Origin: Gluconobacter kondonii
GTDB lineage: Bacteria > Pseudomonadota > Alphaproteobacteria > Acetobacterales > Acetobacteraceae
NCBI RefSeq assembly: GCF_002723995.1
Contig: NZ_BEWP01000002.1
Location: 62,001-126,000 of the forward strand
Direction of reading: 5' to 3'
Length of the DNA stretch: 64,000 nt
Position numbers and translations under genes: made by a program. Shown here piece after piece: positions 1 through 64,000 of the stretch (positions are counted from its first letter, which is position 1; the number at the start of each line of letters is the position of its first letter). The notes beneath the pieces were generated by a model. That model was not told the DNA's origin. It was given only the letters and a program-made list of their open reading frames with translations, and ran no database searches.

Positions 1-284
1 TCATACTGGCCGCGCGCCACGCCCACAGCATCAAGCTGCGCTGCGATGTCGCGGTTGTTTTTCAGAGCCAGTGCCACGAGCGCCTTCAAACGCGGGTCGG
101 TGAAGAAATCCTCCCACCCGAGATTGGAGGCAGCCTGAGCCGCAGGTGTGTTCTTCGATGCCGTATCTGCAGGGTAGCTGTTCTGGATGGCCTGTGTGGG
201 TCGGTGGTAAACCGGCGCCATGTTACAGGCCGAGAGCATCAGCATCCCGGCAAATCCGGAAGTCAGTCCGAGACGGGCCTTCAT
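1..284 (-). CDS. RND efflux outer membrane lipoprotein, NodT/OprM family (3' part cut off by window edge)
   Basis: Only the first 94 or so codons are inside the window. Translation from the ATG at 284 gives a lipoprotein signal with an LSAC lipobox (lipidated Cys at residue 20). It is followed by the typical OprM-family start PVYHRP and a segment WEDFFTDPRLKALVALAL that matches the first helix of TolC/OprM channels. It would form the outer-membrane exit duct of the tripartite pump encoded just upstream. Its start codon overlaps the stop of the RND gene (ATGA at 281-284), so the two are translationally coupled. The rest of the gene lies left of position 1, so length and C-terminus cannot be judged. 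Confidence 0.88.
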   Translation of the reverse strand, partial: MKARLGLTSGFAGMLMLSACNMAPVYHRPTQAIQNSYPADTASKNTPAAQAASNLGWEDFFTDPRLKALVALALKNNRDIAAQLDAVGVARGQY

Positions 285-3200
285 GCGCCGTGCTCCCCTT
301 CGGCGACAGATGCCGCCTTGTTGTCCAGATGGGCATACGGGTTCTTGCGGTCCTTGATCCGGCTGACCCGGAACAGACGCAACACCACCACGAAGAAGAC
401 CGGGACGAAATAGACCGCCAGCAGCGTTGCCGAGAGCATGCCACCCACGACACAGGTTCCGATCGCCACGCGCGCCGCAGACCCGGCACCGGTCGCGATC
501 GCCAGCGGAAACACACCGCAGACGAAGGCGATCGACGTCATGAGGATCGGACGCAGACGCTCACGCCCGGCTTCCAGAACCGAGTCTTCCAGAGTTTCGC
601 CGTTTTCAAAGAAGGCCTTGGCGAATTCCACGATCAGGATCGCGTTCTTCACCGACAGACCCACCGTCGTGAGCAGTCCAACCTGGAAGTAAACGTCGTT
701 GGCCAATCCGCGTCCCAGCGTCGACGCAATGGCACCCAAAACACCGAGTGGGAGCACGAGCAGCACCGCGAACGGAATGGCCCAGCTTTCATAAAGAGCC
801 GCCAGACAGAACATGATGACCACAACAGCCAGAGCATAAAGCGGTCCGGTCGATCCACTCGACGCAAGCTGCTCGAACGACAGGCCCGTCCACTCATAGC
901 CAATGCCACGCGGCAGTTTGGCCAGAAGTTTCTCCATTTCCACCATGGCCTGCCCCGAACTCGACCCCACGGCAGGCTGACCCTGAATTTCGTAGGAGTT
1001 CAGGCCGTTATAGTCCTCGACCTTCTGCGGCCCGTTGACCCAGTGTCCGGAAGCGAAGGCATTGAACGGCACCATCGTCCCCGTCGTATTGCGGACATAC
1101 CAGCGGTTCAGATCCTCCGGCGTCATACGCGCCCAGGCTTCACCCTGAATATAAACCTGCTTGACGCGGTCATTGCGCATGAACTGGTTGACGTAGATGG
1201 AACCCAGCGCCCCTTCGATCGTCGTGTTGATGTCCGCATTCGTCAGACCGAAAGCATTGGCGCGCTCACGGTCAATATCGAGCTTGAACTGCGGCGCATC
1301 ATCCATGCCCAGCGGACGAACAGCCATCAGAAGCGGATTTTTCGCCGCCTCGCTCAGAATCTGGTTTCGTGCCGCCAGCAGGGCTTCATGCCCCAGATGT
1401 CCGGTGTCTTCCAGTTCCAGATCGAAGCCGGTCGCATTACCCAGTTCCATCACAGCAGGCGGATTGACCGCAAAAATCTGCGCTTCCGGATCCATCCAGA
1501 AATGCATCATGATCTCACGCGACACGGTCATGGTGGTGTGTGCAGAGCCCGGGCGCTTGTCCCACGGCTTCATCCGGATAAAGAACGCACCCGCACTCTG
1601 GCCCTGCCCCGCGAAGCTGAAGCCCGTCATGGTAAAGACGGACTCAACATACGGACCGTAGGTTTTGAGAACGTAGTCCGTAATCTTACGGTTGACGGCC
1701 GCCGTCTGCGCTTCGGTCGCCCCGTTGCGCATTGTGACCTGACCGAAGATGATTCCCTGATCCTCGTCTGGCAGGAACCCACCCGGCACGCGCAGGAACA
1801 GGAACCCGACGAGCGCCGTCAGCAGAACGAACCCGATCATGCTGACAACCGGCACGCGGATCAGCCATTTCACGCCGCTAATATAACCGTTCGTCAGGCG
1901 GCCAAACCCCCGGTTGAACCAGGCCGCAGGCCCATGCTCATGTCCTTTATGCGTCGGTTTGAGCATGGACGCACAGAGGGCCGGCGTCATGACCATCGCC
2001 ACCAGAACCGATAGCCACATGGCCGCAACGATCGTGATGGAGAACTGGCGATAGATCACACCCGTGGAACCACCAAAGGCCGCCATCGGAAGGAACACCG
2101 CCGTCAGCACCAGCACGATGCCCACAAGCGCGCCTGAAATCTCGTCCATGGAGACGCGGGCCGCTTCCTTGGGAGACAGCCCCTTGTCCGTCATGACACG
2201 TTCGACGTTTTCGACCACGACAATCGCGTCATCGACCAGCAGACCGACCGCCAGAACCATGGCCAGCATGGTAAGCGTGTTGATGCTGTAGCCCAGAATG
2301 GACATCAGCCCGAATGTTCCCAGCAGCACCACCGGCACCGCGATCGTCGGGATCAGCGTCGCGCGGAAGTTCTGAAGGAAGATCAGCATCACGATGAATA
2401 CGAGGACGATCGCCTCGATCAACGTCTCGACCACTTCATGGATGGAGAGCGTGATGAACGGCTCGGTATCGAGCGGATAGACGAGCTTCAGACCCTGCGG
2501 AAAATAGCGGCTCAGTTCGTTCAGACGTGCCCGAACAGCAGCTTCGGTTCTGAGCTGATTCGCTCCCGGCGCCAGTTTGAGCGCCATCGCGGCAGCGGGA
2601 TGGTTGTTATACGACGACCCCAGCGCATAGCTCTGCGCTCCAAGCTCGACCCGCGCCACATCCTTCAGACGCACCTGACTGCCATCCTGCTGCACCTTGA
2701 GCAGGATTTCCTGGAACTGGTCAGGCGTACTCAGACGTGTCGGGCCAATAATCGTGGCGTCGAACCCGATGCCCTTCTTGGCCGGAAGACCGCCAAGCTC
2801 ACCCGAAGAAACCTGGATGTTCTGCGCCTGAATGGCGGACTGGACATCCCCGACCGTCAGGCCGAAATTGTAGAGCTTCGACGGATCCAGCCAGACGCGC
2901 ATCGCATATTCGGAACCGAAGAGCGTATGATCGCCCACGCCCGAAACACGCGACAGCGGATCGGAAATGTTGGACGCGACATAATCCGAAATGTCCTGCC
3001 CGGACATGCTGCCATCTTCGGAAATGAAGGCCACGACCATCATGAAGTTCTTGGTCGCCTTCGTGACGCTCAGACCCTGCGCCGTGACTTCCGCCGGCAG
3101 ACGCGGCTGGGCCAGCTGGAGCTTGTTCTGGACCTGAACCTGCGCAATGTCAGGGTTCGTGCCCTGCTCGAAGGTGAGGTCGATCTCCATCTGTCCGCTC

Positions 3201-3457
3201 GCATAAGACGAGGCCGACAGGTATTCGAGATGATCCAGACCATACATCTGCTGAAGGATCGGGCGGACAACCGTGTTGTTCACCGTCTCGGCAGATGCAC
3301 CCGGATACATGACCGAAATGGCAATCTGGGGCGGTGCAATGTTCGGATACTGCGCAATCGGCATGCGCGTGATCGCGACACCACCAACGAGCATGATGAT
3401 CAGACCAATCACCCACGCAAAAATGGGCCGGTCAATGAAGAAGCGGGACAATGACAT
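281..3457 (-). CDS. RND multidrug efflux inner membrane pump, HAE1 family (AcrB/MexB type)
   Basis: 1058 residues, the usual length of AcrB/MexB proteins. The N-terminus (FFIDRPIFAWVIGLIIML) is the conserved first membrane helix of the hydrophobe/amphiphile exporters. The proton-relay helix 4 motif GLLVDDAIVVVENVERV, with its two adjacent aspartates, lies near residue 407. Two large periplasmic loops and twelve membrane helices fit the family. The protein exchanges protons for drugs or other hydrophobic compounds and works with the adaptor encoded 6 bases upstream and the channel gene that overlaps its stop. The substrate cannot be told from sequence. The divergent TetR gene at 4793 is the probable local repressor. 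Confidence 0.96.
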   Translation of the reverse strand: MSLSRFFIDRPIFAWVIGLIIMLVGGVAITRMPIAQYPNIAPPQIAISVMYPGASAETVNNTVVRPILQQMYGLDHLEYLSASSYASGQMEIDLTFEQGTNPDIAQVQVQNKLQLAQPRLPAEVTAQGLSVTKATKNFMMVVAFISEDGSMSGQDISDYVASNISDPLSRVSGVGDHTLFGSEYAMRVWLDPSKLYNFGLTVGDVQSAIQAQNIQVSSGELGGLPAKKGIGFDATIIGPTRLSTPDQFQEILLKVQQDGSQVRLKDVARVELGAQSYALGSSYNNHPAAAMALKLAPGANQLRTEAAVRARLNELSRYFPQGLKLVYPLDTEPFITLSIHEVVETLIEAIVLVFIVMLIFLQNFRATLIPTIAVPVVLLGTFGLMSILGYSINTLTMLAMVLAVGLLVDDAIVVVENVERVMTDKGLSPKEAARVSMDEISGALVGIVLVLTAVFLPMAAFGGSTGVIYRQFSITIVAAMWLSVLVAMVMTPALCASMLKPTHKGHEHGPAAWFNRGFGRLTNGYISGVKWLIRVPVVSMIGFVLLTALVGFLFLRVPGGFLPDEDQGIIFGQVTMRNGATEAQTAAVNRKITDYVLKTYGPYVESVFTMTGFSFAGQGQSAGAFFIRMKPWDKRPGSAHTTMTVSREIMMHFWMDPEAQIFAVNPPAVMELGNATGFDLELEDTGHLGHEALLAARNQILSEAAKNPLLMAVRPLGMDDAPQFKLDIDRERANAFGLTNADINTTIEGALGSIYVNQFMRNDRVKQVYIQGEAWARMTPEDLNRWYVRNTTGTMVPFNAFASGHWVNGPQKVEDYNGLNSYEIQGQPAVGSSSGQAMVEMEKLLAKLPRGIGYEWTGLSFEQLASSGSTGPLYALAVVVIMFCLAALYESWAIPFAVLLVLPLGVLGAIASTLGRGLANDVYFQVGLLTTVGLSVKNAILIVEFAKAFFENGETLEDSVLEAGRERLRPILMTSIAFVCGVFPLAIATGAGSAARVAIGTCVVGGMLSATLLAVYFVPVFFVVVLRLFRVSRIKDRKNPYAHLDNKAASVAEGEHGA

Positions 3458-3463
3458 GCGGGG

Positions 3464-4678
3464 TTACTCCGCCTTTCCCGCAGGCGCTGCGGGCGGCGCT
3501 TCATGAGGCGACACTTTTGCACCCGGCTGCACTTTCTGCAGGCCGCTCACAATCACCTTCTCGCCTGCTTTCAGACCGTCCGAAACGAGCCAGGATTCGC
3601 CAACCGTCCGCAGGACCTGAATGGAACGCTGACTGACCTTGTTCTCACCGTCCACGATCATGACATACGGATTGCCCTTGGCATCCCGCGCAACCGCAAC
3701 CTGCGGCACCAGCAGACCGTGCGGATCAATACCTTCTTCAATATGGGCATTCACGAACATGCCCGGCAGCAGCAGATGATCGGGGTTCGGGAAAACGGCA
3801 CGCATGACGAGCGTTCCGGTCGCCGGATCCACCGTGACTTCAGAAAGCTGCAACTTGCCGCGCAACGGATATTCGGAGTTGTCTTCGAGCTTCAGGCCGA
3901 CCGCGGCCGCATCCGCACCATTCCGCTCCAGCTGCCCATCCGCCAGCTCACGTTTCAGACGCAACATGTCGGTGGCGGCCAGATTGACGTCCACATAAAT
4001 CGGGTCAAGTCGTGTCACGACCGCAACCGGCTGGGTCTGCCCCGCCGTCAGAAGCGCACCCGCCGTATAAAGCGTGCGGCCAATACGCCCACTGATGGGC
4101 GCACGAACATGGGTATAATTCAGGTTGACGGCTGCTGCTTCCAGCGCGGCTTTCGCCTGTGCCACCTGCGCTTCGGCTTCACGCGCCGTTGCCAGCGTAT
4201 TGTCGAAATCCTGCGAACTCACGGCGTGGGCAGCCACCAGCGGACGGTACCGCTTGAGCTGCCCATTCGCCCGCTCCGCCACGGCCTGCGCGTTCAGAAG
4301 CTGCGCTTTCGCCTGATCGTAAGCTGCCTGATACGGAGCGATATAAATCTGGAAAAGCTGCTGCCCGGCCTTGACGTCCGCACCCTGTTCGAAATCACGC
4401 GAGACAATAACACCATTCACCTGCGGACGGATCTGCGCCTGTTCGTAAGCATCCGTCCGTCCCGGCAGGGACGTCTCAAGCGTGACCGGCTGGGTCTTGA
4501 GCGTGACCACATCGACAGGCTGGGGCGGCATCTGGGGAGGGGGCGTTTTTTTCTGACACCCTGCCACCAGCAGCGGGAGCGCCAGAAGCGGCACCAGAAA
4601 ACTGCCCCTCCCACCCCACGAACCGACCGGAGACAGGGCAGCAGAACAATTCAAAGACATTTTCTGAAAAGAAGGCAT
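3464..4678 (-). CDS. RND efflux periplasmic adaptor (membrane fusion protein), AcrA/MexA type lipoprotein
   Basis: 404 residues. The N-terminus carries a lipoprotein signal with an LVAGC lipobox (Cys 41). It is followed by a Pro-rich linker and the adaptor core: a lipoyl half-motif (ARPQVNGVIVSRDFEQG-like segment), an alpha-hairpin rich in Ala, Gln and Arg, the second lipoyl half (RAPISGRIGRTLYTAGALL), a beta barrel and a membrane-proximal domain ending in a charged tail. An internal start at Met 7 would still keep the signal. It is the first gene of the leftward adaptor-pump-channel operon and links the inner-membrane pump to the outer-membrane duct. The promoter region holds the duplicated operator at 4703-4747. 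Confidence 0.95.
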   Translation of the reverse strand: MPSFQKMSLNCSAALSPVGSWGGRGSFLVPLLALPLLVAGCQKKTPPPQMPPQPVDVVTLKTQPVTLETSLPGRTDAYEQAQIRPQVNGVIVSRDFEQGADVKAGQQLFQIYIAPYQAAYDQAKAQLLNAQAVAERANGQLKRYRPLVAAHAVSSQDFDNTLATAREAEAQVAQAKAALEAAAVNLNYTHVRAPISGRIGRTLYTAGALLTAGQTQPVAVVTRLDPIYVDVNLAATDMLRLKRELADGQLERNGADAAAVGLKLEDNSEYPLRGKLQLSEVTVDPATGTLVMRAVFPNPDHLLLPGMFVNAHIEEGIDPHGLLVPQVAVARDAKGNPYVMIVDGENKVSQRSIQVLRTVGESWLVSDGLKAGEKVIVSGLQKVQPGAKVSPHEAPPAAPAGKAE

Positions 4679-4702
4679 GATACGGCCGCTATCCTGTGAT
4701 AC

Positions 4703-4747
4703 AGAAACCCGCTAGTTTCCCGCGAGGACGGAAACTAGCGGGTTTCT
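4703..4747. promoter_or_regulatory. Duplicated operator: perfect 18-bp inverted repeat between efflux operon and TetR gene
   Basis: The arms 4703-4720 and 4730-4747 are perfect 18-base inverted copies separated by 9 bases. Each arm is itself a dyad of the form GAAAC-N6-GTTTC, so the site can be read as two TetR-type operators facing each other. It lies between the divergent adaptor and TetR genes and abuts the TTGACA box of the TetR promoter, which is ideal for repression of both. That this is the binding site of the neighbouring TetR protein is inferred from position and symmetry. Confidence 0.8.
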
Positions 4748-4776
4748 TTGACAGACGTCAATTCGGTCTGTGAAAT
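4748..4776 (+). promoter_or_regulatory. Putative promoter of the TetR gene
   Basis: A perfect -35 box TTGACA at 4748-4753 is followed, after 17 bases, by a weak -10 box TGAAAT at 4771-4776. An AT-rich stretch follows it. The -35 box touches the right arm of the inverted repeat, suggesting autoregulation. If this promoter is real, translation cannot start at the TTG of the -35 box and must start at 4793. Confidence 0.55.
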
Positions 4777-4792
4777 AATATTGGAGTTCATC

Positions 4793-5473
4793 TTGCCCAG
4801 TCAGTCGAGCAGCCAGTCCGAAGACCGGAAACAGCCCTGCTGTGGCCGCCCAGCGCAGCTCGACGAAGCGGAAAGACGCAACCGGATTCTCGACGCCGCC
4901 AGTTCGGTCCTGATCACCCATGGCTATCACGCCACGTCGATGGACAGCATCGCATCCTGCTCGGGAATGTCCAAAAAAACTCTCTATCAGTTTTTCGACT
5001 CCAAACAGGTCCTGTTCGAAACACTGATCCTTGAGCGGCTGTTTGCTCCCATAAACTACACACCCGTCCCAACGGACTCCATGGAAAAACAGCTTCTGGG
5101 CCTCATGACCAGTATTGCTGCCTGCATGTTCTGTGATGAGCGTCTGAGCCTGCTGCGCTCCGTCATTACGGAAACGAGCCGCAACCCCGCAGTCCGGCAA
5201 CTGGTCGCAGATCTGTTTCAGCTCTCGGGGCGCGTTCTGCCCATTCAGAACTGGATGACCATTCAGTCCGAAGCAGGCAGACTGGACATTCCCGACATTA
5301 CGGAAGCTTCGGACCTCCTTTTCGGCATGACACTCGGCGGCCCGACGCTGGGACGCCTTACACATTGCAAACCAAGTCGTTCAAAAGAAAAGCTCGAGGA
5401 ATTCATGGCTTACGGCATAAGGGTTTTCCTCGAAGGGCATCGTCCCGTCAGCCCTCCCCTGAACGGGCATTAA
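4793..5473 (+). CDS. TetR/AcrR family transcriptional regulator of the adjacent efflux operon
   Basis: 226 residues from a TTG start at 4793, chosen because a GGAG ribosome site lies 6 bases upstream. An in-frame TTG at 4748 is also open but coincides with a -35 box. Residues 48-68 (TSMDSIASCSGMSKKTLYQF) form the classic TetR helix-turn-helix. The C-terminal half is a ligand-binding/dimerisation region resembling the TetR_C AcrR group. The N-terminus has an unusual Ser/Gln-rich leader with a Cys-Cys pair. It is divergent from the RND operon and very likely represses it until an efflux substrate binds. Its last four bases overlap the end of the convergent TPR gene. Confidence 0.92.
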   Translation: MPSQSSSQSEDRKQPCCGRPAQLDEAERRNRILDAASSVLITHGYHATSMDSIASCSGMSKKTLYQFFDSKQVLFETLILERLFAPINYTPVPTDSMEKQLLGLMTSIAACMFCDERLSLLRSVITETSRNPAVRQLVADLFQLSGRVLPIQNWMTIQSEAGRLDIPDITEASDLLFGMTLGGPTLGRLTHCKPSRSKEKLEEFMAYGIRVFLEGHRPVSPPLNGH

Positions 5474-8019
5474 CCGCCAGCCGAGACGGGTGGCGTCGCG
5501 GCGCCATCCTTGCTCCCCGTCAACAGACTGAAAACACCTTCAGAAGCTGTCCCTTTCATCGACGGACCAAACCGAGTCTGAAGATTTCTGAGTGTCTGCT
5601 GATCCTGCGCTCTGGACGCATCTCCGCCAATCCGAAGAATGAGAGCCTGCTGGTCCGGAGAAAGCGGCGCCTTCGCCGCCTCGCCAGCTCCCGGCAGCGC
5701 GTCCAGCATGGGCGTCAGGGCCTCCACCGCCCGGGACCACTCCCCTGCCTTTTCAGCTATCTGGGCCCGCAGCGTCCAGGCCCGCGGATCCCGAATGCTA
5801 GCAAGTTCGCCCGCTGCTTCATCCGAACGATGATCGGCCAGAGCAATCTGCGCGCGCAGAAGCGCAACCTCCACGGACTGACTGCTGCTGCCTCCCGGTA
5901 GCGCCAGCGCAGCATCAGGAGAGCCTTCGGCAAACCCTGAGAGATCCTGCCGTGCTGCCTTGGCATCTCCCATATCGAGTTCCAGCTTGGTCAACCGGAT
6001 CCGGACGGCCATGCCCTGCGCCCCACTTTGGAGATCCGCAAGCTTCCTCAAAGCATCCCGTTCCTGATCGGGCAGCCCCATGGCCTCATAACGACGGGCC
6101 AGACCGTCGAGAATATCCCGCTGTAAAGGAACGTTCTCTGAAGCTCCGTTCAGCGCATCCTTCAGAAACGCAACTTCATCCATATTCTGCCTCCCCCCTG
6201 AAGAGGCAGCCTGCGCCATACGGCGGATGATATCAGTCTTCTGGGGCTCCACTTCCGCCATATCGTCAGGATAGAGGCGATCCCATTCCCGAATCGCTGC
6301 CGCAGCCCCTGCGAGGTTGCCACCGTTCATCAGAGCCTCAATCTGCAAAAGCCGCGCATTCTTTTCCCGCCCTGCGATCCGAAGTGCCGGCAGGACGCCA
6401 TCAACCTGATCGGCAACAGCCTGCGGGGGCAGAGTTTTCTTATCCAACGCCTGCTTAAGAAGCGCTTCTCTTGCCACCGGCCAAACCAGCGGCGACGCTT
6501 CATGTGACAGCGCCTTCAACTTCTCTTCTGCATCCGGTGCATTCCGGCGAGCCGCCAGAAGCGCTTTCGCAAGAGCCACTTGCGGCTCATCTGGAAACTT
6601 CTCAAGAATTTTCGTCGCGTTTTCATTTCCATAGCGCGCCACCCACTGGGCGGCAGACGGCAGGAGGCGATCTCGCAGAGGGGCCGCATATGCCTGAAGA
6701 ACAGGCAAACCTGTCGCAATCAGGTCTGCCGTATGACTATGGTCGCTTTCCACCGTTCCCGATGCAATCTGCCCAGCCCTACTGGTGGGCGGCATGAGCA
6801 TACGCATCATTCCACGCCAGAGCTGATCTTCAGGAGTACTTTCTCCATCTTCAGTCAGATAAGATAAGGCTTCGCGCTGGTTAAGCACGGCCGAAATCTG
6901 TTGCAACCGACGCGCCTCAGGTTTTTCCGCGCCTTCAGGCCAGTCCTGCAACGCCACCTGCATGACTTCACCCAGGAGCGGTCCGTTCCCCACACGCGCT
7001 GCCGCCTGGGCAACCCGCATACGAGCCTCAAACCGATCGGCCGATGAGGCCAGAGCGGCGGCGCGCACACTTCTTCTGAGGGCCTCACGCAATTCTTCTG
7101 GCGTTCCGCTTCTCAGGCTGACACCACTCAGGGAAGAGCCATAGGGCTGAAGCCGATTGGCCCCCATCAAAGGGAAACTCCCCGGCCCCATCGTATCCAG
7201 AACTAGCTTTCCGGCCGTCTGACGCAATTCGATATCATCAGAATCAGCCGCAACCACCACACCCATCAGACTGCTTCGAACTGCAAATCCGCTTCCCTGA
7301 CGGCGCATGGGCTGTTCGATACGTCCCGATCGCGTCATTCCCAGAAGCAGCCTCCGACCCGAGGCCGGGTCATCCAGTGCCACGACCTGAGGTAATCCAT
7401 CCTGAACAGGCGATGTGAACGTCAATGCGTTTCCGTCCTGCCCCAGCAGCATATCGGCCTGAGGTTTTGCGTCAGAAGCGATCGAAACCGTCCACCCCGC
7501 CCCCACAGGACGCAAAACCGGATCACGATCATCAGACAATCCAATCGTTATAACCGTTACATCAGGGAGAAGTCTGCTGGAGACGGACGTGAAGGGCCCG
7601 ACGCCAGACAGGCCTGCCGTATCAAGAGCATGCCGTCCGGCCGCCACAAGGACGATATTCTGACCGTTCCGAAAAGCTGCAACAGGCGTCAGTTCCCCAA
7701 GCGGGAGCCAGAGTCCGGTCGCGTCAGGAACCTGCATGGACGCCGCAGACGACACATTAACAACCTGAGGTTGAGGTTCGGATATCGGAGTGAACCCCGC
7801 CGAAATCCGTTTCTCCTGCACAGCTTTTTCCGGGTGCGGGAAAAGAGGCGCAGGATCGTTTAAAAACGACCATCCAGCAGGCAACAGCTTATCATCCGCT
7901 GCAGGACCGACAGGGCCTTTCTCTGGTCCGGATTTGACACTGGACGTTCTGGTCTGCGCGGCGATTGCTCCTCCAAGGGAAGAGAAACCCAGAACTGCGG
8001 CCAGGATCACCCTTTTCAT
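5470..8019 (-). CDS. Large exported TPR-type protein of the flagellar operon, function unknown
   Basis: 849 residues with an N-terminal signal peptide (cleavage likely after AIAA, near residue 20). The first 300 residues are a Pro/Gly-rich beta-like region; the remainder is Ala/Leu/Arg-rich and helical, with spaced TPR-like pairs such as the helices around ALLRAQIALADHRSDEAAGEL. No enzyme motif is visible. It is the last gene of the leftward fliL-fliM-DUF6468-motE operon, its ATG overlapping the motE stop (ATGA). In rhizobia MotE is a periplasmic chaperone of the exported motor protein MotC. By position this protein could be the corresponding MotE client, but no sequence identity to MotC can be claimed from reading alone. 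Confidence 0.75.
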   Translation of the reverse strand: MKRVILAAVLGFSSLGGAIAAQTRTSSVKSGPEKGPVGPAADDKLLPAGWSFLNDPAPLFPHPEKAVQEKRISAGFTPISEPQPQVVNVSSAASMQVPDATGLWLPLGELTPVAAFRNGQNIVLVAAGRHALDTAGLSGVGPFTSVSSRLLPDVTVITIGLSDDRDPVLRPVGAGWTVSIASDAKPQADMLLGQDGNALTFTSPVQDGLPQVVALDDPASGRRLLLGMTRSGRIEQPMRRQGSGFAVRSSLMGVVVAADSDDIELRQTAGKLVLDTMGPGSFPLMGANRLQPYGSSLSGVSLRSGTPEELREALRRSVRAAALASSADRFEARMRVAQAAARVGNGPLLGEVMQVALQDWPEGAEKPEARRLQQISAVLNQREALSYLTEDGESTPEDQLWRGMMRMLMPPTSRAGQIASGTVESDHSHTADLIATGLPVLQAYAAPLRDRLLPSAAQWVARYGNENATKILEKFPDEPQVALAKALLAARRNAPDAEEKLKALSHEASPLVWPVAREALLKQALDKKTLPPQAVADQVDGVLPALRIAGREKNARLLQIEALMNGGNLAGAAAAIREWDRLYPDDMAEVEPQKTDIIRRMAQAASSGGRQNMDEVAFLKDALNGASENVPLQRDILDGLARRYEAMGLPDQERDALRKLADLQSGAQGMAVRIRLTKLELDMGDAKAARQDLSGFAEGSPDAALALPGGSSSQSVEVALLRAQIALADHRSDEAAGELASIRDPRAWTLRAQIAEKAGEWSRAVEALTPMLDALPGAGEAAKAPLSPDQQALILRIGGDASRAQDQQTLRNLQTRFGPSMKGTASEGVFSLLTGSKDGAATPPVSAGG

Positions 8020-8738
8020 CCGTTGCTACCAATCCGGGCAATGGGACGTGCATGAGAATTTGCAAGAAGCTGTGTCGCCAGAATGGCGCGTTGAGGCGAC
8101 ATCGCTTCCATGATCGCCGAAGCCTTGCGAGAGTTCATCCTGTTGAGGAGCGCCGCACCAACGCGTAAATCCAGAATATTGAAGATCGCGGCGGCATCTT
8201 CCGGCCTCATCGTCTGATAGATTTTGACGAGCCGATCCGCGTCATCGTTCCGCAACAGGTCCGTATGTTGTTCGCTGCTTTCAAGCGCTGTTCGGGAATT
8301 TTCCAGCGCAGTCATGCGGCGCTGAAGTTCTTCCTCAGCAGCATCAACAAGACGTTGACGGTCATTCAGAGCCGCATCCCTGCGATTCAGTTCTTTCTCC
8401 CGTGAAGCGAGTTGCTCAGCGAGAGCAGGATCAGCGGGCTGGACCAAAGAAGGCACATCTGCGGATGCAGGACCCTTACATCCCCCTTTGGCACACAGAT
8501 CATCGGTTTTCGGAGAAGCCCCAGCGGCAGGAGGAACGGTTTCAGCAGGCTTGGGAGGCTGAACCTGAAGAGGCGCCGGCGCAGGTGCAACAGGTTGAGG
8601 TTGGGCCATGGCGACAGCAGTCAGAGCGGACGATGAGGCCTCTGTATCACCCATCAGATCGCCCGCAATAGCGTAAATCTTGACCCCGAGAAGAACAATC
8701 ATCAGGCCACAGGCAAGATGCAGAATACGGAAAAACAT
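8016..8738 (-). CDS. motE: MotE family protein (MgtE_N-like domain), flagellar motor chaperone candidate
   Basis: 240 residues. One membrane segment or uncleaved signal at about residues 5-25 is followed by a Pro/Ala-rich linker. A charged coiled coil follows (KELNRRDAALNDRQRLVDAAE). The C-terminal domain, of the type found in MgtE intracellular N domains and in MotE, contains MRPEDAAAIFNILD and MNSRKASAIMEAM. In Sinorhizobium MotE is a periplasmic chaperone needed for the motor protein MotC. Here the gene sits in a flagellar operon, 6 bases after the DUF6468 gene, and overlaps the next gene by ATGA. The family call rests on the C-terminal domain and context; the symbol reflects family rather than proven function. 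Confidence 0.78.
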   Translation of the reverse strand: MFFRILHLACGLMIVLLGVKIYAIAGDLMGDTEASSSALTAVAMAQPQPVAPAPAPLQVQPPKPAETVPPAAGASPKTDDLCAKGGCKGPASADVPSLVQPADPALAEQLASREKELNRRDAALNDRQRLVDAAEEELQRRMTALENSRTALESSEQHTDLLRNDDADRLVKIYQTMRPEDAAAIFNILDLRVGAALLNRMNSRKASAIMEAMSPQRAILATQLLANSHARPIARIGSNG

Positions 8739-8744
8739 GCCTGA

Positions 8745-9233
8745 TTATCCCTGCTTCTGACGAAGCGCTCGCAAGAGTTCACGCTCCGCCGCGCTTTTGC
8801 TGCCACTAGGCTTCATCGTTCGGACTTCATCTGGCTTTAGACGCAGGGCCGAACGGAAATTCGCTGCCTCGGATGGTTCCTCGGTCCGAGAGGATGCCTT
8901 TACTGCAACACGTCCAGCAGGCAGGAGCGATTCCAACTGTTGAGCGAGGGTTTCGGACCGGTCACACAGCATGGCCAGATCTCGCTTCAGACTTTTGCCG
9001 GATTCAACCGTCTTACCCAAAGCACGCCCCACGAGTTCCGTGGTCTGACGCAGATGATCAATACCCGACTGCGCCTGAGCACTGCTGGACTGAAGACTTG
9101 AAATCAGAGCATCGAGCTGTCCACGGTCACGTCGCAGCACTGAAAGGGCTCGCCCCAAGTACAGGCTGTAAAAAATAGTCACCAGAAGCAGCACTGAAAG
9201 GGCAATTTCAATCCCGAGCTGAAATCCGTCCAT
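8745..9233 (-). CDS. DUF6468 family flagellar-operon membrane protein
   Basis: 162 residues. One N-terminal membrane helix (about residues 8-27) is followed by a long coiled-coil stretch rich in Leu, Gln and Asp (residues 30-105) and a basic C-terminus. This architecture, and the position between fliM and motE, match the DUF6468 proteins that accompany flagellar genes in alphaproteobacteria. Its precise role is unknown; a membrane-anchored coiled coil suggests a structural or assembly part near the motor. It starts 14 bases after the fliM stop and ends 6 bases before motE, so it is co-transcribed with them. Confidence 0.78.
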   Translation of the reverse strand: MDGFQLGIEIALSVLLLVTIFYSLYLGRALSVLRRDRGQLDALISSLQSSSAQAQSGIDHLRQTTELVGRALGKTVESGKSLKRDLAMLCDRSETLAQQLESLLPAGRVAVKASSRTEEPSEAANFRSALRLKPDEVRTMKPSGSKSAAERELLRALRQKQG

Positions 9234-9247
9234 AAAATATGCTCCGA

Positions 9248-10351
9248 TCAGCTATAGGATTTGGCACGATCCGTGCCGGGTTTCTGGTTAAGAACTTCTT
9301 CAATCTTGACAGCGATCTGTCCCTGTTTTCGCCCGACACGCCCTTTAAAAAGAGCATGTTCGCCACAACGCAGAGTGACGAGAGCTTCTGGTTTTCGGCG
9401 CAGGACCAGTTGATCTCCGGGAACGAGCTTCATGATGTCTCTCAAATTCACGGTCTGCTCTTCCAGAACGGCATCAAGGGTCAGATCAGTTTGCCAGAGC
9501 TCCTCCGCCAGATGACTTTCCCACATGCCGTCGTGACCGAACTTCTCTCCCATGAACTGCTGAAGAAGGATGTCCCGAACTGGCTCGAGTGTGGCGTGCG
9601 GCAACACGATATCCACATCTCCCCCTCGACCTTCCATATCAATGCCGAACCGTGATGTAATCACACCGTTTCCAGCACGGCAGACCATCGCAAAACGTGA
9701 GTTCATTTCGAGCCGCTCGAAATGAAAATTGACGGCACAGAGCGGGCTAAAACTTGTTTCCAGATCATCAAGAATAATCCTGACCATAGGCTCGATCAGG
9801 GCGCGTTCAATAGCTGTATGGTGCCGACCTGTTTGCCGAGACGGCGTCGGGCAATCGTTGCGGACATGCCCTCCAAGGAGGGCATCGACAATGCTGTAAA
9901 TCAGCGAAGAACTCAGCACGAGAATGCCGTAATTGTCCCATTCTTCAGCCTTGAAGACTGCAATCATGGCCTGTCCTGGAACGTTTTCGAGATAATCTCC
10001 AAAACGCTGGGAACCCAGCCGGTCCATAGACGCTTCAACATTGTCGCTCGTAAAATTACGCAGGCTGGTGGTCAGAATCCGCGTGAAACGGTCAAAAACA
10101 ACTTCGAGCATGGGCAGGCGCTCGGACGATATGCCAGACGTGCTGACAACACGTTCGATGCCGCTGCTTTTCGAAGGGCCGCTGACTTCGGAATCTTTCC
10201 CAAAAAAACTGTCAATTTCAGCCTGACTGAGAACCTGATCGTTGCCTTCCTCAAAACCCGCAAAACCGTTTCCGGCAAGCGGGAAAGCCGCAGCAGGTAT
10301 CCCGGGATCCCGATCTGCAAACGTGGTGTCGGCCTGTCGATCATCGCTCAC
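9248..10351 (-). CDS. fliM: Flagellar motor switch protein FliM
   Basis: 367 residues from a GTG start at 10351 that overlaps the fliL stop (GTGA). An upstream in-frame ATG at 10489 would lie inside fliL and add a meaningless extension. The N-terminal motif VLSQAEIDSFFG is the conserved FliM start segment near the CheY-P binding region. The middle domain and the C-terminal SpoA-like domain (IMKLVPGDQLVL and following) complete the C-ring protein. FliM forms the switch complex with FliG and FliN and sets rotation direction. The neighbouring fliL, DUF6468 and motE genes confirm a flagellar motor operon. Confidence 0.95.
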   Translation of the reverse strand: MSDDRQADTTFADRDPGIPAAAFPLAGNGFAGFEEGNDQVLSQAEIDSFFGKDSEVSGPSKSSGIERVVSTSGISSERLPMLEVVFDRFTRILTTSLRNFTSDNVEASMDRLGSQRFGDYLENVPGQAMIAVFKAEEWDNYGILVLSSSLIYSIVDALLGGHVRNDCPTPSRQTGRHHTAIERALIEPMVRIILDDLETSFSPLCAVNFHFERLEMNSRFAMVCRAGNGVITSRFGIDMEGRGGDVDIVLPHATLEPVRDILLQQFMGEKFGHDGMWESHLAEELWQTDLTLDAVLEEQTVNLRDIMKLVPGDQLVLRRKPEALVTLRCGEHALFKGRVGRKQGQIAVKIEEVLNQKPGTDRAKSYS

Positions 10352-10821
10352 TGCACCAGCACCTCTACGAAAAAGAGATCCCTGACCCGAAGAGGCGCCA
10401 CGATATTGGTGATCTGCGCCAGCATTGTTTCCCGCAGGCGGTAAATGCCGCTTCCGGACAGCTCCGAAGGCTGCATCCCATGCAGGCAAGTTTGGAAAGC
10501 ATCCTGAATCTGAGGCATCAGGGCAGCGACATTTTCGGCATTTTTGCCGTCTTCAACTTCAAGTCGTGCGCCGATCCGGACATATCGCGTCCGCTCCGAT
10601 CCGGAGTCGAGATTGGAGAGAATGGTCGGGATGGTGATGGTCGTCCATTTCACGGGCTGGGCAGCAGTCTTGGCAGCCGGGGTTGCCGCGTGATGAAAAT
10701 GCTTCCATGCAAAGGCTCCACCACCAGCCAGAAGCAGGCATGCGAGCACTGCAAGGATGATGATCTTGCGCTTACCCCCCTTCTTGACCGGGGTTTCGTT
10801 TTCCGGAGTCTCCGTCGTCAC
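10348..10821 (-). CDS. fliL: Flagellar basal body-associated protein FliL
   Basis: 157 residues. It has a short basic cytoplasmic tail (KKGGKRK), one membrane helix near residues 20-40 and a periplasmic domain with the FliL pattern RYVRIGARLEVED and a C-terminal RDLFFVEVLVQ. FliL surrounds the stators and stabilises torque generation. It is the first gene of the leftward flagellar operon. Only 63 bases separate it from the divergent lytic transglycosylase gene, so both promoters lie in that gap. Confidence 0.93.
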   Translation of the reverse strand: MTTETPENETPVKKGGKRKIIILAVLACLLLAGGGAFAWKHFHHAATPAAKTAAQPVKWTTITIPTILSNLDSGSERTRYVRIGARLEVEDGKNAENVAALMPQIQDAFQTCLHGMQPSELSGSGIYRLRETMLAQITNIVAPLRVRDLFFVEVLVQ

Positions 10822-10884
10822 CGTTTGCCTGCCTTCTCTTTCGGACAGTGCTCATCATCTGCGCAAAAGATTAACAGTGGGTTT

Positions 10885-12108
10885 ATGATGCTCAGGAAAA
10901 GGCGAGTCTTCCTTCAGACGGGAACCATGATCCTGAGCCTCGCGGCCCTTGCGGGCTGCGCGTCCCAGCGTTCTCCTTACAACCGCTACTATTCTTCAAG
11001 CGGGGCCTACCGCGCACCGGGACCGGCCGGGGATCCCTGGCGGCCGTACATCCTGCAGGCCGCCAGCCGCTTCTCGATTCCGCAGGACTGGATCCGGGCC
11101 GTCATCCATCAGGAATCCGGCGGCCACCAGTTTCTGGACGGACGGCCCATCACCTCCCACTCCGGCGCAATGGGGCTGATGCAGCTCATGCCACAAACCT
11201 ACGCCGACATGCGTTCGCGCTACGGTTTGAGGTCGGACCCTTACGAACCTCATGACAACATCATGGCAGGAACTGGCTATATCAGCATTCTCGCCCGAAA
11301 ATACGGGGCTCCGGCCTTTCTCGCGGCCTACAATGCCGGCCCGCAGCGACTTGAGGAGTACCTTTCCGAGGGACGCCAGTTGCCTAACGAAACCGTCAAT
11401 TACGTCGCAAGCATCACACCTCATCTGGGCACGCAGATTGCCATGACAGGCCCTCTGGCCGCCTATGCCAGCGCAGATCAGTTGAACGCCTCCCAGTCCG
11501 GAGCCTCCTATGCCGGACTGCCAATGGCCCAGAGCACTCCTGCGCCCGTCATGACGGCCTCGCGCAGTGTCGAGCAGGTCTGGGCGAGCCGACATGTCAC
11601 GAGTGCTGCGGCACAGACACCGATTACAGGACCAATCGCCGCCCCCAGCGCCGTGCCGTGCAACCCGGACGACGCCTACGATCCAGACGTACCCTGTGCC
11701 GTCCAGCCCGTTGGAACCTCACAGCTCCCTCCACCTTCTGCAACAGCTACGTCCCGGCCTCTCGCAGCGCCTCCTGTCATACCGACACCACATATGCTTC
11801 CGGTTCAGCCTACGGAGTCGACCACAGTGGTCGTCGGCTATCACCGGCCGGGGAGCTATGGTCCATGGGCCATTCAGGTGGGGGCATTCGGCAGTATCGG
11901 ACAGGCAAAATTCGCCGCAACCATGGCGCGGCAGGCGGCCTTTGCGCCGCTTCAGTCTGCCCGAATCGAAGTCCACCCTACGCCAAGTCACGGCACCACT
12001 GTCTGGCGCGCGCGCCTGACGGGCATCAGCCGCGCAGGAGCCGCCGAGGCCTGCTCAACTCTTTCCGGACAGGGAATGGCCTGCATGGCCGTTCCGCCGG
12101 GACATTGA
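10885..12108 (+). CDS. Lytic transglycosylase lipoprotein with C-terminal SPOR domain
   Basis: 407 residues from the ATG at 10885 (a second ATG follows directly). A lipoprotein signal ends in LAGC (Cys 25). Residues about 50-165 form an SLT domain: catalytic Glu 77 lies in HQESGG, and SGAMGLMQLMPQT, NIMAGTGYI and AAYNAGP are the standard family motifs. A long Pro/Ala/Ser-rich linker leads to a C-terminal SPOR domain beginning WAIQVGAFGS, which binds septal, denuded peptidoglycan. The enzyme cleaves glycan strands with anhydromuropeptide formation. It is divergent from the flagellar operon, so a role in opening the wall for the flagellum or in division is possible; the SPOR domain favours division. 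Confidence 0.92.
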   Translation: MMLRKRRVFLQTGTMILSLAALAGCASQRSPYNRYYSSSGAYRAPGPAGDPWRPYILQAASRFSIPQDWIRAVIHQESGGHQFLDGRPITSHSGAMGLMQLMPQTYADMRSRYGLRSDPYEPHDNIMAGTGYISILARKYGAPAFLAAYNAGPQRLEEYLSEGRQLPNETVNYVASITPHLGTQIAMTGPLAAYASADQLNASQSGASYAGLPMAQSTPAPVMTASRSVEQVWASRHVTSAAAQTPITGPIAAPSAVPCNPDDAYDPDVPCAVQPVGTSQLPPPSATATSRPLAAPPVIPTPHMLPVQPTESTTVVVGYHRPGSYGPWAIQVGAFGSIGQAKFAATMARQAAFAPLQSARIEVHPTPSHGTTVWRARLTGISRAGAAEACSTLSGQGMACMAVPPGH

Positions 12109-12299
12109 AGGCACAGTCAGCGACCCAGTTTCACCCATGCAATCAATCCGCGTTGGCAATGTGGCGACTTTCGCCTATGTTCCCATGCATGAGACACATA
12201 GCTGCCGCGCATGAAGCGTAGACCCTCCAAGCCTTCGCCTCTCGTCACGCCCTTTCAGCTTTACCGATACCTTCCCCGAAGACTTCTCAGGACGCGCAG

Positions 12300-13718
12300 A
12301 TGACGACAAGCCCGGCCCCCGATCACACCCCAAGCCATCAGACAGGGGCCATCAGCGAGGAAGGCTATCACAAGGATCTCGGACGCCGTCATGTCCAGAT
12401 GATTGCCATCGGCGGGGCCATCGGTACGGGGCTATTCCTCGGGGCGGGCTCACGCCTCCAGATGGCTGGACCGTCTCTTGCCATCATCTATGCAGTCTGC
12501 GGCGTTTTTTCGTTCCTGATCCTGCGCGCGCTGGGCGAGCTTGTCATGTATCGCCCGACCAGCGGCAGCTTCGTGACTTATGCGCGCGAATTCCTCGGTG
12601 AACGTGCCGCCTATATGGCGGGCTGGTTGTCCTTCCTGAACTGGGCCATGACCGGCATCGTCGATATCACGGCCGTCGCGCTCTATATGCATTACTGGGC
12701 AGTTTTCCTGCCGGTTCCGCAATGGGTCTTCGCTCTTGTGGCACTGACGATCGTCGGCACCATGAACATGATCGGCGTGCGCTATTTTGGCGAGATGGAG
12801 TTCTGGTTCTCCCTCATCAAAGTCATAGCGCTGACGCTTTTCCTGATTGCAGGCGCCCTCATTCTCGGCACGCGCATGCCGGTTGCCGGCCACACGACAG
12901 GCTTTCACCTGATTACCGAAAACGGTGGTATCTTCCCGCATGGACTGTTTTCCGCCCTGATGCTGCTTCAGGGGGTGGTGTTCGCCTATTCCGGTATCGA
13001 ACTGCTGGGGACAGCCGCAGGCGAATGCGAGGACGCCCGTGAAATCCTTCCGCGCGCCGTCAACAGCGTGATCTGGCGGATTGGGCTGTTCTATGTGGGC
13101 TCGGTTGTTTTGCTGGTCTGCCTCCTGCCCTGGACAGAATATCATGCCGGCACCAGCCCGTTCGTCACGTTCTTTCAAGCACTGGGCATCCCCGGTATCG
13201 GCACGATCATGAACATCGTAGTGCTGACGGCCGCCCTCTCCAGCCTCAATTCCGGCCTGTACTCCACCGGGCGAGTGCTGCGCGCCCTGTCTCTCGGTGG
13301 ATCCGGCCCCCGGGCGCTGAGCAAGCTGAACAAAAGCTCTGTACCTTATGTCGGTATTCTCACCACGCTGGGCGTGTATCTGGTGGGTGTGATGCTGAAC
13401 TATCTCATCCCGTCCCGCGTGTTTGAAATCGTCCTGAACTTTTCGGCGTTGGGCATCATCAGTACATGGGGCTTCATCCTGCTGTGCCAACTCCGGCTGC
13501 GGGCCGCGATCAATCGCGGGGACATCATGCCAACGGGCTTCAACATGCCCGGCGCTCCTTATACGACATGGGCGACGCTGGGTTTTCTGGGCTTCGTTCT
13601 GGTCATGATGGCTTTCGACTACCCGGACGGTACGATCACGATCGGCGCCATCCCGCTGATCGGCGCCGTACTAATCGGTGGCTGGTGCCTGCTGGACCGC
13701 AGCCGTCGCCACGGCTGA
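12300..13718 (+). CDS. Amino acid permease of the AAT family (asparagine/GABA permease type)
   Basis: 472 residues with twelve predicted membrane helices. The signature of the amino acid/polyamine/organocation superfamily is present: GRRHVQMIAIGGAIGTGLFLGAG in helix 1, then ALGELVMYRPTSGSFVTYAREF. It imports an amino acid with protons. The overall look is closest to AnsP/GabP/ProY proteins; the exact substrate cannot be read. It stands alone, with 191 bases upstream lacking a gene and a strong bidirectional terminator just downstream. Confidence 0.9.
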   Translation: MTTSPAPDHTPSHQTGAISEEGYHKDLGRRHVQMIAIGGAIGTGLFLGAGSRLQMAGPSLAIIYAVCGVFSFLILRALGELVMYRPTSGSFVTYAREFLGERAAYMAGWLSFLNWAMTGIVDITAVALYMHYWAVFLPVPQWVFALVALTIVGTMNMIGVRYFGEMEFWFSLIKVIALTLFLIAGALILGTRMPVAGHTTGFHLITENGGIFPHGLFSALMLLQGVVFAYSGIELLGTAAGECEDAREILPRAVNSVIWRIGLFYVGSVVLLVCLLPWTEYHAGTSPFVTFFQALGIPGIGTIMNIVVLTAALSSLNSGLYSTGRVLRALSLGGSGPRALSKLNKSSVPYVGILTTLGVYLVGVMLNYLIPSRVFEIVLNFSALGIISTWGFILLCQLRLRAAINRGDIMPTGFNMPGAPYTTWATLGFLGFVLVMMAFDYPDGTITIGAIPLIGAVLIGGWCLLDRSRRHG

Positions 13719-13745
13719 TCCCGTTCTCTTGGCTTTTGACATTTG

Positions 13746-13774
13746 AAAAGGGCGCTCCGCAGAGCGCCCTTTTT
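13746..13774. terminator. Bidirectional rho-independent terminator
   Basis: A perfect 12-bp stem, 13746-13757 with 13762-13773 (AAAAGGGCGCTC), has a CGCA loop, and A and T runs at its two ends. It lies between the rightward permease and the leftward S9 peptidase and can serve both. Confidence 0.9.
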
Positions 13775-13796
13775 CATCTCCGCATGATGGGAAGCC

Positions 13797-15899
13797 TTAT
13801 TTCGCCTGCCCAAGTTCAGACCACAAATACGCATAGCTAAGTGCCTGAGTCTGGGCGATTTCCTTCTGGCTGGCCCCGAAGCCATGACCGCCAGCAACCT
13901 GCTCCCAATAATAATAGGGCAGTTTGAGTTCGCTCATCCGCCAAGCAAAACGCCTTGCATGAACAGGACCGACGCGATCATCCTTCGTGGTCGTCTCGAT
14001 GAACGGCACGGGATATTTCACATCGGGCTTGAGGTTCTGAAGCGGCGAAATTCCGCGCAGGAACGCCTTCTGCTCGGGGATGGAGACCGTTCCATATTCC
14101 CCGACCCACGACGCGCCCGCCGACATGTGTTCGTAGTTCATCATGTCCAGCAGCGGCACTTCGATATCAACAGCCTTCCAGAAATCCGGATGCTGCGTGA
14201 ACTCCACGCCCATCAACAGACCGCCATTGGAACCGCCCTGAATCGCCAGATGCTGCGGCGACGTCACTTTACGGTCCATCAGATCCTTCGCTACGGCAGC
14301 AAAGTCGTCATAGATCCGCTGGCGATTGGTCTTCAGACCCGCATCGTGCCAGGCCGGTCCGAATTCTCCACCGCCGCGGATATTCGCCAGAACATACACC
14401 CCGCCGCGCGCCAGCCAGTTATTGCCGATCCCGGCCGAATAGAACGGGAAAAGCGGCACTTCAAACCCGCCATAAGCGTAAAGAAGTGTCGGGTTGGTTC
14501 CATCCAGCGCCATGTCCCGGGGATGGACGATGAAATACGGAATGCTGGTGCCGTCTTTCGAGCGAACTTCCTGCTGTTCCACCGCCATCTTCGAGGCGTC
14601 GAACTGCGCTGGCAGCGTATGGAGCTTCTGAACCGAAGCCGTGTCGCTGTTGATCTCCCACAGCGTGGTCGGGCTCAGGAAACCGCTCGAAACAGCATAA
14701 GCCACCGGACTGTCTTCATCGACGCTGGCCAGATCGACCGACATGTTCTCTGGCAAAGGCAGATCCCGGTGCGTGAAGGCCGCGCCTGTGGGCGTATAGA
14801 TCGAAATCTTGCCCCGCACATTGTCATAGAGCGTGACGATCAGATGGCCATGGCTCGTGGACGCCCCCTCGATCATCTGACGGCCCGTCGGTGCCACCAG
14901 AAGCTGGGGCGCGACCGTTGCCGCAGCCGGATCGACCAGCACCACGCTGCCCTGCGGGAAGGACTGCGCTCCGACCTTCCAGTCTTCCTTGAGCTGAACC
15001 ACCAGACGACCATTGAACAGTCCGGCAACATCCGCCTTCAGGGGAATGGCGACCTGCGTCACCTGACCGCCCCGATACAAGAACAGCTTCGACGAAAACG
15101 CATCCAGCCCTTCGCGGATCAGCATGACCTGATGTCCTGCGCCGTCATGCAGCACTTCCGGCCCGACTTCGACGTCCTTCCGGCTGCCGGTGAAAACCGT
15201 CTGCGCCTGATCGAGGGACTGGCCGCGCTTGAGAAGCTTCACGATGTACGGATAAGAGGATTCCGTCACATCTGCAGACGTCCAGGGATAGCTGACCAGA
15301 AGCGTGTCACGGTCTAGCCAGCTTGAATCCTGCTTGGCATGCGGAAGATTGAACCCGCCCTCGACGAATTTTCCAGTCCGCAGATCAAATTCCCGCACGG
15401 TCTTGGCATCTTCACCACCATCGGAAAGATGGAGCAGGCAGAGATTCTGCTGGCTGTGCAGGCAGTCCACCCCGCCATAAACCCAGTTACGCTTTTCCTT
15501 CGCCGCCAGCGCATCCAGATCCAGCGCGACAGTCCATTCCGGATGATCGGTCGCATAGGAATCCGGCGTCGTCCGGCGCAGGACACCCCGCAAATGTTGG
15601 TCATCACGCCAGAAATTATAGATCATCCCGTCGATCTGGATGGGAGAGGCGAGACGATCATGCGTCTGAAGCAGTTTCAGGGACGTCGCATATAGGCTCT
15701 GGTAAAGCGGACCATGCCCCAGAAGGCGCAGAGTACGGGCGTTCTGCTCCTTCACCCAGGCCATCGCCTGCGCGCCATTGATATCGCTCAGCCAGCCGGG
15801 AATGGTGTCGGGAACATCCGCCGCATGCAGCGGCGTGAACATGCTGCCCGTCAGCAGAACGGCTAGACCGGCCCGGCGAAAACTGCGAAAAACTGTCAC
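13797..15899 (-). CDS. Exported prolyl oligopeptidase family (S9A) serine peptidase
   Basis: 700 residues from a GTG at 15899, chosen because AGAAGGA precedes it by 9 bases and a signal peptide ending in LHA follows directly. The open frame upstream to 16118 runs into phoR. A beta-propeller half is followed by an alpha/beta hydrolase domain with Ser 557 in GGSNGGLLMG, Asp 640 in KDDRVGP and His 672 in GGHGFG. This is the S9A prolyl oligopeptidase layout, acting on proline-containing peptides; the signal peptide places it in the periplasm, unlike the cytosolic mammalian enzyme. It follows phoR by 37 bases, so it may be read through from the pho operon, with translation controlled by the hairpin at 15908-15932. 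Confidence 0.9.
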   Translation of the reverse strand: MTVFRSFRRAGLAVLLTGSMFTPLHAADVPDTIPGWLSDINGAQAMAWVKEQNARTLRLLGHGPLYQSLYATSLKLLQTHDRLASPIQIDGMIYNFWRDDQHLRGVLRRTTPDSYATDHPEWTVALDLDALAAKEKRNWVYGGVDCLHSQQNLCLLHLSDGGEDAKTVREFDLRTGKFVEGGFNLPHAKQDSSWLDRDTLLVSYPWTSADVTESSYPYIVKLLKRGQSLDQAQTVFTGSRKDVEVGPEVLHDGAGHQVMLIREGLDAFSSKLFLYRGGQVTQVAIPLKADVAGLFNGRLVVQLKEDWKVGAQSFPQGSVVLVDPAAATVAPQLLVAPTGRQMIEGASTSHGHLIVTLYDNVRGKISIYTPTGAAFTHRDLPLPENMSVDLASVDEDSPVAYAVSSGFLSPTTLWEINSDTASVQKLHTLPAQFDASKMAVEQQEVRSKDGTSIPYFIVHPRDMALDGTNPTLLYAYGGFEVPLFPFYSAGIGNNWLARGGVYVLANIRGGGEFGPAWHDAGLKTNRQRIYDDFAAVAKDLMDRKVTSPQHLAIQGGSNGGLLMGVEFTQHPDFWKAVDIEVPLLDMMNYEHMSAGASWVGEYGTVSIPEQKAFLRGISPLQNLKPDVKYPVPFIETTTKDDRVGPVHARRFAWRMSELKLPYYYWEQVAGGHGFGASQKEIAQTQALSYAYLWSELGQAK

Positions 15900-15907
15900 T
15901 GTAACAA

Positions 15908-15932
15908 TTCCTTCTGATTGTTTCAGAAGGAA
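15908..15932 (-). promoter_or_regulatory. Hairpin enclosing the ribosome binding site of the S9 peptidase gene
   Basis: A perfect 10-bp inverted repeat (15908-15917 with 15923-15932, 5-base loop) lies between the phoR stop and the peptidase GTG. On the minus strand its 3' arm contains AGAAGGA, the only good ribosome site for the peptidase. No T-run follows, so it is not a classic terminator. It could restrain translation or stabilise the downstream mRNA. Confidence 0.6.
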
Positions 15933-15936
15933 ACTG

Positions 15937-17232
15937 TCATTCCACAAGCGAAACCGCAAGTGCGGTCCCTGCAGCCGGTAACCAGACCAGACAGGTCGTC
16001 CCCTTGCCCGGCGCGCTCGCAATCCGAAGACGCCCGCCATGCCGGTCCAGAATATGCCGTACGATGGACAGACCCAGGCCCGTCCCCTGCCCTGCCCCGT
16101 CAGTCGGCGCGCCAACACGATAGAACCGCTCCGTCAAACGGGGCAGATGATGCGCCTCCATCCCACAGCCATTGTCCTCAATCCCGAGAATGACGCCACC
16201 ATCCGCAGGCCAGCGATCATCGGGGATGACAGCACGCCGGGCCGACAACGTAATGGTCAGGGGCTCGTCTTCTTTTGCACCATAGCGCAGGGCGTTCTCG
16301 ATCAGGTTGAGCAGCACCTGCACCATCTCGTCCTCATCGGCCCGCACCATGAGATCGTCTTCGACTTCAAGGGTCAGCGTACGCCCTTCCCGCTCGAAAC
16401 GCGGCGCGACTTCCCCGAGTACCACGGCCATCAGATCCGCCACATCCACGAGATCGCGCGGACGCTGATGCTCGTGCGCCTGAACACGCGACAGGTATAG
16501 AAGCCGGTCGATCAGCCGTTTCAGCCGTTCAGACTGCTGGCGCATGATATCGAGAAACTGTTGACGCATGACCGGATTTTCCCCGGCCGCGCCCTGCAAT
16601 GCGTCGATAAATCCGCTCAGCGACGCCAGCGGCGTACGCAATTCATGGCTGGCGTGCGCCACGAAGTCCGTTCGCGTCCGGTCCGCAGCCCGCGCCTCGC
16701 TATGATCGTTCAGCACGACCAGAACACGCTTGTCCTGCCCCTTGCCGCCCGGAAGACGGCGTAGCATCAGATGAAGCGTCCGCGGAACCGGCACATCAAG
16801 CGTGAACGTCGTGGAGCAAACGGGCGGCAGGTCGCCACGGCTGTTACCCTCCGCTGTGCCGGATGGTGCCGGAACGCGCAAAGCCGCAGACAGGGCCGAG
16901 CGGGCCGCTGGATGACGCAGGATCGCGCCCACCGTTTCCCCGAACTGGGACGCTGCCTCTTCATTGACCTGCACGATCGCTCCCAGCCCATCCAGAACTA
17001 CGGCACAGGCGGGCAACGGATCGACCGGCAGATCGGCCGGAGAGACGGGTTTCAGGTAGTCGTCAGGAGGCGAAGTCGGAACGCGTGGCTGACGCAGCAG
17101 GAGCCAGACCGCCAGCACCCATCCCGCGAGCGCCACACAGACAAGGACCATGCCTACCTGCAACGGCAGCGTGTCCGCTACAGACGGAAGTCCTCCTCCC
17201 GGCAGCGCTCCGGAAAGTGCTCCCGACGACAC
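15937..17232 (-). CDS. phoR: Phosphate regulon sensor histidine kinase PhoR
   Basis: 431 residues. One clear membrane helix (about residues 25-46) is followed by a PAS-like region (ACAVVLDGLGAIVQVNEEAA), a HisKA domain with the phosphorylated His in FVAHASHELRTPL, and an HATPase domain with N, G1 (EDNGCGMEAHHL), F and G2 (GTGLGLSIV) boxes. It senses Pi status through the Pst transporter and PhoU and phosphorylates PhoB. The start is 3 bases after the phoB stop. Family members often have two membrane helices; here only one is evident. Confidence 0.93.
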   Translation of the reverse strand: MSSGALSGALPGGGLPSVADTLPLQVGMVLVCVALAGWVLAVWLLLRQPRVPTSPPDDYLKPVSPADLPVDPLPACAVVLDGLGAIVQVNEEAASQFGETVGAILRHPAARSALSAALRVPAPSGTAEGNSRGDLPPVCSTTFTLDVPVPRTLHLMLRRLPGGKGQDKRVLVVLNDHSEARAADRTRTDFVAHASHELRTPLASLSGFIDALQGAAGENPVMRQQFLDIMRQQSERLKRLIDRLLYLSRVQAHEHQRPRDLVDVADLMAVVLGEVAPRFEREGRTLTLEVEDDLMVRADEDEMVQVLLNLIENALRYGAKEDEPLTITLSARRAVIPDDRWPADGGVILGIEDNGCGMEAHHLPRLTERFYRVGAPTDGAGQGTGLGLSIVRHILDRHGGRLRIASAPGKGTTCLVWLPAAGTALAVSLVE

Positions 17233-17235
17233 CCG

Positions 17236-17958
17236 TCAGGCGCCGTCCGTCGTCGGGCCGTCATCCAGCGCATAACCAGCCGCACGCACGGTCCGCACCA
17301 GATCCATCTCGCCCGGCCCATTGATGGCCTTGCGCAGACGCCGGATATGAACGTCGATCGTCCGGATCTCGACATGAATGTTCTGCCCCCAGATCCGGCG
17401 CAGCAGATCCTCGCGGGAGAACACCTTGCGCGGATTGCGGATCAGCAGATCCAGCAGGCGATATTCCGTCGGCCCCAGAGACAGCATCCGACCGCCACGC
17501 TCCACGCGGTGCGTTTCAGGATCGAGCGTGATATCCGCGAAGGACAGGCGATCATAGGAAGACTGGTGCCGCCGCAGCAGAGCGCGCAAACGCGCATCGA
17601 GCGTATCGACGCTGCACGGCTTCATCAGATAATCGTCCGCGCCCGTGTCCAGCCCACGGATCGCATCCTGCTCGGCCGAACGCGCCGTCAGTAGCAGCAC
17701 CGGCACGTCCCGCAGCGCAGGGTTGGCTCGGATGCGACGGCACACATCCAGTCCGGACAGGCCCGGAAGCATCCAGTCCAGAACAACGGCATCCGGGCGG
17801 GACGTCTCAAGCGCCAGAAGCGCCGCCTCTCCGTCTTCCGCCGTCTCGACGCGATAGCCGCGCTGTTCGAGATTGTAGCAGGTCATCAGCAGCAGGGCAG
17901 GATCGTCCTCGACGAGAAGAACGAGCCCCTTGGCACGTGCGGGGGATGGGCTCTTCAC
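17236..17958 (-). CDS. phoB: Phosphate regulon response regulator PhoB
   Basis: 240 residues. The receiver domain has its acidic residues in LVEDDPALL, the phospho-acceptor Asp in VVLDWMLPGLSG and a Lys in LMKPCS. The C-terminal OmpR/PhoB winged helix ends with TIDVHIRRLRKAINGP and VRTVRAAGYAL. Phosphorylated PhoB binds Pho boxes and activates phosphate-scavenging genes. Its start overlaps the phoU stop (ATGA), and phoR follows 3 bases later. The Pho box at 21484-21501 indicates that it activates its own operon. Confidence 0.95.
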   Translation of the reverse strand: MKSPSPARAKGLVLLVEDDPALLLMTCYNLEQRGYRVETAEDGEAALLALETSRPDAVVLDWMLPGLSGLDVCRRIRANPALRDVPVLLLTARSAEQDAIRGLDTGADDYLMKPCSVDTLDARLRALLRRHQSSYDRLSFADITLDPETHRVERGGRMLSLGPTEYRLLDLLIRNPRKVFSREDLLRRIWGQNIHVEIRTIDVHIRRLRKAINGPGEMDLVRTVRAAGYALDDGPTTDGA

Positions 17959-18689
17959 CGAACGTCCGGCTCCTGCATCGTTTCCGTCACCGTCAGGGCG
18001 GAAGCCGGGCCACCGCGCGGGCGCAGGGACGGCAGATTATCGCCGGTCACGGCGTAGAAAACGCGCTCGGCGATATTGGTCGCATGATCGCCAATCCGCT
18101 CAAGGTTCTTGGCGATGAACAACAATTCCGTGCAGGCGCGGATATTGCGAGCATCTTCCATCATGTACGTCACGAGTTCACGGAACAGAGCCGTGTAATA
18201 TTCGTCCACCGCACGGTCCGAGTGCCAGACTTCCATGGCGCGGTTGGAATCCTGCTGCGTGATCGCATCAATCGAACGGCGCAGGTTTTCCTGCACGAGA
18301 CGCCCCATGCTGCGCAAACCCGAGAGCGAAATCTGGTTTTCCGGCATCCGGATCCGCAGCGAACGACGCGCGATGGAAGACGCATAATCGCCAATCCGCT
18401 CCAGATCGCCCGTAATTTTCAGCGCCGCCACGATTTCACGCAGATCGCCCGCCATCGGGCTTCGCAGCGCCAGAAGACGAATGGCAAGACCTTCGACCTC
18501 ACGTTCGAGCTGGTCCACTTCCGGGTCTTGGCGCGCCGCCGCATCGGCGGCTTCCTCGTTACGGTCCGCAATGGCAGACAGCGCGAGAGCAACCTGATTT
18601 TCGACGATGCCGCCCATCTGCGCCATCATGGAGCGGAGCTGGCCCAGCTCCTGTTCGTAGCTTTTGACGATGTGGGATCTGTCAGCCAT
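17955..18689 (-). CDS. phoU: Phosphate signalling protein PhoU
   Basis: 244 residues, all-helical, with the two PhoU repeats. The first holds EREVEGLAIRLLALRSPMAGDLREIVAALKI-type sequence (about residues 60-95), and the second holds ELLFIAKNLERIGDHATNIAE with the conserved metal-binding E-x3-D-x2 pattern. PhoU couples the Pst transporter to PhoR and keeps the kinase off when phosphate is plentiful. It lies 6 bases after pstB and overlaps phoB by ATGA. Confidence 0.95.
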   Translation of the reverse strand: MADRSHIVKSYEQELGQLRSMMAQMGGIVENQVALALSAIADRNEEAADAAARQDPEVDQLEREVEGLAIRLLALRSPMAGDLREIVAALKITGDLERIGDYASSIARRSLRIRMPENQISLSGLRSMGRLVQENLRRSIDAITQQDSNRAMEVWHSDRAVDEYYTALFRELVTYMMEDARNIRACTELLFIAKNLERIGDHATNIAERVFYAVTGDNLPSLRPRGGPASALTVTETMQEPDVR

Positions 18690-18695
18690 GACGCG

Positions 18696-19526
18696 TTATC
18701 CAAACCTGCCGGTGATGTAGTCCTGGGTCTGCTGCTGCTTCGGATTGGTGAACATCCGGTCCGCGCTATCCACTTCGATCAGACGCCCCATGTAGAAGAA
18801 CGCTACCTGATCCGCACAGCGTGCAGCCTGCTGCATGTTGTGGGTCACGATCGCAATCGTGAATTCTTCCTTGAGTTCGTCAAGCAGTTCTTCGATACGC
18901 GCCGTTGAAATCGGGTCGAGCGCCGAAGTCGGTTCGTCAAGCAGCAGGACTTCAGGCCGCGTCGCAATGGAACGCGCAATGCACAGACGCTGCTGCTGAC
19001 CACCGGAAAGACCGGAAGCAGGAGCGTTCAGACGGTCCCGGACTTCGTTCCACAGCGCCACACGCGTCAGAACGTCCTGAACGCGCGCATCCATGTCCGC
19101 CTTGTTCAGCTTTTCATGCAGACGCACGCCGAACGCGATATTGTCATAGATCGACATCGGAAACGGCGTCGGCTTCTGGAACACCATACCCACACGCGCA
19201 CGCAGGATATTCAGGTCCAGATCGTGATCCAGAATATTGCGCCCGTCGAACATGACTTCGCCGGTCGCACGCTGGCCGGGATACAGGTCATACATGCGGT
19301 TAAAAATCCGCAACAACGTGGATTTGCCACAGCCGCTCGGCCCGATCATGGCCGTTACCCGACGGGCCTGAAAATCCACCGAAATGTCGTGCAGGGCGTG
19401 GTTTTCGCCGTAATAGAAATTCAGGTTGCGGACAGCCAGCGCCACTTCAGGGCTCTTCGCCGCCTGCGGATCAGTCTTGGTCATCATGGAATCCTGTGTC
19501 ATCCCCTGCAGTGTTCCCGGGGTCAT
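18696..19526 (-). CDS. pstB: Phosphate ABC transporter ATP-binding protein PstB
   Basis: 276 residues. Walker A is GPSGCGKST, the Q-loop is in [12 protein letters not shown], the signature is [14 protein letters not shown], Walker B is [13 protein letters not shown] and the switch His is in [22 protein letters not shown] and the ending GRFG are diagnostic of PstB. It powers high-affinity Pi uptake with PstC and PstA. The ATG at 19526 overlaps the pstA stop (ATGA); a second ATG, 8 codons further in, could also serve. Confidence 0.97.
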
Positions 19527-20395
19527 CCGCGTCGCGCCGAGACGCGGACGGCAATATTGATGGCCAGCACACCCATCGTCACCAGAAGCGCACCGGCCCA
19601 GGCAAGCTGTACCCAGTCTTCATAGGACGCACCGGCATACTGGTAGATCGTCACCGGCAGGCTCGCCATCGGGCGGGTGAGGCTGAAAGACCAGTTCTGG
19701 TTGCCCAGCGATGTAAACAGCAGCGGCGCCGTCTCACCGCTCACACGGGCCAGCGCCAGAAGAATGCCCGTCAGAACGCCCGTCTTGGCGGAACGCAGGC
19801 ACAGCGACAGCGTCACCCTCCAGCGCGTTGCTCCCAGAGCCGCACCAGCTTCGCGCATGGCAGTCGGAACGAGACGCAGCATGTCCTCGGTCGTACGAAC
19901 AATGATCGGAACAGCCAGAATGGCCAGAGCCACGGAACCGGCCAGCGCGGAGAAATGTCCGAACGGCGCCACCATAACCTGATAGACGAACAGACCCACC
20001 AGAATGGACGGCACCGACATCAGCACGTCTGAGACGAACCGGACGCAGGATGCGAATTTATTGGTGTCCGTCCCGTATTCCGAAAGATAGATCCCGCATC
20101 CGAGCCCGAGCGGCGTCGCGAGCAGCAGGGCCAGAAACGTCTGGATCAGACTGCCCACGATGGCATTCGCCAGACCGGAAGACGAGCCCGGCGGCCCCAT
20201 CGGTTTCATGATCGCAGCAGCGGACAGTCCGGCAAGCCCGCGGGACAGCAGGGTCCACAGGATAGACGCCAGAACCAGCACGAGGATGCCCGCCATGACC
20301 ATCCCGAAAGCGGTGGCCACATGATCGGCGCTCCGACGACGGGCTGCGCGGGGGTTGGGCTTCCAGCCGTTGGTGGAAACGACGCTATCGCTCAT
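19523..20395 (-). CDS. pstA: Phosphate ABC transporter permease PstA
   Basis: 290 residues from the ATG at 20395, which overlaps the pstC stop (ATGA). The frame is open further upstream, but only inside pstC. Six membrane helices are expected. The binding-protein-dependent permease loop ([20 protein letters not shown]) and [21 protein letters not shown] are characteristic of PstA. It forms the membrane channel of the Pst phosphate importer with PstC. Confidence 0.95.
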
Positions 20396-21372
20396 TTCGT
20401 ATTCCCCCGCAGCATCCGCGCCAACGCCAGACTGGCGAATGACAGCAGCATCAGAATGAAGCCCAGCGCCAAAAGCGCCGAAAGTCGCAACGATCCAGCC
20501 GGACTTTCCGGAAACTGAAGAGCGATCAGAGACGCAACCGTGCTGCGCGGCGCAAACAGCGACCAGCCAACATCCGTCACGTTCCCGATCACAAAGGTTA
20601 CGGCCATGGTCTCGCCCAGCGCGCGCCCCATGCCCAGCACGATCGCACCGATCATGCCCGAGCGGGACCACGGCACCACAACCTTCCACATCACGTCCCA
20701 GCGCGTGGCTCCAAGGCCATAGGCGCTTTCACGCAACATGTTGGGCATCGCGGCAAAGACGTCGCGCATCACTGCCGTCATGAAAGGCGCAATCATGACC
20801 GCCAGAACCAGACCGGCCGTCATCAGGCCCGTTCCGAAGGGCGCACCATGAATAATGAATTTGATGCCCGGCACGTGCTTGAAATGATGGGTCAGGAACG
20901 GCTGGACCGTCCGCGCCATGAAGGGAACGATCGTGAAAAAGCCCCACATACCGAAGATGATCGACGGCACGGCAGCCAGAAGCTGAACCGCCGTCCCCAC
21001 GATGGCGGCAATCCGGGGCGGCGCCATCGCCGTCAGCCAGAACGCCGTGCCAAAGGCCAGCGGCAGCGCGATCGCCACACCGATCAGCGTACTGACAATC
21101 GTCCCGAACAGCGGCGCCCAGGCACCATAAAGATCCGCAACCGGATTCCAGACATCACTGAAGGCAAAACCCAGACCAAACGTCCGAAACGCCTGGCTTC
21201 CCCCAATTCCCATGAGGACCACAAGCCCCCCCAGCACCACGAGAACCAGCAGCGCAGATGCCGCCACCAGAAAATGGAAGGCGGTGTCAGGACCGCTGCG
21301 GCGGCTCCCACTTCGGGAAGCACCGGCCGTGTCGCGGGCCTCTTCGGACGGCGTGGCTGTGGCAAGGGTCAT
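20392..21372 (-). CDS. pstC: Phosphate ABC transporter permease PstC
   Basis: 326 residues from the ATG at 21372. The frame is open to a GTG at 21480, but that codon lies 3 bases from the Pho box, upstream of any transcript started by it, and no ribosome site precedes it. PstC features are visible: PSIIFGMWGFF, the permease loop ESAYGLGATRWDVMWKVVVP, and MGRALGETMAVTFVIGN. It is the first gene of the pstCAB-phoU-phoB-phoR operon. No periplasmic phosphate-binding protein gene (pstS) is next to it, which is unusual, so PstS must be encoded elsewhere. Confidence 0.93.
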   Translation of the reverse strand: MTLATATPSEEARDTAGASRSGSRRSGPDTAFHFLVAASALLVLVVLGGLVVLMGIGGSQAFRTFGLGFAFSDVWNPVADLYGAWAPLFGTIVSTLIGVAIALPLAFGTAFWLTAMAPPRIAAIVGTAVQLLAAVPSIIFGMWGFFTIVPFMARTVQPFLTHHFKHVPGIKFIIHGAPFGTGLMTAGLVLAVMIAPFMTAVMRDVFAAMPNMLRESAYGLGATRWDVMWKVVVPWSRSGMIGAIVLGMGRALGETMAVTFVIGNVTDVGWSLFAPRSTVASLIALQFPESPAGSLRLSALLALGFILMLLSFASLALARMLRGNTK

Positions 21373-21737
21373 GCGTGAAAAGCTCTGACTTGAAAAACGG
21401 GCATTATCCGGCGACCGAAGCCACCACATCAGTGCATTAGCCCTCCTGTCGGGGAAGAACAACCGGAACAGGAACGACACCCGATGAAAGATTTATGTCA
21501 TTACCGCATCAAATGCCCGGAACACACCTCACTAAACCTAGAGAAAAACCCCGCACGACGTTCTTTTCCAAAACAGAAAACCATCAGGTCAGAAATGGAA
21601 GCACCCTCAAAGGAACCTCCTTACGGATAACACGTTTGGGACACTGACAGCCCCGCATCAAGCGGAGTGCCAAGACATCTCAGCGGCTTTGACGGTCCTC
21701 TGAAACGGGCCGTAAGCCAGTGCTCAGGAGTATTCAC
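21373..21737. other. Intergenic region between divergent pstC and dps
   Basis: 365 bases without a convincing gene. It holds the Pho box at 21484-21501 directed at pstC and, near the right end, a TTGACG hexamer at 21689 that could be the dps -35 box, although no good -10 box follows at 17 bases. The dps ribosome site CAGGAG lies at 21725-21730. Nothing else was recognised. Confidence 0.6.
21484..21501 (-). promoter_or_regulatory. Pho box upstream of pstC
   Basis: On the minus strand the 18 bases read ATGACATAAATCTTTCAT. This matches the PhoB consensus of two CTGTCAT-like 7-mers separated by a 4-base AT-rich spacer at 15 of 18 positions. It lies 112 bases upstream of the chosen pstC start. 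PhoB encoded in the same operon should bind here under phosphate limitation. Confidence 0.82.
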
Positions 21738-22277
21738 ATGGTTTCCAGAACAGACCGTCATGTGACGCAGAACAACACAGCGGACAACACCAAGAATGTT
21801 TCCATCGAAACGCTGAACGCCCGCCTGTCGGACCTGATCGATCTGGCGCTGATCACCAAGCAGGCCCACTGGAACCTCAAGGGACCGCAGTTTATCGGCG
21901 TCCATGAAATGCTTGATGGCTTCCGCACCAGCATTGACGGTTATTCAGACACCGTTGCAGAGCGTGCCGTACAGCTTGGGGGAACAGCACTCGGAACCGT
22001 GCAGGACGTTTCCAAAAACAGTGCCTGCACGCCCTATCCGAACAACATCTATCGCGTTGCAGACCACCTCGCGGCCCTGATCGACCGCTATGCGACAGTG
22101 GCAAACAACGTACGTGAGTCCATCAAGGTGACGGACGAAGCGGGCGATGACGACACGGCTGACATTTTCACGGAAGTGTCCCGTGGCCTCGACAAGCACC
22201 TGTGGTTCCTTGAGGCCCATGTTCAGGAGCCGACCGGTCAGATGCGTGATGGCGACCACAAGGGCAGTCGCAACTGA
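21738..22277 (+). CDS. dps: DNA starvation/stationary phase protection protein Dps
   Basis: 179 residues from the ATG at 21738, with CAGGAG 7 bases upstream. The ferroxidase-centre pattern of the Dps family is present: AHWNLKGPQFIGVHEMLDGF with its two His residues, then DTVAERAVQLGG with an acidic ligand. Dps forms a 12-mer shell that oxidises and stores iron with peroxide and coats DNA. The basic N-terminal tail (SRTDRHVTQNN) could help DNA contact. It is monocistronic and ends in a strong terminator. Confidence 0.95.
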   Translation: MVSRTDRHVTQNNTADNTKNVSIETLNARLSDLIDLALITKQAHWNLKGPQFIGVHEMLDGFRTSIDGYSDTVAERAVQLGGTALGTVQDVSKNSACTPYPNNIYRVADHLAALIDRYATVANNVRESIKVTDEAGDDDTADIFTEVSRGLDKHLWFLEAHVQEPTGQMRDGDHKGSRN

Positions 22278-22296
22278 TCCGAACGATTTCTTAAAA

Positions 22297-22338
22297 ATAT
22301 CAAAACGCCCCGCAGGCTCCTGCGGGGCGTTTTGATAT
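22297..22338. terminator. Bidirectional rho-independent terminator after dps
   Basis: A perfect 19-bp stem (22297-22315 with 22320-22338) contains CGCCCCGCAG, with a 4-base loop and AT-rich stem ends with A and T runs. It lies between dps and the convergent small gene and can end both transcripts. Confidence 0.92.
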
Positions 22339-22782
22339 TCAGAGACAGCGATCCAGATGCTCCCGAGCGAAAACAAGCTGCATAGAGTCATGTACCCGAC
22401 AATCCTCCTCCGATTGCGGAACTGTGCAGGCTTCAGAACTGTCCTGTAACGGCTCATGCTTCACAGCAGAAGAAAACGACTGCTCATCTGGCAGAGCCGC
22501 GGCAATCAGAGCCGCCAGATGTTCAAAATCACTGGTTCCTAATGGCCCCGGCTCAACGTGCGGCCTTTGGTGAACGATCCAGTTTTTTGTCAGCTCTTTC
22601 AGGCTGCCCCATTCCCGCACTCCCTCCGAAGACGGCGTCTCAGCCATTCCCTCCGTTGTCGCAACAGCAAGGGCATGAAAGTCGGAGTCTGTAAGCAAAG
22701 CAGGATGGGACGATACGCCCTTTCTGCAAACCCAACTCCTCAGAGAGTTTTTGATAGCCGAGACAACTTCGTTTTTAACCAT
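22339..22782 (-). CDS. Hypothetical protein at the end of the secretion/glycosyltransferase cluster
   Basis: 147 residues with no motif I recognise. The sequence is acidic in its second half, has no signal peptide or membrane helix, and contains four Cys, three of them in the C-terminal third. The stop is directly at the terminator stem, as expected for a last gene. It lies 92 bases after the glycosyltransferase gene on the same strand. No strong ribosome site precedes the ATG at 22782. Reality as a gene is likely but not certain. Confidence 0.5.
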   Translation of the reverse strand: MVKNEVVSAIKNSLRSWVCRKGVSSHPALLTDSDFHALAVATTEGMAETPSSEGVREWGSLKELTKNWIVHQRPHVEPGPLGTSDFEHLAALIAAALPDEQSFSSAVKHEPLQDSSEACTVPQSEEDCRVHDSMQLVFAREHLDRCL

Positions 22783-22874
22783 GATCTGCGCGCTTCATCA
22801 TCGGGAATTCGTCAATTCTGCAATCAAAAACGGCCACAGAAAGAGATCAAATCCCTGTTGTTTGCTCTTCGACG

Positions 22875-24101
22875 TCATTTCGTCTTGATGATCCGTTGAA
22901 CCAAATCGTCATAACGCTCCAGATAATCATCCAAACAGAGTTCGGCTTCAGCATAACGCCGGGCTTCCTGCCCCAATCGACGGGCGCTGCGACGATCATC
23001 CAGAAGCTGCAATGTCGCCTCTGCGATTGCAGCTGAGTCCAGAAACGGTACCAGACGCCCGGTGACATCATGCGTAATGAATTCCCTGACGGGCGCTGTA
23101 TCACTCCCGACAACCGGACAACCTGTCGCCATAGCTTCACGTAGAGACCAGGACGCAACAAACGGATAGGTCAGATACAAATGAGCATCTGATCGTCGCA
23201 GTAAGGCTCGGAAATCATCATATTCGACCTTTCCGACAAAATGCACACGGTCAAGGTCCAGCTTACCCGCCAGTTCGCGCAACATGAATTCGCGCCAGCT
23301 TCCTCCACTAGGAGGAAGTGTGCCGTAGCTGACCCTGTCTCCACCCACAAGAATGACCTGCGCATCCTTACGCTCGGCCAGAATACGCGGGAGCGCGCGC
23401 ATGACCACATGAAATCCCCGATAGGGTTCAAGATCACGGGCAACATAAGTGACAAGCGCATCTTTGGGGGTGATCCGAACCCCGTTAATGACGAGATTGC
23501 GCCGCTTAGCCTGAGGCTCGGGGGAACAGAGATCCAGATTCACCCCTTCCCGCAGCAGTGAAATTTTTTCCCGCGCCCATTCAGGATAGGTTTCACGCTG
23601 AAATTTTGTCGGGCTCTGACCATAACCGTTTGTCAGACAAAGTGCTTGCAGATTAATCGAATTCTTGACCCGCACGGCAGCCGCCAGTTCCGCAGAGGGC
23701 GGGAACTCCGGGTCAAAACCGACATCATTCTGATCCGCGTGGTAGAAAAACTCGAAATATCCAAGGATCGGACAACCGGGGAAAACATCCCCCAGATTCA
23801 GCAGTTCACCCCAGCCATGATGTCCGACAATAATATCAGGCTCATAACCCAGCCCCTTGAGCGTGCGGGCCGCAGTTGCAACGGCTTCGGCACGGAGCAG
23901 GCCATATTCAAATTCTCTCAGATGGGGATGCGTCTCCATCGAAGGCAGACGCGGGACACGGTAGATAGCGCGCCTGACACCCGGAATATGGTTGTTGTTC
24001 GCCTCCGAAATAAAGACGATCTCGTGACCCTGCGCGAGGAGATGACGGACAAAATGAAGGAATTGCCCGGGAAAATTCTGATGGACGAATAGGTAACGCA
24101 C
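22875..24101 (-). CDS. GT4-type glycosyltransferase
   Basis: 408 residues from a GTG at 24101, preceded by GGAG at 5 bases; the frame upstream to 24149 adds an unlikely tail. The start RYLFVHQNFPGQFLHFVRHL is the N-terminal nucleotide-sugar GT-B domain typical of the PF12000 group. The C-terminal half is a Glycos_transf_1 domain with VTYVARDLEPYRGFHVVMRA and EAMATGCPVVGSDTAPVREF, including the donor-binding acidic region. It is a retaining sugar transferase; acceptor unknown. It belongs to the leftward cluster with a type I secretion system and a second glycosyltransferase, so polysaccharide assembly or modification of a secreted product are both possible. Confidence 0.88.
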   Translation of the reverse strand: MRYLFVHQNFPGQFLHFVRHLLAQGHEIVFISEANNNHIPGVRRAIYRVPRLPSMETHPHLREFEYGLLRAEAVATAARTLKGLGYEPDIIVGHHGWGELLNLGDVFPGCPILGYFEFFYHADQNDVGFDPEFPPSAELAAAVRVKNSINLQALCLTNGYGQSPTKFQRETYPEWAREKISLLREGVNLDLCSPEPQAKRRNLVINGVRITPKDALVTYVARDLEPYRGFHVVMRALPRILAERKDAQVILVGGDRVSYGTLPPSGGSWREFMLRELAGKLDLDRVHFVGKVEYDDFRALLRRSDAHLYLTYPFVASWSLREAMATGCPVVGSDTAPVREFITHDVTGRLVPFLDSAAIAEATLQLLDDRRSARRLGQEARRYAEAELCLDDYLERYDDLVQRIIKTK

Positions 24102-24178
24102 GTTTTCTCCGGAGCGACTGGAACCCTCCGTGAAGTCCTGTTCGCGCACGGAGAAGACAGCGGATGACAGAGACCTTC

Positions 24179-24218
24179 AAAGTGACCGGGGAACACAGGT
24201 TCCTTCCCCAGTCACTTT
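24179..24218. repeat. Long imperfect inverted repeat between the 321-residue gene and the GT4 gene
   Basis: AAAGTGAC and GGGGAA on the left pair with TTCCCC and GTCACTTT on the right, with a single C/A mismatch and a 10-base loop. It sits between two leftward genes. On the minus strand no T-run follows, so it is a weak terminator candidate or an mRNA processing/stability hairpin. Confidence 0.6.
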
Positions 24219-24236
24219 GCCAGACCTCAATGGCAG

Positions 24237-25202
24237 TCAGGAAACCGCAGCAGATTTACGCTTTCTGGATGCGGCGGGTTTGGCCGGAGCATCAGCGGCT
24301 TTTGCAACGCGTGCCTTTGGGGCAGCCTTTGCAGGAGCTTCCGGCTCCACCAGTGCCTCATTTTCAGGCACGATTTCAAGCAGGAAGGCTTCCAGAGGGG
24401 CGAGGCTTTCAGCTTCAAGCGCCTCGGAACCATCAACAGGGCCAAGGCGCGTTCCATCCGTGAAGGACGCCGTAAGACGAATCTTCAATGTTTTCGCGGA
24501 TTCACCCTTCAGACGAACACGCAACCCGAGGATCGGAAGCGCCATGCCACGCGATCCACAATACTGACCGCCTTCAGCCCAAGGGGAAAGCCATCCCTTG
24601 CCGAGAACGGCCTGATATTCAATGTCCGCAACCGGAACGCCATTTTCGGGAGCAATACTAAAGCCCTCAATCCAACCCTGGCTGCCCGGAACACCCATCC
24701 AGTGCCCGATACCACCCGTCACATCGCCACGGCGTTGGATATGTGCGGAAATATCCTTGGAAACGGCCTGCTCCGCCGCAGTTTCAACCTTTTCAGCAGC
24801 AGGAGACGCGGGAGCGGATTCTGGAACAGCAGATTGCGAAGGTGCTGTAGTCACAGGACCGGCAAGCTGTGCAACCTGCAGACGAGGAGCTGCGTGAAGG
24901 CTGTCAGGCTCCTGATACGTTGTCACCAGAACAGCGGCCGGACCACGCATGACTCGCACCAGAGCAGCGCCGTTTGAGCCACCGATCCAGCCATCTTCCT
25001 CGAAAGTGCTGACGGCCACGATTCCGGGAGGCGTACCCGGCGCGCGTGAAATCCGGACGCCCGGCAATCCGGCGGGACCTGCAGGAGCCTGACCAGCAGC
25101 ATGGAAAATGCAGAAAATTCCTGCATCCAGCACCATCATATGTGCCCCGGCCTTAAGGTCGATGACCCGGTTCTGTCGTGGTGCTTCGGCGGCGTTAGAC
25201 AT
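24237..25202 (-). CDS. Uncharacterised protein with a putative ChW-like module, in secretion/glycosyltransferase cluster
   Basis: 321 residues with no clear signal peptide. After a beta-rich N-terminal domain (residues 10-115) and an Ala/Pro/Glu linker, residues about 150-235 carry two Gly/Trp repeats. These are AHIQRRGDVTGGIGHWMGVP with SQGWIEGFSI, and VADIEYQAVLGKGWLSPWAE with LPILGLRVRL. The second resembles the hydrophobic-W (ChW) repeat of cell-surface proteins (YQAHVQ..GW..WV...AG..G...R.E.I.I.L). The tail is an Ala/Lys-rich basic stretch resembling histone-like tails. A ribosome site AGTAGGGA precedes the ATG. Function unknown; a glycan-binding role is inferred only from the repeat. 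Confidence 0.7.
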   Translation of the reverse strand: MSNAAEAPRQNRVIDLKAGAHMMVLDAGIFCIFHAAGQAPAGPAGLPGVRISRAPGTPPGIVAVSTFEEDGWIGGSNGAALVRVMRGPAAVLVTTYQEPDSLHAAPRLQVAQLAGPVTTAPSQSAVPESAPASPAAEKVETAAEQAVSKDISAHIQRRGDVTGGIGHWMGVPGSQGWIEGFSIAPENGVPVADIEYQAVLGKGWLSPWAEGGQYCGSRGMALPILGLRVRLKGESAKTLKIRLTASFTDGTRLGPVDGSEALEAESLAPLEAFLLEIVPENEALVEPEAPAKAAPKARVAKAADAPAKPAASRKRKSAAVS

Positions 25203-25385
25203 TCCCTACTCCCAATTGCATCCGTTCTTACGGGCAATAATACTGGCATGTTTCTAGACTGTCACGAATGGTCGTCACAGTTATGAGCGGTATTCCGACG
25301 AGATGTTGCAACAGCTTTCGACAAATACCGGTTTCTGTTCAAGCCACCATAATGGACTGTTTCGATAGAAAAGGTAAACCATCCC

Positions 25386-28349
25386 TCACTGAAGCGCGCC
25401 CCAGCGTCGAATCACTATCATGGCAAGCTGAAACGGCGGCATCCCCAGTGGTACAGCCAGACCAGTTCCGCTTCGCGTGACCCGCTCTCCCTGTGCGCCC
25501 AGATCGAAACAGACCGCCTCCAGACCGCTGCGCCAGATATGGCCCAGAGCATAACACCAGGTCTCCGGTGCAATGGAAGGAATCAGCCCGACATCTGGCT
25601 GCTGCTGCTGGATCAATGCCTGCACTTCATCTTCACGATATTCACCCGTAACCCGGACTCCGAGCGACATCAGAGCATCGTCATCATGCGTATGTCCAAC
25701 CAGAGAAAGCTCAATCGGAAGGCGGTGCTTCTGGATTTCGGCAGCTAGTGTCAGCAGGACGTCGTACCCTTTCCACCGACTGATCCCGCCCACGACACAA
25801 ACCCGCACCGGTTGCCCATATGCGGCGTGATGACCTGTCCGGATACTCTTGCGAAGCGTAGCATCATCTTCCAGCGCAACAGCTTCAATAATCACACCGG
25901 GAAAGTGCCGTCTGATCCGTCGCACGGTGTCTTCAGAAGGCGCCATGAGCCTTCGGGCGCCAGACAGCTCCTGTCCTGAACGCGCCACCAGAGCAGACAC
26001 CGAAATGTCTTCTCCCAGATAACCACCCCAGCGTGTCACACACTGTTCACATCCCGTTATGTCCGGCTCGCCACAGTAACGCCCCTCTCCGTCGCAGAGG
26101 GAAATACGCGGGCAAAACCAGACATGGTCGTGAATAAACACATCATACGGCACCCCAAGCCGCTCATGTAATGTTCTGACGCAGGGTGCATGGCCTATCA
26201 GATGATGCCATTCGACAACCTGGACCCGCACGGTCCGAAGCACGTCCAGCAGAAGCGGAAGGTCCTCGGAAAGGCGGAACGTCAGGTTGGGGAAGCGCTT
26301 GTCGTCCAAAGCATCTTCCAGACTACATCCTTGCTCATGGGGACGCAGAGCAAGCGCCAAGCCACCATCAGCTTCAAACACTTCCGAGCGTTCACGCACC
26401 ACCCGCCCGACACCGCCTCCTGCGTCATGCTGCACCATCAGCATAGCAGACCGCCCCCCAGCCAGACGGATCAAACGTGCGATATCCAGTCTGCGCCGGG
26501 TTGTATGCAGAGGGTCGGCGTCGATAAAGCGTTTCACCAGACGATCATAACCGGGGTGCAGAGCGTTAAGAATCTTCAGATTCCGTGCACCAAGAGATTT
26601 TCCGGCCGTCCCGAATGAGACCGATCCGATATGGGCGACAAACAGATCCGGGGCGGGGAGATGTCGAAAACCGCTCGCAGACGCCCGAAGGCAAAAATCG
26701 TTTTCCTCGCCGTACCCCTGACCGAACAGATCCTCCCGAAACAGACCAATCTCGGCCAGACAATCTGCGGAAATCGCCATACAAAAACCGTGAGCGGTAG
26801 GGAGGTCCGGCCCGTCGCAAGAAGTTTTGCCCGTTGCTTTGAATGTCTCCTGACACAGCCGGTCCAGCGCCCGCATGTCCGCAAGTGACGGAACCGGATT
26901 GGGACGATCCACGGCAGGATAGGACAGGATCGTCGCGTCATTGGAAAATGGCGTCACCGTTCCAACATCGGTGAAGGCCAATCTTGCCCGCATCCGTTCA
27001 ACCCAACCCGCGGGAACGAGCGTATCGCTGTTGAGCAGCAGAATATCCCGCCCCTCTGCCGCCCGCATGCCGTCATTGGCAGAAATCGGAAAACCTTGAT
27101 TCTGGAGATGGCGGATCAGGACGATCCGGCCTTCCGCTGCCAGTTGATCGAGCGCTCGCGCCAGAGGAGGCTCAGGGGTCGCGTCGTCCACGACGATCAC
27201 CGACACATCGGCCGGGCATGTCGCCAGCACGGTGCGCAAACAGGCCATTGTCCGGCGCAGATCCGCATAAACCGGAATGACAACCGCGCATCCCGGACTT
27301 GTGCGGGGACAGCGCGGGCGTGGCGTCCAGGTTCTGACCTTTACGGGCCGCAGTCGGGCAGGCAGGCCACCTCGTCGGCCCAACGTCAGTCTCCCTACGA
27401 GCGGATCTACGGGTGCTCCCGTCAAAAGACATCCGTTTTCGTCTCGCAATGCCAGAGGGCCAGTGTCGTTTTCTGGCACACGGCTGGTTGGGATATGAAA
27501 AACCTTCGTGCGGGCCAGAGGAATGTCGCTGTCCACATCCTCTGCAAATGTCTCGGCCCGGAAGGTGGCCCCATCCCAAAGCGTGACACAAGGGCTATAT
27601 TCAGGTTCAGCCGGAGCCCAGATCCAGCCTCTCAGGCCATCAGACGTCGCTTCAACAAAAGATTCACATCGCGTCAGGACACGAATGTCCAACGGACTGC
27701 CGAGAACATGCCGACGACCAACGCGCACGTCCAAAGAACGGGCCGAACGCCAGTCTTTCGGCAGATCATATGTGCCGCTTTCGTTTCCCTGAATGCACTC
27801 CTGCCCGTCCAGAAACAGCTTGAACGGTCGGGATACTTCGATGAAAATGGTGTCCGTATTGGATGCGGTCATCCAACCCGGACGTCCAGCCGCAACAGCG
27901 ATCTGTCTGGCCAGAAGATGCGTTTGCGGCGTGGCATGGAAACGCGAAAGAGCCGTCTGCATTCTGTGAATGGCCTCTTCCATCCGCTGAAGCCGCACAA
28001 GGCAGATAACCTCCAGAAACGCTGCTTCCCGCAAGCCGAAATCCTGACGCAACCCCTCCATTCGCACCAAACAGTCGCTGATCCGCCCTGCCGACAGACA
28101 GGCCAGCCCGACGGACCATTTCAGATTGGGATTATGACGGGACATTCTTTCCGCCCGCTCCAACCAGAACAGACCCAGAGACGTATTACCCGCCTGAAGA
28201 GCGGCCTGTCCTCTGGCAAAAGCCTCCTGCGCTCTACGGCTCATGGCCTCCCGCCAGCGGAGCCGGTCTTCTTCGCTGACAACCCGTCCAAAGCCCGCGA
28301 ATGACGCACTCAGTTTCTGTTCGCTGGAGGCGAGCCGCTCAGAAGACAC
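25386..28349 (-). CDS. Three-part glycosyltransferase: TPR + GT2 + GT4 domains
   Basis: 987 residues. Residues about 35-165 are TPR-like helices (FARGQAALQAGNTSLGLFWLERAE). Residues about 165-345 form a beta-rich linker. Residues about 355-600 are a GT2 (GT-A) domain with CAVVIPVYADLRRTMACLRT, VIVVDDATPEPP, the sugar-nucleotide DxD-like LLLNSDTLVP and the acceptor-side GYGEENDFCLRAS. Residues about 640-985 form a GT-B domain with VVGGISRWKGYDVLLTLA. Such bifunctional enzymes build short glycans, often on surface polymers or proteins. The start is a GTG 5 bases after the Sel1 gene stop, so the two are coupled. It is among the more distinctive proteins here; acceptor unknown. Confidence 0.88.
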   Translation of the reverse strand: MSSERLASSEQKLSASFAGFGRVVSEEDRLRWREAMSRRAQEAFARGQAALQAGNTSLGLFWLERAERMSRHNPNLKWSVGLACLSAGRISDCLVRMEGLRQDFGLREAAFLEVICLVRLQRMEEAIHRMQTALSRFHATPQTHLLARQIAVAAGRPGWMTASNTDTIFIEVSRPFKLFLDGQECIQGNESGTYDLPKDWRSARSLDVRVGRRHVLGSPLDIRVLTRCESFVEATSDGLRGWIWAPAEPEYSPCVTLWDGATFRAETFAEDVDSDIPLARTKVFHIPTSRVPENDTGPLALRDENGCLLTGAPVDPLVGRLTLGRRGGLPARLRPVKVRTWTPRPRCPRTSPGCAVVIPVYADLRRTMACLRTVLATCPADVSVIVVDDATPEPPLARALDQLAAEGRIVLIRHLQNQGFPISANDGMRAAEGRDILLLNSDTLVPAGWVERMRARLAFTDVGTVTPFSNDATILSYPAVDRPNPVPSLADMRALDRLCQETFKATGKTSCDGPDLPTAHGFCMAISADCLAEIGLFREDLFGQGYGEENDFCLRASASGFRHLPAPDLFVAHIGSVSFGTAGKSLGARNLKILNALHPGYDRLVKRFIDADPLHTTRRRLDIARLIRLAGGRSAMLMVQHDAGGGVGRVVRERSEVFEADGGLALALRPHEQGCSLEDALDDKRFPNLTFRLSEDLPLLLDVLRTVRVQVVEWHHLIGHAPCVRTLHERLGVPYDVFIHDHVWFCPRISLCDGEGRYCGEPDITGCEQCVTRWGGYLGEDISVSALVARSGQELSGARRLMAPSEDTVRRIRRHFPGVIIEAVALEDDATLRKSIRTGHHAAYGQPVRVCVVGGISRWKGYDVLLTLAAEIQKHRLPIELSLVGHTHDDDALMSLGVRVTGEYREDEVQALIQQQQPDVGLIPSIAPETWCYALGHIWRSGLEAVCFDLGAQGERVTRSGTGLAVPLGMPPFQLAMIVIRRWGALQ

Positions 28350-28354
28350 GCAGA

Positions 28355-30127
28355 TCAGTCATCGTCATCGGGCTGCGCTTCGTCCAGAAGGGCCAGTTCC
28401 GCTTCTGCATCCTTGATGTTCTGCGCTTTCGCACGCTCCAGCCATATCCGACCTTCAACCGGATCCGTCACACCAGCCAGTCCACGGCAGAGGTAACGAC
28501 CCAGCATCATCTGCGCCAGTCCGTTACCCCGCTGCGCGGCCTTGCGGAACCATATCTGAGCCTGAGGCCGGTTTTCGGGAATATCATGTCCCCCACCATA
28601 AAGCGCCGCCAGCGAGAACATCGCATCCACATTGCCACTTTCAGCAGCATTCTGATACAGCGCCAGGGCTTTCTCATGATCCCGGCGTCCATTGATGCTT
28701 CCATCAACCAGCAGCCCAGCAACCGCGACCTGAGCCTCAGCCATGCCAGAGTCCGCAGCTTTTTCCATCCAATACAACGCCTGCGTTGGATCAGGTTGTA
28801 CGCCGCGACCTTCAAGCAGCATCCTGCCATACCAGTACTGGGCATTCACCACACCGTCCGCAGCTTTCTGCATCCACCGTGCGGCTTCACGTCCATTCTG
28901 TTCGCCAGTCACGCCCTCGGCAAAACAGACGCCGAGATTGTAAGCCCCCACCAGATCGCCTTTTTCAGCCGCTTTTTCAAAGCGGGCGTGCAGCGCCTGT
29001 TTTTCATCGGGTGTAGCGGAAGCCCCTGCGAGGATCAGGTTGCCAAAATCGGCATCTGCATGTGCATCCCCAGCTTCAGACGCAATTTTGAACCAGTGGG
29101 ATGCGACATCAGGGTCCTGATGCACCCCGTTTCCAGTCAGATACAGCAGTCCCAAAGCCCGCGCTGCGCCAGCATGCTTCTGTTCTGCGGCAAGCCGATA
29201 CCATTTTGATGCCTCAACGAGATTGGGCGGCAAATCTCCACCATTAGCGCACAGATCACCAAGTAAAGCAGCAGACTGCGTGTCACCATTCGTCGCAGCC
29301 CGCTTCAGCCAGGTTTCAGCCCGGCCGAAATGCCTGCGGATTCCGGTCCCCTCCAGAAGCATCAATCCGTAGCGGGCCTGCGCCGTCACAATATTGCGTT
29401 CGGCCGCCTCATGAAAATAGGTAGCGGCTTTGCCGAGATCGCGTGGCACACCCGAACCTGATTCATACATCCGGCCAAGAATATCAAACGCCGTCCCAAG
29501 ACCACCTTTCGTCGCTTCCATCAAATGCCGGGCCGCAGAAGAAAGCTCCTCATCTGTCCTAGCATTGTCGAGAATGGAAAGGGCCACTCCCAGATGCCCT
29601 TGCGAACATCCTGCCGCAGCAGAGCGGTCGTACCATGAACGGGCCTGCGACAGATCCCGCAGATCTTCAGGCCCGTTCGTAAGAATATAGCCAAGAAGCG
29701 CCTGGGCATCAGGAGACCCGGCTTCCGCAGCAATCTTGGCCCAATGGAGGCCAAGATGAAAATCCGGATGTCTGGGACCAGACGAGGGGACGTGAGAAAG
29801 ATCCAGTCCATCGCGGACTGACTGAATTTCAAATCCTTCCGGAAGCCCCACCGTGTAAAGAGTGGCCAGAACGAAAGTTGCTTCAGTATGACCCGCCTGT
29901 GCCGCCTGATAGATCCAACGGGCTCCATCTCCCAAACTGGGAGGAACGCCGATTCCATCCAGATAGGCACGCCCGACGCGGAAGGAGGCTTCCCCGTCTC
30001 CAGTCGCCGCGAGGCGACTGAACAGAGCAAATCCCTGAACCGCCTTGCCACTTTCCGTCAGACGGATTGCATATTCTAGCTTCCCCTTTGACGAAAACAG
30101 GGCGGCAAGTCGAGATTTGAATGACAT
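28355..30127 (-). CDS. Sel1-repeat (TPR-like) protein
   Basis: 590 residues from the ATG at 30127; a GTG three codons earlier (30136) is an alternative. Almost the whole length consists of Sel1-like repeats of about 36 residues, with the pattern A..LG.LY..G.GV..D...A..W...AA..G: for example AARALGLLYLTGNGVHQDPD and AQYWYGRMLLEGRGVQPDPT. At least a dozen units are visible. No signal peptide is apparent, so a cytoplasmic scaffold is likely. Sel1 proteins act as adaptors in secretion and exopolysaccharide systems; here the gene lies between the T1SS adaptor and a fused glycosyltransferase, which fits a scaffold joining the two. The C-terminus is acidic (PDDDD). Confidence 0.87.
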   Translation of the reverse strand: MSFKSRLAALFSSKGKLEYAIRLTESGKAVQGFALFSRLAATGDGEASFRVGRAYLDGIGVPPSLGDGARWIYQAAQAGHTEATFVLATLYTVGLPEGFEIQSVRDGLDLSHVPSSGPRHPDFHLGLHWAKIAAEAGSPDAQALLGYILTNGPEDLRDLSQARSWYDRSAAAGCSQGHLGVALSILDNARTDEELSSAARHLMEATKGGLGTAFDILGRMYESGSGVPRDLGKAATYFHEAAERNIVTAQARYGLMLLEGTGIRRHFGRAETWLKRAATNGDTQSAALLGDLCANGGDLPPNLVEASKWYRLAAEQKHAGAARALGLLYLTGNGVHQDPDVASHWFKIASEAGDAHADADFGNLILAGASATPDEKQALHARFEKAAEKGDLVGAYNLGVCFAEGVTGEQNGREAARWMQKAADGVVNAQYWYGRMLLEGRGVQPDPTQALYWMEKAADSGMAEAQVAVAGLLVDGSINGRRDHEKALALYQNAAESGNVDAMFSLAALYGGGHDIPENRPQAQIWFRKAAQRGNGLAQMMLGRYLCRGLAGVTDPVEGRIWLERAKAQNIKDAEAELALLDEAQPDDDD

Positions 30128-30189
30128 GGGCAGCACAAGTCCTGAATCACTGTCGTGTTGGAACGCCCGGACTTTACCGGACGTTCAAC

Positions 30190-30213
30190 TTGAGTGTTGT
30201 TAGAAACACTCAA
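30190..30213. repeat. Perfect 9-bp stem-loop between the HlyD and Sel1 genes
   Basis: TTGAGTGTT at 30190-30198 pairs with AACACTCAA at 30205-30213 around a 6-base loop. It lies in the 94-base gap after the HlyD adaptor gene. No T-run follows on the minus strand; it may modulate expression between the secretion genes and the downstream genes. Confidence 0.5.
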
Positions 30214-30221
30214 ACTCCCTG

Positions 30222-31682
30222 TTACGGCTCCCTCATACCATTCGTCAGGGCAGGCGTAAGGTTGTTGAACAGATACTGCAGCACGGTCCGTTTTCCGACG
30301 TCGATATCAGCAGTCAAAGACATGCCCGGCATAGGATGGAAAAACGATGGCTGACCATGCAGCGTGTAACGGTCAATCCGCAAGCGAACACGATAGACAC
30401 CCAACGCAGTGGAATCTTCGGAAGACGGACTCCCATTTCCACTCGCACCGCCATTCTGCGACGACGGTGTGAAAGCATCGGCACTGATGACACGAACCGT
30501 AGCTTCTGCACCCCCATATTGGTCATAAGGGAACGTCGAGAATTTCAGGATTGCGTGATCTCCAACCTGAACGAAGCCTACATCCTGCGAGCGCAAAACG
30601 GCCTCCATCTCCAGCCCATATCCCGTGGGAACAAGGGTAATGAACTGCCCCGCAGACTGAAGAACGGAGCCGACCGATCCCTGCCCAACAGTCAAGACAA
30701 TACCATCTTCCGGGGCACGCAGAAGGACAAGATCCTGACGCAGACGGGCTTTTTCAAACGAGCTGCGATATTCTGACAGATGATGACCGGCCTCCGTCAG
30801 TTCCGAGTAAATCTTGGCCTGCCAGTTACCAATATAACCGTCGCGTTCCGCCTTCATGGCAGCCAGCTTTTTCTCGGCAGAATTCGCACTTTGCTGAGCG
30901 GATATTTCCGACCGCTCGGCTTCCATCATTTCGCTCTGGGCACCGAGAGTTGAAAGCCGGGATCCCACCTGATCAGCCTGTTCGCGCTGTCTCATCTGAA
31001 GCACTTCAGACGCAACCCGCATCTTGCTGCCATACATGGCCGCATTGGCACGGTATCCCTGAATGTCGCTTTCAAGACCCGCAATCTGCTGATCGTAATT
31101 TTCGATATGGCCCTGATATTCGGCCTTGCGACGCAAGAACGCTGCTCCCTGCTCCACAGATGCCGGATTATTCAGATCGACCTTGTAGTCCTGACCGGCA
31201 GCTTCTGCTTTCAGACGATCATACTCAGCCTGATAGGCATCACGTTGCAGCCGCATATTTGTAATATCGGCTTCGGTAATCGTCGGATCGAGATGGGCGA
31301 GAACCTGCCCCTTTTTCACGAAATCGCCAACCCGCACATCAATCGAGCGGATAATTGCCGTTTCAAGCGGCTGCACAACGATCGTCGGCTGCGTAGAAAT
31401 CAGGCGCCCGGGTGTTGAGACAACACGGTTGATCGGGAAGAATGCCATCGCAGCCAGGGATGCCATAAACAGCCCCCCGATCAGCAGGATAACATAACGC
31501 GCTGAGGGCGTGGCTGGAAGATTGACGAGCCCGGCTGTCGGTGAATGGAATTCCAGCAACGCTAGCGGAATATCATCAGGAGCAAACGGATCCGCAGCAG
31601 AGCGCGGAATATGCTGGTTGAAGTCTTCGTCGGCCTGCTGGGGCGTCCGGTCATCTTTCGGAATCATGTCGGAAGAGCTCAT
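30222..31682 (-). CDS. Type I secretion membrane fusion protein, HlyD family
   Basis: 486 residues. One membrane helix (RYVILLIGGLFMASLAAMAFF, about residues 62-82) is followed by a lipoyl half (VQPLETAIIRSIDVRVGDFVKKGQVLAHLDPT), a long coiled-coil hairpin rich in Gln, Arg and Ala, the second lipoyl half (LRAPEDGIVLTVGQGSVGSVL) and a beta-barrel domain. Family members connect the type I ABC exporter with a TolC-like channel. An insertion rich in Ser, Gly and Asn (SSQNGGASGNGSPSSED) in the beta barrel is unusual. It starts 2 bases after the ABC gene, so they are one operon. No TolC-type channel gene is adjacent. Confidence 0.93.
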   Translation of the reverse strand: MSSSDMIPKDDRTPQQADEDFNQHIPRSAADPFAPDDIPLALLEFHSPTAGLVNLPATPSARYVILLIGGLFMASLAAMAFFPINRVVSTPGRLISTQPTIVVQPLETAIIRSIDVRVGDFVKKGQVLAHLDPTITEADITNMRLQRDAYQAEYDRLKAEAAGQDYKVDLNNPASVEQGAAFLRRKAEYQGHIENYDQQIAGLESDIQGYRANAAMYGSKMRVASEVLQMRQREQADQVGSRLSTLGAQSEMMEAERSEISAQQSANSAEKKLAAMKAERDGYIGNWQAKIYSELTEAGHHLSEYRSSFEKARLRQDLVLLRAPEDGIVLTVGQGSVGSVLQSAGQFITLVPTGYGLEMEAVLRSQDVGFVQVGDHAILKFSTFPYDQYGGAEATVRVISADAFTPSSQNGGASGNGSPSSEDSTALGVYRVRLRIDRYTLHGQPSFFHPMPGMSLTADIDVGKRTVLQYLFNNLTPALTNGMREP

Positions 31683-31684
31683 GA

Positions 31685-33907
31685 TTACTCTCCTTCAGTC
31701 AGTTGCCCGGCAGCGCCAGGAACATCGTTATCTGCCATGTGCCGGTTCTGCTGCAGCCAGAGCATCCGGTAGATCTCGCAACGTTCAAGCAGGATCTTGT
31801 GCGGTGCGATATCGACCAATTTACCCTTATCCATGACAGCAATTTGATGGCAGTCCACAAGAGAGGAAAGACGATGGGAGACGATCACCATCGTACGACC
31901 CTTGCCGATCCGCTGCAGGTTGGCGTTCACAAGCGCTTCAGATTCCGGATCCAGAGCCGAGGTCGCCTCATCAAGGATCATCAGTTTCGGATCACTGATG
32001 ACAGCACGTGCAATCGCAAGCCTCTGCCTCTGACCACCCGAAATATTGGTCGAACCTTCTTCAATCCATGTGTCGTAGCCAGCCGGCATACGCTCAATGA
32101 ACTCCTCAGCACCGGCAAGGCGCGCGGCCCGGATGGCATCATCAATCGTCAGACCGGGCCGACCAGCAGTGATATTGTCACGGATCGTACCACGGAACAG
32201 GAAGTTGTCCTGAAGAACAACACCAAAAGAGCGACGCAGATGGGTCAGGTTAATTTCCCGCAGATCCACTCCGTCAAGGCGCAGATAACCCGTATAGTTA
32301 CGGCTAACACCTTGCAGAAGGCGCGTTACTGTCGACTTTCCAGATCCTGAACGTCCCACAAGACCAAGCATTGTACCTGCCGGAATATCGAACGTCACAT
32401 CATTCAGGGCTTTGCTGGTCGATCCTGGGTAAGAGAAATCAACATTTACGAAAGACAGCGCGCCTTTGATGACAGGACGCATCCCGGTTGTCAGCGCCTT
32501 GGTCTCCGTAGGCTGGTTCAACACTTTTCCGGCTTCGCTGAGGGAAACACTGACCTCATTGAATGCTTCCATCAGTCTGGCGAGATTGACCAGCGGACTG
32601 GCAACACGCCCGCCCAGCATCATGAAACCCATCAACGCGCCAGCCTGCATGGAGCTTGCATTTGTAAGAATGAGATAGGCACCAATCAGGATAATGCCGC
32701 GGTTAATAAAAATTTCGAATGGCATGGCAAGCGTCTGCGGCCAACTGGCCATGCGCCCTGCCGCCAGTTTCCAACGGACAACTTCAGCCGTTCGCTCGTC
32801 CCATACTTCACGTCGTGTCGCTTCCAGAGCCAGCGTCTTGACCGTCCGGATACCGGCGACCGTCTCATAGAGAACCGAGCCACGCTTCATTTCCGCTATA
32901 ACCTGTCGACCGATGACACGCGTAACAGGAGGCAGGAAAATCACAACAATGAGACCGATACATCCTGCGGCGGCAAGTGTCATCCAAGCCAAAGTGGCAC
33001 TGAGGATGAACAGGACAGGAAGGACCACAACAAGCGTAAAAAGATCCAGCAGGGTTGTCATCAACTGACCGGTCAGAAAGTCTCTAACCTTAAAGACAGA
33101 CATAAACCGGCCCAGAATCTCACCCGTCTGTTCACGCTCGTAGAATTCGAGCGGAAGGGCAAGAAGTCTGTTGAACGCATGCAGCGAAATTCTCGCATCC
33201 AGTCGGGTAGAGAGAATCAGAGAAAGTTCGCGGCGGGCGTAGGTCAGCAGAATTTCATAAAACGACAGAATAAGAATAAAGCCGCTCATCGAAATGAGCG
33301 TCGCCATGGAGTGATAATTCACCACACGATCGATAACCTGCATGACGATCAGTGCTGGAAAAATCTGAAGGATACTCAACACCAGCGACGCAAAGGCGAT
33401 GTCGCGCATGACCTTCTTTTCGCGGAGCACCATCTTGGAGAACCACAAAAGGTCGAAGTTGGCGTCCGCTTCGGATTCGTCCCGACGGCGTTTGACCAGC
33501 AGGACATCTCCGGTCCAGACCTGCATGAGTCGCAGCTCGTCAACCGGAACCGGCGCATCCCCTTCCCCGCCCATCGGATCTCGGAGCCAGACCACGCCTT
33601 TTTCAGCATCAGCGCGAACCATGAGGCCCGCTGATCCGTCCTTGAACATCAGGACAACAGGCGGCGCATTACGGATTTTGATCAGGTAGCGCCAACGAAG
33701 GCGCATGCCTTTGGCAACAGCACCCTGTTCATTCAGCCATCTTGCCAGAGTAGCGGGGGACGGTGAATCCTCCCCCGGCTCGGCCGCAAAATCGCGGATA
33801 TCCAGTTCCAGACCGTGATAACGGGCTGCGGCCAGCACGGCGTAAAGCCGGATGACGGTCGGACTGACTCTTCCGCCCGGGCCTGACAAGCTCTGGGTAT
33901 GCTCCAC
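31685..33907 (-). CDS. Type I secretion ABC transporter with degenerate C39-like peptidase domain
   Basis: 740 residues from a GTG at 33907, with AGAGGA 6 bases upstream. The frame is open to 33961, but without a ribosome site. Residues about 10-135 correspond to the C39-like domain of HlyB/LapB exporters; the catalytic Cys is missing (the place reads AVLAAARYHG), so it should bind rather than cleave its cargo. Membrane helices follow at about 165-440. The nucleotide-binding domain has GLVGRSGSGKST, SGGQRQRLAIARA and MILDEATSALD. It is the first gene of the leftward cluster and would export a protein with a C-terminal signal. No RTX substrate gene is visible in the window. Confidence 0.94.
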   Translation of the reverse strand: MEHTQSLSGPGGRVSPTVIRLYAVLAAARYHGLELDIRDFAAEPGEDSPSPATLARWLNEQGAVAKGMRLRWRYLIKIRNAPPVVLMFKDGSAGLMVRADAEKGVVWLRDPMGGEGDAPVPVDELRLMQVWTGDVLLVKRRRDESEADANFDLLWFSKMVLREKKVMRDIAFASLVLSILQIFPALIVMQVIDRVVNYHSMATLISMSGFILILSFYEILLTYARRELSLILSTRLDARISLHAFNRLLALPLEFYEREQTGEILGRFMSVFKVRDFLTGQLMTTLLDLFTLVVVLPVLFILSATLAWMTLAAAGCIGLIVVIFLPPVTRVIGRQVIAEMKRGSVLYETVAGIRTVKTLALEATRREVWDERTAEVVRWKLAAGRMASWPQTLAMPFEIFINRGIILIGAYLILTNASSMQAGALMGFMMLGGRVASPLVNLARLMEAFNEVSVSLSEAGKVLNQPTETKALTTGMRPVIKGALSFVNVDFSYPGSTSKALNDVTFDIPAGTMLGLVGRSGSGKSTVTRLLQGVSRNYTGYLRLDGVDLREINLTHLRRSFGVVLQDNFLFRGTIRDNITAGRPGLTIDDAIRAARLAGAEEFIERMPAGYDTWIEEGSTNISGGQRQRLAIARAVISDPKLMILDEATSALDPESEALVNANLQRIGKGRTMVIVSHRLSSLVDCHQIAVMDKGKLVDIAPHKILLERCEIYRMLWLQQNRHMADNDVPGAAGQLTEGE

Positions 33908-33979
33908 GAAATGTCCTCTATGCTGTTGTCGCGCCAAAGGCGGACCAAAGGGCGGCACCAAAGGCAGGAACGCCAGTTC

Positions 33980-34002
33980 GTCTTCTCATGAATAGAGAAG
34001 AC
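33980..34002. repeat. Inverted repeat upstream of the type I secretion operon
   Basis: GTCTTCTC at 33980-33987 pairs perfectly with GAGAAGAC at 33995-34002 around a 7-base loop. It lies 73 bases upstream of the ABC gene start, in the 243-base gap before the SDR gene. It may be an operator of the cluster; on the plus strand it is followed by TCTCTTTT, but no rightward gene ends here. Confidence 0.45.
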
Positions 34003-34150
34003 TCTCTTTTCCGTCACCACCCCTACAGGCCGGAACGGAAAAATACCTAACGCCAGCATAGTCCAGAAGGATCAAAAACTCATTAACAGCTTCAGGAACA
34101 GTCCCGTTTTGCAGGCATATTTTTCTTACGCCCGCAATGCCGGGAACCCA

Positions 34151-34924
34151 TTACTTCGTCGTATAGCCACCATTGACCAGAATGGTCTGTCCTGTCATCC
34201 ACCAGCCGTCCGACACAAGACAGCGAACGATCGGGACGATGTCTTCGATATCGGTCAGGCCGGTCCGACTGAGCGACGATAAGGCTGCTGCGGTCTTGTG
34301 ATAGGCCACGGCTTCAGAGCCTTCCTGACCGTAGAAAAATGGCGTGTCCATCGGACCCGGACCAATGGCGTTGACGGAAATGCCGCGGCTTCCGAACTCC
34401 TTCGACGCCGCGCGCGTCACATGTTCGACGGCAGCCTTGGACCCGGCATAGGTTGAATAAAACGGCGTATAGGCGCCCAGCAGGGACGTCACGATCGTGA
34501 GCAGCTTGCCGTTGTCGTTCAGATGACGTCCGGCTTCCTTAATGAAAAAATAGGCCGCCTTTGCATTGACCGCGAACATCTCGTCATACTCGTCCTCGGA
34601 TGTCTGAAGGATCGGCTTCTTGAGGACTTTTCCGGCCGTATTGATGGCGATATCCGGCTTTCCGAAAGCCGCCACGACCTCTTCGAACAGTCTGGAATTC
34701 GCGCTGGCGGTGGTCAGATCGCCCTGAAACGCCTGTGCCTGAACACCGAGCTTCGTCAGCGCCGCCACTGTTGCGTCCGCCTCTGCTTTCGTGACGGCGC
34801 TGTTGTAATGAATGGCGATGGCAGCCGCGCCCTGAGCGGCGAGATCCAGAGCGATCAGTCTGCCGAGATTTTTGGCGCCTCCCGTAATGAGAGCGGTTTT
34901 TCCCTTGATGCTGTGATCGGCCAT
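34151..34924 (-). CDS. Short-chain dehydrogenase/reductase (SDR family)
   Basis: 257 residues from the ATG at 34924; a GAGGA ribosome site lies 9 bases upstream, inside the palindrome GAGGACATCCTC. The NAD(P)-binding motif TGGAKNLGRLIA (a TGxxxxxG variant), NTAGKV, and a catalytic Ser-Tyr-Lys set with YSTYAGSKAAVEHV are visible, as is GPGPMDTPFF. The enzyme would oxidise or reduce an alcohol/keto substrate; identity unknown. It is divergent from the LysR gene at 35045, which probably controls it. Confidence 0.9.
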   Translation of the reverse strand: MADHSIKGKTALITGGAKNLGRLIALDLAAQGAAAIAIHYNSAVTKAEADATVAALTKLGVQAQAFQGDLTTASANSRLFEEVVAAFGKPDIAINTAGKVLKKPILQTSEDEYDEMFAVNAKAAYFFIKEAGRHLNDNGKLLTIVTSLLGAYTPFYSTYAGSKAAVEHVTRAASKEFGSRGISVNAIGPGPMDTPFFYGQEGSEAVAYHKTAAALSSLSRTGLTDIEDIVPIVRCLVSDGWWMTGQTILVNGGYTTK

Positions 34925-34980
34925 GAGAGGATGTCCTCGCAATGATGGATGATGACAGGGACTATGATTTGTCGATAAAT

Positions 34981-35024
34981 CCGGAAAAAGTCTGAAATTC
35001 TGACATCATCCGTCAGATTTTCCG
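34981..35024. promoter_or_regulatory. Dyad-rich operator region between SDR and LysR genes
   Basis: CGGAAAAAGTCTGA near 34982-34995 is an imperfect inverted match of TCAGATTTTCCG at 35013-35024. Inside it TGAC-N7-GTCA (35001-35015) forms a smaller dyad. The position between divergent LysR and SDR genes is where a LysR-type activator is expected to bind. Assignment is by position and symmetry only. Confidence 0.55.
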
Positions 35025-35044
35025 AACAAAACACGGAAGACATC

Positions 35045-35962
35045 ATGGACCGGATCGACCTGCTTCGTATTTTCATCCGGGTTGCGGAAAGCGGCAGTTT
35101 TACGCATGCGGCCGATACGCTCCAGATGCCCCGTTCCACGGTTTCGACCGCCATTCAGGAACTGGAAAACCGGCTTGGCACACAGTTACTAGCGCGGACG
35201 ACGCGTTCTGTACGGCTCACCGATGACGGGCAGAGGTTTCAGCAGACAGCCCTGCGGCTTCTGGGGGATTTCGAGGAAGCCGAGAACCAGTTCCGGCTTC
35301 ACAGTTCGGAAACGCGCGGTCATGTGCGGGTCAACCTGCCCAGCCGGATCGGGCGACTGGTGGTGGCTCCCGCCTTGCCCGCGTTTCTGGAGCAGTATCC
35401 GGGGCTCGATATCGAGCTCGGCATGACGGATCGCAGCATCAATCTGGCCGAAGATGGAACCGACTGCGTGCTCCGGGTTGGCCCCTTGCAGGATTCCAGT
35501 CTGATCGGACGCAGGCTCGGACTCTTGCCCGTCTTCAATGTCGCAAGCCCGTCCTATCTGGAGCGTTTCGGCATTCCCCTGACACCTGATGACCTGTCAG
35601 CCCATCAGGCCGTTCTCTATGCCTCCCCCTCCACCGGGCGGATCGAGGCATGGGAATGGGAGCGGGACGGACGGGAAGAAAGCCGCGCGGTTCAGGGGCG
35701 TGTGACGGTGAACAGTGCGGAAGGATTGGTCGCCTGCTGTCTGGCCGGGCTCGGCCTCGCACAACTCCCGGCCTATGACGTCTTGCCCCATCTCCGGCGT
35801 GGAGAACTGGTGGACATCCTGCCGCAATGGCGGGCCGCGCCATTGCCAATGACGCTGCTCTTCCCACACAGAAAGCATCTCTCCCGCCGGCTCGAAGTCT
35901 TTACGGAGTGGCTGACGGGGCTTCTGGAACGACACTGCTTTCCCCATGAACTCCGGGACTAA
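35045..35962 (+). CDS. LysR family transcriptional regulator
   Basis: 305 residues, standard LysR length. The N-terminus MDRIDLLRIFIRVAESGSFT and helix-turn-helix THAADTLQMPRSTVSTAIQE (residues about 17-40) are typical of the CrgA/AaeR-like branch with RLGTQLLARTTRSVRLTDDG. The remainder is the two-lobed effector domain. GGAAG precedes the ATG by a few bases. It is divergent from the SDR gene and probably regulates it; the effector is unknown. Confidence 0.93.
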   Translation: MDRIDLLRIFIRVAESGSFTHAADTLQMPRSTVSTAIQELENRLGTQLLARTTRSVRLTDDGQRFQQTALRLLGDFEEAENQFRLHSSETRGHVRVNLPSRIGRLVVAPALPAFLEQYPGLDIELGMTDRSINLAEDGTDCVLRVGPLQDSSLIGRRLGLLPVFNVASPSYLERFGIPLTPDDLSAHQAVLYASPSTGRIEAWEWERDGREESRAVQGRVTVNSAEGLVACCLAGLGLAQLPAYDVLPHLRRGELVDILPQWRAAPLPMTLLFPHRKHLSRRLEVFTEWLTGLLERHCFPHELRD

Positions 35963-36041
35963 ACAAAGAAGAGAGGTCTTTCCTTTTGGTCTTTAGTGAG
36001 CCATCTAAAGACAGACTTTTCCAGTCCTGATTGGATCTCCG

Positions 36042-37496
36042 ATGCAGCTTTCCCGCATCTATGCGTCCCTGCCCGAGCAGTTTTCCGCCCCCCTCACCCA
36101 GGCGCCGCTCCGCAATCCGCAGATCGTGGCATTGAACGAGCCTCTGGCGCGAGAACTGGGGCTGGACCCGGACTGGCTCCGCAGCCCTCCGGGACTGGCA
36201 TTTCTGGGTCAGGGAAGTCGACCGGATGGCACACCTCCGGTGGCAATGGCCTATGCGGGGCATCAGTTCGGGCATTTCGTCCCAAGCCTCGGGGACGGAC
36301 GGGCGATGCTGGTCGGAGAAGTCACCGATCGGGCGCGGCGGCTTCGGGACATCCATCTCAAAGGCTCCGGGCCGACACCGTTTTCACGACGCGGGGACGG
36401 ACGGGCGGCTCTGGGGCCGGTCCTGCGGGAATATGTGGTGAGCGAAGCCATGCACGCGCTCGGCATACCGACGACACGCGCACTGGCCGCCCTGACAACG
36501 GGCGAGAGCGTGATGCGCGAGACCATGCAGCCCGGCGGCGTCATTGTGCGGATTGCGTCCAGCCATGTGCGGGTCGGGACATTCCAGTATTTCGCGGCAC
36601 AGGACGACACTCAGAGCGTCCGCATTCTCGCGGATCACGTCATCGGGCGTCTGTATCCGGAGTTATCGGACGCCGAAAACCCCTATCTGGCGCTGCTTGA
36701 AACCGTGACGGCCCGACAGGCGGACTTGGTGGCGCGGTGGATGCTGATCGGGTTCATTCATGGCGTCATGAACACGGACAACATGTCCATCGCGGGCGAA
36801 ACCATCGATTTCGGCCCCTGCGCCTTTCTGGACGCTTATGATCCGGCAAAGGTTTTCAGCTTCATTGATCAGAATGGCCGCTATGCCTACGGGAACCAGC
36901 CCGACATGGCTCTGTGGAATCTCGGCCGACTGGCGGAAACCCTCCTGCCGCTCTTGGACTCCACCCATGAACGGGCGGTTGAACAGGCCAAAAGCGCGCT
37001 GATGCGCTTTGATGGCGTCTTCAACGAGTCCTATCTCGGTGGCTGGCGCAGAAAGATGGGGCTGGCTCTGGAAGAAGACGGAGATGCCCGGCTGGCGGGG
37101 CGACTGCTGACGGCCATGCATCGTGGAGAAGCGGATTTCACGCTCACATTCCGCAGACTTGGGGACGCTGTTCAGAGCGGACGGACTGAGGACGTCGTGT
37201 CGCTGTTTGGGCCGGGGTCGAAGATCGAAGACTGGATCGGGGACTGGAAGGGGCGGCTGGATCGGGAAGAACGCTCCGCAGAGGCCTGCCATGCCGACAT
37301 GCAGGCCACGAATCCGCGCATCATTCCGCGCAATCACCGGATCGAGGAGATGATCCGTTCAGCCGTAGCAGGCGACTATACGCCGTTCCATCGTCTGAGC
37401 GAGGCGCTGTCGCATCCGTTTGAAGACGGAGCTGACGGGTTCGAAGCCCCGCCGACAGTTCATGAACAGGTGAAAAACACCTTCTGCGGCACCTGA
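36042..37496 (+). CDS. selO: SelO family protein adenylyltransferase (YdiU)
   Basis: 484 residues. Family hallmarks are visible: MAYAGHQFGHFVPSLGDGRA, LKGSGPTPFSRRGDGRAALG with the lysine and arginines of the flipped kinase fold, GVMNTDNMSIAGETIDFGPC with the metal-binding Asn/Asp, and a late NPRIIPRNHRIEEMI block. SelO is a pseudokinase that transfers AMP to Ser, Thr or Tyr of other proteins and takes part in redox homeostasis. The C-terminus ends in FCGT, so Cys stands where selenocysteine or Cys is found in other SelO proteins. It stands alone and converges on the small gene at 37515. Confidence 0.95.
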   Translation: MQLSRIYASLPEQFSAPLTQAPLRNPQIVALNEPLARELGLDPDWLRSPPGLAFLGQGSRPDGTPPVAMAYAGHQFGHFVPSLGDGRAMLVGEVTDRARRLRDIHLKGSGPTPFSRRGDGRAALGPVLREYVVSEAMHALGIPTTRALAALTTGESVMRETMQPGGVIVRIASSHVRVGTFQYFAAQDDTQSVRILADHVIGRLYPELSDAENPYLALLETVTARQADLVARWMLIGFIHGVMNTDNMSIAGETIDFGPCAFLDAYDPAKVFSFIDQNGRYAYGNQPDMALWNLGRLAETLLPLLDSTHERAVEQAKSALMRFDGVFNESYLGGWRRKMGLALEEDGDARLAGRLLTAMHRGEADFTLTFRRLGDAVQSGRTEDVVSLFGPGSKIEDWIGDWKGRLDREERSAEACHADMQATNPRIIPRNHRIEEMIRSAVAGDYTPFHRLSEALSHPFEDGADGFEAPPTVHEQVKNTFCGT

Positions 37497-37514
37497 TACG
37501 CCGCAAAAACAGGA

Positions 37515-37721
37515 TCAGGCTGGCTGCGGCGTCAGCATACGGCTGCGGTTGAACAGGCTTTTGACCTGAGCATAAAGCGCGCCAAAGTCGGACATGCAGG
37601 CATTGTGCAACGCGCGCACGCTCTCATGCGTCGCATAGAACCGCAGGGTGTTCAGGCTTCCCGTCATGATGGCTGTCCCCAGAAAGACGCCATCGACATG
37701 AATGACCTTGGAACTCAGCAT
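37515..37721 (-). CDS. Small hypothetical protein
   Basis: 68 residues with no known motif, signal peptide or membrane helix. A GAGG ribosome site lies about 10 bases before the ATG at 37721. It is divergent from the biotin operon, sharing a 222-base promoter region, and convergent with selO at 18 bases. Composition fits the neighbours. The gene may be real because it exactly fills the gap between selO and the bioA promoter; nothing can be said about function. Confidence 0.5.
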   Translation of the reverse strand: MLSSKVIHVDGVFLGTAIMTGSLNTLRFYATHESVRALHNACMSDFGALYAQVKSLFNRSRMLTPQPA

Positions 37722-37906
37722 TGGTCTTCAACCTCGTCATGGCCCCCGCGTCGGGAGCACAGAATGTTTCCACGTTCTTTTAGGAACGCATCACTAACGG
37801 GGCTCATGCCACATCGTTGCCTGACAAAACGTGACCCTTTTATGATACGGCGTCCCGCCCGCGGAACGATCCCGCCTTTCTCTATGACGTCACAGGAGAC
37901 AAGGGG

Positions 37907-37972
37907 ATGGACTCACCCCAAACCATGCGGGAAAACGCAAACCATGCCTCGCACCCCTCATACTGCCGCTGA
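37907..37972 (+). CDS. Short leader ORF overlapping the bioA start
   Basis: A 21-codon ORF starts with ATG at 37907, with a good ribosome site (AGGAG at 37894-37898, 8 bases upstream), and ends with TGA at 37970-37972. It overlaps the bioA ATG at 37944 in another frame. The bioA start has no ribosome site of its own, so ribosomes may reach bioA through this ORF (translational coupling or restart). The peptide, beginning MDSPQTMREN, has no run of one amino acid that would suggest attenuation. Existence of the peptide is inferred. Confidence 0.4.
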   Translation: MDSPQTMRENANHASHPSYCR

Positions 37973-39209
37973 CCTCCCCCATCTGTGGCTGCCCTACACC
38001 CAGATGCAGACTGCCTCCTTCCCCGTGAAAGCCGCCCGCACATCCGGCAGCCGGATCACGCTTGCGGACGGGCGCGAGCTTGTGGACGGCGTGGCGGCGT
38101 GGTGGACGGCGTGTCACGGCTACAGCCACCCGCACATCCATGAAGCGTTGGTCCGTCAGGCCGGGCAGATGCCGCATGTGATGTTCGGAGGCATGGTCCA
38201 CGAACCGGCCATCCGTCTGGCCGCGCGGCTGGCCGCGATGCTGCCGGATGATCTTGAGCGCGTGTTTTTCACCGATTCCGGGTCGGTCGCGATGGAAGTC
38301 GCGATCAAGATGGCGGTGCAGTACCACATCAATCGTGGAACCACGGGTCGGACAAAGATCCTCTCTTTCCGCGGCGGCTATCACGGGGACACGCTGGGCA
38401 TGATGTCCATCTGCGACCCCGAGGAAGGCATGCACAGCCTGTTCGCCGGCGTCTTGCCCGAACAGGTTCTGGCCGATCTGCCCGTGGATGCGGACAGTCT
38501 GGCGCGGCTTGAAGCCCTGCTGGTGGAACGCGGCGACAGCATCGCAGCGATGGTCACGGAGCCGCTGGTTCAGGGCGCAGGCGGGATGCTGTTCCATGAC
38601 CCCGAAGTTCTGCGCCAGCTGCGCAACCTGTGCGACCGGCATGGAATCCTGCTGATCCTCGACGAAATCTTCACCGGCTTCGGTCGCACAGGGACAATGT
38701 TCGCCTGCGAACAGGCCGGGATCGTGCCGGATATCGTGGCCCTTTCGAAGGCTCTGACGGGCGGCACCATGGCGCTGGCCGCCACCGTAGCCCGGCGCGG
38801 CGTTTTCGAGGCGTTTCTGTCCGACAGCGCCGGGCACGCCCTGATGCACGGACCGACCTTCATGGCCAACCCACTGGCCTGCGCGGTCGCCAACGCGTCG
38901 CTGGACCTGTTCGAGTCCGAGCCTCGGCTGGAGCAGGTCGCAGCGATCTCGGCCCAGCTCGCGCGGGAACTGGAGCCCTGCCGCGCACTATCCGGTGTGA
39001 AGGACGTGCGCGTCCTCGGCGCCATCGGCGTCGTGGAGCTTGAGACGCTGGACAACCCGGACGCCCTGCGCCGCGCCTTCGTGGAACGTGGCGTCTGGAT
39101 CCGGCCCTTCCGCAACATCGTCTATCTGACGCCAGCTTTTACGATCACACCCGAAGAACTCACACGCCTGACGACAGCCATCGTGGACGTGTTGCGGGAG
39201 GGCGCATGA
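37944..39209 (+). CDS. bioA: Adenosylmethionine-8-amino-7-oxononanoate aminotransferase BioA
   Basis: 421 residues from the ATG at 37944, chosen because the protein then begins like other BioA enzymes (HLWLPYTQM). Further hallmarks are WWTACHGYSHPHIHEAL, HVMFGGMVHEPAI, the PLP-side DSGSVAMEVAIKMAVQY, RGGYHGDT, ILDEIFTGFGRTG and the PLP lysine in ALSKALTGG. It converts KAPA to DAPA using SAM as amino donor. It is the first gene of bioA-bioF-esterase-bioC-bioD and overlaps bioF by ATGA. Its start lacks an obvious ribosome site and overlaps a short leader ORF. Confidence 0.96.
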   Translation: MPRTPHTAADLPHLWLPYTQMQTASFPVKAARTSGSRITLADGRELVDGVAAWWTACHGYSHPHIHEALVRQAGQMPHVMFGGMVHEPAIRLAARLAAMLPDDLERVFFTDSGSVAMEVAIKMAVQYHINRGTTGRTKILSFRGGYHGDTLGMMSICDPEEGMHSLFAGVLPEQVLADLPVDADSLARLEALLVERGDSIAAMVTEPLVQGAGGMLFHDPEVLRQLRNLCDRHGILLILDEIFTGFGRTGTMFACEQAGIVPDIVALSKALTGGTMALAATVARRGVFEAFLSDSAGHALMHGPTFMANPLACAVANASLDLFESEPRLEQVAAISAQLARELEPCRALSGVKDVRVLGAIGVVELETLDNPDALRRAFVERGVWIRPFRNIVYLTPAFTITPEELTRLTTAIVDVLREGA

Positions 39210-40384
39210 GCCTGTTCGACAGCCATTTCACAGCCGCCCTGAGCGAGCGCGAAACCGCAGGGACGCGCCGGACCCTACGTCCGGTAGTCCGGCAGGACGG
39301 CATGATCGTCCGCGACGGACGGCGGATGCTGGATGTGTCGTCCAACGACTATCTCGGGCTGGCGGATCACCCGCTGCTGCGCGAACGCGCTGCCGACTGG
39401 GCGTTACGCTTCGGGACAGGCGCGCGCGCCTCGCGGCTGGTCAGCGGAACACTGGACCTGCACCGGCAGGTCGAGACGAAAATGGCGGCCTTCAAAGGCT
39501 GTGAGGACGCGATCCTGTTCGCCTCGGGCTGGCAGGCCAATGCGTCCGTCATGCCCGCTTTGTGTGCACTCTCCGTCGCCCGAACAGGCGCGCCGATGCT
39601 GGTGTTTTCAGACCGCCTGAACCACGCCAGCCTGCATCATGGCTGCGCGGCGGCAAGCGTGCGGCAGATCCGGTTCCGGCATAACGACCTGTCCCATCTG
39701 GAAAACCTGCTGAATCGCGAGGCCGAAAAACCCGGCCTGCGGATGATCGTGACGGAGAGCGTGTTCTCCATGGACGGAGACCGGGCGGACATTCCGGCCC
39801 TGCGGGCACTGGCCGACCGGGCGGGCGCGTTCCTTTATATTGACGAGGCCCATGCGACCGGCGTTCTAGGGCCGAAAGGTCGCGGCCTGTCCTGCGGGAT
39901 GGCCGATCTGACGATGGGCACATGCAGCAAGGCGCTTGGCGGGATGGGCGCTTACGTCGCGGGCTCGAAACCGCTCTGCGACTATCTGGCGAACCATGCG
40001 TCAGGCTTCATCTACAGCACAGCGCTCCCCCCTGCAATTCTGGGCGCGATCGATGCGGCACTGGATGTCACACCTGGTCTGGATGAGGAACGCGCCCGGC
40101 TGCTCGGAAAGGCGGAACGACTTCGGGTCATGCTGCATGGCGCGGGGCTGTCCACGGCGGACTCCACGACCCAGATCGTGCCGGTGCTGATCGGGGAATC
40201 AGAAGGCGCCATGACGGTAGCCGCCCGACTTGAAGAGGCCGGGTTCCTGACGGTCGCGATCCGGCCACCAACGGTCCCCGCAGGAACCGCACGGCTGCGG
40301 CTGGCACTCCATGCCGGACTGGACGATGCCGCAATCGATCGCCTCGGACAGGCCGTCATCGCTTTGACAAGAGACGTTGCATGA
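39206..40384 (+). CDS. bioF: 8-amino-7-oxononanoate synthase BioF
   Basis: 392 residues. This is an alpha-oxoamine synthase: SSNDYLGLADHP, GARASRLVSGTLDLHRQVE, FASGWQANASVM, ESVFSMDGDRADI, YIDEAHATGVLG and the PLP lysine in MGTCSKALGGMGAYV. It condenses pimeloyl-ACP (or CoA) with L-alanine to KAPA. GGGAGG gives a good ribosome site before the ATG. It overlaps bioA and the next gene by ATGA at both ends, so the operon is tightly coupled. Confidence 0.96.
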   Translation: MSLFDSHFTAALSERETAGTRRTLRPVVRQDGMIVRDGRRMLDVSSNDYLGLADHPLLRERAADWALRFGTGARASRLVSGTLDLHRQVETKMAAFKGCEDAILFASGWQANASVMPALCALSVARTGAPMLVFSDRLNHASLHHGCAAASVRQIRFRHNDLSHLENLLNREAEKPGLRMIVTESVFSMDGDRADIPALRALADRAGAFLYIDEAHATGVLGPKGRGLSCGMADLTMGTCSKALGGMGAYVAGSKPLCDYLANHASGFIYSTALPPAILGAIDAALDVTPGLDEERARLLGKAERLRVMLHGAGLSTADSTTQIVPVLIGESEGAMTVAARLEEAGFLTVAIRPPTVPAGTARLRLALHAGLDDAAIDRLGQAVIALTRDVA

Positions 40385-41007
40385 CACGCGCGCTCTATCT
40401 CGTGCATGGCTGGGGCTTCGATGCGTCCTTCTGGGCACCACTGCTGTCGCATCTGCCGGATGTGAACGCGCAGGTCGTGGATTGCGGGTATTTCGGCGCC
40501 GAACATCGTCCTGCATTGCCCGAAACGCCTTATCTGGCGATCGGACATTCCGCCGGATCTCTGGCGCTGCTGGGGCAGGATCTGCCGGGATGTGACGGGC
40601 TGGTATTTTTCAACGGCTTCCCGCGCTTTACTGCCGCACCGGACTTCCCGAACGGCACACCCGAACGGGTTCTGGTCCGGATGCGCGCACGCCTGAAACG
40701 CGATCCAGCCGCCGTACTGCACGATTTCCGGGCCCTTTGCGGAACGGAAGCCCCCCTTCCCGGTGAGCCGGATACTGAAACACTGGATAGGGGACTTGAG
40801 GCGCTTCAGCAGCAGGACCATCAGGCGCAGGCAGCCGACTGGGGAAACAGGCTGCACTGGATGACGGGCACGGACGATCCGTTCGGGGCCGCACAGACCG
40901 GGTTCGCATCACCGGGCGAACGGGTCTCAGGCGGCCATCTCCTGCCCCTCACCCATCCCGGACTCTGCGCGGACTTCGTGCGACGGAGGCTCGATGACGC
41001 AGGCTGA
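40381..41007 (+). CDS. Alpha/beta hydrolase of the biotin operon, BioH/BioG-type pimeloyl-ACP methyl ester esterase
   Basis: 208 residues. The start ALYLVHGWGFDASFWAPLL gives the oxyanion HGWG motif. The nucleophile Ser is in IGHSAGSLALL, an Asp in GTDDPF, and the His in SGGHLLPLTHPG. This is the BioH triad order. At 208 residues it is shorter than E. coli BioH (256) and closer to BioG in length and in the NGF segment after strand 6. Position directly before bioC argues for the gatekeeper role of removing the methyl group that BioC adds, so that pimeloyl-ACP leaves fatty acid elongation. BioH versus BioG cannot be decided by eye. Confidence 0.85.
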   Translation: MTRALYLVHGWGFDASFWAPLLSHLPDVNAQVVDCGYFGAEHRPALPETPYLAIGHSAGSLALLGQDLPGCDGLVFFNGFPRFTAAPDFPNGTPERVLVRMRARLKRDPAAVLHDFRALCGTEAPLPGEPDTETLDRGLEALQQQDHQAQAADWGNRLHWMTGTDDPFGAAQTGFASPGERVSGGHLLPLTHPGLCADFVRRRLDDAG

Positions 41008-41788
41008 CGACACCCTGCGCCGCAACAGCATCGCCGCGCGCTTCGACGCGGCGGAGGGCTATGACGCCGCCGCACATATCCAGCGCCGCTGCGTCACTGC
41101 GCTGATGGAGCGCATCCGGACGGCAACGACGGAGCAGACACCTGCCTCCATTCTGGAATTCGGCTGTGGAACGGGCTTCCTGACAGCCCGGCTTGCCGGG
41201 CAGTTCCCTCAGGCCTCTCTGCTGGCGAGCGATCTGGCCCCCGGCATGATCGCACGGGCCAAGCAGCACCTTGCCGAAAAACCCATCCGCTTTCACATCA
41301 TGGACGCCGAGCATCCGGACACATCCGGGCCGTTCGACCTGATCGCTTCCAGTCTGTGCCTGCAATGGTTTTCCAACCGAGCCGAGGGATTACGCAGGCT
41401 CTGCGACCTCCTCGCACCACAGGGACGACTCATCGTCGCAACCCTCCTGCAAGACAGTCTGGACGAATGGAAACAGGCCTGTCTGGCGGAAGGCGCACCC
41501 TGCGGCGTGCCGGATTATCCGTCCGTCCCGACCGTGGAAGCGGAATGGCCCAACAGCGGTACCGGATCGTGGGAGGTGCTGACCCTGCACGATCCTGTCG
41601 GCAGCGCGCGCGAGTTCCTGCGGGGTCTGCGGCAGATCGGGGCATCCCTGCCCCGTCAGGATAGCACCCCCGCCAGCATCGCGGCCCTGCGCCGGGCCAT
41701 GCGGCATTTTGACCGCACAAGTTCCGACGTGACCTATCAGATCGGTATCGGGACGTTTGTGAAATCCGGAGAAGGACCACAGTTATGA
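40994..41788 (+). CDS. bioC: Malonyl-ACP O-methyltransferase BioC
   Basis: 264 residues. Near the N-terminus is RFDAAEGYDAAAHIQRRC, followed by the SAM-binding motif ILEFGCGTGFLTARLA, ASDLAPGMIARAKQ, and FDLIASSLCLQWF, the BioC-specific Trp segment. It methylates malonyl-ACP so that it can be elongated to pimeloyl-ACP methyl ester. The gene overlaps the preceding esterase by 14 bases and bioD by ATGA. The C-terminal third matches BioC rather than generic class I methyltransferases. Confidence 0.93.
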   Translation: MTQADDTLRRNSIAARFDAAEGYDAAAHIQRRCVTALMERIRTATTEQTPASILEFGCGTGFLTARLAGQFPQASLLASDLAPGMIARAKQHLAEKPIRFHIMDAEHPDTSGPFDLIASSLCLQWFSNRAEGLRRLCDLLAPQGRLIVATLLQDSLDEWKQACLAEGAPCGVPDYPSVPTVEAEWPNSGTGSWEVLTLHDPVGSAREFLRGLRQIGASLPRQDSTPASIAALRRAMRHFDRTSSDVTYQIGIGTFVKSGEGPQL

Positions 41789-42435
41789 GCTCTCAACGCG
41801 GCGTCTTCGTCACGGGAACGGATACCGGCATCGGCAAGACCCTCGTCAGCGCCATTCTGTGCCGCGCCTGGAACGCCACCTACTGGAAACCGCTTCAGAC
41901 AGGCCTTACGGACGAAGATGGCGACACGCCGACCGTGCGGGATCTGGCCGGTCTGGACCCGTCCCGCATCATTCCCCCGGCTTATGCGTTTCAGGCCCCG
42001 CTCGCGCCACTCGCGGCAGGGGATCTGGAAAACGTGACGGTCAATCCGGGGCGGCTCGTCCTGCCACAGGTGCCGGAGACACTTGTCGTGGAAGGCGCAG
42101 GCGGGCTGATGGTGCCGGTGCGTGAGGACATGATGATCATGGACCTGATCGAGCGTCTGGGTCTGCCCGTCGTTCTGGTTACACGCAGCGGACTGGGGAC
42201 GATCAATCATACTCTTCTAAGCCTTGAGGCCCTAAGGCGGCGCGGTGTTCCGGTTCTGGGCGTGGTTCCGGTCGGACCGCCCAATCCCGGAAATGAACGC
42301 GATATTGCACACTTCGGAAAAACGCCTATCCTGTTCCGGGTTCCGCAGTTTGACGCGATAACAGAAACGGTCGTCTCTGAATTATCGGGTCACGTTCCGT
42401 CACTTGATGTCTTGCAGCAACAGATTTCACAATAA
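41785..42435 (+). CDS. bioD: Dethiobiotin synthetase BioD
   Basis: 216 residues. The P-loop is GTDTGIGKTLVSA; YWKPLQTGL, the VEGAGGLMVPV segment and a late VVPVGPPNPG fit BioD. It closes the ureido ring of DAPA with CO2 and ATP. It is the last gene of the operon. bioB, the next enzyme, is not present here and must lie elsewhere. Confidence 0.95.
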   Translation: MSSQRGVFVTGTDTGIGKTLVSAILCRAWNATYWKPLQTGLTDEDGDTPTVRDLAGLDPSRIIPPAYAFQAPLAPLAAGDLENVTVNPGRLVLPQVPETLVVEGAGGLMVPVREDMMIMDLIERLGLPVVLVTRSGLGTINHTLLSLEALRRRGVPVLGVVPVGPPNPGNERDIAHFGKTPILFRVPQFDAITETVVSELSGHVPSLDVLQQQISQ

Positions 42436-42597
42436 TGTGTCATCTTAGGCGCATGCCATAAAAAGGCCGCGTCAACCCTTGTGAAATAACGTCCTCGTCA
42501 TAGAAGGGCTCTTCGCAACGCAAGGCTTCCGGCATATCGCTGGGACATCGGGCTTCGTTGCGGAGATGCCGACAGAAACAGGGATATTGGGAAAAGT

Positions 42598-44178
42598 ATG
42601 AGTATCCTGCGCCGTGATCTGGTCAAGCTTGGGGCCGGACTGACCCTTCTGGGAACAGCCTCCCGTATGGCCCATGCCCAGTCCACTGCTCCTCTGGCCA
42701 CAGCTCCTCTGACTGGCACCAAGCCTGCTGCTCCCCCTGCACCGCAGGCGACGCCGTTTGACAATGGTACGGTTCGGCTTCTGGCGCAGCGCCTGTCGAA
42801 GACAGCCTATTCCCCACCGTCCCAGACGCTGCCCAGTGCCATTGCGAACATGGATTTCGACCAGTTCCGCAGCATTGCCTTCAATCCGGACAAGGCCCTG
42901 TGGCACGGCCAGAATCTGGCGTTCGACGTGGAGTTCTTTCCGCGCGGCTTCCTCTACAAGCCGCGGATCGGCATGAACGAAGTCACGGGCGGACAGTCCA
43001 CCCCCATTCCCTACGACCCCGACGCCTTCACCTATGCCAACCCCGTTCTGCGCGTCACAGACGATCTCGGCTACGCCGGCCTGCGTCTGCGCTACGCCAT
43101 CAACACGGCAGGCATGATGGAAGAATGCGCGGTCTTCCTCGGCGCATCCTATTTCCGGGCCGTGGCCAAGGGTCAGAATTACGGTCTGTCGGCCCGCGCT
43201 TTCGCAAACGGCACCGGCAACCCCAAAGGCGAGGAATTCGCGCTGTTCCGCGAGTTCTGGATCGAAAAACCGGAACCGGGCGTGGAGTCCATCGTCATTC
43301 ACGCGCTGCTCGACAGCCCGTCCCTGACCGGTGCGTTCCGCTTCACCATCCGTCCCGGCGATACGACCGTCTTTGACGTCCAGTCTTCGCTGTTCCCACG
43401 TCAGGACATTACGGAATCCGGCATCGCCCCTTTGACGGGCATGTTCTATTTCGACGCGAACGCCCGCAATCACGTCGATGACTGGCGCCCTGCCGCGCAT
43501 GACAGCGAGGCTCTCCAGATCTGGACGGGCGCTGGACAGCAGCTCTATCGCCCCCTCACCAACCCGACCGACCTCCAGTTCTCGGCCTTCGCAGACAGCA
43601 GCCCGCATGGTTTCGGTCTGATGCAGCGCAAGCGCTCGTTCCATGATTATGAGGATCTGGCGCTCAACTATCAGAAGCGCCCGTCTCTCTGGATCGAACC
43701 GATCGGCAACTGGGGCGACGGCGCCGTCGATCTGGTGGAGATCCCGACCCCCAACGAGGTGAACGACAACATCGTCTCGTTCTGGCGCCCCAAACAGCCC
43801 ATGAAGGGCGGTCAGGAATACAGTTATATCTACAGAATGTACTGGGGCTGGGACACGCCGTGGCCGACCCAGATGGCGCGCGTTGCCGCAACGCGGATCG
43901 GAAGCGTAACCGACCATCCCGAAGCACGCTTCTTCGCGATCGATTTCACGGGCGCGCCTTTCCAAAACGTGCCACCGGGTACGAATTTCCATCTGATCAC
44001 ACAGGCCAGTCCTGGCACGATCCGCAATGTCGTCGTGGAACCGAACCCGGAAATCCAGGGCTGGCGCGCGACCTTCGAATTCGTGCCGGGCGATGCGAAG
44101 AGCTGCGAACTTCAGGCCCAGCTCGCCAATGATCAGGGTCCGGTTTCAGAAAAATGGATGTATCGTTGGACGCCGTGA
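42598..44178 (+). CDS. opgG: Periplasmic glucan biosynthesis protein OpgG/OpgD family (MdoG)
   Basis: 526 residues. The N-terminus MSILRRDLVKLGAGLTLLG carries a twin-arginine signal (RRDLVK) ending near MAHA. The body has MdoG hallmarks: FDQFRSIAFNPDKALW, FDVEFFPRGFLYKPRIGMNEV, GASYFRAVAKGQNYGLSARA, REFWIEKPEPG, and a C-terminal Ig-like domain. The protein shapes or backbone-branches osmoregulated periplasmic glucans made by OpgH. E. coli OpgG is Sec-exported while OpgD is Tat-exported; here a single protein with a Tat signal precedes opgH, so opgG versus opgD naming is loose. Its end overlaps opgH by 25 bases. Confidence 0.9.
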   Translation: MSILRRDLVKLGAGLTLLGTASRMAHAQSTAPLATAPLTGTKPAAPPAPQATPFDNGTVRLLAQRLSKTAYSPPSQTLPSAIANMDFDQFRSIAFNPDKALWHGQNLAFDVEFFPRGFLYKPRIGMNEVTGGQSTPIPYDPDAFTYANPVLRVTDDLGYAGLRLRYAINTAGMMEECAVFLGASYFRAVAKGQNYGLSARAFANGTGNPKGEEFALFREFWIEKPEPGVESIVIHALLDSPSLTGAFRFTIRPGDTTVFDVQSSLFPRQDITESGIAPLTGMFYFDANARNHVDDWRPAAHDSEALQIWTGAGQQLYRPLTNPTDLQFSAFADSSPHGFGLMQRKRSFHDYEDLALNYQKRPSLWIEPIGNWGDGAVDLVEIPTPNEVNDNIVSFWRPKQPMKGGQEYSYIYRMYWGWDTPWPTQMARVAATRIGSVTDHPEARFFAIDFTGAPFQNVPPGTNFHLITQASPGTIRNVVVEPNPEIQGWRATFEFVPGDAKSCELQAQLANDQGPVSEKWMYRWTP

Positions 44179-46340
44179 CCGAATTGTCTTCTCACGCCAC
44201 TCCGGAAGCCGCCCCCTTCCTGCCGCCCGAAGCGCCGCTGGCAATGAAGCCGCAGAACCTTCAGCAGCCGCCGGACCGTCATGGCCGCTCCTTCGATCCG
44301 CTGCCGACGACGCCTTCGTTCCTCTGGGCACGCCGTCTGTTCGTCTTCGGTGGCGCGATGCTGCTGACGGGCTATGGCATTTACAGGATCAATCAGGTTT
44401 TCAACTCACTGGGCGTCTCGGCGCTCGGCGTCATCATCCTAATCCTGTTCGCCATTCTCGCCTTCTGGATCGCCCTGTCCTTCATGTCCTGCCTCGGCGG
44501 TTTCGTGTCGCTGATCCGGCGTGGCGGCCTCGGGCTTGGCATTCACCGCACAGGCCCGCTGCCAGAACTGAAAAACCGCACCGCCGTCCTGATGCCGACC
44601 TATAACGAGGATCCGACGCGGGTTCTCGCGGGTCTGCGCGCCATTCATGACAGCATTCTGGCGACGGGACAGATCGACGCCTTCGATTTCTTCATCCTGT
44701 CCGACACGACCAATCCGGACGTCTGGGTGCAGGAAGAGCGCGCCTTCCTTGAGTTCCGTAAAGCCACGAACGGCGAAAAGCGCGTCTTCTATCGCCGCCG
44801 TCACAAGAATACGGATCGCAAAGCGGGCAATCTGGGCGACTGGGTGACGCGGTTCGGCGCCTCCTACCAGCAGATGCTCACCCTCGATGCAGATAGCGTG
44901 ATGGATGGCAGCCTGATCGTCCGGATCACGGCGGCCATGGAACAGCATGAGGGCGTGGGGCTGATCCAGACGCTCCCCGTCATCGTCGGTGGCCGCACAC
45001 TTTTTGCCCGGATGCAGCAGTTCGCAGGCCGCGTTTACGGGCCGCTGATCGCGCATGGCATTGCCTGGTGGCACGGTTCGGAAGGCAATTACTGGGGCCA
45101 TAACGCCGTCATCCGCACGCAAGCCTTCGCCGAACAGGCCGGACTGCCGCATCTGAAGGGCCGCCCGCCGTTCGGAGGGCACATTCTGAGCCATGACTTC
45201 GTGGAAGCTGCCCTCATGCGCCGTGGCGGCTGGGCCATCCACATGGTGCCGGGACTGTTCGGCTCCTATGAAGAAAGCCCGCCATCGCTGACGGACGTCG
45301 CCATCCGCGACCGCCGCTGGTGTCAGGGCAATCTGCAGCACAGCAAGATCCTCGGCACAAAGGGCATGCATTGGGTCAGCCGCGTTCATATGCTGACGGG
45401 CATCGGCTCCTACATCATGTCCCCGCTCTGGTTGCTGTTCCTGCTCTTCGGCATCCTGATTTCACTCCAGTCGCATTTCTATCATCCCGAATATTTCGGC
45501 TCGACCCCGACGCTCTATCCGCACTGGCCGCGTGTTGATCCGGTGCAGGCCAAGCTCGTCTTCATTGGGACGATGGGCATTCTGCTCGCACCGAAGGCTC
45601 TGGCGTTCATTGCCATGCTGTTCGATCGCGCGGCCCTGAAGGGTTCTGGCGGTGTTTTCCGGCTCGCGGTCTCTATCGTGCTCGAAACCCTGATCGGCGG
45701 CCTGATTGCGCCGATTGCCATGCTGATCCAGACATCCGGCGTCATTTCGATCCTTCTGGGCCGGGATTCCGGATGGAACGCGCAGAACCGTGACGATGGC
45801 CGGGTTTCGCTGAAGGACGTGGCGCACGGCTACTGGATCTACACCATGTTTGGCCTGCTTCTGGCCGTTGCGGCATGGTCCGTCTCGCAGGCGCTGTTCC
45901 TGTGGATGACGCCGGTGCTGCTCGGGCTGGTGCTTGCCATCCCGCTGGCCGCGCTGACCGCAAGCCGGGACGTCGGTCTGGGCCTGCGTCGCGCAGGGCT
46001 TCTGCTGATCGAGGAGGAAACCGCCCCTCCGCCGATCCTCCAGCTTGCCGCCGCAAATGACGCCGCGCGTGAACGCGCTGCCCATGCCCCCGATGCGCCG
46101 CCGGAAGAAGCCTTTGCCGCACTTCGCGAAAACGCGGCACTTCTCAACGCCCACGAAGGCGCGCTTCCTCCGGCCCGCAGCCCCGGCAGCCCGATCGACC
46201 CGCATCTTCTTGTCGGCCTGCTTAAGCTACGGGAAGCTCCTTCTCTCCAGATCGCGCTGGAGCGCCTCTCCCGTCAGGAAAAGGCCGCTGTTCTGGGCAG
46301 TGCCGAAGGTCTGGCTCTCATGGAAAAGCTCGCGGCCTGA
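44154..46340 (+). CDS. opgH: Glucans biosynthesis glucosyltransferase OpgH (MdoH)
   Basis: 728 residues. Membrane helices near residues 60-80 and 90-115 precede a GT2 domain with TAVLMPTYNEDPTRVLAG, LDADSVMDGSLIVRI (the metal-binding acidic residues), SHDFVEAALMRRGGW and the acceptor-binding RDRRWCQGNLQHSKIL (QxxRW-type). Further helices follow, then an Ala-rich cytoplasmic tail. It polymerises UDP-glucose into the beta-glucan backbone and exports it. The ATG lies 25 bases before the opgG stop. A strong terminator follows. The N-terminal cytoplasmic region is much shorter than in E. coli MdoH (847 residues). Confidence 0.95.
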   Translation: MDVSLDAVTELSSHATPEAAPFLPPEAPLAMKPQNLQQPPDRHGRSFDPLPTTPSFLWARRLFVFGGAMLLTGYGIYRINQVFNSLGVSALGVIILILFAILAFWIALSFMSCLGGFVSLIRRGGLGLGIHRTGPLPELKNRTAVLMPTYNEDPTRVLAGLRAIHDSILATGQIDAFDFFILSDTTNPDVWVQEERAFLEFRKATNGEKRVFYRRRHKNTDRKAGNLGDWVTRFGASYQQMLTLDADSVMDGSLIVRITAAMEQHEGVGLIQTLPVIVGGRTLFARMQQFAGRVYGPLIAHGIAWWHGSEGNYWGHNAVIRTQAFAEQAGLPHLKGRPPFGGHILSHDFVEAALMRRGGWAIHMVPGLFGSYEESPPSLTDVAIRDRRWCQGNLQHSKILGTKGMHWVSRVHMLTGIGSYIMSPLWLLFLLFGILISLQSHFYHPEYFGSTPTLYPHWPRVDPVQAKLVFIGTMGILLAPKALAFIAMLFDRAALKGSGGVFRLAVSIVLETLIGGLIAPIAMLIQTSGVISILLGRDSGWNAQNRDDGRVSLKDVAHGYWIYTMFGLLLAVAAWSVSQALFLWMTPVLLGLVLAIPLAALTASRDVGLGLRRAGLLLIEEETAPPPILQLAAANDAARERAAHAPDAPPEEAFAALRENAALLNAHEGALPPARSPGSPIDPHLLVGLLKLREAPSLQIALERLSRQEKAAVLGSAEGLALMEKLAA

Positions 46341-46364
46341 AGAACTACAGGACGTCACGACACA

Positions 46365-46399
46365 AAAAACGCCCCGGCCATCATAGCCGGGGCGTTTTT
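46365..46399. terminator. Bidirectional rho-independent terminator after opgH
   Basis: A 14-bp perfect stem AAAAACGCCCCGGC (46365-46378) pairs with 46386-46399, which ends in GTTTTT. It lies between the rightward opgH and the leftward DUF2501 gene. Confidence 0.92.
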
Positions 46400-46425
46400 C
46401 ATTGCAGACCTGTAGGCCGGAGCAA

Positions 46426-46917
46426 TTACTTGAAAGACTGGGCCTTCTTGACAAGGTCGTTGCACGTCGTGACGCGCTTGTCCTTGGAGAGGGTGCCGAT
46501 ATCGAAGACGTTTCCATCCGACATCTGAAGCAGCCCCTTGCCGCCCAGCGAATAGAACTCGTCACTATGGACGTCCGGGCGCTTGGCGATCTTGCGAGCC
46601 GCCACGGTCGGAGCCGTTCCGAGCACCAGCTTGTGATGCGTACAGTAATAGGTCAGACCAGCGATATTGCCCGCCTGTGCGCCCTCGATAGAGGGAAGGC
46701 CATCAGCACCCAGAACGCCCGGTGACGCAGCGCTCAGGACATTCTTCCCACCTGCGACCGCCTGAACATGAACGCCAGGCAGTCGGGCCTGTGTTCCGGC
46801 GGGAATGGTCATCACAGGGCTGCTCTGCGGAACCGGCGGTACGGTCTGGGCGACGGCAGCACCGGAAATGCTCAGGCCAGCAGCGGCAAGAACAGCAAAA
46901 TACTTGCTTGAAATCAT
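46426..46917 (-). CDS. Exported DUF2501 (YjjA-like) protein
   Basis: 163 residues from the ATG at 46917, with AGAAGAG 5 bases upstream; the frame extends to 46962 without benefit. A signal peptide ends at AVAQ (about residue 24). The C-terminal 80 residues fit DUF2501: GNIAGLTYYCTHHKLVLG, then two helices, GLLQMSDGNVFDIGTLSKDK and a second Cys in TTCNDLVKKAQSF. The two Cys probably form a disulfide. Function of the family is unknown; in enterobacteria YjjA is periplasmic. It stands alone next to the opgH terminator. Confidence 0.75.
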   Translation of the reverse strand: MISSKYFAVLAAAGLSISGAAVAQTVPPVPQSSPVMTIPAGTQARLPGVHVQAVAGGKNVLSAASPGVLGADGLPSIEGAQAGNIAGLTYYCTHHKLVLGTAPTVAARKIAKRPDVHSDEFYSLGGKGLLQMSDGNVFDIGTLSKDKRVTTCNDLVKKAQSFK

Positions 46918-47114
46918 GATACTCTTCTTTCCACATCGCAGGATGTTCTGTTTGCACCCCAAAAGGAGAAACAGAATTCATCCGGTCTGGAGCGTCCTGA
47001 AGAATGCTCCGTTGACCTGAATAACACTTGAGAGCCGTTGCAGTTTCTTGAGGAAGCCTCTTTTCCAGTCAAAGTCCGATTGAATGCCGGGCGTTTCTGC
47101 GTCACAGTTTGGTC

Positions 47115-49232
47115 ATGTCACAGCGCCCCGATGCCCCCTCCGCCACACCCGTTCCTCCCGTCGGCCGTCGTGAGCCGCTGAGCACCACGCAGCTTGCTCG
47201 GACCCGCACGGATTCCTATGCTTGGATGAAAGACGAGAACTGGCAACAGGTCCTGCGGGACCCGTCTGTTCTGCGCGAAGACATCGCCACGCATCTGAAG
47301 GCGGAAAACGCCTATGCGGAGGCCGTTCTGGCCGGGATGGAGCCGCTGCGCGAGACGCTGCTTCAGGAAATGATCGGCCGTATTCCGCCTGCGGAATCCT
47401 CGGTTCCGGTTCCCGACGGCCCATGGGAATATTCCGTACGTTTCGAAGACGGTGCCCAGCATCCGCTGCGGGTCCGTTACCCACGCGGTGGTGGAGCGGA
47501 ACAGGTTCTGCTCGATGCCGATGCACTGGCCAAACAGCATGACTATTACGCGCTCTCGCAGACGGACCACTCGCCCGATCACCGCTACTTCGTCTATGCG
47601 GAAGACATTCAGGGCTCCGAGGTCTACCGTATTCAGGTCGCGGATCTGGAAACAGAAACGCTCTGCGCCGAACCCGTGTCCAGCACGACGGGCAGCTTCG
47701 CCATTTCACCGGACAGCCAGTGGCTGTTCTGGATCTACCGCGACGATAATGGCCGCCCCTCAAAGATCTATCGCCGTCCACTGACGGGGGGCGAGGATGT
47801 TCTGGTCTTCGACGAAACCGATCCGGGGTTCTTCCTGAGCATCGGCGTCAGCGCGTCGCGCAAATGGATCGTCATCGAACGCGGCGACCACGATACGAAC
47901 GAAACGCTGCTCATCCCGGCTTCCGATCCGACGGCCTTGCCTGTCGTGGCGGCACCCTTGGTACGGGGCGAGCGCTATTCCCTGACGCACTGGAATGACC
48001 GCTTCATCATCCTGACCAATGCCGGTAGCGCCGTGGACTTCCAGTTCATGCAAACACCCGATACGGCCACTGGACGCGAGAACTGGACGCCGTTCGTCCC
48101 CTACCGCGAGGGCCACTACCTGTTGGGCGCCAGTGCCTCGCGCGGGCATCTCGCCTGGGCCGAACGGCGGGACGGGAACATCCATATTCTCGTGGTGCCC
48201 GAAGGCACGCAGGGCGATGTCCGGGCGCAGGCGAAGGCCATCGGGATGGACGAAGCGGCCTATGACCTGACGATGCTGGGCACGCTGGAATATGATGCCC
48301 CGATCCTGCGCTACATCTATCAGTCCCCCACCAATCCGGCACACTGGTACGATTACGACATGGCCAGCGGCGCGCGCACCCTCCGCAAAATCCGCGAGGT
48401 TCCGTCCGGCCATGATGCCTCCCGCTACGAGACGCGGCGCCTGTTCGCAACATCGCCAGACGGCGCGCAGGTTCCCATCACGGTCCTGATGCGCAAAGGT
48501 CAGGTTCTGGACGGCTCGGCACCCCTGCTTCTGTATGGCTACGGCTCCTACGGCATCGCTATGGACGCGGATTTTTCCACAACCGTGTTCAGCTTAGTGG
48601 ACCGGGGCTGGATTCACGCCATCGCCCATGTTCGCGGCGGCTCCGAAAAGGGCTGGAACTGGTTTCTGGACGGCCGCGGGACGAAGAAGCCCAACACCTT
48701 CATCGACTTCATCGCCTGCGCCCGGCATCTCGTGTCGGAAGGCTATGGTTCGGCAGGACGCATCGTCGCGCAGGGCGGTTCGGCCGGTGGTCTGCTGATG
48801 GGCGCAATCACGAACATGGCGCCCGAACTGTTCGCAGGCATTGCCGCGCAGGTGCCGTTTGTGGACATGCTCAACACGATGTCCGACGTCTCCCTGCCAC
48901 TCACGCCGCCGGAATGGCCGGAATGGGGCAATCCGCTGGAAGACCCCGCCGCGTATGACCTGATCGCCAGCTACTCGCCCTATGACAACATCACCGCCAA
49001 AACCTATCCACCAGTTCTGGCAATGGGTGGCCTGTCCGACCCGCGCGTGACGTACTGGGAGCCCGCCAAGTGGATTGCAAAACTGCGAGAAGTCACCTCC
49101 GGCGGCCCGTTCCTGTGCCGCATCAACATGGAAGCCGGGCATGGCGGCTCGTCAGGCCGTTTCAAACGTCTGGAAGAAGTCGCCCTTGTTCAGGCCTTCG
49201 CCATCTGGGCGATAGGTCGACTTAGTGAGTGA
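47115..49232 (+). CDS. ptrB: Oligopeptidase B (S9A serine peptidase)
   Basis: 705 residues from the ATG at 47115; an in-frame TTG two codons earlier is also possible. The start R(E/D)PLSTTQLARTRTDSYAWMKDEN is typical of PtrB. The beta-propeller half is followed by the catalytic domain with Ser in QGGSAGGLLMGA, Asp in LSDPRVTYWEP and His in AGHGGSSGRF. RGGSEKGWNWFLDGR is a strong oligopeptidase B signature. The enzyme cleaves short peptides after Arg or Lys. No signal peptide, so it is cytoplasmic, in contrast with the exported S9A peptidase at 13797. Confidence 0.93.
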   Translation: MSQRPDAPSATPVPPVGRREPLSTTQLARTRTDSYAWMKDENWQQVLRDPSVLREDIATHLKAENAYAEAVLAGMEPLRETLLQEMIGRIPPAESSVPVPDGPWEYSVRFEDGAQHPLRVRYPRGGGAEQVLLDADALAKQHDYYALSQTDHSPDHRYFVYAEDIQGSEVYRIQVADLETETLCAEPVSSTTGSFAISPDSQWLFWIYRDDNGRPSKIYRRPLTGGEDVLVFDETDPGFFLSIGVSASRKWIVIERGDHDTNETLLIPASDPTALPVVAAPLVRGERYSLTHWNDRFIILTNAGSAVDFQFMQTPDTATGRENWTPFVPYREGHYLLGASASRGHLAWAERRDGNIHILVVPEGTQGDVRAQAKAIGMDEAAYDLTMLGTLEYDAPILRYIYQSPTNPAHWYDYDMASGARTLRKIREVPSGHDASRYETRRLFATSPDGAQVPITVLMRKGQVLDGSAPLLLYGYGSYGIAMDADFSTTVFSLVDRGWIHAIAHVRGGSEKGWNWFLDGRGTKKPNTFIDFIACARHLVSEGYGSAGRIVAQGGSAGGLLMGAITNMAPELFAGIAAQVPFVDMLNTMSDVSLPLTPPEWPEWGNPLEDPAAYDLIASYSPYDNITAKTYPPVLAMGGLSDPRVTYWEPAKWIAKLREVTSGGPFLCRINMEAGHGGSSGRFKRLEEVALVQAFAIWAIGRLSE

Positions 49233-49259
49233 CAGTTATTAAAGAAATTACAAAGGTCT

Positions 49260-49292
49260 TTTTAGGTCCGCTCTTAGAGAACGGACCTAAAA
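49260..49292. repeat. 33-base near-perfect palindrome at the left edge of the AT-rich island
   Basis: TTTTAGGTCCG (49260-49270) pairs perfectly with CGGACCTAAAA (49282-49292), and the central bases also form TCT-TAG-AGA. The T-run lies on the left side and the A-run on the right, the wrong way round for a terminator in either direction. It starts 28 bases after the ptrB stop. It could be a protein-binding, recombination or mRNA-end site. Confidence 0.65.
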
Positions 49293-49368
49293 TAATATAT
49301 TTATTATAATATACTATGAAATAATCAAAATATCTTCGGAAAAATTCAAATGTATTCTTTATTTTCTC

Positions 49369-50223
49369 TTAAAAATCTATATTTAATATATCATCACTTA
49401 AAAATGGTAACACTCTAGAAAGATAAGATCTATTCGTACGAAAATATTTCTCGCTCCCTCTAGGTGAGGCGGAAAAATCCATTACACTTATGCCAAGAAA
49501 TTCATCGCTAACAGAGATACTTACATACTCGTCGGCCTCCGTAAATTGATATCCATTTTTTCTCAATACATAGCAATCATGTAACTGACGTATACTTATT
49601 TCTTTTGTTTTTTTCCAGAAATTTTCTGGTTTTATATTGTATTTATTTATTATTTCAGTTTCAGAATTTTTAATATTTTCAGATGCTTTTTTCTTGATTT
49701 TTTCAAGAAATCCCTCAGGCAGCTTTCCGTCCTGTCGAAGATGATTACAATCATGCACTTGGGAAAATGCAACACGTATTTTCTTTCCAAGCGTTGATGG
49801 ATCAATAGGATGATCGCCATATTGATAAGGAACATCAGGGTCAGTTATACCAACTCCACCGAGCCATGACCGAATAAAAAAACACTTAACTCCAAAGTAT
49901 ATAGTAAGATGTCTATTCTTGGTGAATCCCCTATAATTATGAAATTTATTCAATTCATCGCTGTTATTAGGTCTTTTTACGAAAGTAAAGTTTTTTAACC
50001 ATTTTCTCCACTTTTCCTCTCTCCATTCCCCGGTTTTTAATTTATATGCAATTATAGCTTCTTCTGAGTCCTGATAATATCCATCAGTTCTTTTTAGAAC
50101 CAGTGCTGGACGCCGCGCCAAAAAAGATCCGTAAAAAGATCTTCTGAGATGTGGGTTACTACAGTTTCTGATGACTTCTTCTGATGGGCGAATGATGTCA
50201 CCGACTAATATATTGGTGCACAT
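49369..50223 (-). CDS. Orphan AT-rich hypothetical gene, probably acquired
   Basis: 284 residues. The ATG has AAGGAT 7 bases upstream. Base composition is about one third GC against about 60% around it; codons ending in A/T dominate and Lys, Asn, Ile and Tyr are frequent. No signal peptide, membrane helix or known domain was recognised. A motif occurs twice, SQVHDCNHLRQDGKLPEGF and IRQLHDCYVLRKNGYQFTEA, both of the form HDC-x2-LR-x2-G. This suggests an internal duplication and possibly a metal or redox site. No transposase or integrase is adjacent. Origin by horizontal transfer is strongly suggested by composition; function unknown. Confidence 0.75.
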   Translation of the reverse strand: MCTNILVGDIIRPSEEVIRNCSNPHLRRSFYGSFLARRPALVLKRTDGYYQDSEEAIIAYKLKTGEWREEKWRKWLKNFTFVKRPNNSDELNKFHNYRGFTKNRHLTIYFGVKCFFIRSWLGGVGITDPDVPYQYGDHPIDPSTLGKKIRVAFSQVHDCNHLRQDGKLPEGFLEKIKKKASENIKNSETEIINKYNIKPENFWKKTKEISIRQLHDCYVLRKNGYQFTEADEYVSISVSDEFLGISVMDFSASPRGSEKYFRTNRSYLSRVLPFLSDDILNIDF

Positions 50224-50375
50224 TTTAATATCCTTGAATTATTCGTTTCCATCGTAGATGTCAGTCAAAGCGATTCAGAAAAATCTACCGTAGTCACGAG
50301 CAAGGCAACGATTGAAAGAGAAACTAGAATAAAAATTCCTAATTTCCGCCTTTTTATAAAAGAGATCAGAACGCC

Positions 50376-50398
50376 GAAGCTTATTGAAAATAAGCTTC
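50376..50398. repeat. Perfect 10-bp stem-loop at the right edge of the AT-rich island
   Basis: GAAGCTTATT (50376-50385) pairs with AATAAGCTTC (50389-50398) around GAA. It lies 26 bases beyond the stop of the leftward efflux adaptor gene and could be a weak terminator for it, though no clear T-run follows. It also marks the boundary where composition changes. Confidence 0.6.
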
Positions 50399-50423
50399 AC
50401 CAGAAACTTTTATTCCAAAATTC

Positions 50424-51374
50424 TTACCGGTGCCCGAACAGATGCCGGATGTCGTCGCCGAAATGCTGGAAGGCGGCGTGGGTAGAGCGGTGACGGCGGT
50501 TGCCTTCTTCTGACACCACGGTCACGGTCGCCGTCATGCCAGCCGCCAGCGTCAGGTCATCCGGGATCTTGTCGATCTTCACGCGCACCGGAATACGCTG
50601 CGCCAGACGCACCCAGGTATAGACCGGGTCCACTTCCGGCAGGCCCTGCTTGTTCACCTGCGCATTGTTGCTGGCGATACCGCGCGTGATGCTTTCGACA
50701 TGCCCGAACAGCGGGTCATGATAGCCCATCAGATCCATGCGAACGAGATCGCCCACGTCGAGATCATGGACCTTGGTTTCCTCGAAATAGCCATCCACCC
50801 AGTAAGAGCTGGTGTCGATGATGTGGATGTTGACCACACCGGCGGTGGCGAAATCGCCGGGTCGCATGATGAGGTTGGTCACGATGCCGTCGATGGAACT
50901 GCGGACCTGCGTTCGCTCAAGGTTGATTTCAGCCTGATGCTCGGCGGCTTCGGCTGCGGCGTACTGGGCCTGCATCTGCTGCGAAAGCGCTTCGTACTGC
51001 CGTTTTTCCTCGACTGAAACGGCAGTGCCGGGAATGGCCTTGCGCCATTGGGACTGCACGAGGCGGAATTCCAGATCGGCTTTGCGCTCGGCCACATGGG
51101 CCTTGGCCGTCTCCAGCGCCACTTTAAAATCGAACGGGTCGATGACGTAGAGCACCTCCCCCTTGTGAACGAACTGGTTGTCCTTCACCAGAACCTCGAT
51201 GATCTGTCCCGAAACGCGCGGCGCGATATTGGCGACCTGCGCACGCACCTGTCCGTTCCGCGTCCAGGGCGAGGCGGTGTAGTAATCCCACAGAATGACG
51301 ACCACGAGCGCCGCCACTGCAAGGATGCAGAGCGTGATGGTCAGGCGGATCAGGCGATGGGCACTGGAAAGCAC
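50424..51374 (-). CDS. HlyD-family efflux periplasmic adaptor (AaeA/EmrA type)
   Basis: 316 residues from a GTG at 51374, with AGGTGA upstream. One N-terminal membrane helix (ITLCILAVAALVVVILWDYY, about residues 12-31) is followed by a lipoyl half (VANIAPRVSGQIIEVLVKDNQFVHKGEVLYVIDP), an alpha-hairpin, and the second half (VRSSIDGIVTNLIMRPGDFA). The C-terminus has the AaeA-like RIPVRVKIDK segment. It forms, with the DUF1656 protein and FUSC protein encoded just upstream, an AaeAXB-type exporter of aromatic carboxylic acids or similar compounds. It is the last gene of the operon. Confidence 0.92.
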   Translation of the reverse strand: MLSSAHRLIRLTITLCILAVAALVVVILWDYYTASPWTRNGQVRAQVANIAPRVSGQIIEVLVKDNQFVHKGEVLYVIDPFDFKVALETAKAHVAERKADLEFRLVQSQWRKAIPGTAVSVEEKRQYEALSQQMQAQYAAAEAAEHQAEINLERTQVRSSIDGIVTNLIMRPGDFATAGVVNIHIIDTSSYWVDGYFEETKVHDLDVGDLVRMDLMGYHDPLFGHVESITRGIASNNAQVNKQGLPEVDPVYTWVRLAQRIPVRVKIDKIPDDLTLAAGMTATVTVVSEEGNRRHRSTHAAFQHFGDDIRHLFGHR

Positions 51375-51413
51375 GGGACGGTCACCTTGGGTTCGGTTCG
51401 AAACAGGAAAGGG

Positions 51414-51614
51414 TCAGAGGATCAGGGTGTAAAGGCCAATCAGGCAGATCAGGATACCGAACTGGGCCAGAGGCGGATCCCAGACGAAACGCCACAGATC
51501 GAACCAGGCCAGAATCCAGCGCAGAACGGCCAGTGTCAGCAGGGCCAGCGCCAGATTGATGACGAAGGCCGACACCAGCACGCCATCGAGATCAACGACC
51601 TGTCTCGTCACCAT
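51414..51614 (-). CDS. DUF1656 (AaeX-like) small membrane protein
   Basis: 66 residues with two membrane helices (about residues 11-35 and 46-65), starting MVTRQVVDLDGVLVSAF. This is the small inner-membrane protein regularly encoded between the FUSC and HlyD genes of AaeAXB-type pumps. Its ATG overlaps the end of the FUSC gene by 7 bases. Role unknown; probably a pump accessory. Confidence 0.9.
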   Translation of the reverse strand: MVTRQVVDLDGVLVSAFVINLALALLTLAVLRWILAWFDLWRFVWDPPLAQFGILICLIGLYTLIL

Positions 51615-53617
51615 CGCTTGCGTCCTATTCCATAGTGATGCACGGCCGAGCGGTTCTGACGCACCATTGTCCGCACCGATTCCAGACCGCCGATACAGTT
51701 GATGATCATGGACTGCTCCTCGCGGATACCGTCTGAAAGGCGCTCATAAAACATGGCCTGAAGCTCGGGAATTTCAGCTTCCAGAAGACCGAGCCTGTCA
51801 TGCGCCAGCAAACGCCGCACATGACGAACCATGGGTTTGAGGCCGGGAAGATGCCCCGCCTGATCCAGATAATTCCGGACGCGGGCAATGGTGCTGGAAA
51901 AATCCTCCAGCGCGACGAAACGGTTGAAAACCCGACGGGAACGCAGCCCCGGATCGTGCAGCCGCTCCGTCCACATCAGAAACTGGCTGAGACGCTCGTA
52001 TTTCCGGCTCAGCAGCGGCGGCCCCATGCGCTCGCCGTGCCCGGCAAGTTGCAGTTCCAGATCATGGGCGATGGAGACCGCTAGCCGGAACCGGTGCCGT
52101 CGCGCGGTCGGAGGCCAGAGCAGCACCAGCAGCACGAAGGACAGCACGGCGGCCATCGCATAGAACGTGTTGCGCGTGATGAACGCCAGCGGATCGTAGT
52201 TGTGATGGTTGCCAAGCGCGATGAACACCAGAAAGAACACACCATAATTGAAGCCGATGGCGCTGGTTTTCGGGTTCATCAGCAGCAGGCAGGAAATCAC
52301 GGTCTGCGGCAGCAAAACGAGCGCAAGGCTCAACATGCTGCCCACATGCGGCAGGATCATGAAGTCCAGCCAGGCCGCCACGAGAATACCAGCCGGCATT
52401 CCGATAATGGCGCCCTTGCCGAACTGCGCCGTGTCAATGGCAGTGGACGCCAGTGTCAGGACCAGTGCCGTCTGGGACAGGGACGTCACCGAGGCCGGGA
52501 TACTGGAGCCCAGACACAGCGCCGCTGCAACGCTAAAGCCCAGCAAGACGCGCATGGCGTTGATAAAGGCCGTCACATAATCCGGGTTACTCGCAAGGTG
52601 CGCCAGTTTGAGCGCATCGCCCGCCGGGGTGGCGCGCAGAAGCGTGTTCATGCCTGTGCGGATATGCAGACGGTTGCTGAGAAGCGTCGAACAGCGTTCC
52701 AGAAACCATGCCTCCCGCGCCGAGGGTACGAAATCTGGATCTTCCGCGCGGATTCCATCCAGAATCGTGTCCATCGTCTCAAGACGGGTCGTACCATCCT
52801 CGGACCGCTCGTGCCAGGCCCGGACGTGGCGGATCAGCAGGTCGGAAATGCCGCCAGTCTCCAGCAACCACGCAATTGCACGGCTCGTGGTCAGAACCGT
52901 CAACATGCCAATAATGCCCAGCCGCGCGCCCGCCATCCGCAGACGCCCGCGCTCGACTTCCGTTCTCGCGTATGAAATCTGGGTCATGAGCGCGAGGATT
53001 TCGCCGCTCAGTCCGATCATTTCCTCCGGCGTGGCAATCGGATCGCCCATAATCGCGGCCTTGCCGGTCTGCCGCACGCGATGCGACAGCGTCTCCATCG
53101 CCTTGGAGAGCCTGCGCCACGCTTCGGGAGAGCCGGACAGAATGTTCACGACCGCGATGGACGCAACGCCAATGGCAATATCGGACGCGCGCGCGATACT
53201 GACGGAATAGATGTCCTGTGGATGGTCCATCGTGGGAATGGCCACCAGCGCAACAGTATAGCCCGCCAGCAGAGCGCCATAAGAGCGGAAATCGCGCTCC
53301 AGCGACCCCACAAACGCGCAGGCCGCAATCCACAGGGCCGCACCGCCGAGAAAAAGGGCGCGCTCCTGATTGAACATCGCCACCAGAATGATGGAAACAC
53401 TGACGCCGAGCACGGTCCCAGCCAGACGGTAAAACGCCTTGGACAGCGCCTGTCCCCGCAAAGGCTGCGCGAGGATCATGACCGTCACGCCCGCACTGGC
53501 GGGCGTATCAAGCTGTGACCAGAAGGCCGTTCCAAGCGCCAGCACAAGTGCAGACCATGTTCTGAGACTGAACTGGACCCATCCTGGGCGGAAGACTGAC
53601 TGTAGTGCGGCGGTCAA
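51608..53617 (-). CDS. FUSC family inner membrane efflux protein (AaeB type)
   Basis: 669 residues from a TTG start at 53617; no better in-frame start is present. Two sets of membrane helices (residues about 20-175 and 355-505) flank a cytoplasmic helical domain, and a cytoplasmic C-terminal tail follows. The start FSLRTWSALVLALGTAFWSQLD and ILAQPLRGQALSKAFYRLAGTVLG are typical of the fusaric acid resistance/AaeB group. It drives export of aromatic acids, with the adaptor and DUF1656 protein encoded downstream. It is the first gene of the operon and no regulator gene is adjacent. Confidence 0.92.
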   Translation of the reverse strand: MTAALQSVFRPGWVQFSLRTWSALVLALGTAFWSQLDTPASAGVTVMILAQPLRGQALSKAFYRLAGTVLGVSVSIILVAMFNQERALFLGGAALWIAACAFVGSLERDFRSYGALLAGYTVALVAIPTMDHPQDIYSVSIARASDIAIGVASIAVVNILSGSPEAWRRLSKAMETLSHRVRQTGKAAIMGDPIATPEEMIGLSGEILALMTQISYARTEVERGRLRMAGARLGIIGMLTVLTTSRAIAWLLETGGISDLLIRHVRAWHERSEDGTTRLETMDTILDGIRAEDPDFVPSAREAWFLERCSTLLSNRLHIRTGMNTLLRATPAGDALKLAHLASNPDYVTAFINAMRVLLGFSVAAALCLGSSIPASVTSLSQTALVLTLASTAIDTAQFGKGAIIGMPAGILVAAWLDFMILPHVGSMLSLALVLLPQTVISCLLLMNPKTSAIGFNYGVFFLVFIALGNHHNYDPLAFITRNTFYAMAAVLSFVLLVLLWPPTARRHRFRLAVSIAHDLELQLAGHGERMGPPLLSRKYERLSQFLMWTERLHDPGLRSRRVFNRFVALEDFSSTIARVRNYLDQAGHLPGLKPMVRHVRRLLAHDRLGLLEAEIPELQAMFYERLSDGIREEQSMIINCIGGLESVRTMVRQNRSAVHHYGIGRKRW

Positions 53618-53785
53618 GAGCGATGCCCCCCGCCCGACACAGACTTCATCAGAAACAGTCCCACGGCCCTCATTACCAGAATCAGACTTCTGACCTTAGG
53701 AGCAGCGGGCCGGAAAAGTTAGTCCTCGAATCTTCTGGACATATTTTGACAGACGGCGTTTTCCCATCTGGTCTGTCTGGAAGAA

Positions 53786-54223
53786 TTACTCTTCTTCGTT
53801 CGGCAGAGCGTTGCAGGCCGCTGTCAGCTTAGGGTCGGGATGCGCAGCCGCCTTGCGGCAGTAGGTCCGCGCATCGGCACCACACATATTCGTGACATCC
53901 TCCATTTCAGAGGACAGAACGTCGCGCGCAACGCCGATATCCTGATTGTGCTCCGGGTCGATGCCCTCTTCCTTGCCCAGAGCCGTCTGGGCCTGATGCA
54001 TTTCCTTGAGCGCATTGATGCAGGAGTCGCCCGCGGCATCCGGATTGGTCTGGAGCACCCGGAGGATCTTGTTGATGGCGAAACCCTGCTGGTTGATCGT
54101 CGGATCGTCGTCGTTGGTCTTGGCTTCTCCGTCATCCGCTCTTGCGGCCACGGGCGCGGCAAGAGCGACGGCGAGAGGAAGAAGAGCCAGCAGCAGGGCG
54201 GGGCGGGAATGGCGCTTGATCAT
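53786..54223 (-). CDS. Exported small Cys-containing hypothetical protein
   Basis: 145 residues from the ATG at 54223; TTAGGAG gives a ribosome site upstream. A signal peptide (KRHSRPALLLALLPLAVALA) ends near VAARA. The mature part is acidic and helical, with Cys in DSCINALKE, TNMCGADARTYC and TAACNALP. These even spacings suggest two disulfides. No family recognised. It follows the FUSC gene on the same strand order but with its own region; it lies divergent from rpmJ. Confidence 0.7.
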   Translation of the reverse strand: MIKRHSRPALLLALLPLAVALAAPVAARADDGEAKTNDDDPTINQQGFAINKILRVLQTNPDAAGDSCINALKEMHQAQTALGKEEGIDPEHNQDIGVARDVLSSEMEDVTNMCGADARTYCRKAAAHPDPKLTAACNALPNEEE

Positions 54224-54336
54224 GAAACTGACGTTAGGAGAAAACGCGGGCTGGACAAAGACCCTGAACGACGCTGTTGCAGGTTGTTGCAAATCAGCAG
54301 CATCAAGGAATTCCGCCACACAGATGGCTTGTTAGC

Positions 54337-54365
54337 TTGACTCTGCAAGGCGGGATGGGTAATCG
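54337..54365 (+). promoter_or_regulatory. Putative promoter of rpmJ
   Basis: TTGACT at 54337-54342 and TAATCG at 54360-54365 are separated by 17 bases. They lie about 75 bases upstream of the rpmJ ATG. The hairpin GCGGGC-N6-GCCCGC lies between promoter and gene. Confidence 0.5.
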
Positions 54366-54438
54366 GGGCCATTCTTTCGCGGGCGTTTTGGCCCGCTGTC
54401 CGGTCCGCAAGGGCCTTACCCGTCGAGAGCCTGCAACC

Positions 54439-54564
54439 ATGAAGATCCGCAACAGCCTGAAGTCCGCCAAGGTCCGCGACAAGGACTGCCGCGTTGTCCG
54501 CCGCCGCGGCCGCGTTTACATCATCAACAAGAAGAACCCGCGCATGAAGGCTCGCCAGGGCTGA
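54439..54564 (+). CDS. rpmJ: 50S ribosomal protein bL36, zinc-free type
   Basis: 41 residues starting [20 protein letters not shown] and ending NPRMKARQG, a clear bL36. Only one Cys is present, so the CxxC/C/H zinc ribbon of the E. coli RpmJ type is missing; this is the zinc-independent (YkgO-like) form usual in alphaproteobacteria. It binds 23S rRNA late in large-subunit assembly. It is probably co-transcribed with the TPR gene 17 bases downstream. Confidence 0.96.
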
Positions 54565-54581
54565 ACCCCTTGGTCTGCCGG

Positions 54582-55235
54582 ATGACGGACGGGCGGCGCT
54601 GGCTGATGGCTGGCGCCGTTCTGCTTTGTAGCCCGGCCCTGACTTTTCTGCCAGTTCAGGCCGCACCCGCCGCAAATCCTGCTGCGCCCGGCCCCGCAGT
54701 CTCTCCGACTGCCAAACCGCCCGCCTCCGCGCCCCGCTCCCCGCGCAAAACGCTCCATGACCGCCTCATGGATGCGGAAAAAGCGCTCGCCATGGCCGGG
54801 AACGAAAAACAGGCTGGCGAGATTTCCGAACGTGCCGAAGGCCTCCGCAGCCGCGCCCTGACCGGCAGCGTGCAGATGCTCATTACCGATTCGCACGATG
54901 CGCTGGAAAAACATGATTTCCAGCAGGCTCAGGACGATCTGACCGCTGCCATCACCATCCAGCCCGACCAGCCCATTCTCTACCGTCAGCGCGCAGCGAT
55001 CCGACTGGCAGCGGGCGACAATAACGGCGCGATCACCGATCTGGGCGTCGTTCTTCAGGCCGACCCCGGCGATCCCACGGCATGGGGGATGCTCGCGGAA
55101 GCCGAACATGACCGACACCAACCCGAAGCCGCCCTTCAGGCTTTCCACCAGATGCTGCTTCTGAACCCGAAATCACCCGATTCCGACACGCAGCTCAAAA
55201 CACTGGAAAAGGCCCGCGACGGCCAGCAGGACTGA
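54582..55235 (+). CDS. Exported TPR protein
   Basis: 217 residues from the ATG at 54582 (a TTG at 54570 is also in frame). A signal peptide ends near VQAA. A Pro/Ala-rich linker leads to three TPR units: DALEKHDFQQAQDDLTAAIT, AAIRLAAGDNNGAITDLGVV and AEAEHDRHQPEAALQAFHQM. The protein is probably periplasmic, and TPRs imply protein binding; partner unknown. It starts 17 bases after rpmJ, so it likely shares its transcript. Confidence 0.82.
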   Translation: MTDGRRWLMAGAVLLCSPALTFLPVQAAPAANPAAPGPAVSPTAKPPASAPRSPRKTLHDRLMDAEKALAMAGNEKQAGEISERAEGLRSRALTGSVQMLITDSHDALEKHDFQQAQDDLTAAITIQPDQPILYRQRAAIRLAAGDNNGAITDLGVVLQADPGDPTAWGMLAEAEHDRHQPEAALQAFHQMLLLNPKSPDSDTQLKTLEKARDGQQD

Positions 55236-55327
55236 CGCTTCCGGGCAGCATCTTCCATGTGCGGCGCTGGCAACCCCTTGTAATGTTGTGTGTTGATCCC
55301 CTGATTCCATTTTTCAGGAGATCCCTT

Positions 55328-55570
55328 ATGACCAAGCCATCCCCCGCCGCCGAAACCGCCATTGCAGACGCCAGCTCCAAGAAAAGCTGCTGCTCCAAAA
55401 TGAAGACCTGCTGTCAGAAGGCCACGCGCGCTCGTGAAATCGGCCTCGCTGGCATGACAGCCATGGCGACGTTCGGACCCAAGCGTTTCCGCCCGTATTT
55501 CCAGCAGATTCTGGCAGTCATCGCAGTTGCGACAGCCGCAATAGAGTTCTTCCGCAAGCGTAAGGACTGA
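55328..55570 (+). CDS. Small Cys-rich membrane protein
   Basis: 80 residues from the ATG at 55328; CAGGAG lies 7 bases upstream. The N-terminal half holds a Cys cluster, KKSCCSKMKTCCQK (two CC pairs), and a C-terminal membrane helix follows (FQQILAVIAVATAAIEFF) with a basic end. The cluster could bind a metal such as iron, copper or zinc, by inference from Cys spacing. No family recognised. It converges with priA at 10 bases. Confidence 0.7.
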   Translation: MTKPSPAAETAIADASSKKSCCSKMKTCCQKATRAREIGLAGMTAMATFGPKRFRPYFQQILAVIAVATAAIEFFRKRKD

Positions 55571-55578
55571 GTACTCAG
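55567..55578. repeat. 12-base perfect palindrome overlapping the stop of the small membrane protein gene
   Basis: CTGAGTACTCAG is a perfect palindrome covering the TGA stop, in the 10-base gap between two convergent genes. Too short and too GC-poor for a strong terminator; may be chance. Confidence 0.35.
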
Positions 55579-55580
55579 CC

Positions 55581-57821
55581 CTAAAGGAAGGAAATAGGGT
55601 CGATATCGATATCGACCTTCGCTCCGCCCGTGGGTTTGATATCCCCCAGCCACTGACGCAGAATCGGCTGCACGGCGATGCCACGCATCGTCCGTAGCAA
55701 AAGCCTGCGCCGGTGTCGTCCGCGCAGGACAGCGAGCGGGGCCGGCGCTGGTCCCAGAACCTGCACCCCTTCCCGCTCCGGCGCGGAGAGCGCAATCTCC
55801 CGCGCTAACGCGTCCGCGGCGTCCGCACTCGGCGCGCTCACGATCAGCGCCGCCAGCCGCCCATAAGGCGGCCAGAACGACGGGCGTCTCTGCTCCGCTT
55901 CCTGTTCCATGAAGGTCTGGAAATCGTTGGAGACCAACGCCGTCATGACCGGATGCTCGCCGACATAACTCTGAAGCAGCACGCGCCCGCGATGCTCCGC
56001 ACGGCCCGCACGGCCCGCCACCTGATGCAGAAGCTGCACCGTCCGCTCGGCCGCGCGCAGATCCCCGCCGCCCAAACCAAGGTCGGCATCCACAACGCCC
56101 ACAAGCGTCAGTTTCGGGAAATGCCAGCCCTTGGCCACGATCTGCGTGCCGATGATGAGATTGACTTCCCCGTCCGAAATCTTCCGCACCGCCTCCGCCG
56201 TCGCAGCCGGGGAGCCAAGCGTATCGGACGACATCACCAGCAGTTTCGCTTCCGGAAACCGCAGCTTGGCCTCTTCGGTAATGCGCTCGATTCCCGGCCC
56301 GATGGGCACGAGTGAATTCTCGGCATGACATTCCGGGCAGTCTTTCGGAATCCGCTCATTATGCCCGCAGTGATGGCAGGTCAGAATACCCCGTGCCCGA
56401 TGCTCCACCAGCCAAGCTGAACAGTTCGGGCACTGCATCCGGTGTCCACACGCCCGGCACAGCGTCAGCGGCGCATAACCGCGCCGGTTGAGGAACAGCA
56501 TGGCCTGCTCCTCTTTCTCCAGCGTCTCATCAATAACGGTGCAGAGTTTGGGCGACAGAAACAGACCGCGTTCCGGCGGGTCGGCCCGCATATCCACCAG
56601 AGACACATCCGGCAGGGTCGCCCCACCATGCCGTGCGGTCAGAAGTTCGTGCCGGTAGCGTCCGCTCTCCACATTCGCAAGCGTTTCAAGCGATGGCGTG
56701 GCAGAGACGAGAATGGCCGGTGCATCCGCCAGACGGGCGCGAACAACCGCCATGTCCCGGCCATGATACATGACGCCTTCTTCCTGTTTGAAAGCGCTCT
56801 CATGCTCCTCGTCCACCACGACGAGACCCAGATCGGCAAACGGCAGGAACAGTGCCGAGCGGGCCCCCACCACAACACGGGCGCTCCCTTCCGCCACGGC
56901 GCGCCAGGTCTCGCGCCGCCGCTTGGCTCCGAGATCGGAATGCCAGACAGCAGGTTCAGCCCCGAAGCGCCGGATGAAGCGGTCCGTCCACTGGGCAGAA
57001 AGCGCGATTTCCGGCAGCAGGACCAGAACCTGCTTTCCCTTAGCCAGACAGGCGGCCACGGCCTCGAAATAAACCTCCGTCTTGCCCGATCCGGTCACAC
57101 CCTCCAGCAGCGTGACCTGAAACCGCCCGGCCTCAACGGGACTGCACAGTTCCTGCGCGACCTCGGCCTGTTCTTCGGAGAGTTTCGGCGCCCCATGCGC
57201 CGGGTCTGGCAGACCGAACGGAGCAGCCGGAGCAATGACGGCCTCCCGCAGCAGACCGGCCGTAGCGAGACCGCGAATGACGGCCGCACTCGCCCCGCTG
57301 CGATCTCCCAGTTCGGCAGTACTCATGGGTGTGGAAGACGCAAAATTCAGCACGGACCGGCGCGCGGGCGTGATCCGCAGATCGCCTTCCGGCATTTCCG
57401 TCCGCACCCAGCCCAGAGTGGGTTTGGGTGCATCTTTCAGATGGATGCGCGTCGCCATCGCCAGAACCAGCCCCGGCGGCGTGAGCGTATAGGCCGCCAC
57501 CCAGTCGATAAAACGGCGCAGGCTCTGCGGGAGCGGGCGCACATCCAGCTTCCCGACAACGGGACGCAGACGTTCGAGTGGAAGTTCACGCCCGACCGGC
57601 AACGCGAAATCGGCAGGCAGCGTGCGATCGGTTTCCCACACGCACCCCACGGTTTCACGACGCCCCAGCGGGACCGTCACGAGGTCTCCCGGCTCAAGCG
57701 GCATGGGAGCGAGATAGTCGAGCGGCCCCGGAAACGGCAGCGGCACGAGCACCGAAACGCGCGTTCCGGTGGAAGGTGGCTTTCGCCGGGGATCAGGCTT
57801 GGATAGGCTGCTGGATGCCAT
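55581..57821 (-). CDS. priA: Primosomal replication protein N' (PriA helicase)
   Basis: 746 residues from the ATG at 57821; the frame is open far upstream to 58796 but only opposite xerC. Visible features are a 3' DNA-binding domain, the Walker A LEGVTGSGKTEVYFEA, the DEAH-type box VVVDEEHESAFKQEEG, motif III (LVSATPSLE) and the zinc-binding Cys set in CRACGHRMQCPNC and CHHCGH...CPEC. QVAGRAGRAEHRG is motif VI. PriA reloads DnaB at stalled forks. It is divergent from xerC with only 33 bases between them. Confidence 0.96.
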   Translation of the reverse strand: MASSSLSKPDPRRKPPSTGTRVSVLVPLPFPGPLDYLAPMPLEPGDLVTVPLGRRETVGCVWETDRTLPADFALPVGRELPLERLRPVVGKLDVRPLPQSLRRFIDWVAAYTLTPPGLVLAMATRIHLKDAPKPTLGWVRTEMPEGDLRITPARRSVLNFASSTPMSTAELGDRSGASAAVIRGLATAGLLREAVIAPAAPFGLPDPAHGAPKLSEEQAEVAQELCSPVEAGRFQVTLLEGVTGSGKTEVYFEAVAACLAKGKQVLVLLPEIALSAQWTDRFIRRFGAEPAVWHSDLGAKRRRETWRAVAEGSARVVVGARSALFLPFADLGLVVVDEEHESAFKQEEGVMYHGRDMAVVRARLADAPAILVSATPSLETLANVESGRYRHELLTARHGGATLPDVSLVDMRADPPERGLFLSPKLCTVIDETLEKEEQAMLFLNRRGYAPLTLCRACGHRMQCPNCSAWLVEHRARGILTCHHCGHNERIPKDCPECHAENSLVPIGPGIERITEEAKLRFPEAKLLVMSSDTLGSPAATAEAVRKISDGEVNLIIGTQIVAKGWHFPKLTLVGVVDADLGLGGGDLRAAERTVQLLHQVAGRAGRAEHRGRVLLQSYVGEHPVMTALVSNDFQTFMEQEAEQRRPSFWPPYGRLAALIVSAPSADAADALAREIALSAPEREGVQVLGPAPAPLAVLRGRHRRRLLLRTMRGIAVQPILRQWLGDIKPTGGAKVDIDIDPISFL

Positions 57822-57854
57822 GACCGTGTCTAACCTCCCCCGCTCCGAAATGCC

Positions 57855-58820
57855 ATGACCGCATCCCTGATGGCGCTCGATGCCCTGCGCGACTGGACTG
57901 AATGGCTGACGCATGAAAAGCGCTCCAGCCCTCGCACGGTCGAGGCCTATCGCCACGACATCCTTCTGGCGCTGACGTTTTTCCAGCAGCATCTGGGCGG
58001 GGAGGTCACGCTGGCGGATCTGGGGAAACTCTCTCTCGCCGACCTGCGCGCCTGGCTCGCGCATGAAACAGCCCGCAGCGAAAAGCCAACCCGTCGCGCC
58101 ACCAGTGCCGACTCGCGAGCCCGCTCCCGGGCACGGCATGTCTCGGCCCTGCGGTCCTTCTTCCGGTATCTGACGCTGCGGCACGATCTGTCCAATCCCG
58201 CCCCGTCCCTGCTTGCCACGCCACGCATGAAAAAACGCCTGCCCCGTCCGTTGGGGCAGGAGGCGGCTCTGGCGGCCCCGGAAGGCATTTCCGATGATGC
58301 CGAGACCAGTCAGGCCGCCCTGCGCGACCGGGCTCTGTTCACGCTCCTTTACGGCACGGGGCTGCGGATCGGCGAGGCACTGGCGCTCGACATGAGGGAC
58401 CTGACGAATGCGGGGCAGAACATGCTTCGCGTGGTTGGCAAAGGCGGCAAAGAACGGCTCGTGCCGCTGCTTCCGGCAGTCATCGAGGCGCTGGAAAGCT
58501 GGAAAGCGGCGCATCCCACGCCCGCGCCCGATGCGCCCCTGTTCTGCGGCGTGCGAGGCGGCCGCCTCAATCCCGGTGTGGCCCAGCGCGCCATGCGGAA
58601 CTGGCGCAAAGGCGAGGGCCTGCCCGATTCCGCAACTCCTCATGCCCTGCGCCATTCCTTCGCCACGCATCTGATGGAAGGCGGCGCGGACCTGCGCACC
58701 ATTCAGGAACTGATGGGCCACGCGAGCCTGTCCACGACGCAGGCCTATACGCTGGCGGACGAAAAACACCTGCTGGATGTCTGGCGCAAAGCCCATCCCC
58801 GTGCGGATCAGGAGTCATGA
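57855..58820 (+). CDS. xerC: Tyrosine recombinase XerC
   Basis: 321 residues. The N-terminal SAM-like core-binding domain (RSSPRTVEAYRHDILLALTFF) is followed by the catalytic domain with Arg in TGLRIGEALAL, Lys in VVGKGGKERLV, His/Arg in TPHALRHSFATHL, His in MGHASLSTTQ and Tyr in TQAYT. With XerD it resolves chromosome dimers at dif. No mobile element features surround it, and position next to priA supports a housekeeping role. Its end overlaps the next gene by ATGA. Confidence 0.93.
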   Translation: MTASLMALDALRDWTEWLTHEKRSSPRTVEAYRHDILLALTFFQQHLGGEVTLADLGKLSLADLRAWLAHETARSEKPTRRATSADSRARSRARHVSALRSFFRYLTLRHDLSNPAPSLLATPRMKKRLPRPLGQEAALAAPEGISDDAETSQAALRDRALFTLLYGTGLRIGEALALDMRDLTNAGQNMLRVVGKGGKERLVPLLPAVIEALESWKAAHPTPAPDAPLFCGVRGGRLNPGVAQRAMRNWRKGEGLPDSATPHALRHSFATHLMEGGADLRTIQELMGHASLSTTQAYTLADEKHLLDVWRKAHPRADQES

Positions 58821-59731
58821 AACGCCTCCTGTCCGCTGCCCTGATTCTGGGCCTGTGCATGACGACAACCCATGCGGCTCCGGTCTGCGAGATGAGCCGC
58901 GCCGTGGTGCTGCCATTGCGCGACGATGGCGGTTATCTGAGCGTGCCGGTAACGGTAAATGGCCATGACGCATCGATGATCGTCGATACAGGCTCCGAAG
59001 GCAGCCTCATGACTCCCGGGGGCGTCGCAGCCTTCCACCTGCCGCCCGACCCACAGCATCGGACAATGATGCAGGGCCCGAACGGTGCGCCGCGTGTCGT
59101 GCCGAATGTCCGGATACAGGATTTAAAACTCGGCACACCGCGTTCGAGAGAATTCGCGCTCGGGGCCGGAACGATGGCGGTTGGTGCCCTCCCCGGCTCT
59201 CCCATGATCACGCCACCCGTTTTCGGGCTGCTCGGCGCGGATGTGCTGGCGGATTACGATCTGGAATTCGACGTCCCGCACCAGCGCCTGACATTATGGC
59301 GCGTCCGTCTGGGCTCCCATGTCTGCCAGCCCCCGCCTGTCTGGAGCGGCCACTGGACGAGTGTGCCTGTCCGCCGGATCTCAGGCCGCCTGACAGTGCC
59401 TTTCACGCTGGATGGATTGAGCGGAACGGCCCTTCTGGACAGCGGTGCGCGTTCGCATATCGTCAGCACGGATTTCGCCCATCGCCTCGGCCTGACGGAC
59501 GAGCAGCTCGCCCTCGATCCGGGCGGCATGACCTCAGGCGTGGATCTGCACGAACGCGCCTATCACTGGCACCATTTCAAACGCTTCGAACTGGGTGGCA
59601 CCGTCTGGAGCCGCCCCGTCCTGACCGTCGCCCCGGTCCACGATCAGGCCGACATGCTGCTGGGCTCGGACTGGTTCGCCCATCACGACATCTGGCTGTC
59701 CTATGCCAGTGGGCAACTTTTCTTCCGGTAA
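58817..59731 (+). CDS. Exported aspartic protease-like protein with two retropepsin-type modules
   Basis: 304 residues. A signal peptide ends near THAA. The first module has DASMIVDTGSEGSLMTPGGV with DTG and the flap/VFGLLGADVLADYDLEFD (the G(I/L)LG hydrophobic-hydrophobic-Gly pair). The second has GTALLDSGARSHIVSTDFAH with DSG and MLLGSDWFAHHDIWLSY. Retroviral-type proteases are homodimers with one DTG each; here two modules in one chain would make a pseudo-dimer like pepsin, but with the short modules of the retropepsin-like family. Probably periplasmic. Translationally coupled to xerC by ATGA overlap. Its end overlaps the convergent gene by 31 bases. Confidence 0.85.
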   Translation: MKRLLSAALILGLCMTTTHAAPVCEMSRAVVLPLRDDGGYLSVPVTVNGHDASMIVDTGSEGSLMTPGGVAAFHLPPDPQHRTMMQGPNGAPRVVPNVRIQDLKLGTPRSREFALGAGTMAVGALPGSPMITPPVFGLLGADVLADYDLEFDVPHQRLTLWRVRLGSHVCQPPPVWSGHWTSVPVRRISGRLTVPFTLDGLSGTALLDSGARSHIVSTDFAHRLGLTDEQLALDPGGMTSGVDLHERAYHWHHFKRFELGGTVWSRPVLTVAPVHDQADMLLGSDWFAHHDIWLSYASGQLFFR

Positions 59732-60120
59732 CGCAAAGAGGACTGGGCGATTTTGTCTGGATATTCGCGGATGCTGCGCTCAACATATGTCACAACAGCG
59801 AGCCAGAAAACGCGGGCCGTGGGATAATCCCCCGGTTCTTCCTCACGCCGGAAATCATATAAAATCGCGGCCTTGGTCCAACGCTCAAACGTGACATCAT
59901 CCCATGTCAGCCAGATCCGGGCATTATCAACAAGGATTTTTCTGTCGGGTCGGTAATGTCTGCAAAACGAGGCGAGGCATTCGACAAGGTTATTGCCTTC
60001 TATATCCCAGTCCTGACCCAACGAGCCCACACCAAGATGCCATACACCCCGATAAATATCGTACACTTTATCTTTGATTTCTTCCTGTTCGAGGAAGGTG
60101 CCTGATCCAGCCGTTGTCAT
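59701..60120 (-). CDS. Hypothetical protein
   Basis: 139 residues from the ATG at 60120. The open frame continues to 60243, but that would cross the terminator at 60189-60222. No signal peptide or known domain. It is acidic with many Trp, Tyr and Asp (DKVYDIYRGVWHLGVGSLGQDWDIEGNN is split by conserved-looking Trp), suggesting a folded cytoplasmic protein. It converges with and overlaps the aspartic protease-like gene by 31 bases at the 3' end. Function unknown. Confidence 0.65.
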   Translation of the reverse strand: MTTAGSGTFLEQEEIKDKVYDIYRGVWHLGVGSLGQDWDIEGNNLVECLASFCRHYRPDRKILVDNARIWLTWDDVTFERWTKAAILYDFRREEEPGDYPTARVFWLAVVTYVERSIREYPDKIAQSSLRYRKKSCPLA

Positions 60121-60188
60121 GCTGCTTTTCAAAGTAAGGGCAGAGTAGGACAGGCCAATAAGTCTAAATATTGTGAAAACCGGATCAG

Positions 60189-60222
60189 AAAAAAGCTCTT
60201 TCCCGAAGGAAAGAGCCTTTTT
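60189..60222 (-). terminator. Rho-independent terminator of the exported PsiF-like gene
   Basis: A 9-bp stem GCTCTTTCC/GGAAAGAGC (60195-60203 with 60208-60216) has a 4-base loop, and six T on the minus strand follow. It is placed 13 bases beyond the stop at 60236. Confidence 0.9.
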
Positions 60223-60235
60223 GGAAAAGCGGAGT

Positions 60236-60778
60236 TTATTCACCCTTGAGGCGGGAATTGCACTGCGACCAGTAGCCGCCGCCTTTCTGGATCCACTTCA
60301 GCGACCCATTGCCGCCATTCGCCTTGTTGGCGTTGTACTGGGCGACGCAGGTCTTCTGGCGGGCGCGGCCAGCGGAGAGCTTACTGAACTCGGGGGAAAT
60401 GGCAGTCGGGAACACGACATTACCCGAGGACGCAACGGCAGCCTTCGGAGCGATCGGGGCTTTTGTACCAGCCGGAGACGAGTCCGCAGGCGCGGCGCTT
60501 GCAGGAGTGGCTGGGGCCGTCGTAGTGGGAGCCGTTGTCGGGGCAGCAGCAGGCGTTGTGCTGGCTGCGGCGGCCGGAGCGGTGGCCTTGGCCGCGTCAC
60601 CACAGGAAGCGGCCTTGAATGCCTTATAGGACTGGCCGTTCAGGGAGCCGTTCTGCTTGGCCGTCTTGAATGCGGCATGGCATTCCTTGGCGGTCAGGGC
60701 GTGAGCGGGTGCGACGCTCAGTCCTGCGGCCAGCAGGGCGGCGAGGGAGAGGCCGGAAAAGGCTTTTGTAAACGTCAT
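60236..60778 (-). CDS. Exported protein with two PsiF-like repeats
   Basis: 180 residues from the ATG at 60778; AAGG lies upstream. A signal peptide ends near AHALT. Residues about 25-60 (ALTAKECHAAFKTAKQNGSL and the following YKAFKAASC) and the last 45 residues (QKTCVAQYNANKANGG and GGGYWSQC) are similar Cys-containing repeats resembling PsiF. Between them lies a low-complexity Ala/Thr/Pro linker of about 65 residues. PsiF is a phosphate-starvation-inducible periplasmic protein of unknown function in E. coli; here no Pho box was seen upstream, so the link to phosphate is not supported. It ends at a strong terminator. Confidence 0.72.
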   Translation of the reverse strand: MTFTKAFSGLSLAALLAAGLSVAPAHALTAKECHAAFKTAKQNGSLNGQSYKAFKAASCGDAAKATAPAAAASTTPAAAPTTAPTTTAPATPASAAPADSSPAGTKAPIAPKAAVASSGNVVFPTAISPEFSKLSAGRARQKTCVAQYNANKANGGNGSLKWIQKGGGYWSQCNSRLKGE

Positions 60779-60851
60779 GCAGAAAGAACCTTCATTCTGA
60801 AATCGGCGGGAGATAAAAGCCCCCCGCAGCTTGAGCATCAGAGAAGCGCGA

Positions 60852-62125
60852 TCAGTTGATGCGCTCACCGTGCAGAACCATGTCGAGACCTTCACGCTCT
60901 TCGTCCGGCGACACCCTCAGGCCCATCGCCAGATCCAGAACCTTCAGAATCACGGTTGTCATGATAACACACCAGACAATCGTCACCCCTACGGCCTCGG
61001 CCTGCGCGATGACCTGATGGACGCTGGCGACCGTTCCAGTCGGGTTGGACGCCGTGGCCGAGAGCGGACCATAGGCGAACGCACCCGTCAGGATGGCGCC
61101 GATGATGCCGCCTGTGCCATGCACGCCGAACGCATCAAGGCTGTCATCGTAACCGAAACGATGCTTGAGCCATGTGGCGCTCCAGAAGCATCCCGCCCCT
61201 GCGATCAGGCCGATGACGACAGCACTTCCCGGCAGTACGAAACCCGCCGCTGGCGTGATGGCAACCAGACCGGCCACCGCACCTGAAATAATGCCCAGAG
61301 CGGTCGGCTTGCCCGTCCGCGCCCATTCGACAACCATCCAGGCCACGCCGCCTGCAGCCGCCGCGACCTGCGTCGTCAGCATCGCCATACCCGCACGGCC
61401 ATTGGCGCCCAGAGCAGACCCGGCATTGAAACCGAACCAGCCTACCCAGAGCAAGGACGCGCCGATAATGGCGTAGGTCAGATTAAAGGGCGAAAAGTCT
61501 TCATGGCCCAGCCCCTTACGGCGACCGAGAATGATGGCACAGACCAGACCGGCCACACCGGAATTGATGTGCACGACCGTCCCGCCCGCAAAGTCCACCG
61601 CACCAAGCCCCGCGACCCAGCCGGTCGGGCTCCACACCCAGTGCGCGACCGGGGCATAAACGAGCAGAAGCCACGCCACGCTAAACAGGCACATGGCGGA
61701 GAACTTCATACGATCCGCATAGCCGCCCGTAATCAGCGCCGGGGTGATGACGGCAAACGTCATTTGGAACATCATGAAGACGCTCTCAGGGATCGTCATC
61801 GTCACGGCGGCGGGCGTTCCAGCGCCCAGCGTGAAGGCGGAATCGACGCCTGCGCGGAAATTATCCGCCACGCCATGCAGCATGACGCGCGACAGATCCC
61901 CGATCCACGGCGAGCCAGTCGAGAACGCAAGGCTGTAACCCGCGACCATCCAGACGAGGCTGGCAATGCAGCAGATCATGAAAGACTGGATCAGCGTCGC
62001 CAGCACGTTCTTCTTGCGGACCATGCCGCCATAGAAAAGCGCCAGACCGGGAATGGTCATCATCAGCACGAAAGCCGTACTGACAAGCATCCAGGCCGTA
62101 TCGCCCGTATCGATGGGTGCGCGCA

Positions 62126-62126
<1 letters not shown>
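60852..62126 (-). CDS. amtB: Ammonium transporter AmtB
   Basis: 424 residues, eleven membrane helices. Conserved features are GGMVRKKNVLATLIQSFM, ALITGGYADRMKF with the pore region, GGTVVHINSGVAGLV with the first pore His, WFGFNAGSALGANG and DAFGVHGTGGIIGAIL with the second pore His. It conducts ammonium/ammonia. It directly follows glnK on the same strand, with a TGATG overlap (62126-62128), and should be blocked by the PII protein when nitrogen is plentiful. The C-terminal tail is the PII-binding region. Confidence 0.95.
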
Positions 62127-62500
<374 letters not shown>

Positions 62501-62602
62501 TCAGAGTATGCCTCAGATCATGCCAGTCTCATAATGATATTGGCAGCCCGACCGTACCGCTCGTGTTGAAATCCCCATGAAGCGTTGTCTGAACGCCCCG
62601 CC

Positions 62603-63826
62603 TCAGGCGCGCCCGGGCGTCACTGCGGGAAGGGAGCCGGGCATATCCGGGCCGCGATAGGGGCCATTCTGCGGCCGGTTGACCGCCGGGGCCACCAGAC
62701 CATCCGGCCAGGCGTTCTGATCGGGCGCGCCGGAGACAATGGCCGTACGGCCACGCGGCAGACATTCCGGCATTTCCAGACGCAGACGACGCAGCATCCG
62801 CTCGCGAATATCGCAGGCCAGATCCCACATCGAGTCCGCATCGGGCGCCCCTGCAATCAGACGCACGGAAATGACCTGCGCGTTGCTGTCCGCGATCTGA
62901 CAGCCGATGGAGGTCTTGTCCTGATCCCAGTCCGGGCATTTGGCCAACTCCTCGAAATACATCTCCCGCAGACGGTCAACCGGCGTCTGGTAGTCCAGCC
63001 ACAGAAACAAGGAGGCGATCAGGGACGGCGAACTGTGCGTCCAGTTCTGGAACGGATTTTCAAGGAAATACGAAATCGGCACGATATAGCGGCGGCGATC
63101 CCACGTCCGCAGAACAACATAGGTCGCGTTGATTTCTTCCACCCACGCCCAGTCTCCGTTGAGGATCAGCATGTCTTCCATGCGGATGGGCTGGGTGACA
63201 GCAATCTGGATGCCCGCGATCAGGTTCGTCAGAGCAGGACGCGCGGAAAGACCGACGATCAGGGACGCCGCACCGGCGGACGCAAACAGCGACACACCGA
63301 ATTTCTGCACCGAATGAAACACCATCAACGAAGACGCAGCCGTCAGCACACCGAACGAAATCTCGATCAGGCGACGCAGGACACGGATCTGCGTCTGGTG
63401 CGAGCGGACCGTGATATCATCCATATGTTCCTTGGCGCTGATCCGCGTCAGGTATTGATCCGTCAGCAGACGAAACGTCCGGATGATGCCAAAGCCAAGA
63501 TTGAGAATGAACAGACAGATGAAAATCTGTTCCAGAAACGCAGTCGTTGCATCCGTAAAGCCGATCGTGGCCTGAAGGGCGGCACTGGCGGCAATGATCA
63601 TCAAACCATTGCGGATAGGCGCCCGCAGCCGCCCAATAATGGCATGAATGAACTGGACACGCCGCAGGCCCGGCAGCCGCGGGAGGGCATCCGTAATGAT
63701 GCGGCTGGACAGCAGCGCGATACCCGCCGCGAACACCAGAATCAGAATCGAGCCCAACGGAGCCGGAAGCCAGTCCAGCATATGTCCAAGCCGACTGACG
63801 GACTTGATGTAAGAGTTTTCAATCAT
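62603..63826 (-). CDS. MscS family mechanosensitive ion channel
   Basis: 407 residues from the ATG at 63826; the frame is open to 63961 but no ribosome site supports the longer form. About four membrane helices precede the pore helix (SAGAASLIVGLSARPALTNLIAGIQIAVTQPIRMEDML), which has the Ala/Gly pattern of MscS TM3. The C-terminal beta and vestibule domains follow (EEINATYVVLRTWDRRRYIVPI). It opens under membrane tension and releases solutes. The C-terminal tail is Pro/Gly-rich. It stands alone near the window edge; 63827-64000 holds no other gene I recognise. Confidence 0.9.
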   Translation of the reverse strand: MIENSYIKSVSRLGHMLDWLPAPLGSILILVFAAGIALLSSRIITDALPRLPGLRRVQFIHAIIGRLRAPIRNGLMIIAASAALQATIGFTDATTAFLEQIFICLFILNLGFGIIRTFRLLTDQYLTRISAKEHMDDITVRSHQTQIRVLRRLIEISFGVLTAASSLMVFHSVQKFGVSLFASAGAASLIVGLSARPALTNLIAGIQIAVTQPIRMEDMLILNGDWAWVEEINATYVVLRTWDRRRYIVPISYFLENPFQNWTHSSPSLIASLFLWLDYQTPVDRLREMYFEELAKCPDWDQDKTSIGCQIADSNAQVISVRLIAGAPDADSMWDLACDIRERMLRRLRLEMPECLPRGRTAIVSGAPDQNAWPDGLVAPAVNRPQNGPYRGPDMPGSLPAVTPGRA

Positions 63827-64000
63827 GCGTTCTGCGCTTCCTTCTCTTCTTGCTGTCTGGCGCGGGCCTCCGCAAGACAACATCATCCGCTGCAGATCGT
63901 TCCCGAATCGCGTACGCGGATTGAAATCATCCAGGAGCGTGCTGGTCGAATCCCCTTCCATGAAAGCACAGAAGCCTCACACGGAGGACCACAACACCCA

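Follow-up and report, generated by a model that had tools for sequence, protein, structure and literature searches.

Why should a protein exporter be encoded in one run with sugar transferases and a possible scaffold? The question is raised by seven genes in the window, that is, the whole stretch of 64,000 nucleotides of Gluconobacter kondonii DNA analysed here, for which the original prediction envisaged a system that glycosylates and exports a surface protein. All seven ORFs are present and, as predicted, read leftward on one strand (Table 1), with intergenic gaps of 2, 85, 5, 183, 87 and 92 bases that come close to the predicted ranges (2-94, then 92-183 bases) without matching them exactly; the strong terminator proposed to close the run was recovered as well (21-bp stem, -36.7 kcal/mol, z -8.5). 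The answer developed below is that six of the seven genes probably belong to a two-locus system in which a surface protein with calcium-binding RTX repeats is glycosylated and exported by type I secretion. The linkage of the genes can be read directly from the genomes; glycosylation and secretion are inferences.

Table 1. Features of the gene run, in window coordinates
Feature	Position	Strand	Basis or remark
HlyB-type ABC exporter	31685..33907	-	C39-like domain without peptidase Cys; NCBIfam, structure alignment
HlyD-family type I periplasmic adaptor	30222..31682	-	TIGR01843; hydropathy
Sel1-repeat protein	28355..30136	-	PF08238, 11 stretches; possible scaffold
GT2-GT4 fusion, 987 aa, TPR-like N-terminus	25386..28349	-	Pfam, motif conservation
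ChW-domain protein	24237..25202	-	PF07538; alignment of 49; AlphaFold2 model
GT4 glycosyltransferase	22875..24149	-	PF12000 + PF00534
Small seventh-gene protein	22339..22782	-	In the run, outside the conserved unit
Strong hairpin terminator	22290..22345	-	Between the small gene that ends the run and a convergent ferritin-like (Dps-type) gene

What kind of exporter is encoded here? The ABC gene starts with the GTG at 33907, its ORF being open up to 33961, and the best NCBIfam model for the product is HlyB, at 515.9 bits, which is below the model cut-off of 725.55. Residues 21 to 717 of the 740 align with the solved structure of HlyB (7sgr), nearly end to end, and residues 1-150 contain no Cys at all, which indicates a C39-like domain that lacks the peptidase Cys. 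This is the sole HlyB-like protein among the four ABC_membrane proteins scanned, which are all six of the genome except a pair on contig C6. The adaptor is recognized by its HlyD-family model with 315.2 bits (cut-off 208.65) and shows one TM-like segment by hydropathy. For TolC-family proteins, 13 frames of the same genome give 26 matches to the OEP domain, none of them inside the block. The two exporter genes would supply the inner-membrane side of a type I system that, judging by homology, may borrow one TolC-family channel encoded elsewhere.

A plain hydropathy scan detects no N-terminal signal-like segment in the Sel1 protein, the glycosyltransferase fusion, the ChW protein or the separate GT4. 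The Sel1 protein (245.7 bits) is free of TM-like segments in the same scan, and the fusion has one TM-like window, at 369-387, within its GT2 domain. Both the GT2 and the GT4 domains of the fusion score above the Pfam cut-offs; the core GT2 motifs are kept in 66 sequences, with those around LLNSD and GYGEEND strongly conserved, and the second Glu of what we take to be the EX7E motif of the GT4 domain is not conserved. For the TPR part that the original prediction assigned to this protein, Pfam makes no call at E<=0.1, and the N-terminus is TPR-like only in its conserved pattern. The putative ChW-like module is borne out by a single stretch at 25.5 bits (cut-off 22), in a protein made up of a first beta domain (about 16-114), a second one (150-280) and a tail of basic character (mean pLDDT of the model 83.1). 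Members of the ChW family typically carry the repeat several times and are exported to the surface; having one stretch and no signal-like segment, the block protein was rejected as a ChW surface protein and is classed here simply as one with a ChW domain. In the separate GT4, homology mostly begins at about residue 11-17, so that translation may in fact start from the GTG at 24101. The small seventh protein matches no family above cut-off.

Is the run a unit in evolutionary terms? Six of the seven genes, from the HlyB-like ABC through HlyD, Sel1, the GT2-GT4 fusion and ChW to GT4, form a tight unit. At 64 of the 80 named loci it is complete, with the gene order kept and all members on the same strand. 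Contig ends cut 14 of the remaining 16, leaving L195, which is also cut and yet lacks the expected Sel1 start in the roughly 1.4 kb available upstream of the fusion, and L185, where the exporter part is missing. The unit was also found in all 18 uncut regions of a second set, which has some contigs in common with the 80 loci, and in 2 more cut regions, with variable flanks. The predicted conservation of all seven genes as a block therefore stands for six of them. The seventh drops out, as it lies beside the block in only 13 of the 80 loci (55-bit cut), in Gluconobacter, Neokomagataea and Saccharibacter, always adjoining Dps. A diverged form of this gene is visible by eye at a few other loci. 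The ChW gene, which marks the unit, is present in 169 of 249 genomes of the family, among them Gluconobacter, Acetobacter, Komagataeibacter, Asaia, Bombella and Saccharibacter, and in 198 of 299 genomes at the level of the order, every positive being a family member. Glycosyltransferases that occur in relatives with other polysaccharide genes and without the exporter were named in advance as the pattern that would speak against a joint function. This pattern exists to a small extent, being confined to two loci that probably belong to one genus: L185 and L259 (from genome G134), where the triad of GT2-GT4, ChW and GT4 has no exporter genes in the 6.9 kb and 4.7 kb fetched upstream. At L259, an RTX gene lies 4.6 kb from the triad, with rml-like sugar-nucleotide genes between them.

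So what could be the cargo? The expectation that the substrate may be encoded elsewhere points to the only RTX gene detected in the genome, located on contig C13, not on the contig of the exporter. Its product, a protein of 459 aa without Cys and with 27% Ser+Thr (PF00353, 27.9 bits against a cut-off of 23), has a conserved C-terminal domain and, on sequence grounds, is a strong candidate for the cargo of this exporter. The gene is placed between three glycosyltransferase-like genes, and this setting recurs: 17 of 21 cargo regions, the present one included, contain glycosyltransferase ORFs (901-type in 17, 956-type in 14, RgpF-like in 13), at a density of 45 in 366 kb compared to 4 in 360 kb of control. 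The other 4 regions, one of them cut short, have no such neighbours. Across the family, a cargo-specific query matches 123 of 169 ChW-positive and 15 of 80 ChW-negative genomes, counts that are uncorrected for descent; with looser profile matches added, the numbers become 151 of 169 and 57 of 80, so that many family members possess RTX proteins without the six-gene unit, and the co-occurrence of ChW and RTX is only moderate.

Linkage is also seen outside the family. In three alphaproteobacteria (G522, G827 and G851) ChW adjoins an RTX gene, and in two outside genomes (G522 and G492) the ChW domain and the GT2-GT4 enzyme form a single protein. In G522, where the ChW part of the fusion scores 22.5 bits (cut-off 22), RTX is next to the fusion, followed by GT4; a Sel1 gene and an RgpF-like gene are found within these 17 kb as well, and the six RTX matches that the genome contains all fall in that one RTX gene. 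In G827, ChW is followed after about 40 bases by RTX and then GT4, and G851 shows the arrangement RTX-ChW-RTX together with GT4. In none of these four genomes did the surroundings of the triad, or of those parts of it that are present, show an HlyD gene or a complete HlyB-like one.

Under the scenario that we favor, the GT2-GT4 fusion and the separate GT4 would glycosylate the cargo in the cytoplasm at Ser/Thr (or Asn) residues, with the ChW protein as a non-catalytic partner of the fusion, and the enzymes of the cargo locus would lengthen the glycan, while the Sel1 protein might serve as a scaffold that keeps the enzymes or the cargo close to the exporter. The unfolded RTX protein would be bound by the C39-like domain, and the conserved C-terminal domain of the cargo could be the uncleaved export signal; once exported, the cargo would fold on calcium to form a surface layer or an adhesin. 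The idea of coupled glycosylation and export gains strong genomic support from the conserved six-gene unit, from the sole RTX gene lying within a recurrent glycosyltransferase cluster and from the ChW-RTX-GT linkage and ChW-GT fusion outside the family. Against it speak the placement of cargo and exporter on different contigs, the moderate co-occurrence, the 4 cargo regions that lack glycosyltransferase neighbours, the two loci with a triad but no exporter nearby, the lack of Sel1 at L195 and of HlyD and full HlyB-like genes in the outside genomes, and, in the fusion, the unconserved second Glu, the missing Pfam call for TPR and the TM-like window in the GT2 domain. A bolder and distinctly more tentative version postulates a dedicated pre-export machine, in which a ChW-assisted GT2-GT4/GT4 complex on the Sel1 scaffold glycosylates the RTX protein in the cytoplasm, the glycoprotein is threaded through HlyB-HlyD-TolC, and ChW reads the new glycan such that only finished cargo reaches the exporter.

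The principal competitor, to which we assign a considerably smaller but real probability, is that the glycosyltransferases build LPS or another surface polysaccharide as a non-covalent anchor for the RTX protein, the exporter merely secreting the protein, much as the S-layer protein RsaA of Caulobacter binds smooth LPS. The linkage of RTX, type I secretion and glycosyltransferase genes by itself fits this possibility too, which can also draw on the RgpF (rhamnan synthesis) domain near the cargo, on the genes between RTX and the triad in G134, which are of the rmlB, rmlA and rmlD kind (dTDP-rhamnose; names inferred from Pfam), and on RmlD at 93% identity in L185. However, no rml match (E<=1e-25) was found beside the other 79 named block loci, the 23 further block regions or the 21 cargo regions, and ChW is fused to a glycosyltransferase and adjoins RTX genes. 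Furthermore, neither the 17 cargo clusters (135 kb, with bounds that we drew at the outer glycosyltransferase ORFs) nor the 4 outgroup clusters contain a polytopic ORF that could be a flippase or polymerase, although such genes could lie elsewhere: ORFs with at least 6 TM-like segments number zero in both sets, as against 28 in 360 kb of control, and a Wzx/Wzy polysaccharide cluster was rejected on this count.

Two further readings appear improbable. The run might combine two separate functions under shared regulation, a type I system for RTX proteins and a glycosyltransferase set for another glycoconjugate, and the two loci where the triad has no ABC, HlyD or Sel1 nearby speak for such a scenario; yet ChW and glycosyltransferase genes are linked directly to RTX genes in genomes where the exporter is absent next door, and the cargo gene has a glycosyltransferase cluster of its own. 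Marginally less credible still is an undetected cargo, for example the ChW protein itself, in place of the C13 protein. Cargo and exporter are indeed physically unlinked in this genome, and in other proteins ChW domains are reported as modules of the cell surface, but only one RTX gene was detected and the ChW protein is fused to a glycosyltransferase in two genomes.

Glycosylation of the RTX protein coupled to export, if it is the correct explanation, would bear on the mechanism of secretion. Type I exporters thread unfolded chains through a narrow channel. For a conserved exporter unit accompanied by glycosyltransferases it would follow either that glycosylated chains pass the channel or that the addition of sugars is coordinated in time with export. 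The dedicated machine, if real, would be the type I counterpart of accessory Sec, the Gram-positive glycoprotein route. Given its named carriers, the six-gene unit may influence surface properties in bacteria associated with food and insects, and the analysis names one cargo, six genes and a ChW partner, all of which could be put to test in the easily handled Gluconobacter or Acetobacter.

How does the putative system compare with those already known? It resembles the HlyBD-TolC secretion of RTX proteins in the ABC protein with a Cys-less C39-like domain, the HlyD adaptor, the unlinked TolC-family proteins and a cargo that is rich in glycine, free of Cys and equipped with RTX repeats and with a C-terminal domain that is conserved; it differs in the coupling to Sel1, GT2-GT4, ChW and GT4 genes, in an ABC protein under the HlyB cut-off of NCBIfam and in a candidate cargo on another contig. 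The RsaA locus of Caulobacter likewise combines a type I system, which serves an RTX protein of the S-layer, with neighbouring genes for surface polysaccharide, but in Caulobacter these genes are responsible for the LPS anchor, whereas the clusters described here have no flippase or polymerase. Glycosylated RTX-repeat surface proteins are not without precedent, given that SwmA and oscillin, which differ in being cyanobacterial, are reported as such (PMC3034196, PMC2943079), and the C13 cargo would be a further case. Finally, FlmG, the flagellin O-glycosyltransferase of Caulobacter, is described in PMC7591256 as a TPR protein with one GT-B domain. Like the fusion as we picture it, FlmG is a soluble cytoplasmic alphaproteobacterial glycosyltransferase with an N-terminal repeat domain that modifies a protein before export; the TPR-like N-terminus of the block fusion is, however, not called by Pfam, and where FlmG acts on flagellins, the present system would employ GT2, GT4 and a ChW partner on an RTX protein.

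A conserved system dedicated to the glycosylation and export of an RTX surface protein is probably what this run of genes encodes, as judged from sequence comparison. The leftward run of seven genes, closed by a terminator, that formed the original prediction is borne out by the Gluconobacter kondonii genome (3.27 Mb, 63 contigs): all seven ORFs are present and a hairpin with a 21-bp stem lies at the end of the run. By Pfam and NCBIfam, the products are, in order, an ABC exporter resembling HlyB, an adaptor of the HlyD family, a Sel1 protein (11 stretches), a fusion of GT2 with GT4, a protein with a ChW domain, a GT4 and a small protein left unclassified; the genes are separated by gaps of 2, 85, 5, 183, 87 and 92 bases.

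Coordinates of the features discussed (L, fetched loci; C2, contig of the window, which covers C2:62001-126000)
Sequence	Position	Strand	Feature
Window	33907 to 22339	leftward	Seven ORFs (ORF scan)
Window	22339-22782	leftward	Small seventh gene; related genera have relatives (26-34% identity) near Dps; C-terminal FAREHL-like motif (by eye)
C2	60872-62089 (window 1-89)	-	TolC-family gene entering the window's left end
Window	281-3457, 3464-4678	leftward	ORFs beside the TolC-family gene; sizes fit RND pump and adaptor
L046	14441-15654		GT4 gene aligning in two frames (Acetobacteraceae member, 2.0 Mb genome)
L046	16790-19336	opposite	Long protein after Dps or small gene; two GT2 stretches
L040	60-3464		Large autotransporter-like protein (by eye) upstream of block
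L044	14-2866		The same
L046	28-2867		The same
L258	7272-8330		RTX protein with C-terminal Hint domain (PF13403, 152 bits) directly upstream of ChW; second RTX gene downstream
L259	4297-8998	triad opposite	RTX gene, then rmlB-, rmlA- and rmlD-like genes (Pfam), then GT4-ChW-GT triad

The ChW protein, whose nearest named relatives among the matches listed belong to Gluconobacter species (71-88% identity), is encoded in 169 of the 249 Acetobacteraceae genomes searched. Twenty regions were picked from these 169, and all 18 uncut ones contain the first six genes in the same order on one strand; the order recurs in three regions added later (L231-L233). Among the named loci found by ChW alignment (the best 80 of 106, a set that has contigs in common with the unnamed regions), 64 contain the full six in order, every locus having been retrieved with one of the six genes as query and genomes without that gene being uncounted. 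In 14 of the other 16, the sequence end is too near for all upstream genes, and those that do show keep the order. The sequence of L195 stops 4.5 kb upstream of ChW and has no Sel1 match in the ~1.4 kb before the fusion; in L185 the 10 kb upstream are occupied by different genes, with ABC, HlyD and Sel1 all absent. The genes flanking the unit vary between genera, so its cohesion comes from something other than general synteny. The predicted block of seven is thus upheld for six genes only: the small seventh adjoins the unit in just 13 of these best 80 of 106 loci, in all 13 with Dps next door.

A complete six-gene block is also present in a MAG contig (L194) labelled Nitrosovibrio, a betaproteobacterium; this is probably a mis-binned Acetobacteraceae contig. 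The two-frame alignment of the GT4 gene of L046 may reflect a broken gene or an error in sequencing. The long opposite-strand protein of that locus and its counterparts, alike by eye, in L033, L040, L042 and L044 measure 843-902 aa (644 in L040), and the autotransporter-like proteins, found in several small-genome species, are followed by a short protein that is IalB-like in L042.

The ABC protein aligns with the solved HlyB over residues 21 to 717, and its C39-like domain contains no Cys. In 62 of the 63 ABC relatives whose match starts within the first 30 residues, Cys is likewise absent from the initial ~30 residues of the alignment, the stretch expected to contain the peptidase Cys. The genome encodes six ABC_membrane proteins, among them a pair on contig C6; besides this exporter, the three scanned outside that pair look MsbA-like; 13 TolC-family frames are located elsewhere than in the block.

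Of the two options named beforehand for the substrate, a protein encoded elsewhere or one of the unknown proteins, the first has a single candidate, the only gene with RTX repeats detected in the genome (E<=0.1), on contig C13. Its product (459 aa, 0 Cys, 5 Lys, 27% Ser+Thr) has a C-terminal domain conserved between genera, and the gene lies between those for a GT4-GT2 protein of 956 aa, a GT4-GT4 protein of 901 aa and a protein with an RgpF domain. Across 21 cargo regions (20 from 138 positive genomes, plus our own), the 901-type enzyme is found near the cargo in 17, the 956-type in 14 and the RgpF-like protein in 13; the cargo regions (366 kb) contain 45 GT ORFs, and 20 control regions (360 kb), drawn from 18 of these genomes, contain 4. 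Four regions (L107, L109, L110, which ends at a contig edge, and L111) are free of these GT genes; given that three of the four corresponding genomes (G136, G101, G118) possess the long opposite-strand protein, it may replace the cargo-locus enzymes there. A point against the link is that two co-occurrence tests, both in raw counts that ignore descent, differ: the cargo-specific query has matches in 123/169 ChW-positive versus 15/80 ChW-negative genomes, but with loose-profile matches added the counts are 151/169 versus 57/80.

The ChW profile matches 6 of 337 class-level genomes, 4 of them family members, and a broader profile 7 of 398 phylum-level genomes, 5 of them family members. In the outsider G522 (5.5 Mb), an RTX gene (399 aa), the one gene that holds all six RTX-repeat matches of this genome, lies directly upstream of a single 1284-aa TPR-like, GT2, GT4 and ChW protein (the last three called by Pfam), followed by a GT4, with Sel1 and RgpF-like genes within the same 17 kb. 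The same GT2-GT4-ChW fusion and a GT4 occupy a 5.4-kb contig of G492; in G827 (four RTX frames in its whole genome) ChW is followed after ~40 bases by RTX (644 aa) and GT4, and in G851 (five in its genome) a gene for an RTX protein with a Hint domain precedes ChW, which is followed by another RTX gene, two small genes and GT4. No HlyD is found beside the ChW/GT genes of these four outsiders, and ABC-ATPase matches there are only partial (27-28% identical). The fusion with glycosyltransferases and the adjacency to RTX genes in separate lineages indicate that ChW associates with both.

Glycosyltransferases found with polysaccharide genes but without the exporter, the outcome named beforehand as counting against the prediction, do occur in a minor form: L185 and L259 (from genome G134), probably of one genus, have the GT-ChW-GT triad with neither exporter nor Sel1 within the fetched stretch. 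The rml-like (dTDP-rhamnose pathway) genes between the RTX gene and the triad in L259 are a hint that the sugar in this genus could be rhamnose. The glycosyltransferases may instead build a surface polysaccharide that anchors the RTX protein; no polytopic membrane ORFs were detected in the cargo and outgroup clusters.

For dedicated glycosylation and export, we infer a mechanism in which the RTX cargo would be modified by soluble enzymes inside the cytoplasm, and the Sel1 protein would act as a scaffold; the ChW domain would bind either a protein or a glycan, and the RTX chain would be handed to the Cys-less C39-like domain for export uncleaved. Sel1, the GT fusion, ChW and GT4 show no N-terminal signal-like segments, and the core GT2 motifs are kept across 66 sequences. 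The ChW model consists of two beta domains (mean pLDDT 83), with no convincing solved relative. The individual parts are known; a search of the literature outside subscription journals yielded no description of their combination. The closest working model is FlmG, described in PMC7591256 as a soluble enzyme of alphaproteobacteria that binds flagellin through its TPR part, and precedent for glycosylated RTX surface proteins is provided by SwmA and oscillin, for which glycosylation is reported in PMC3034196.
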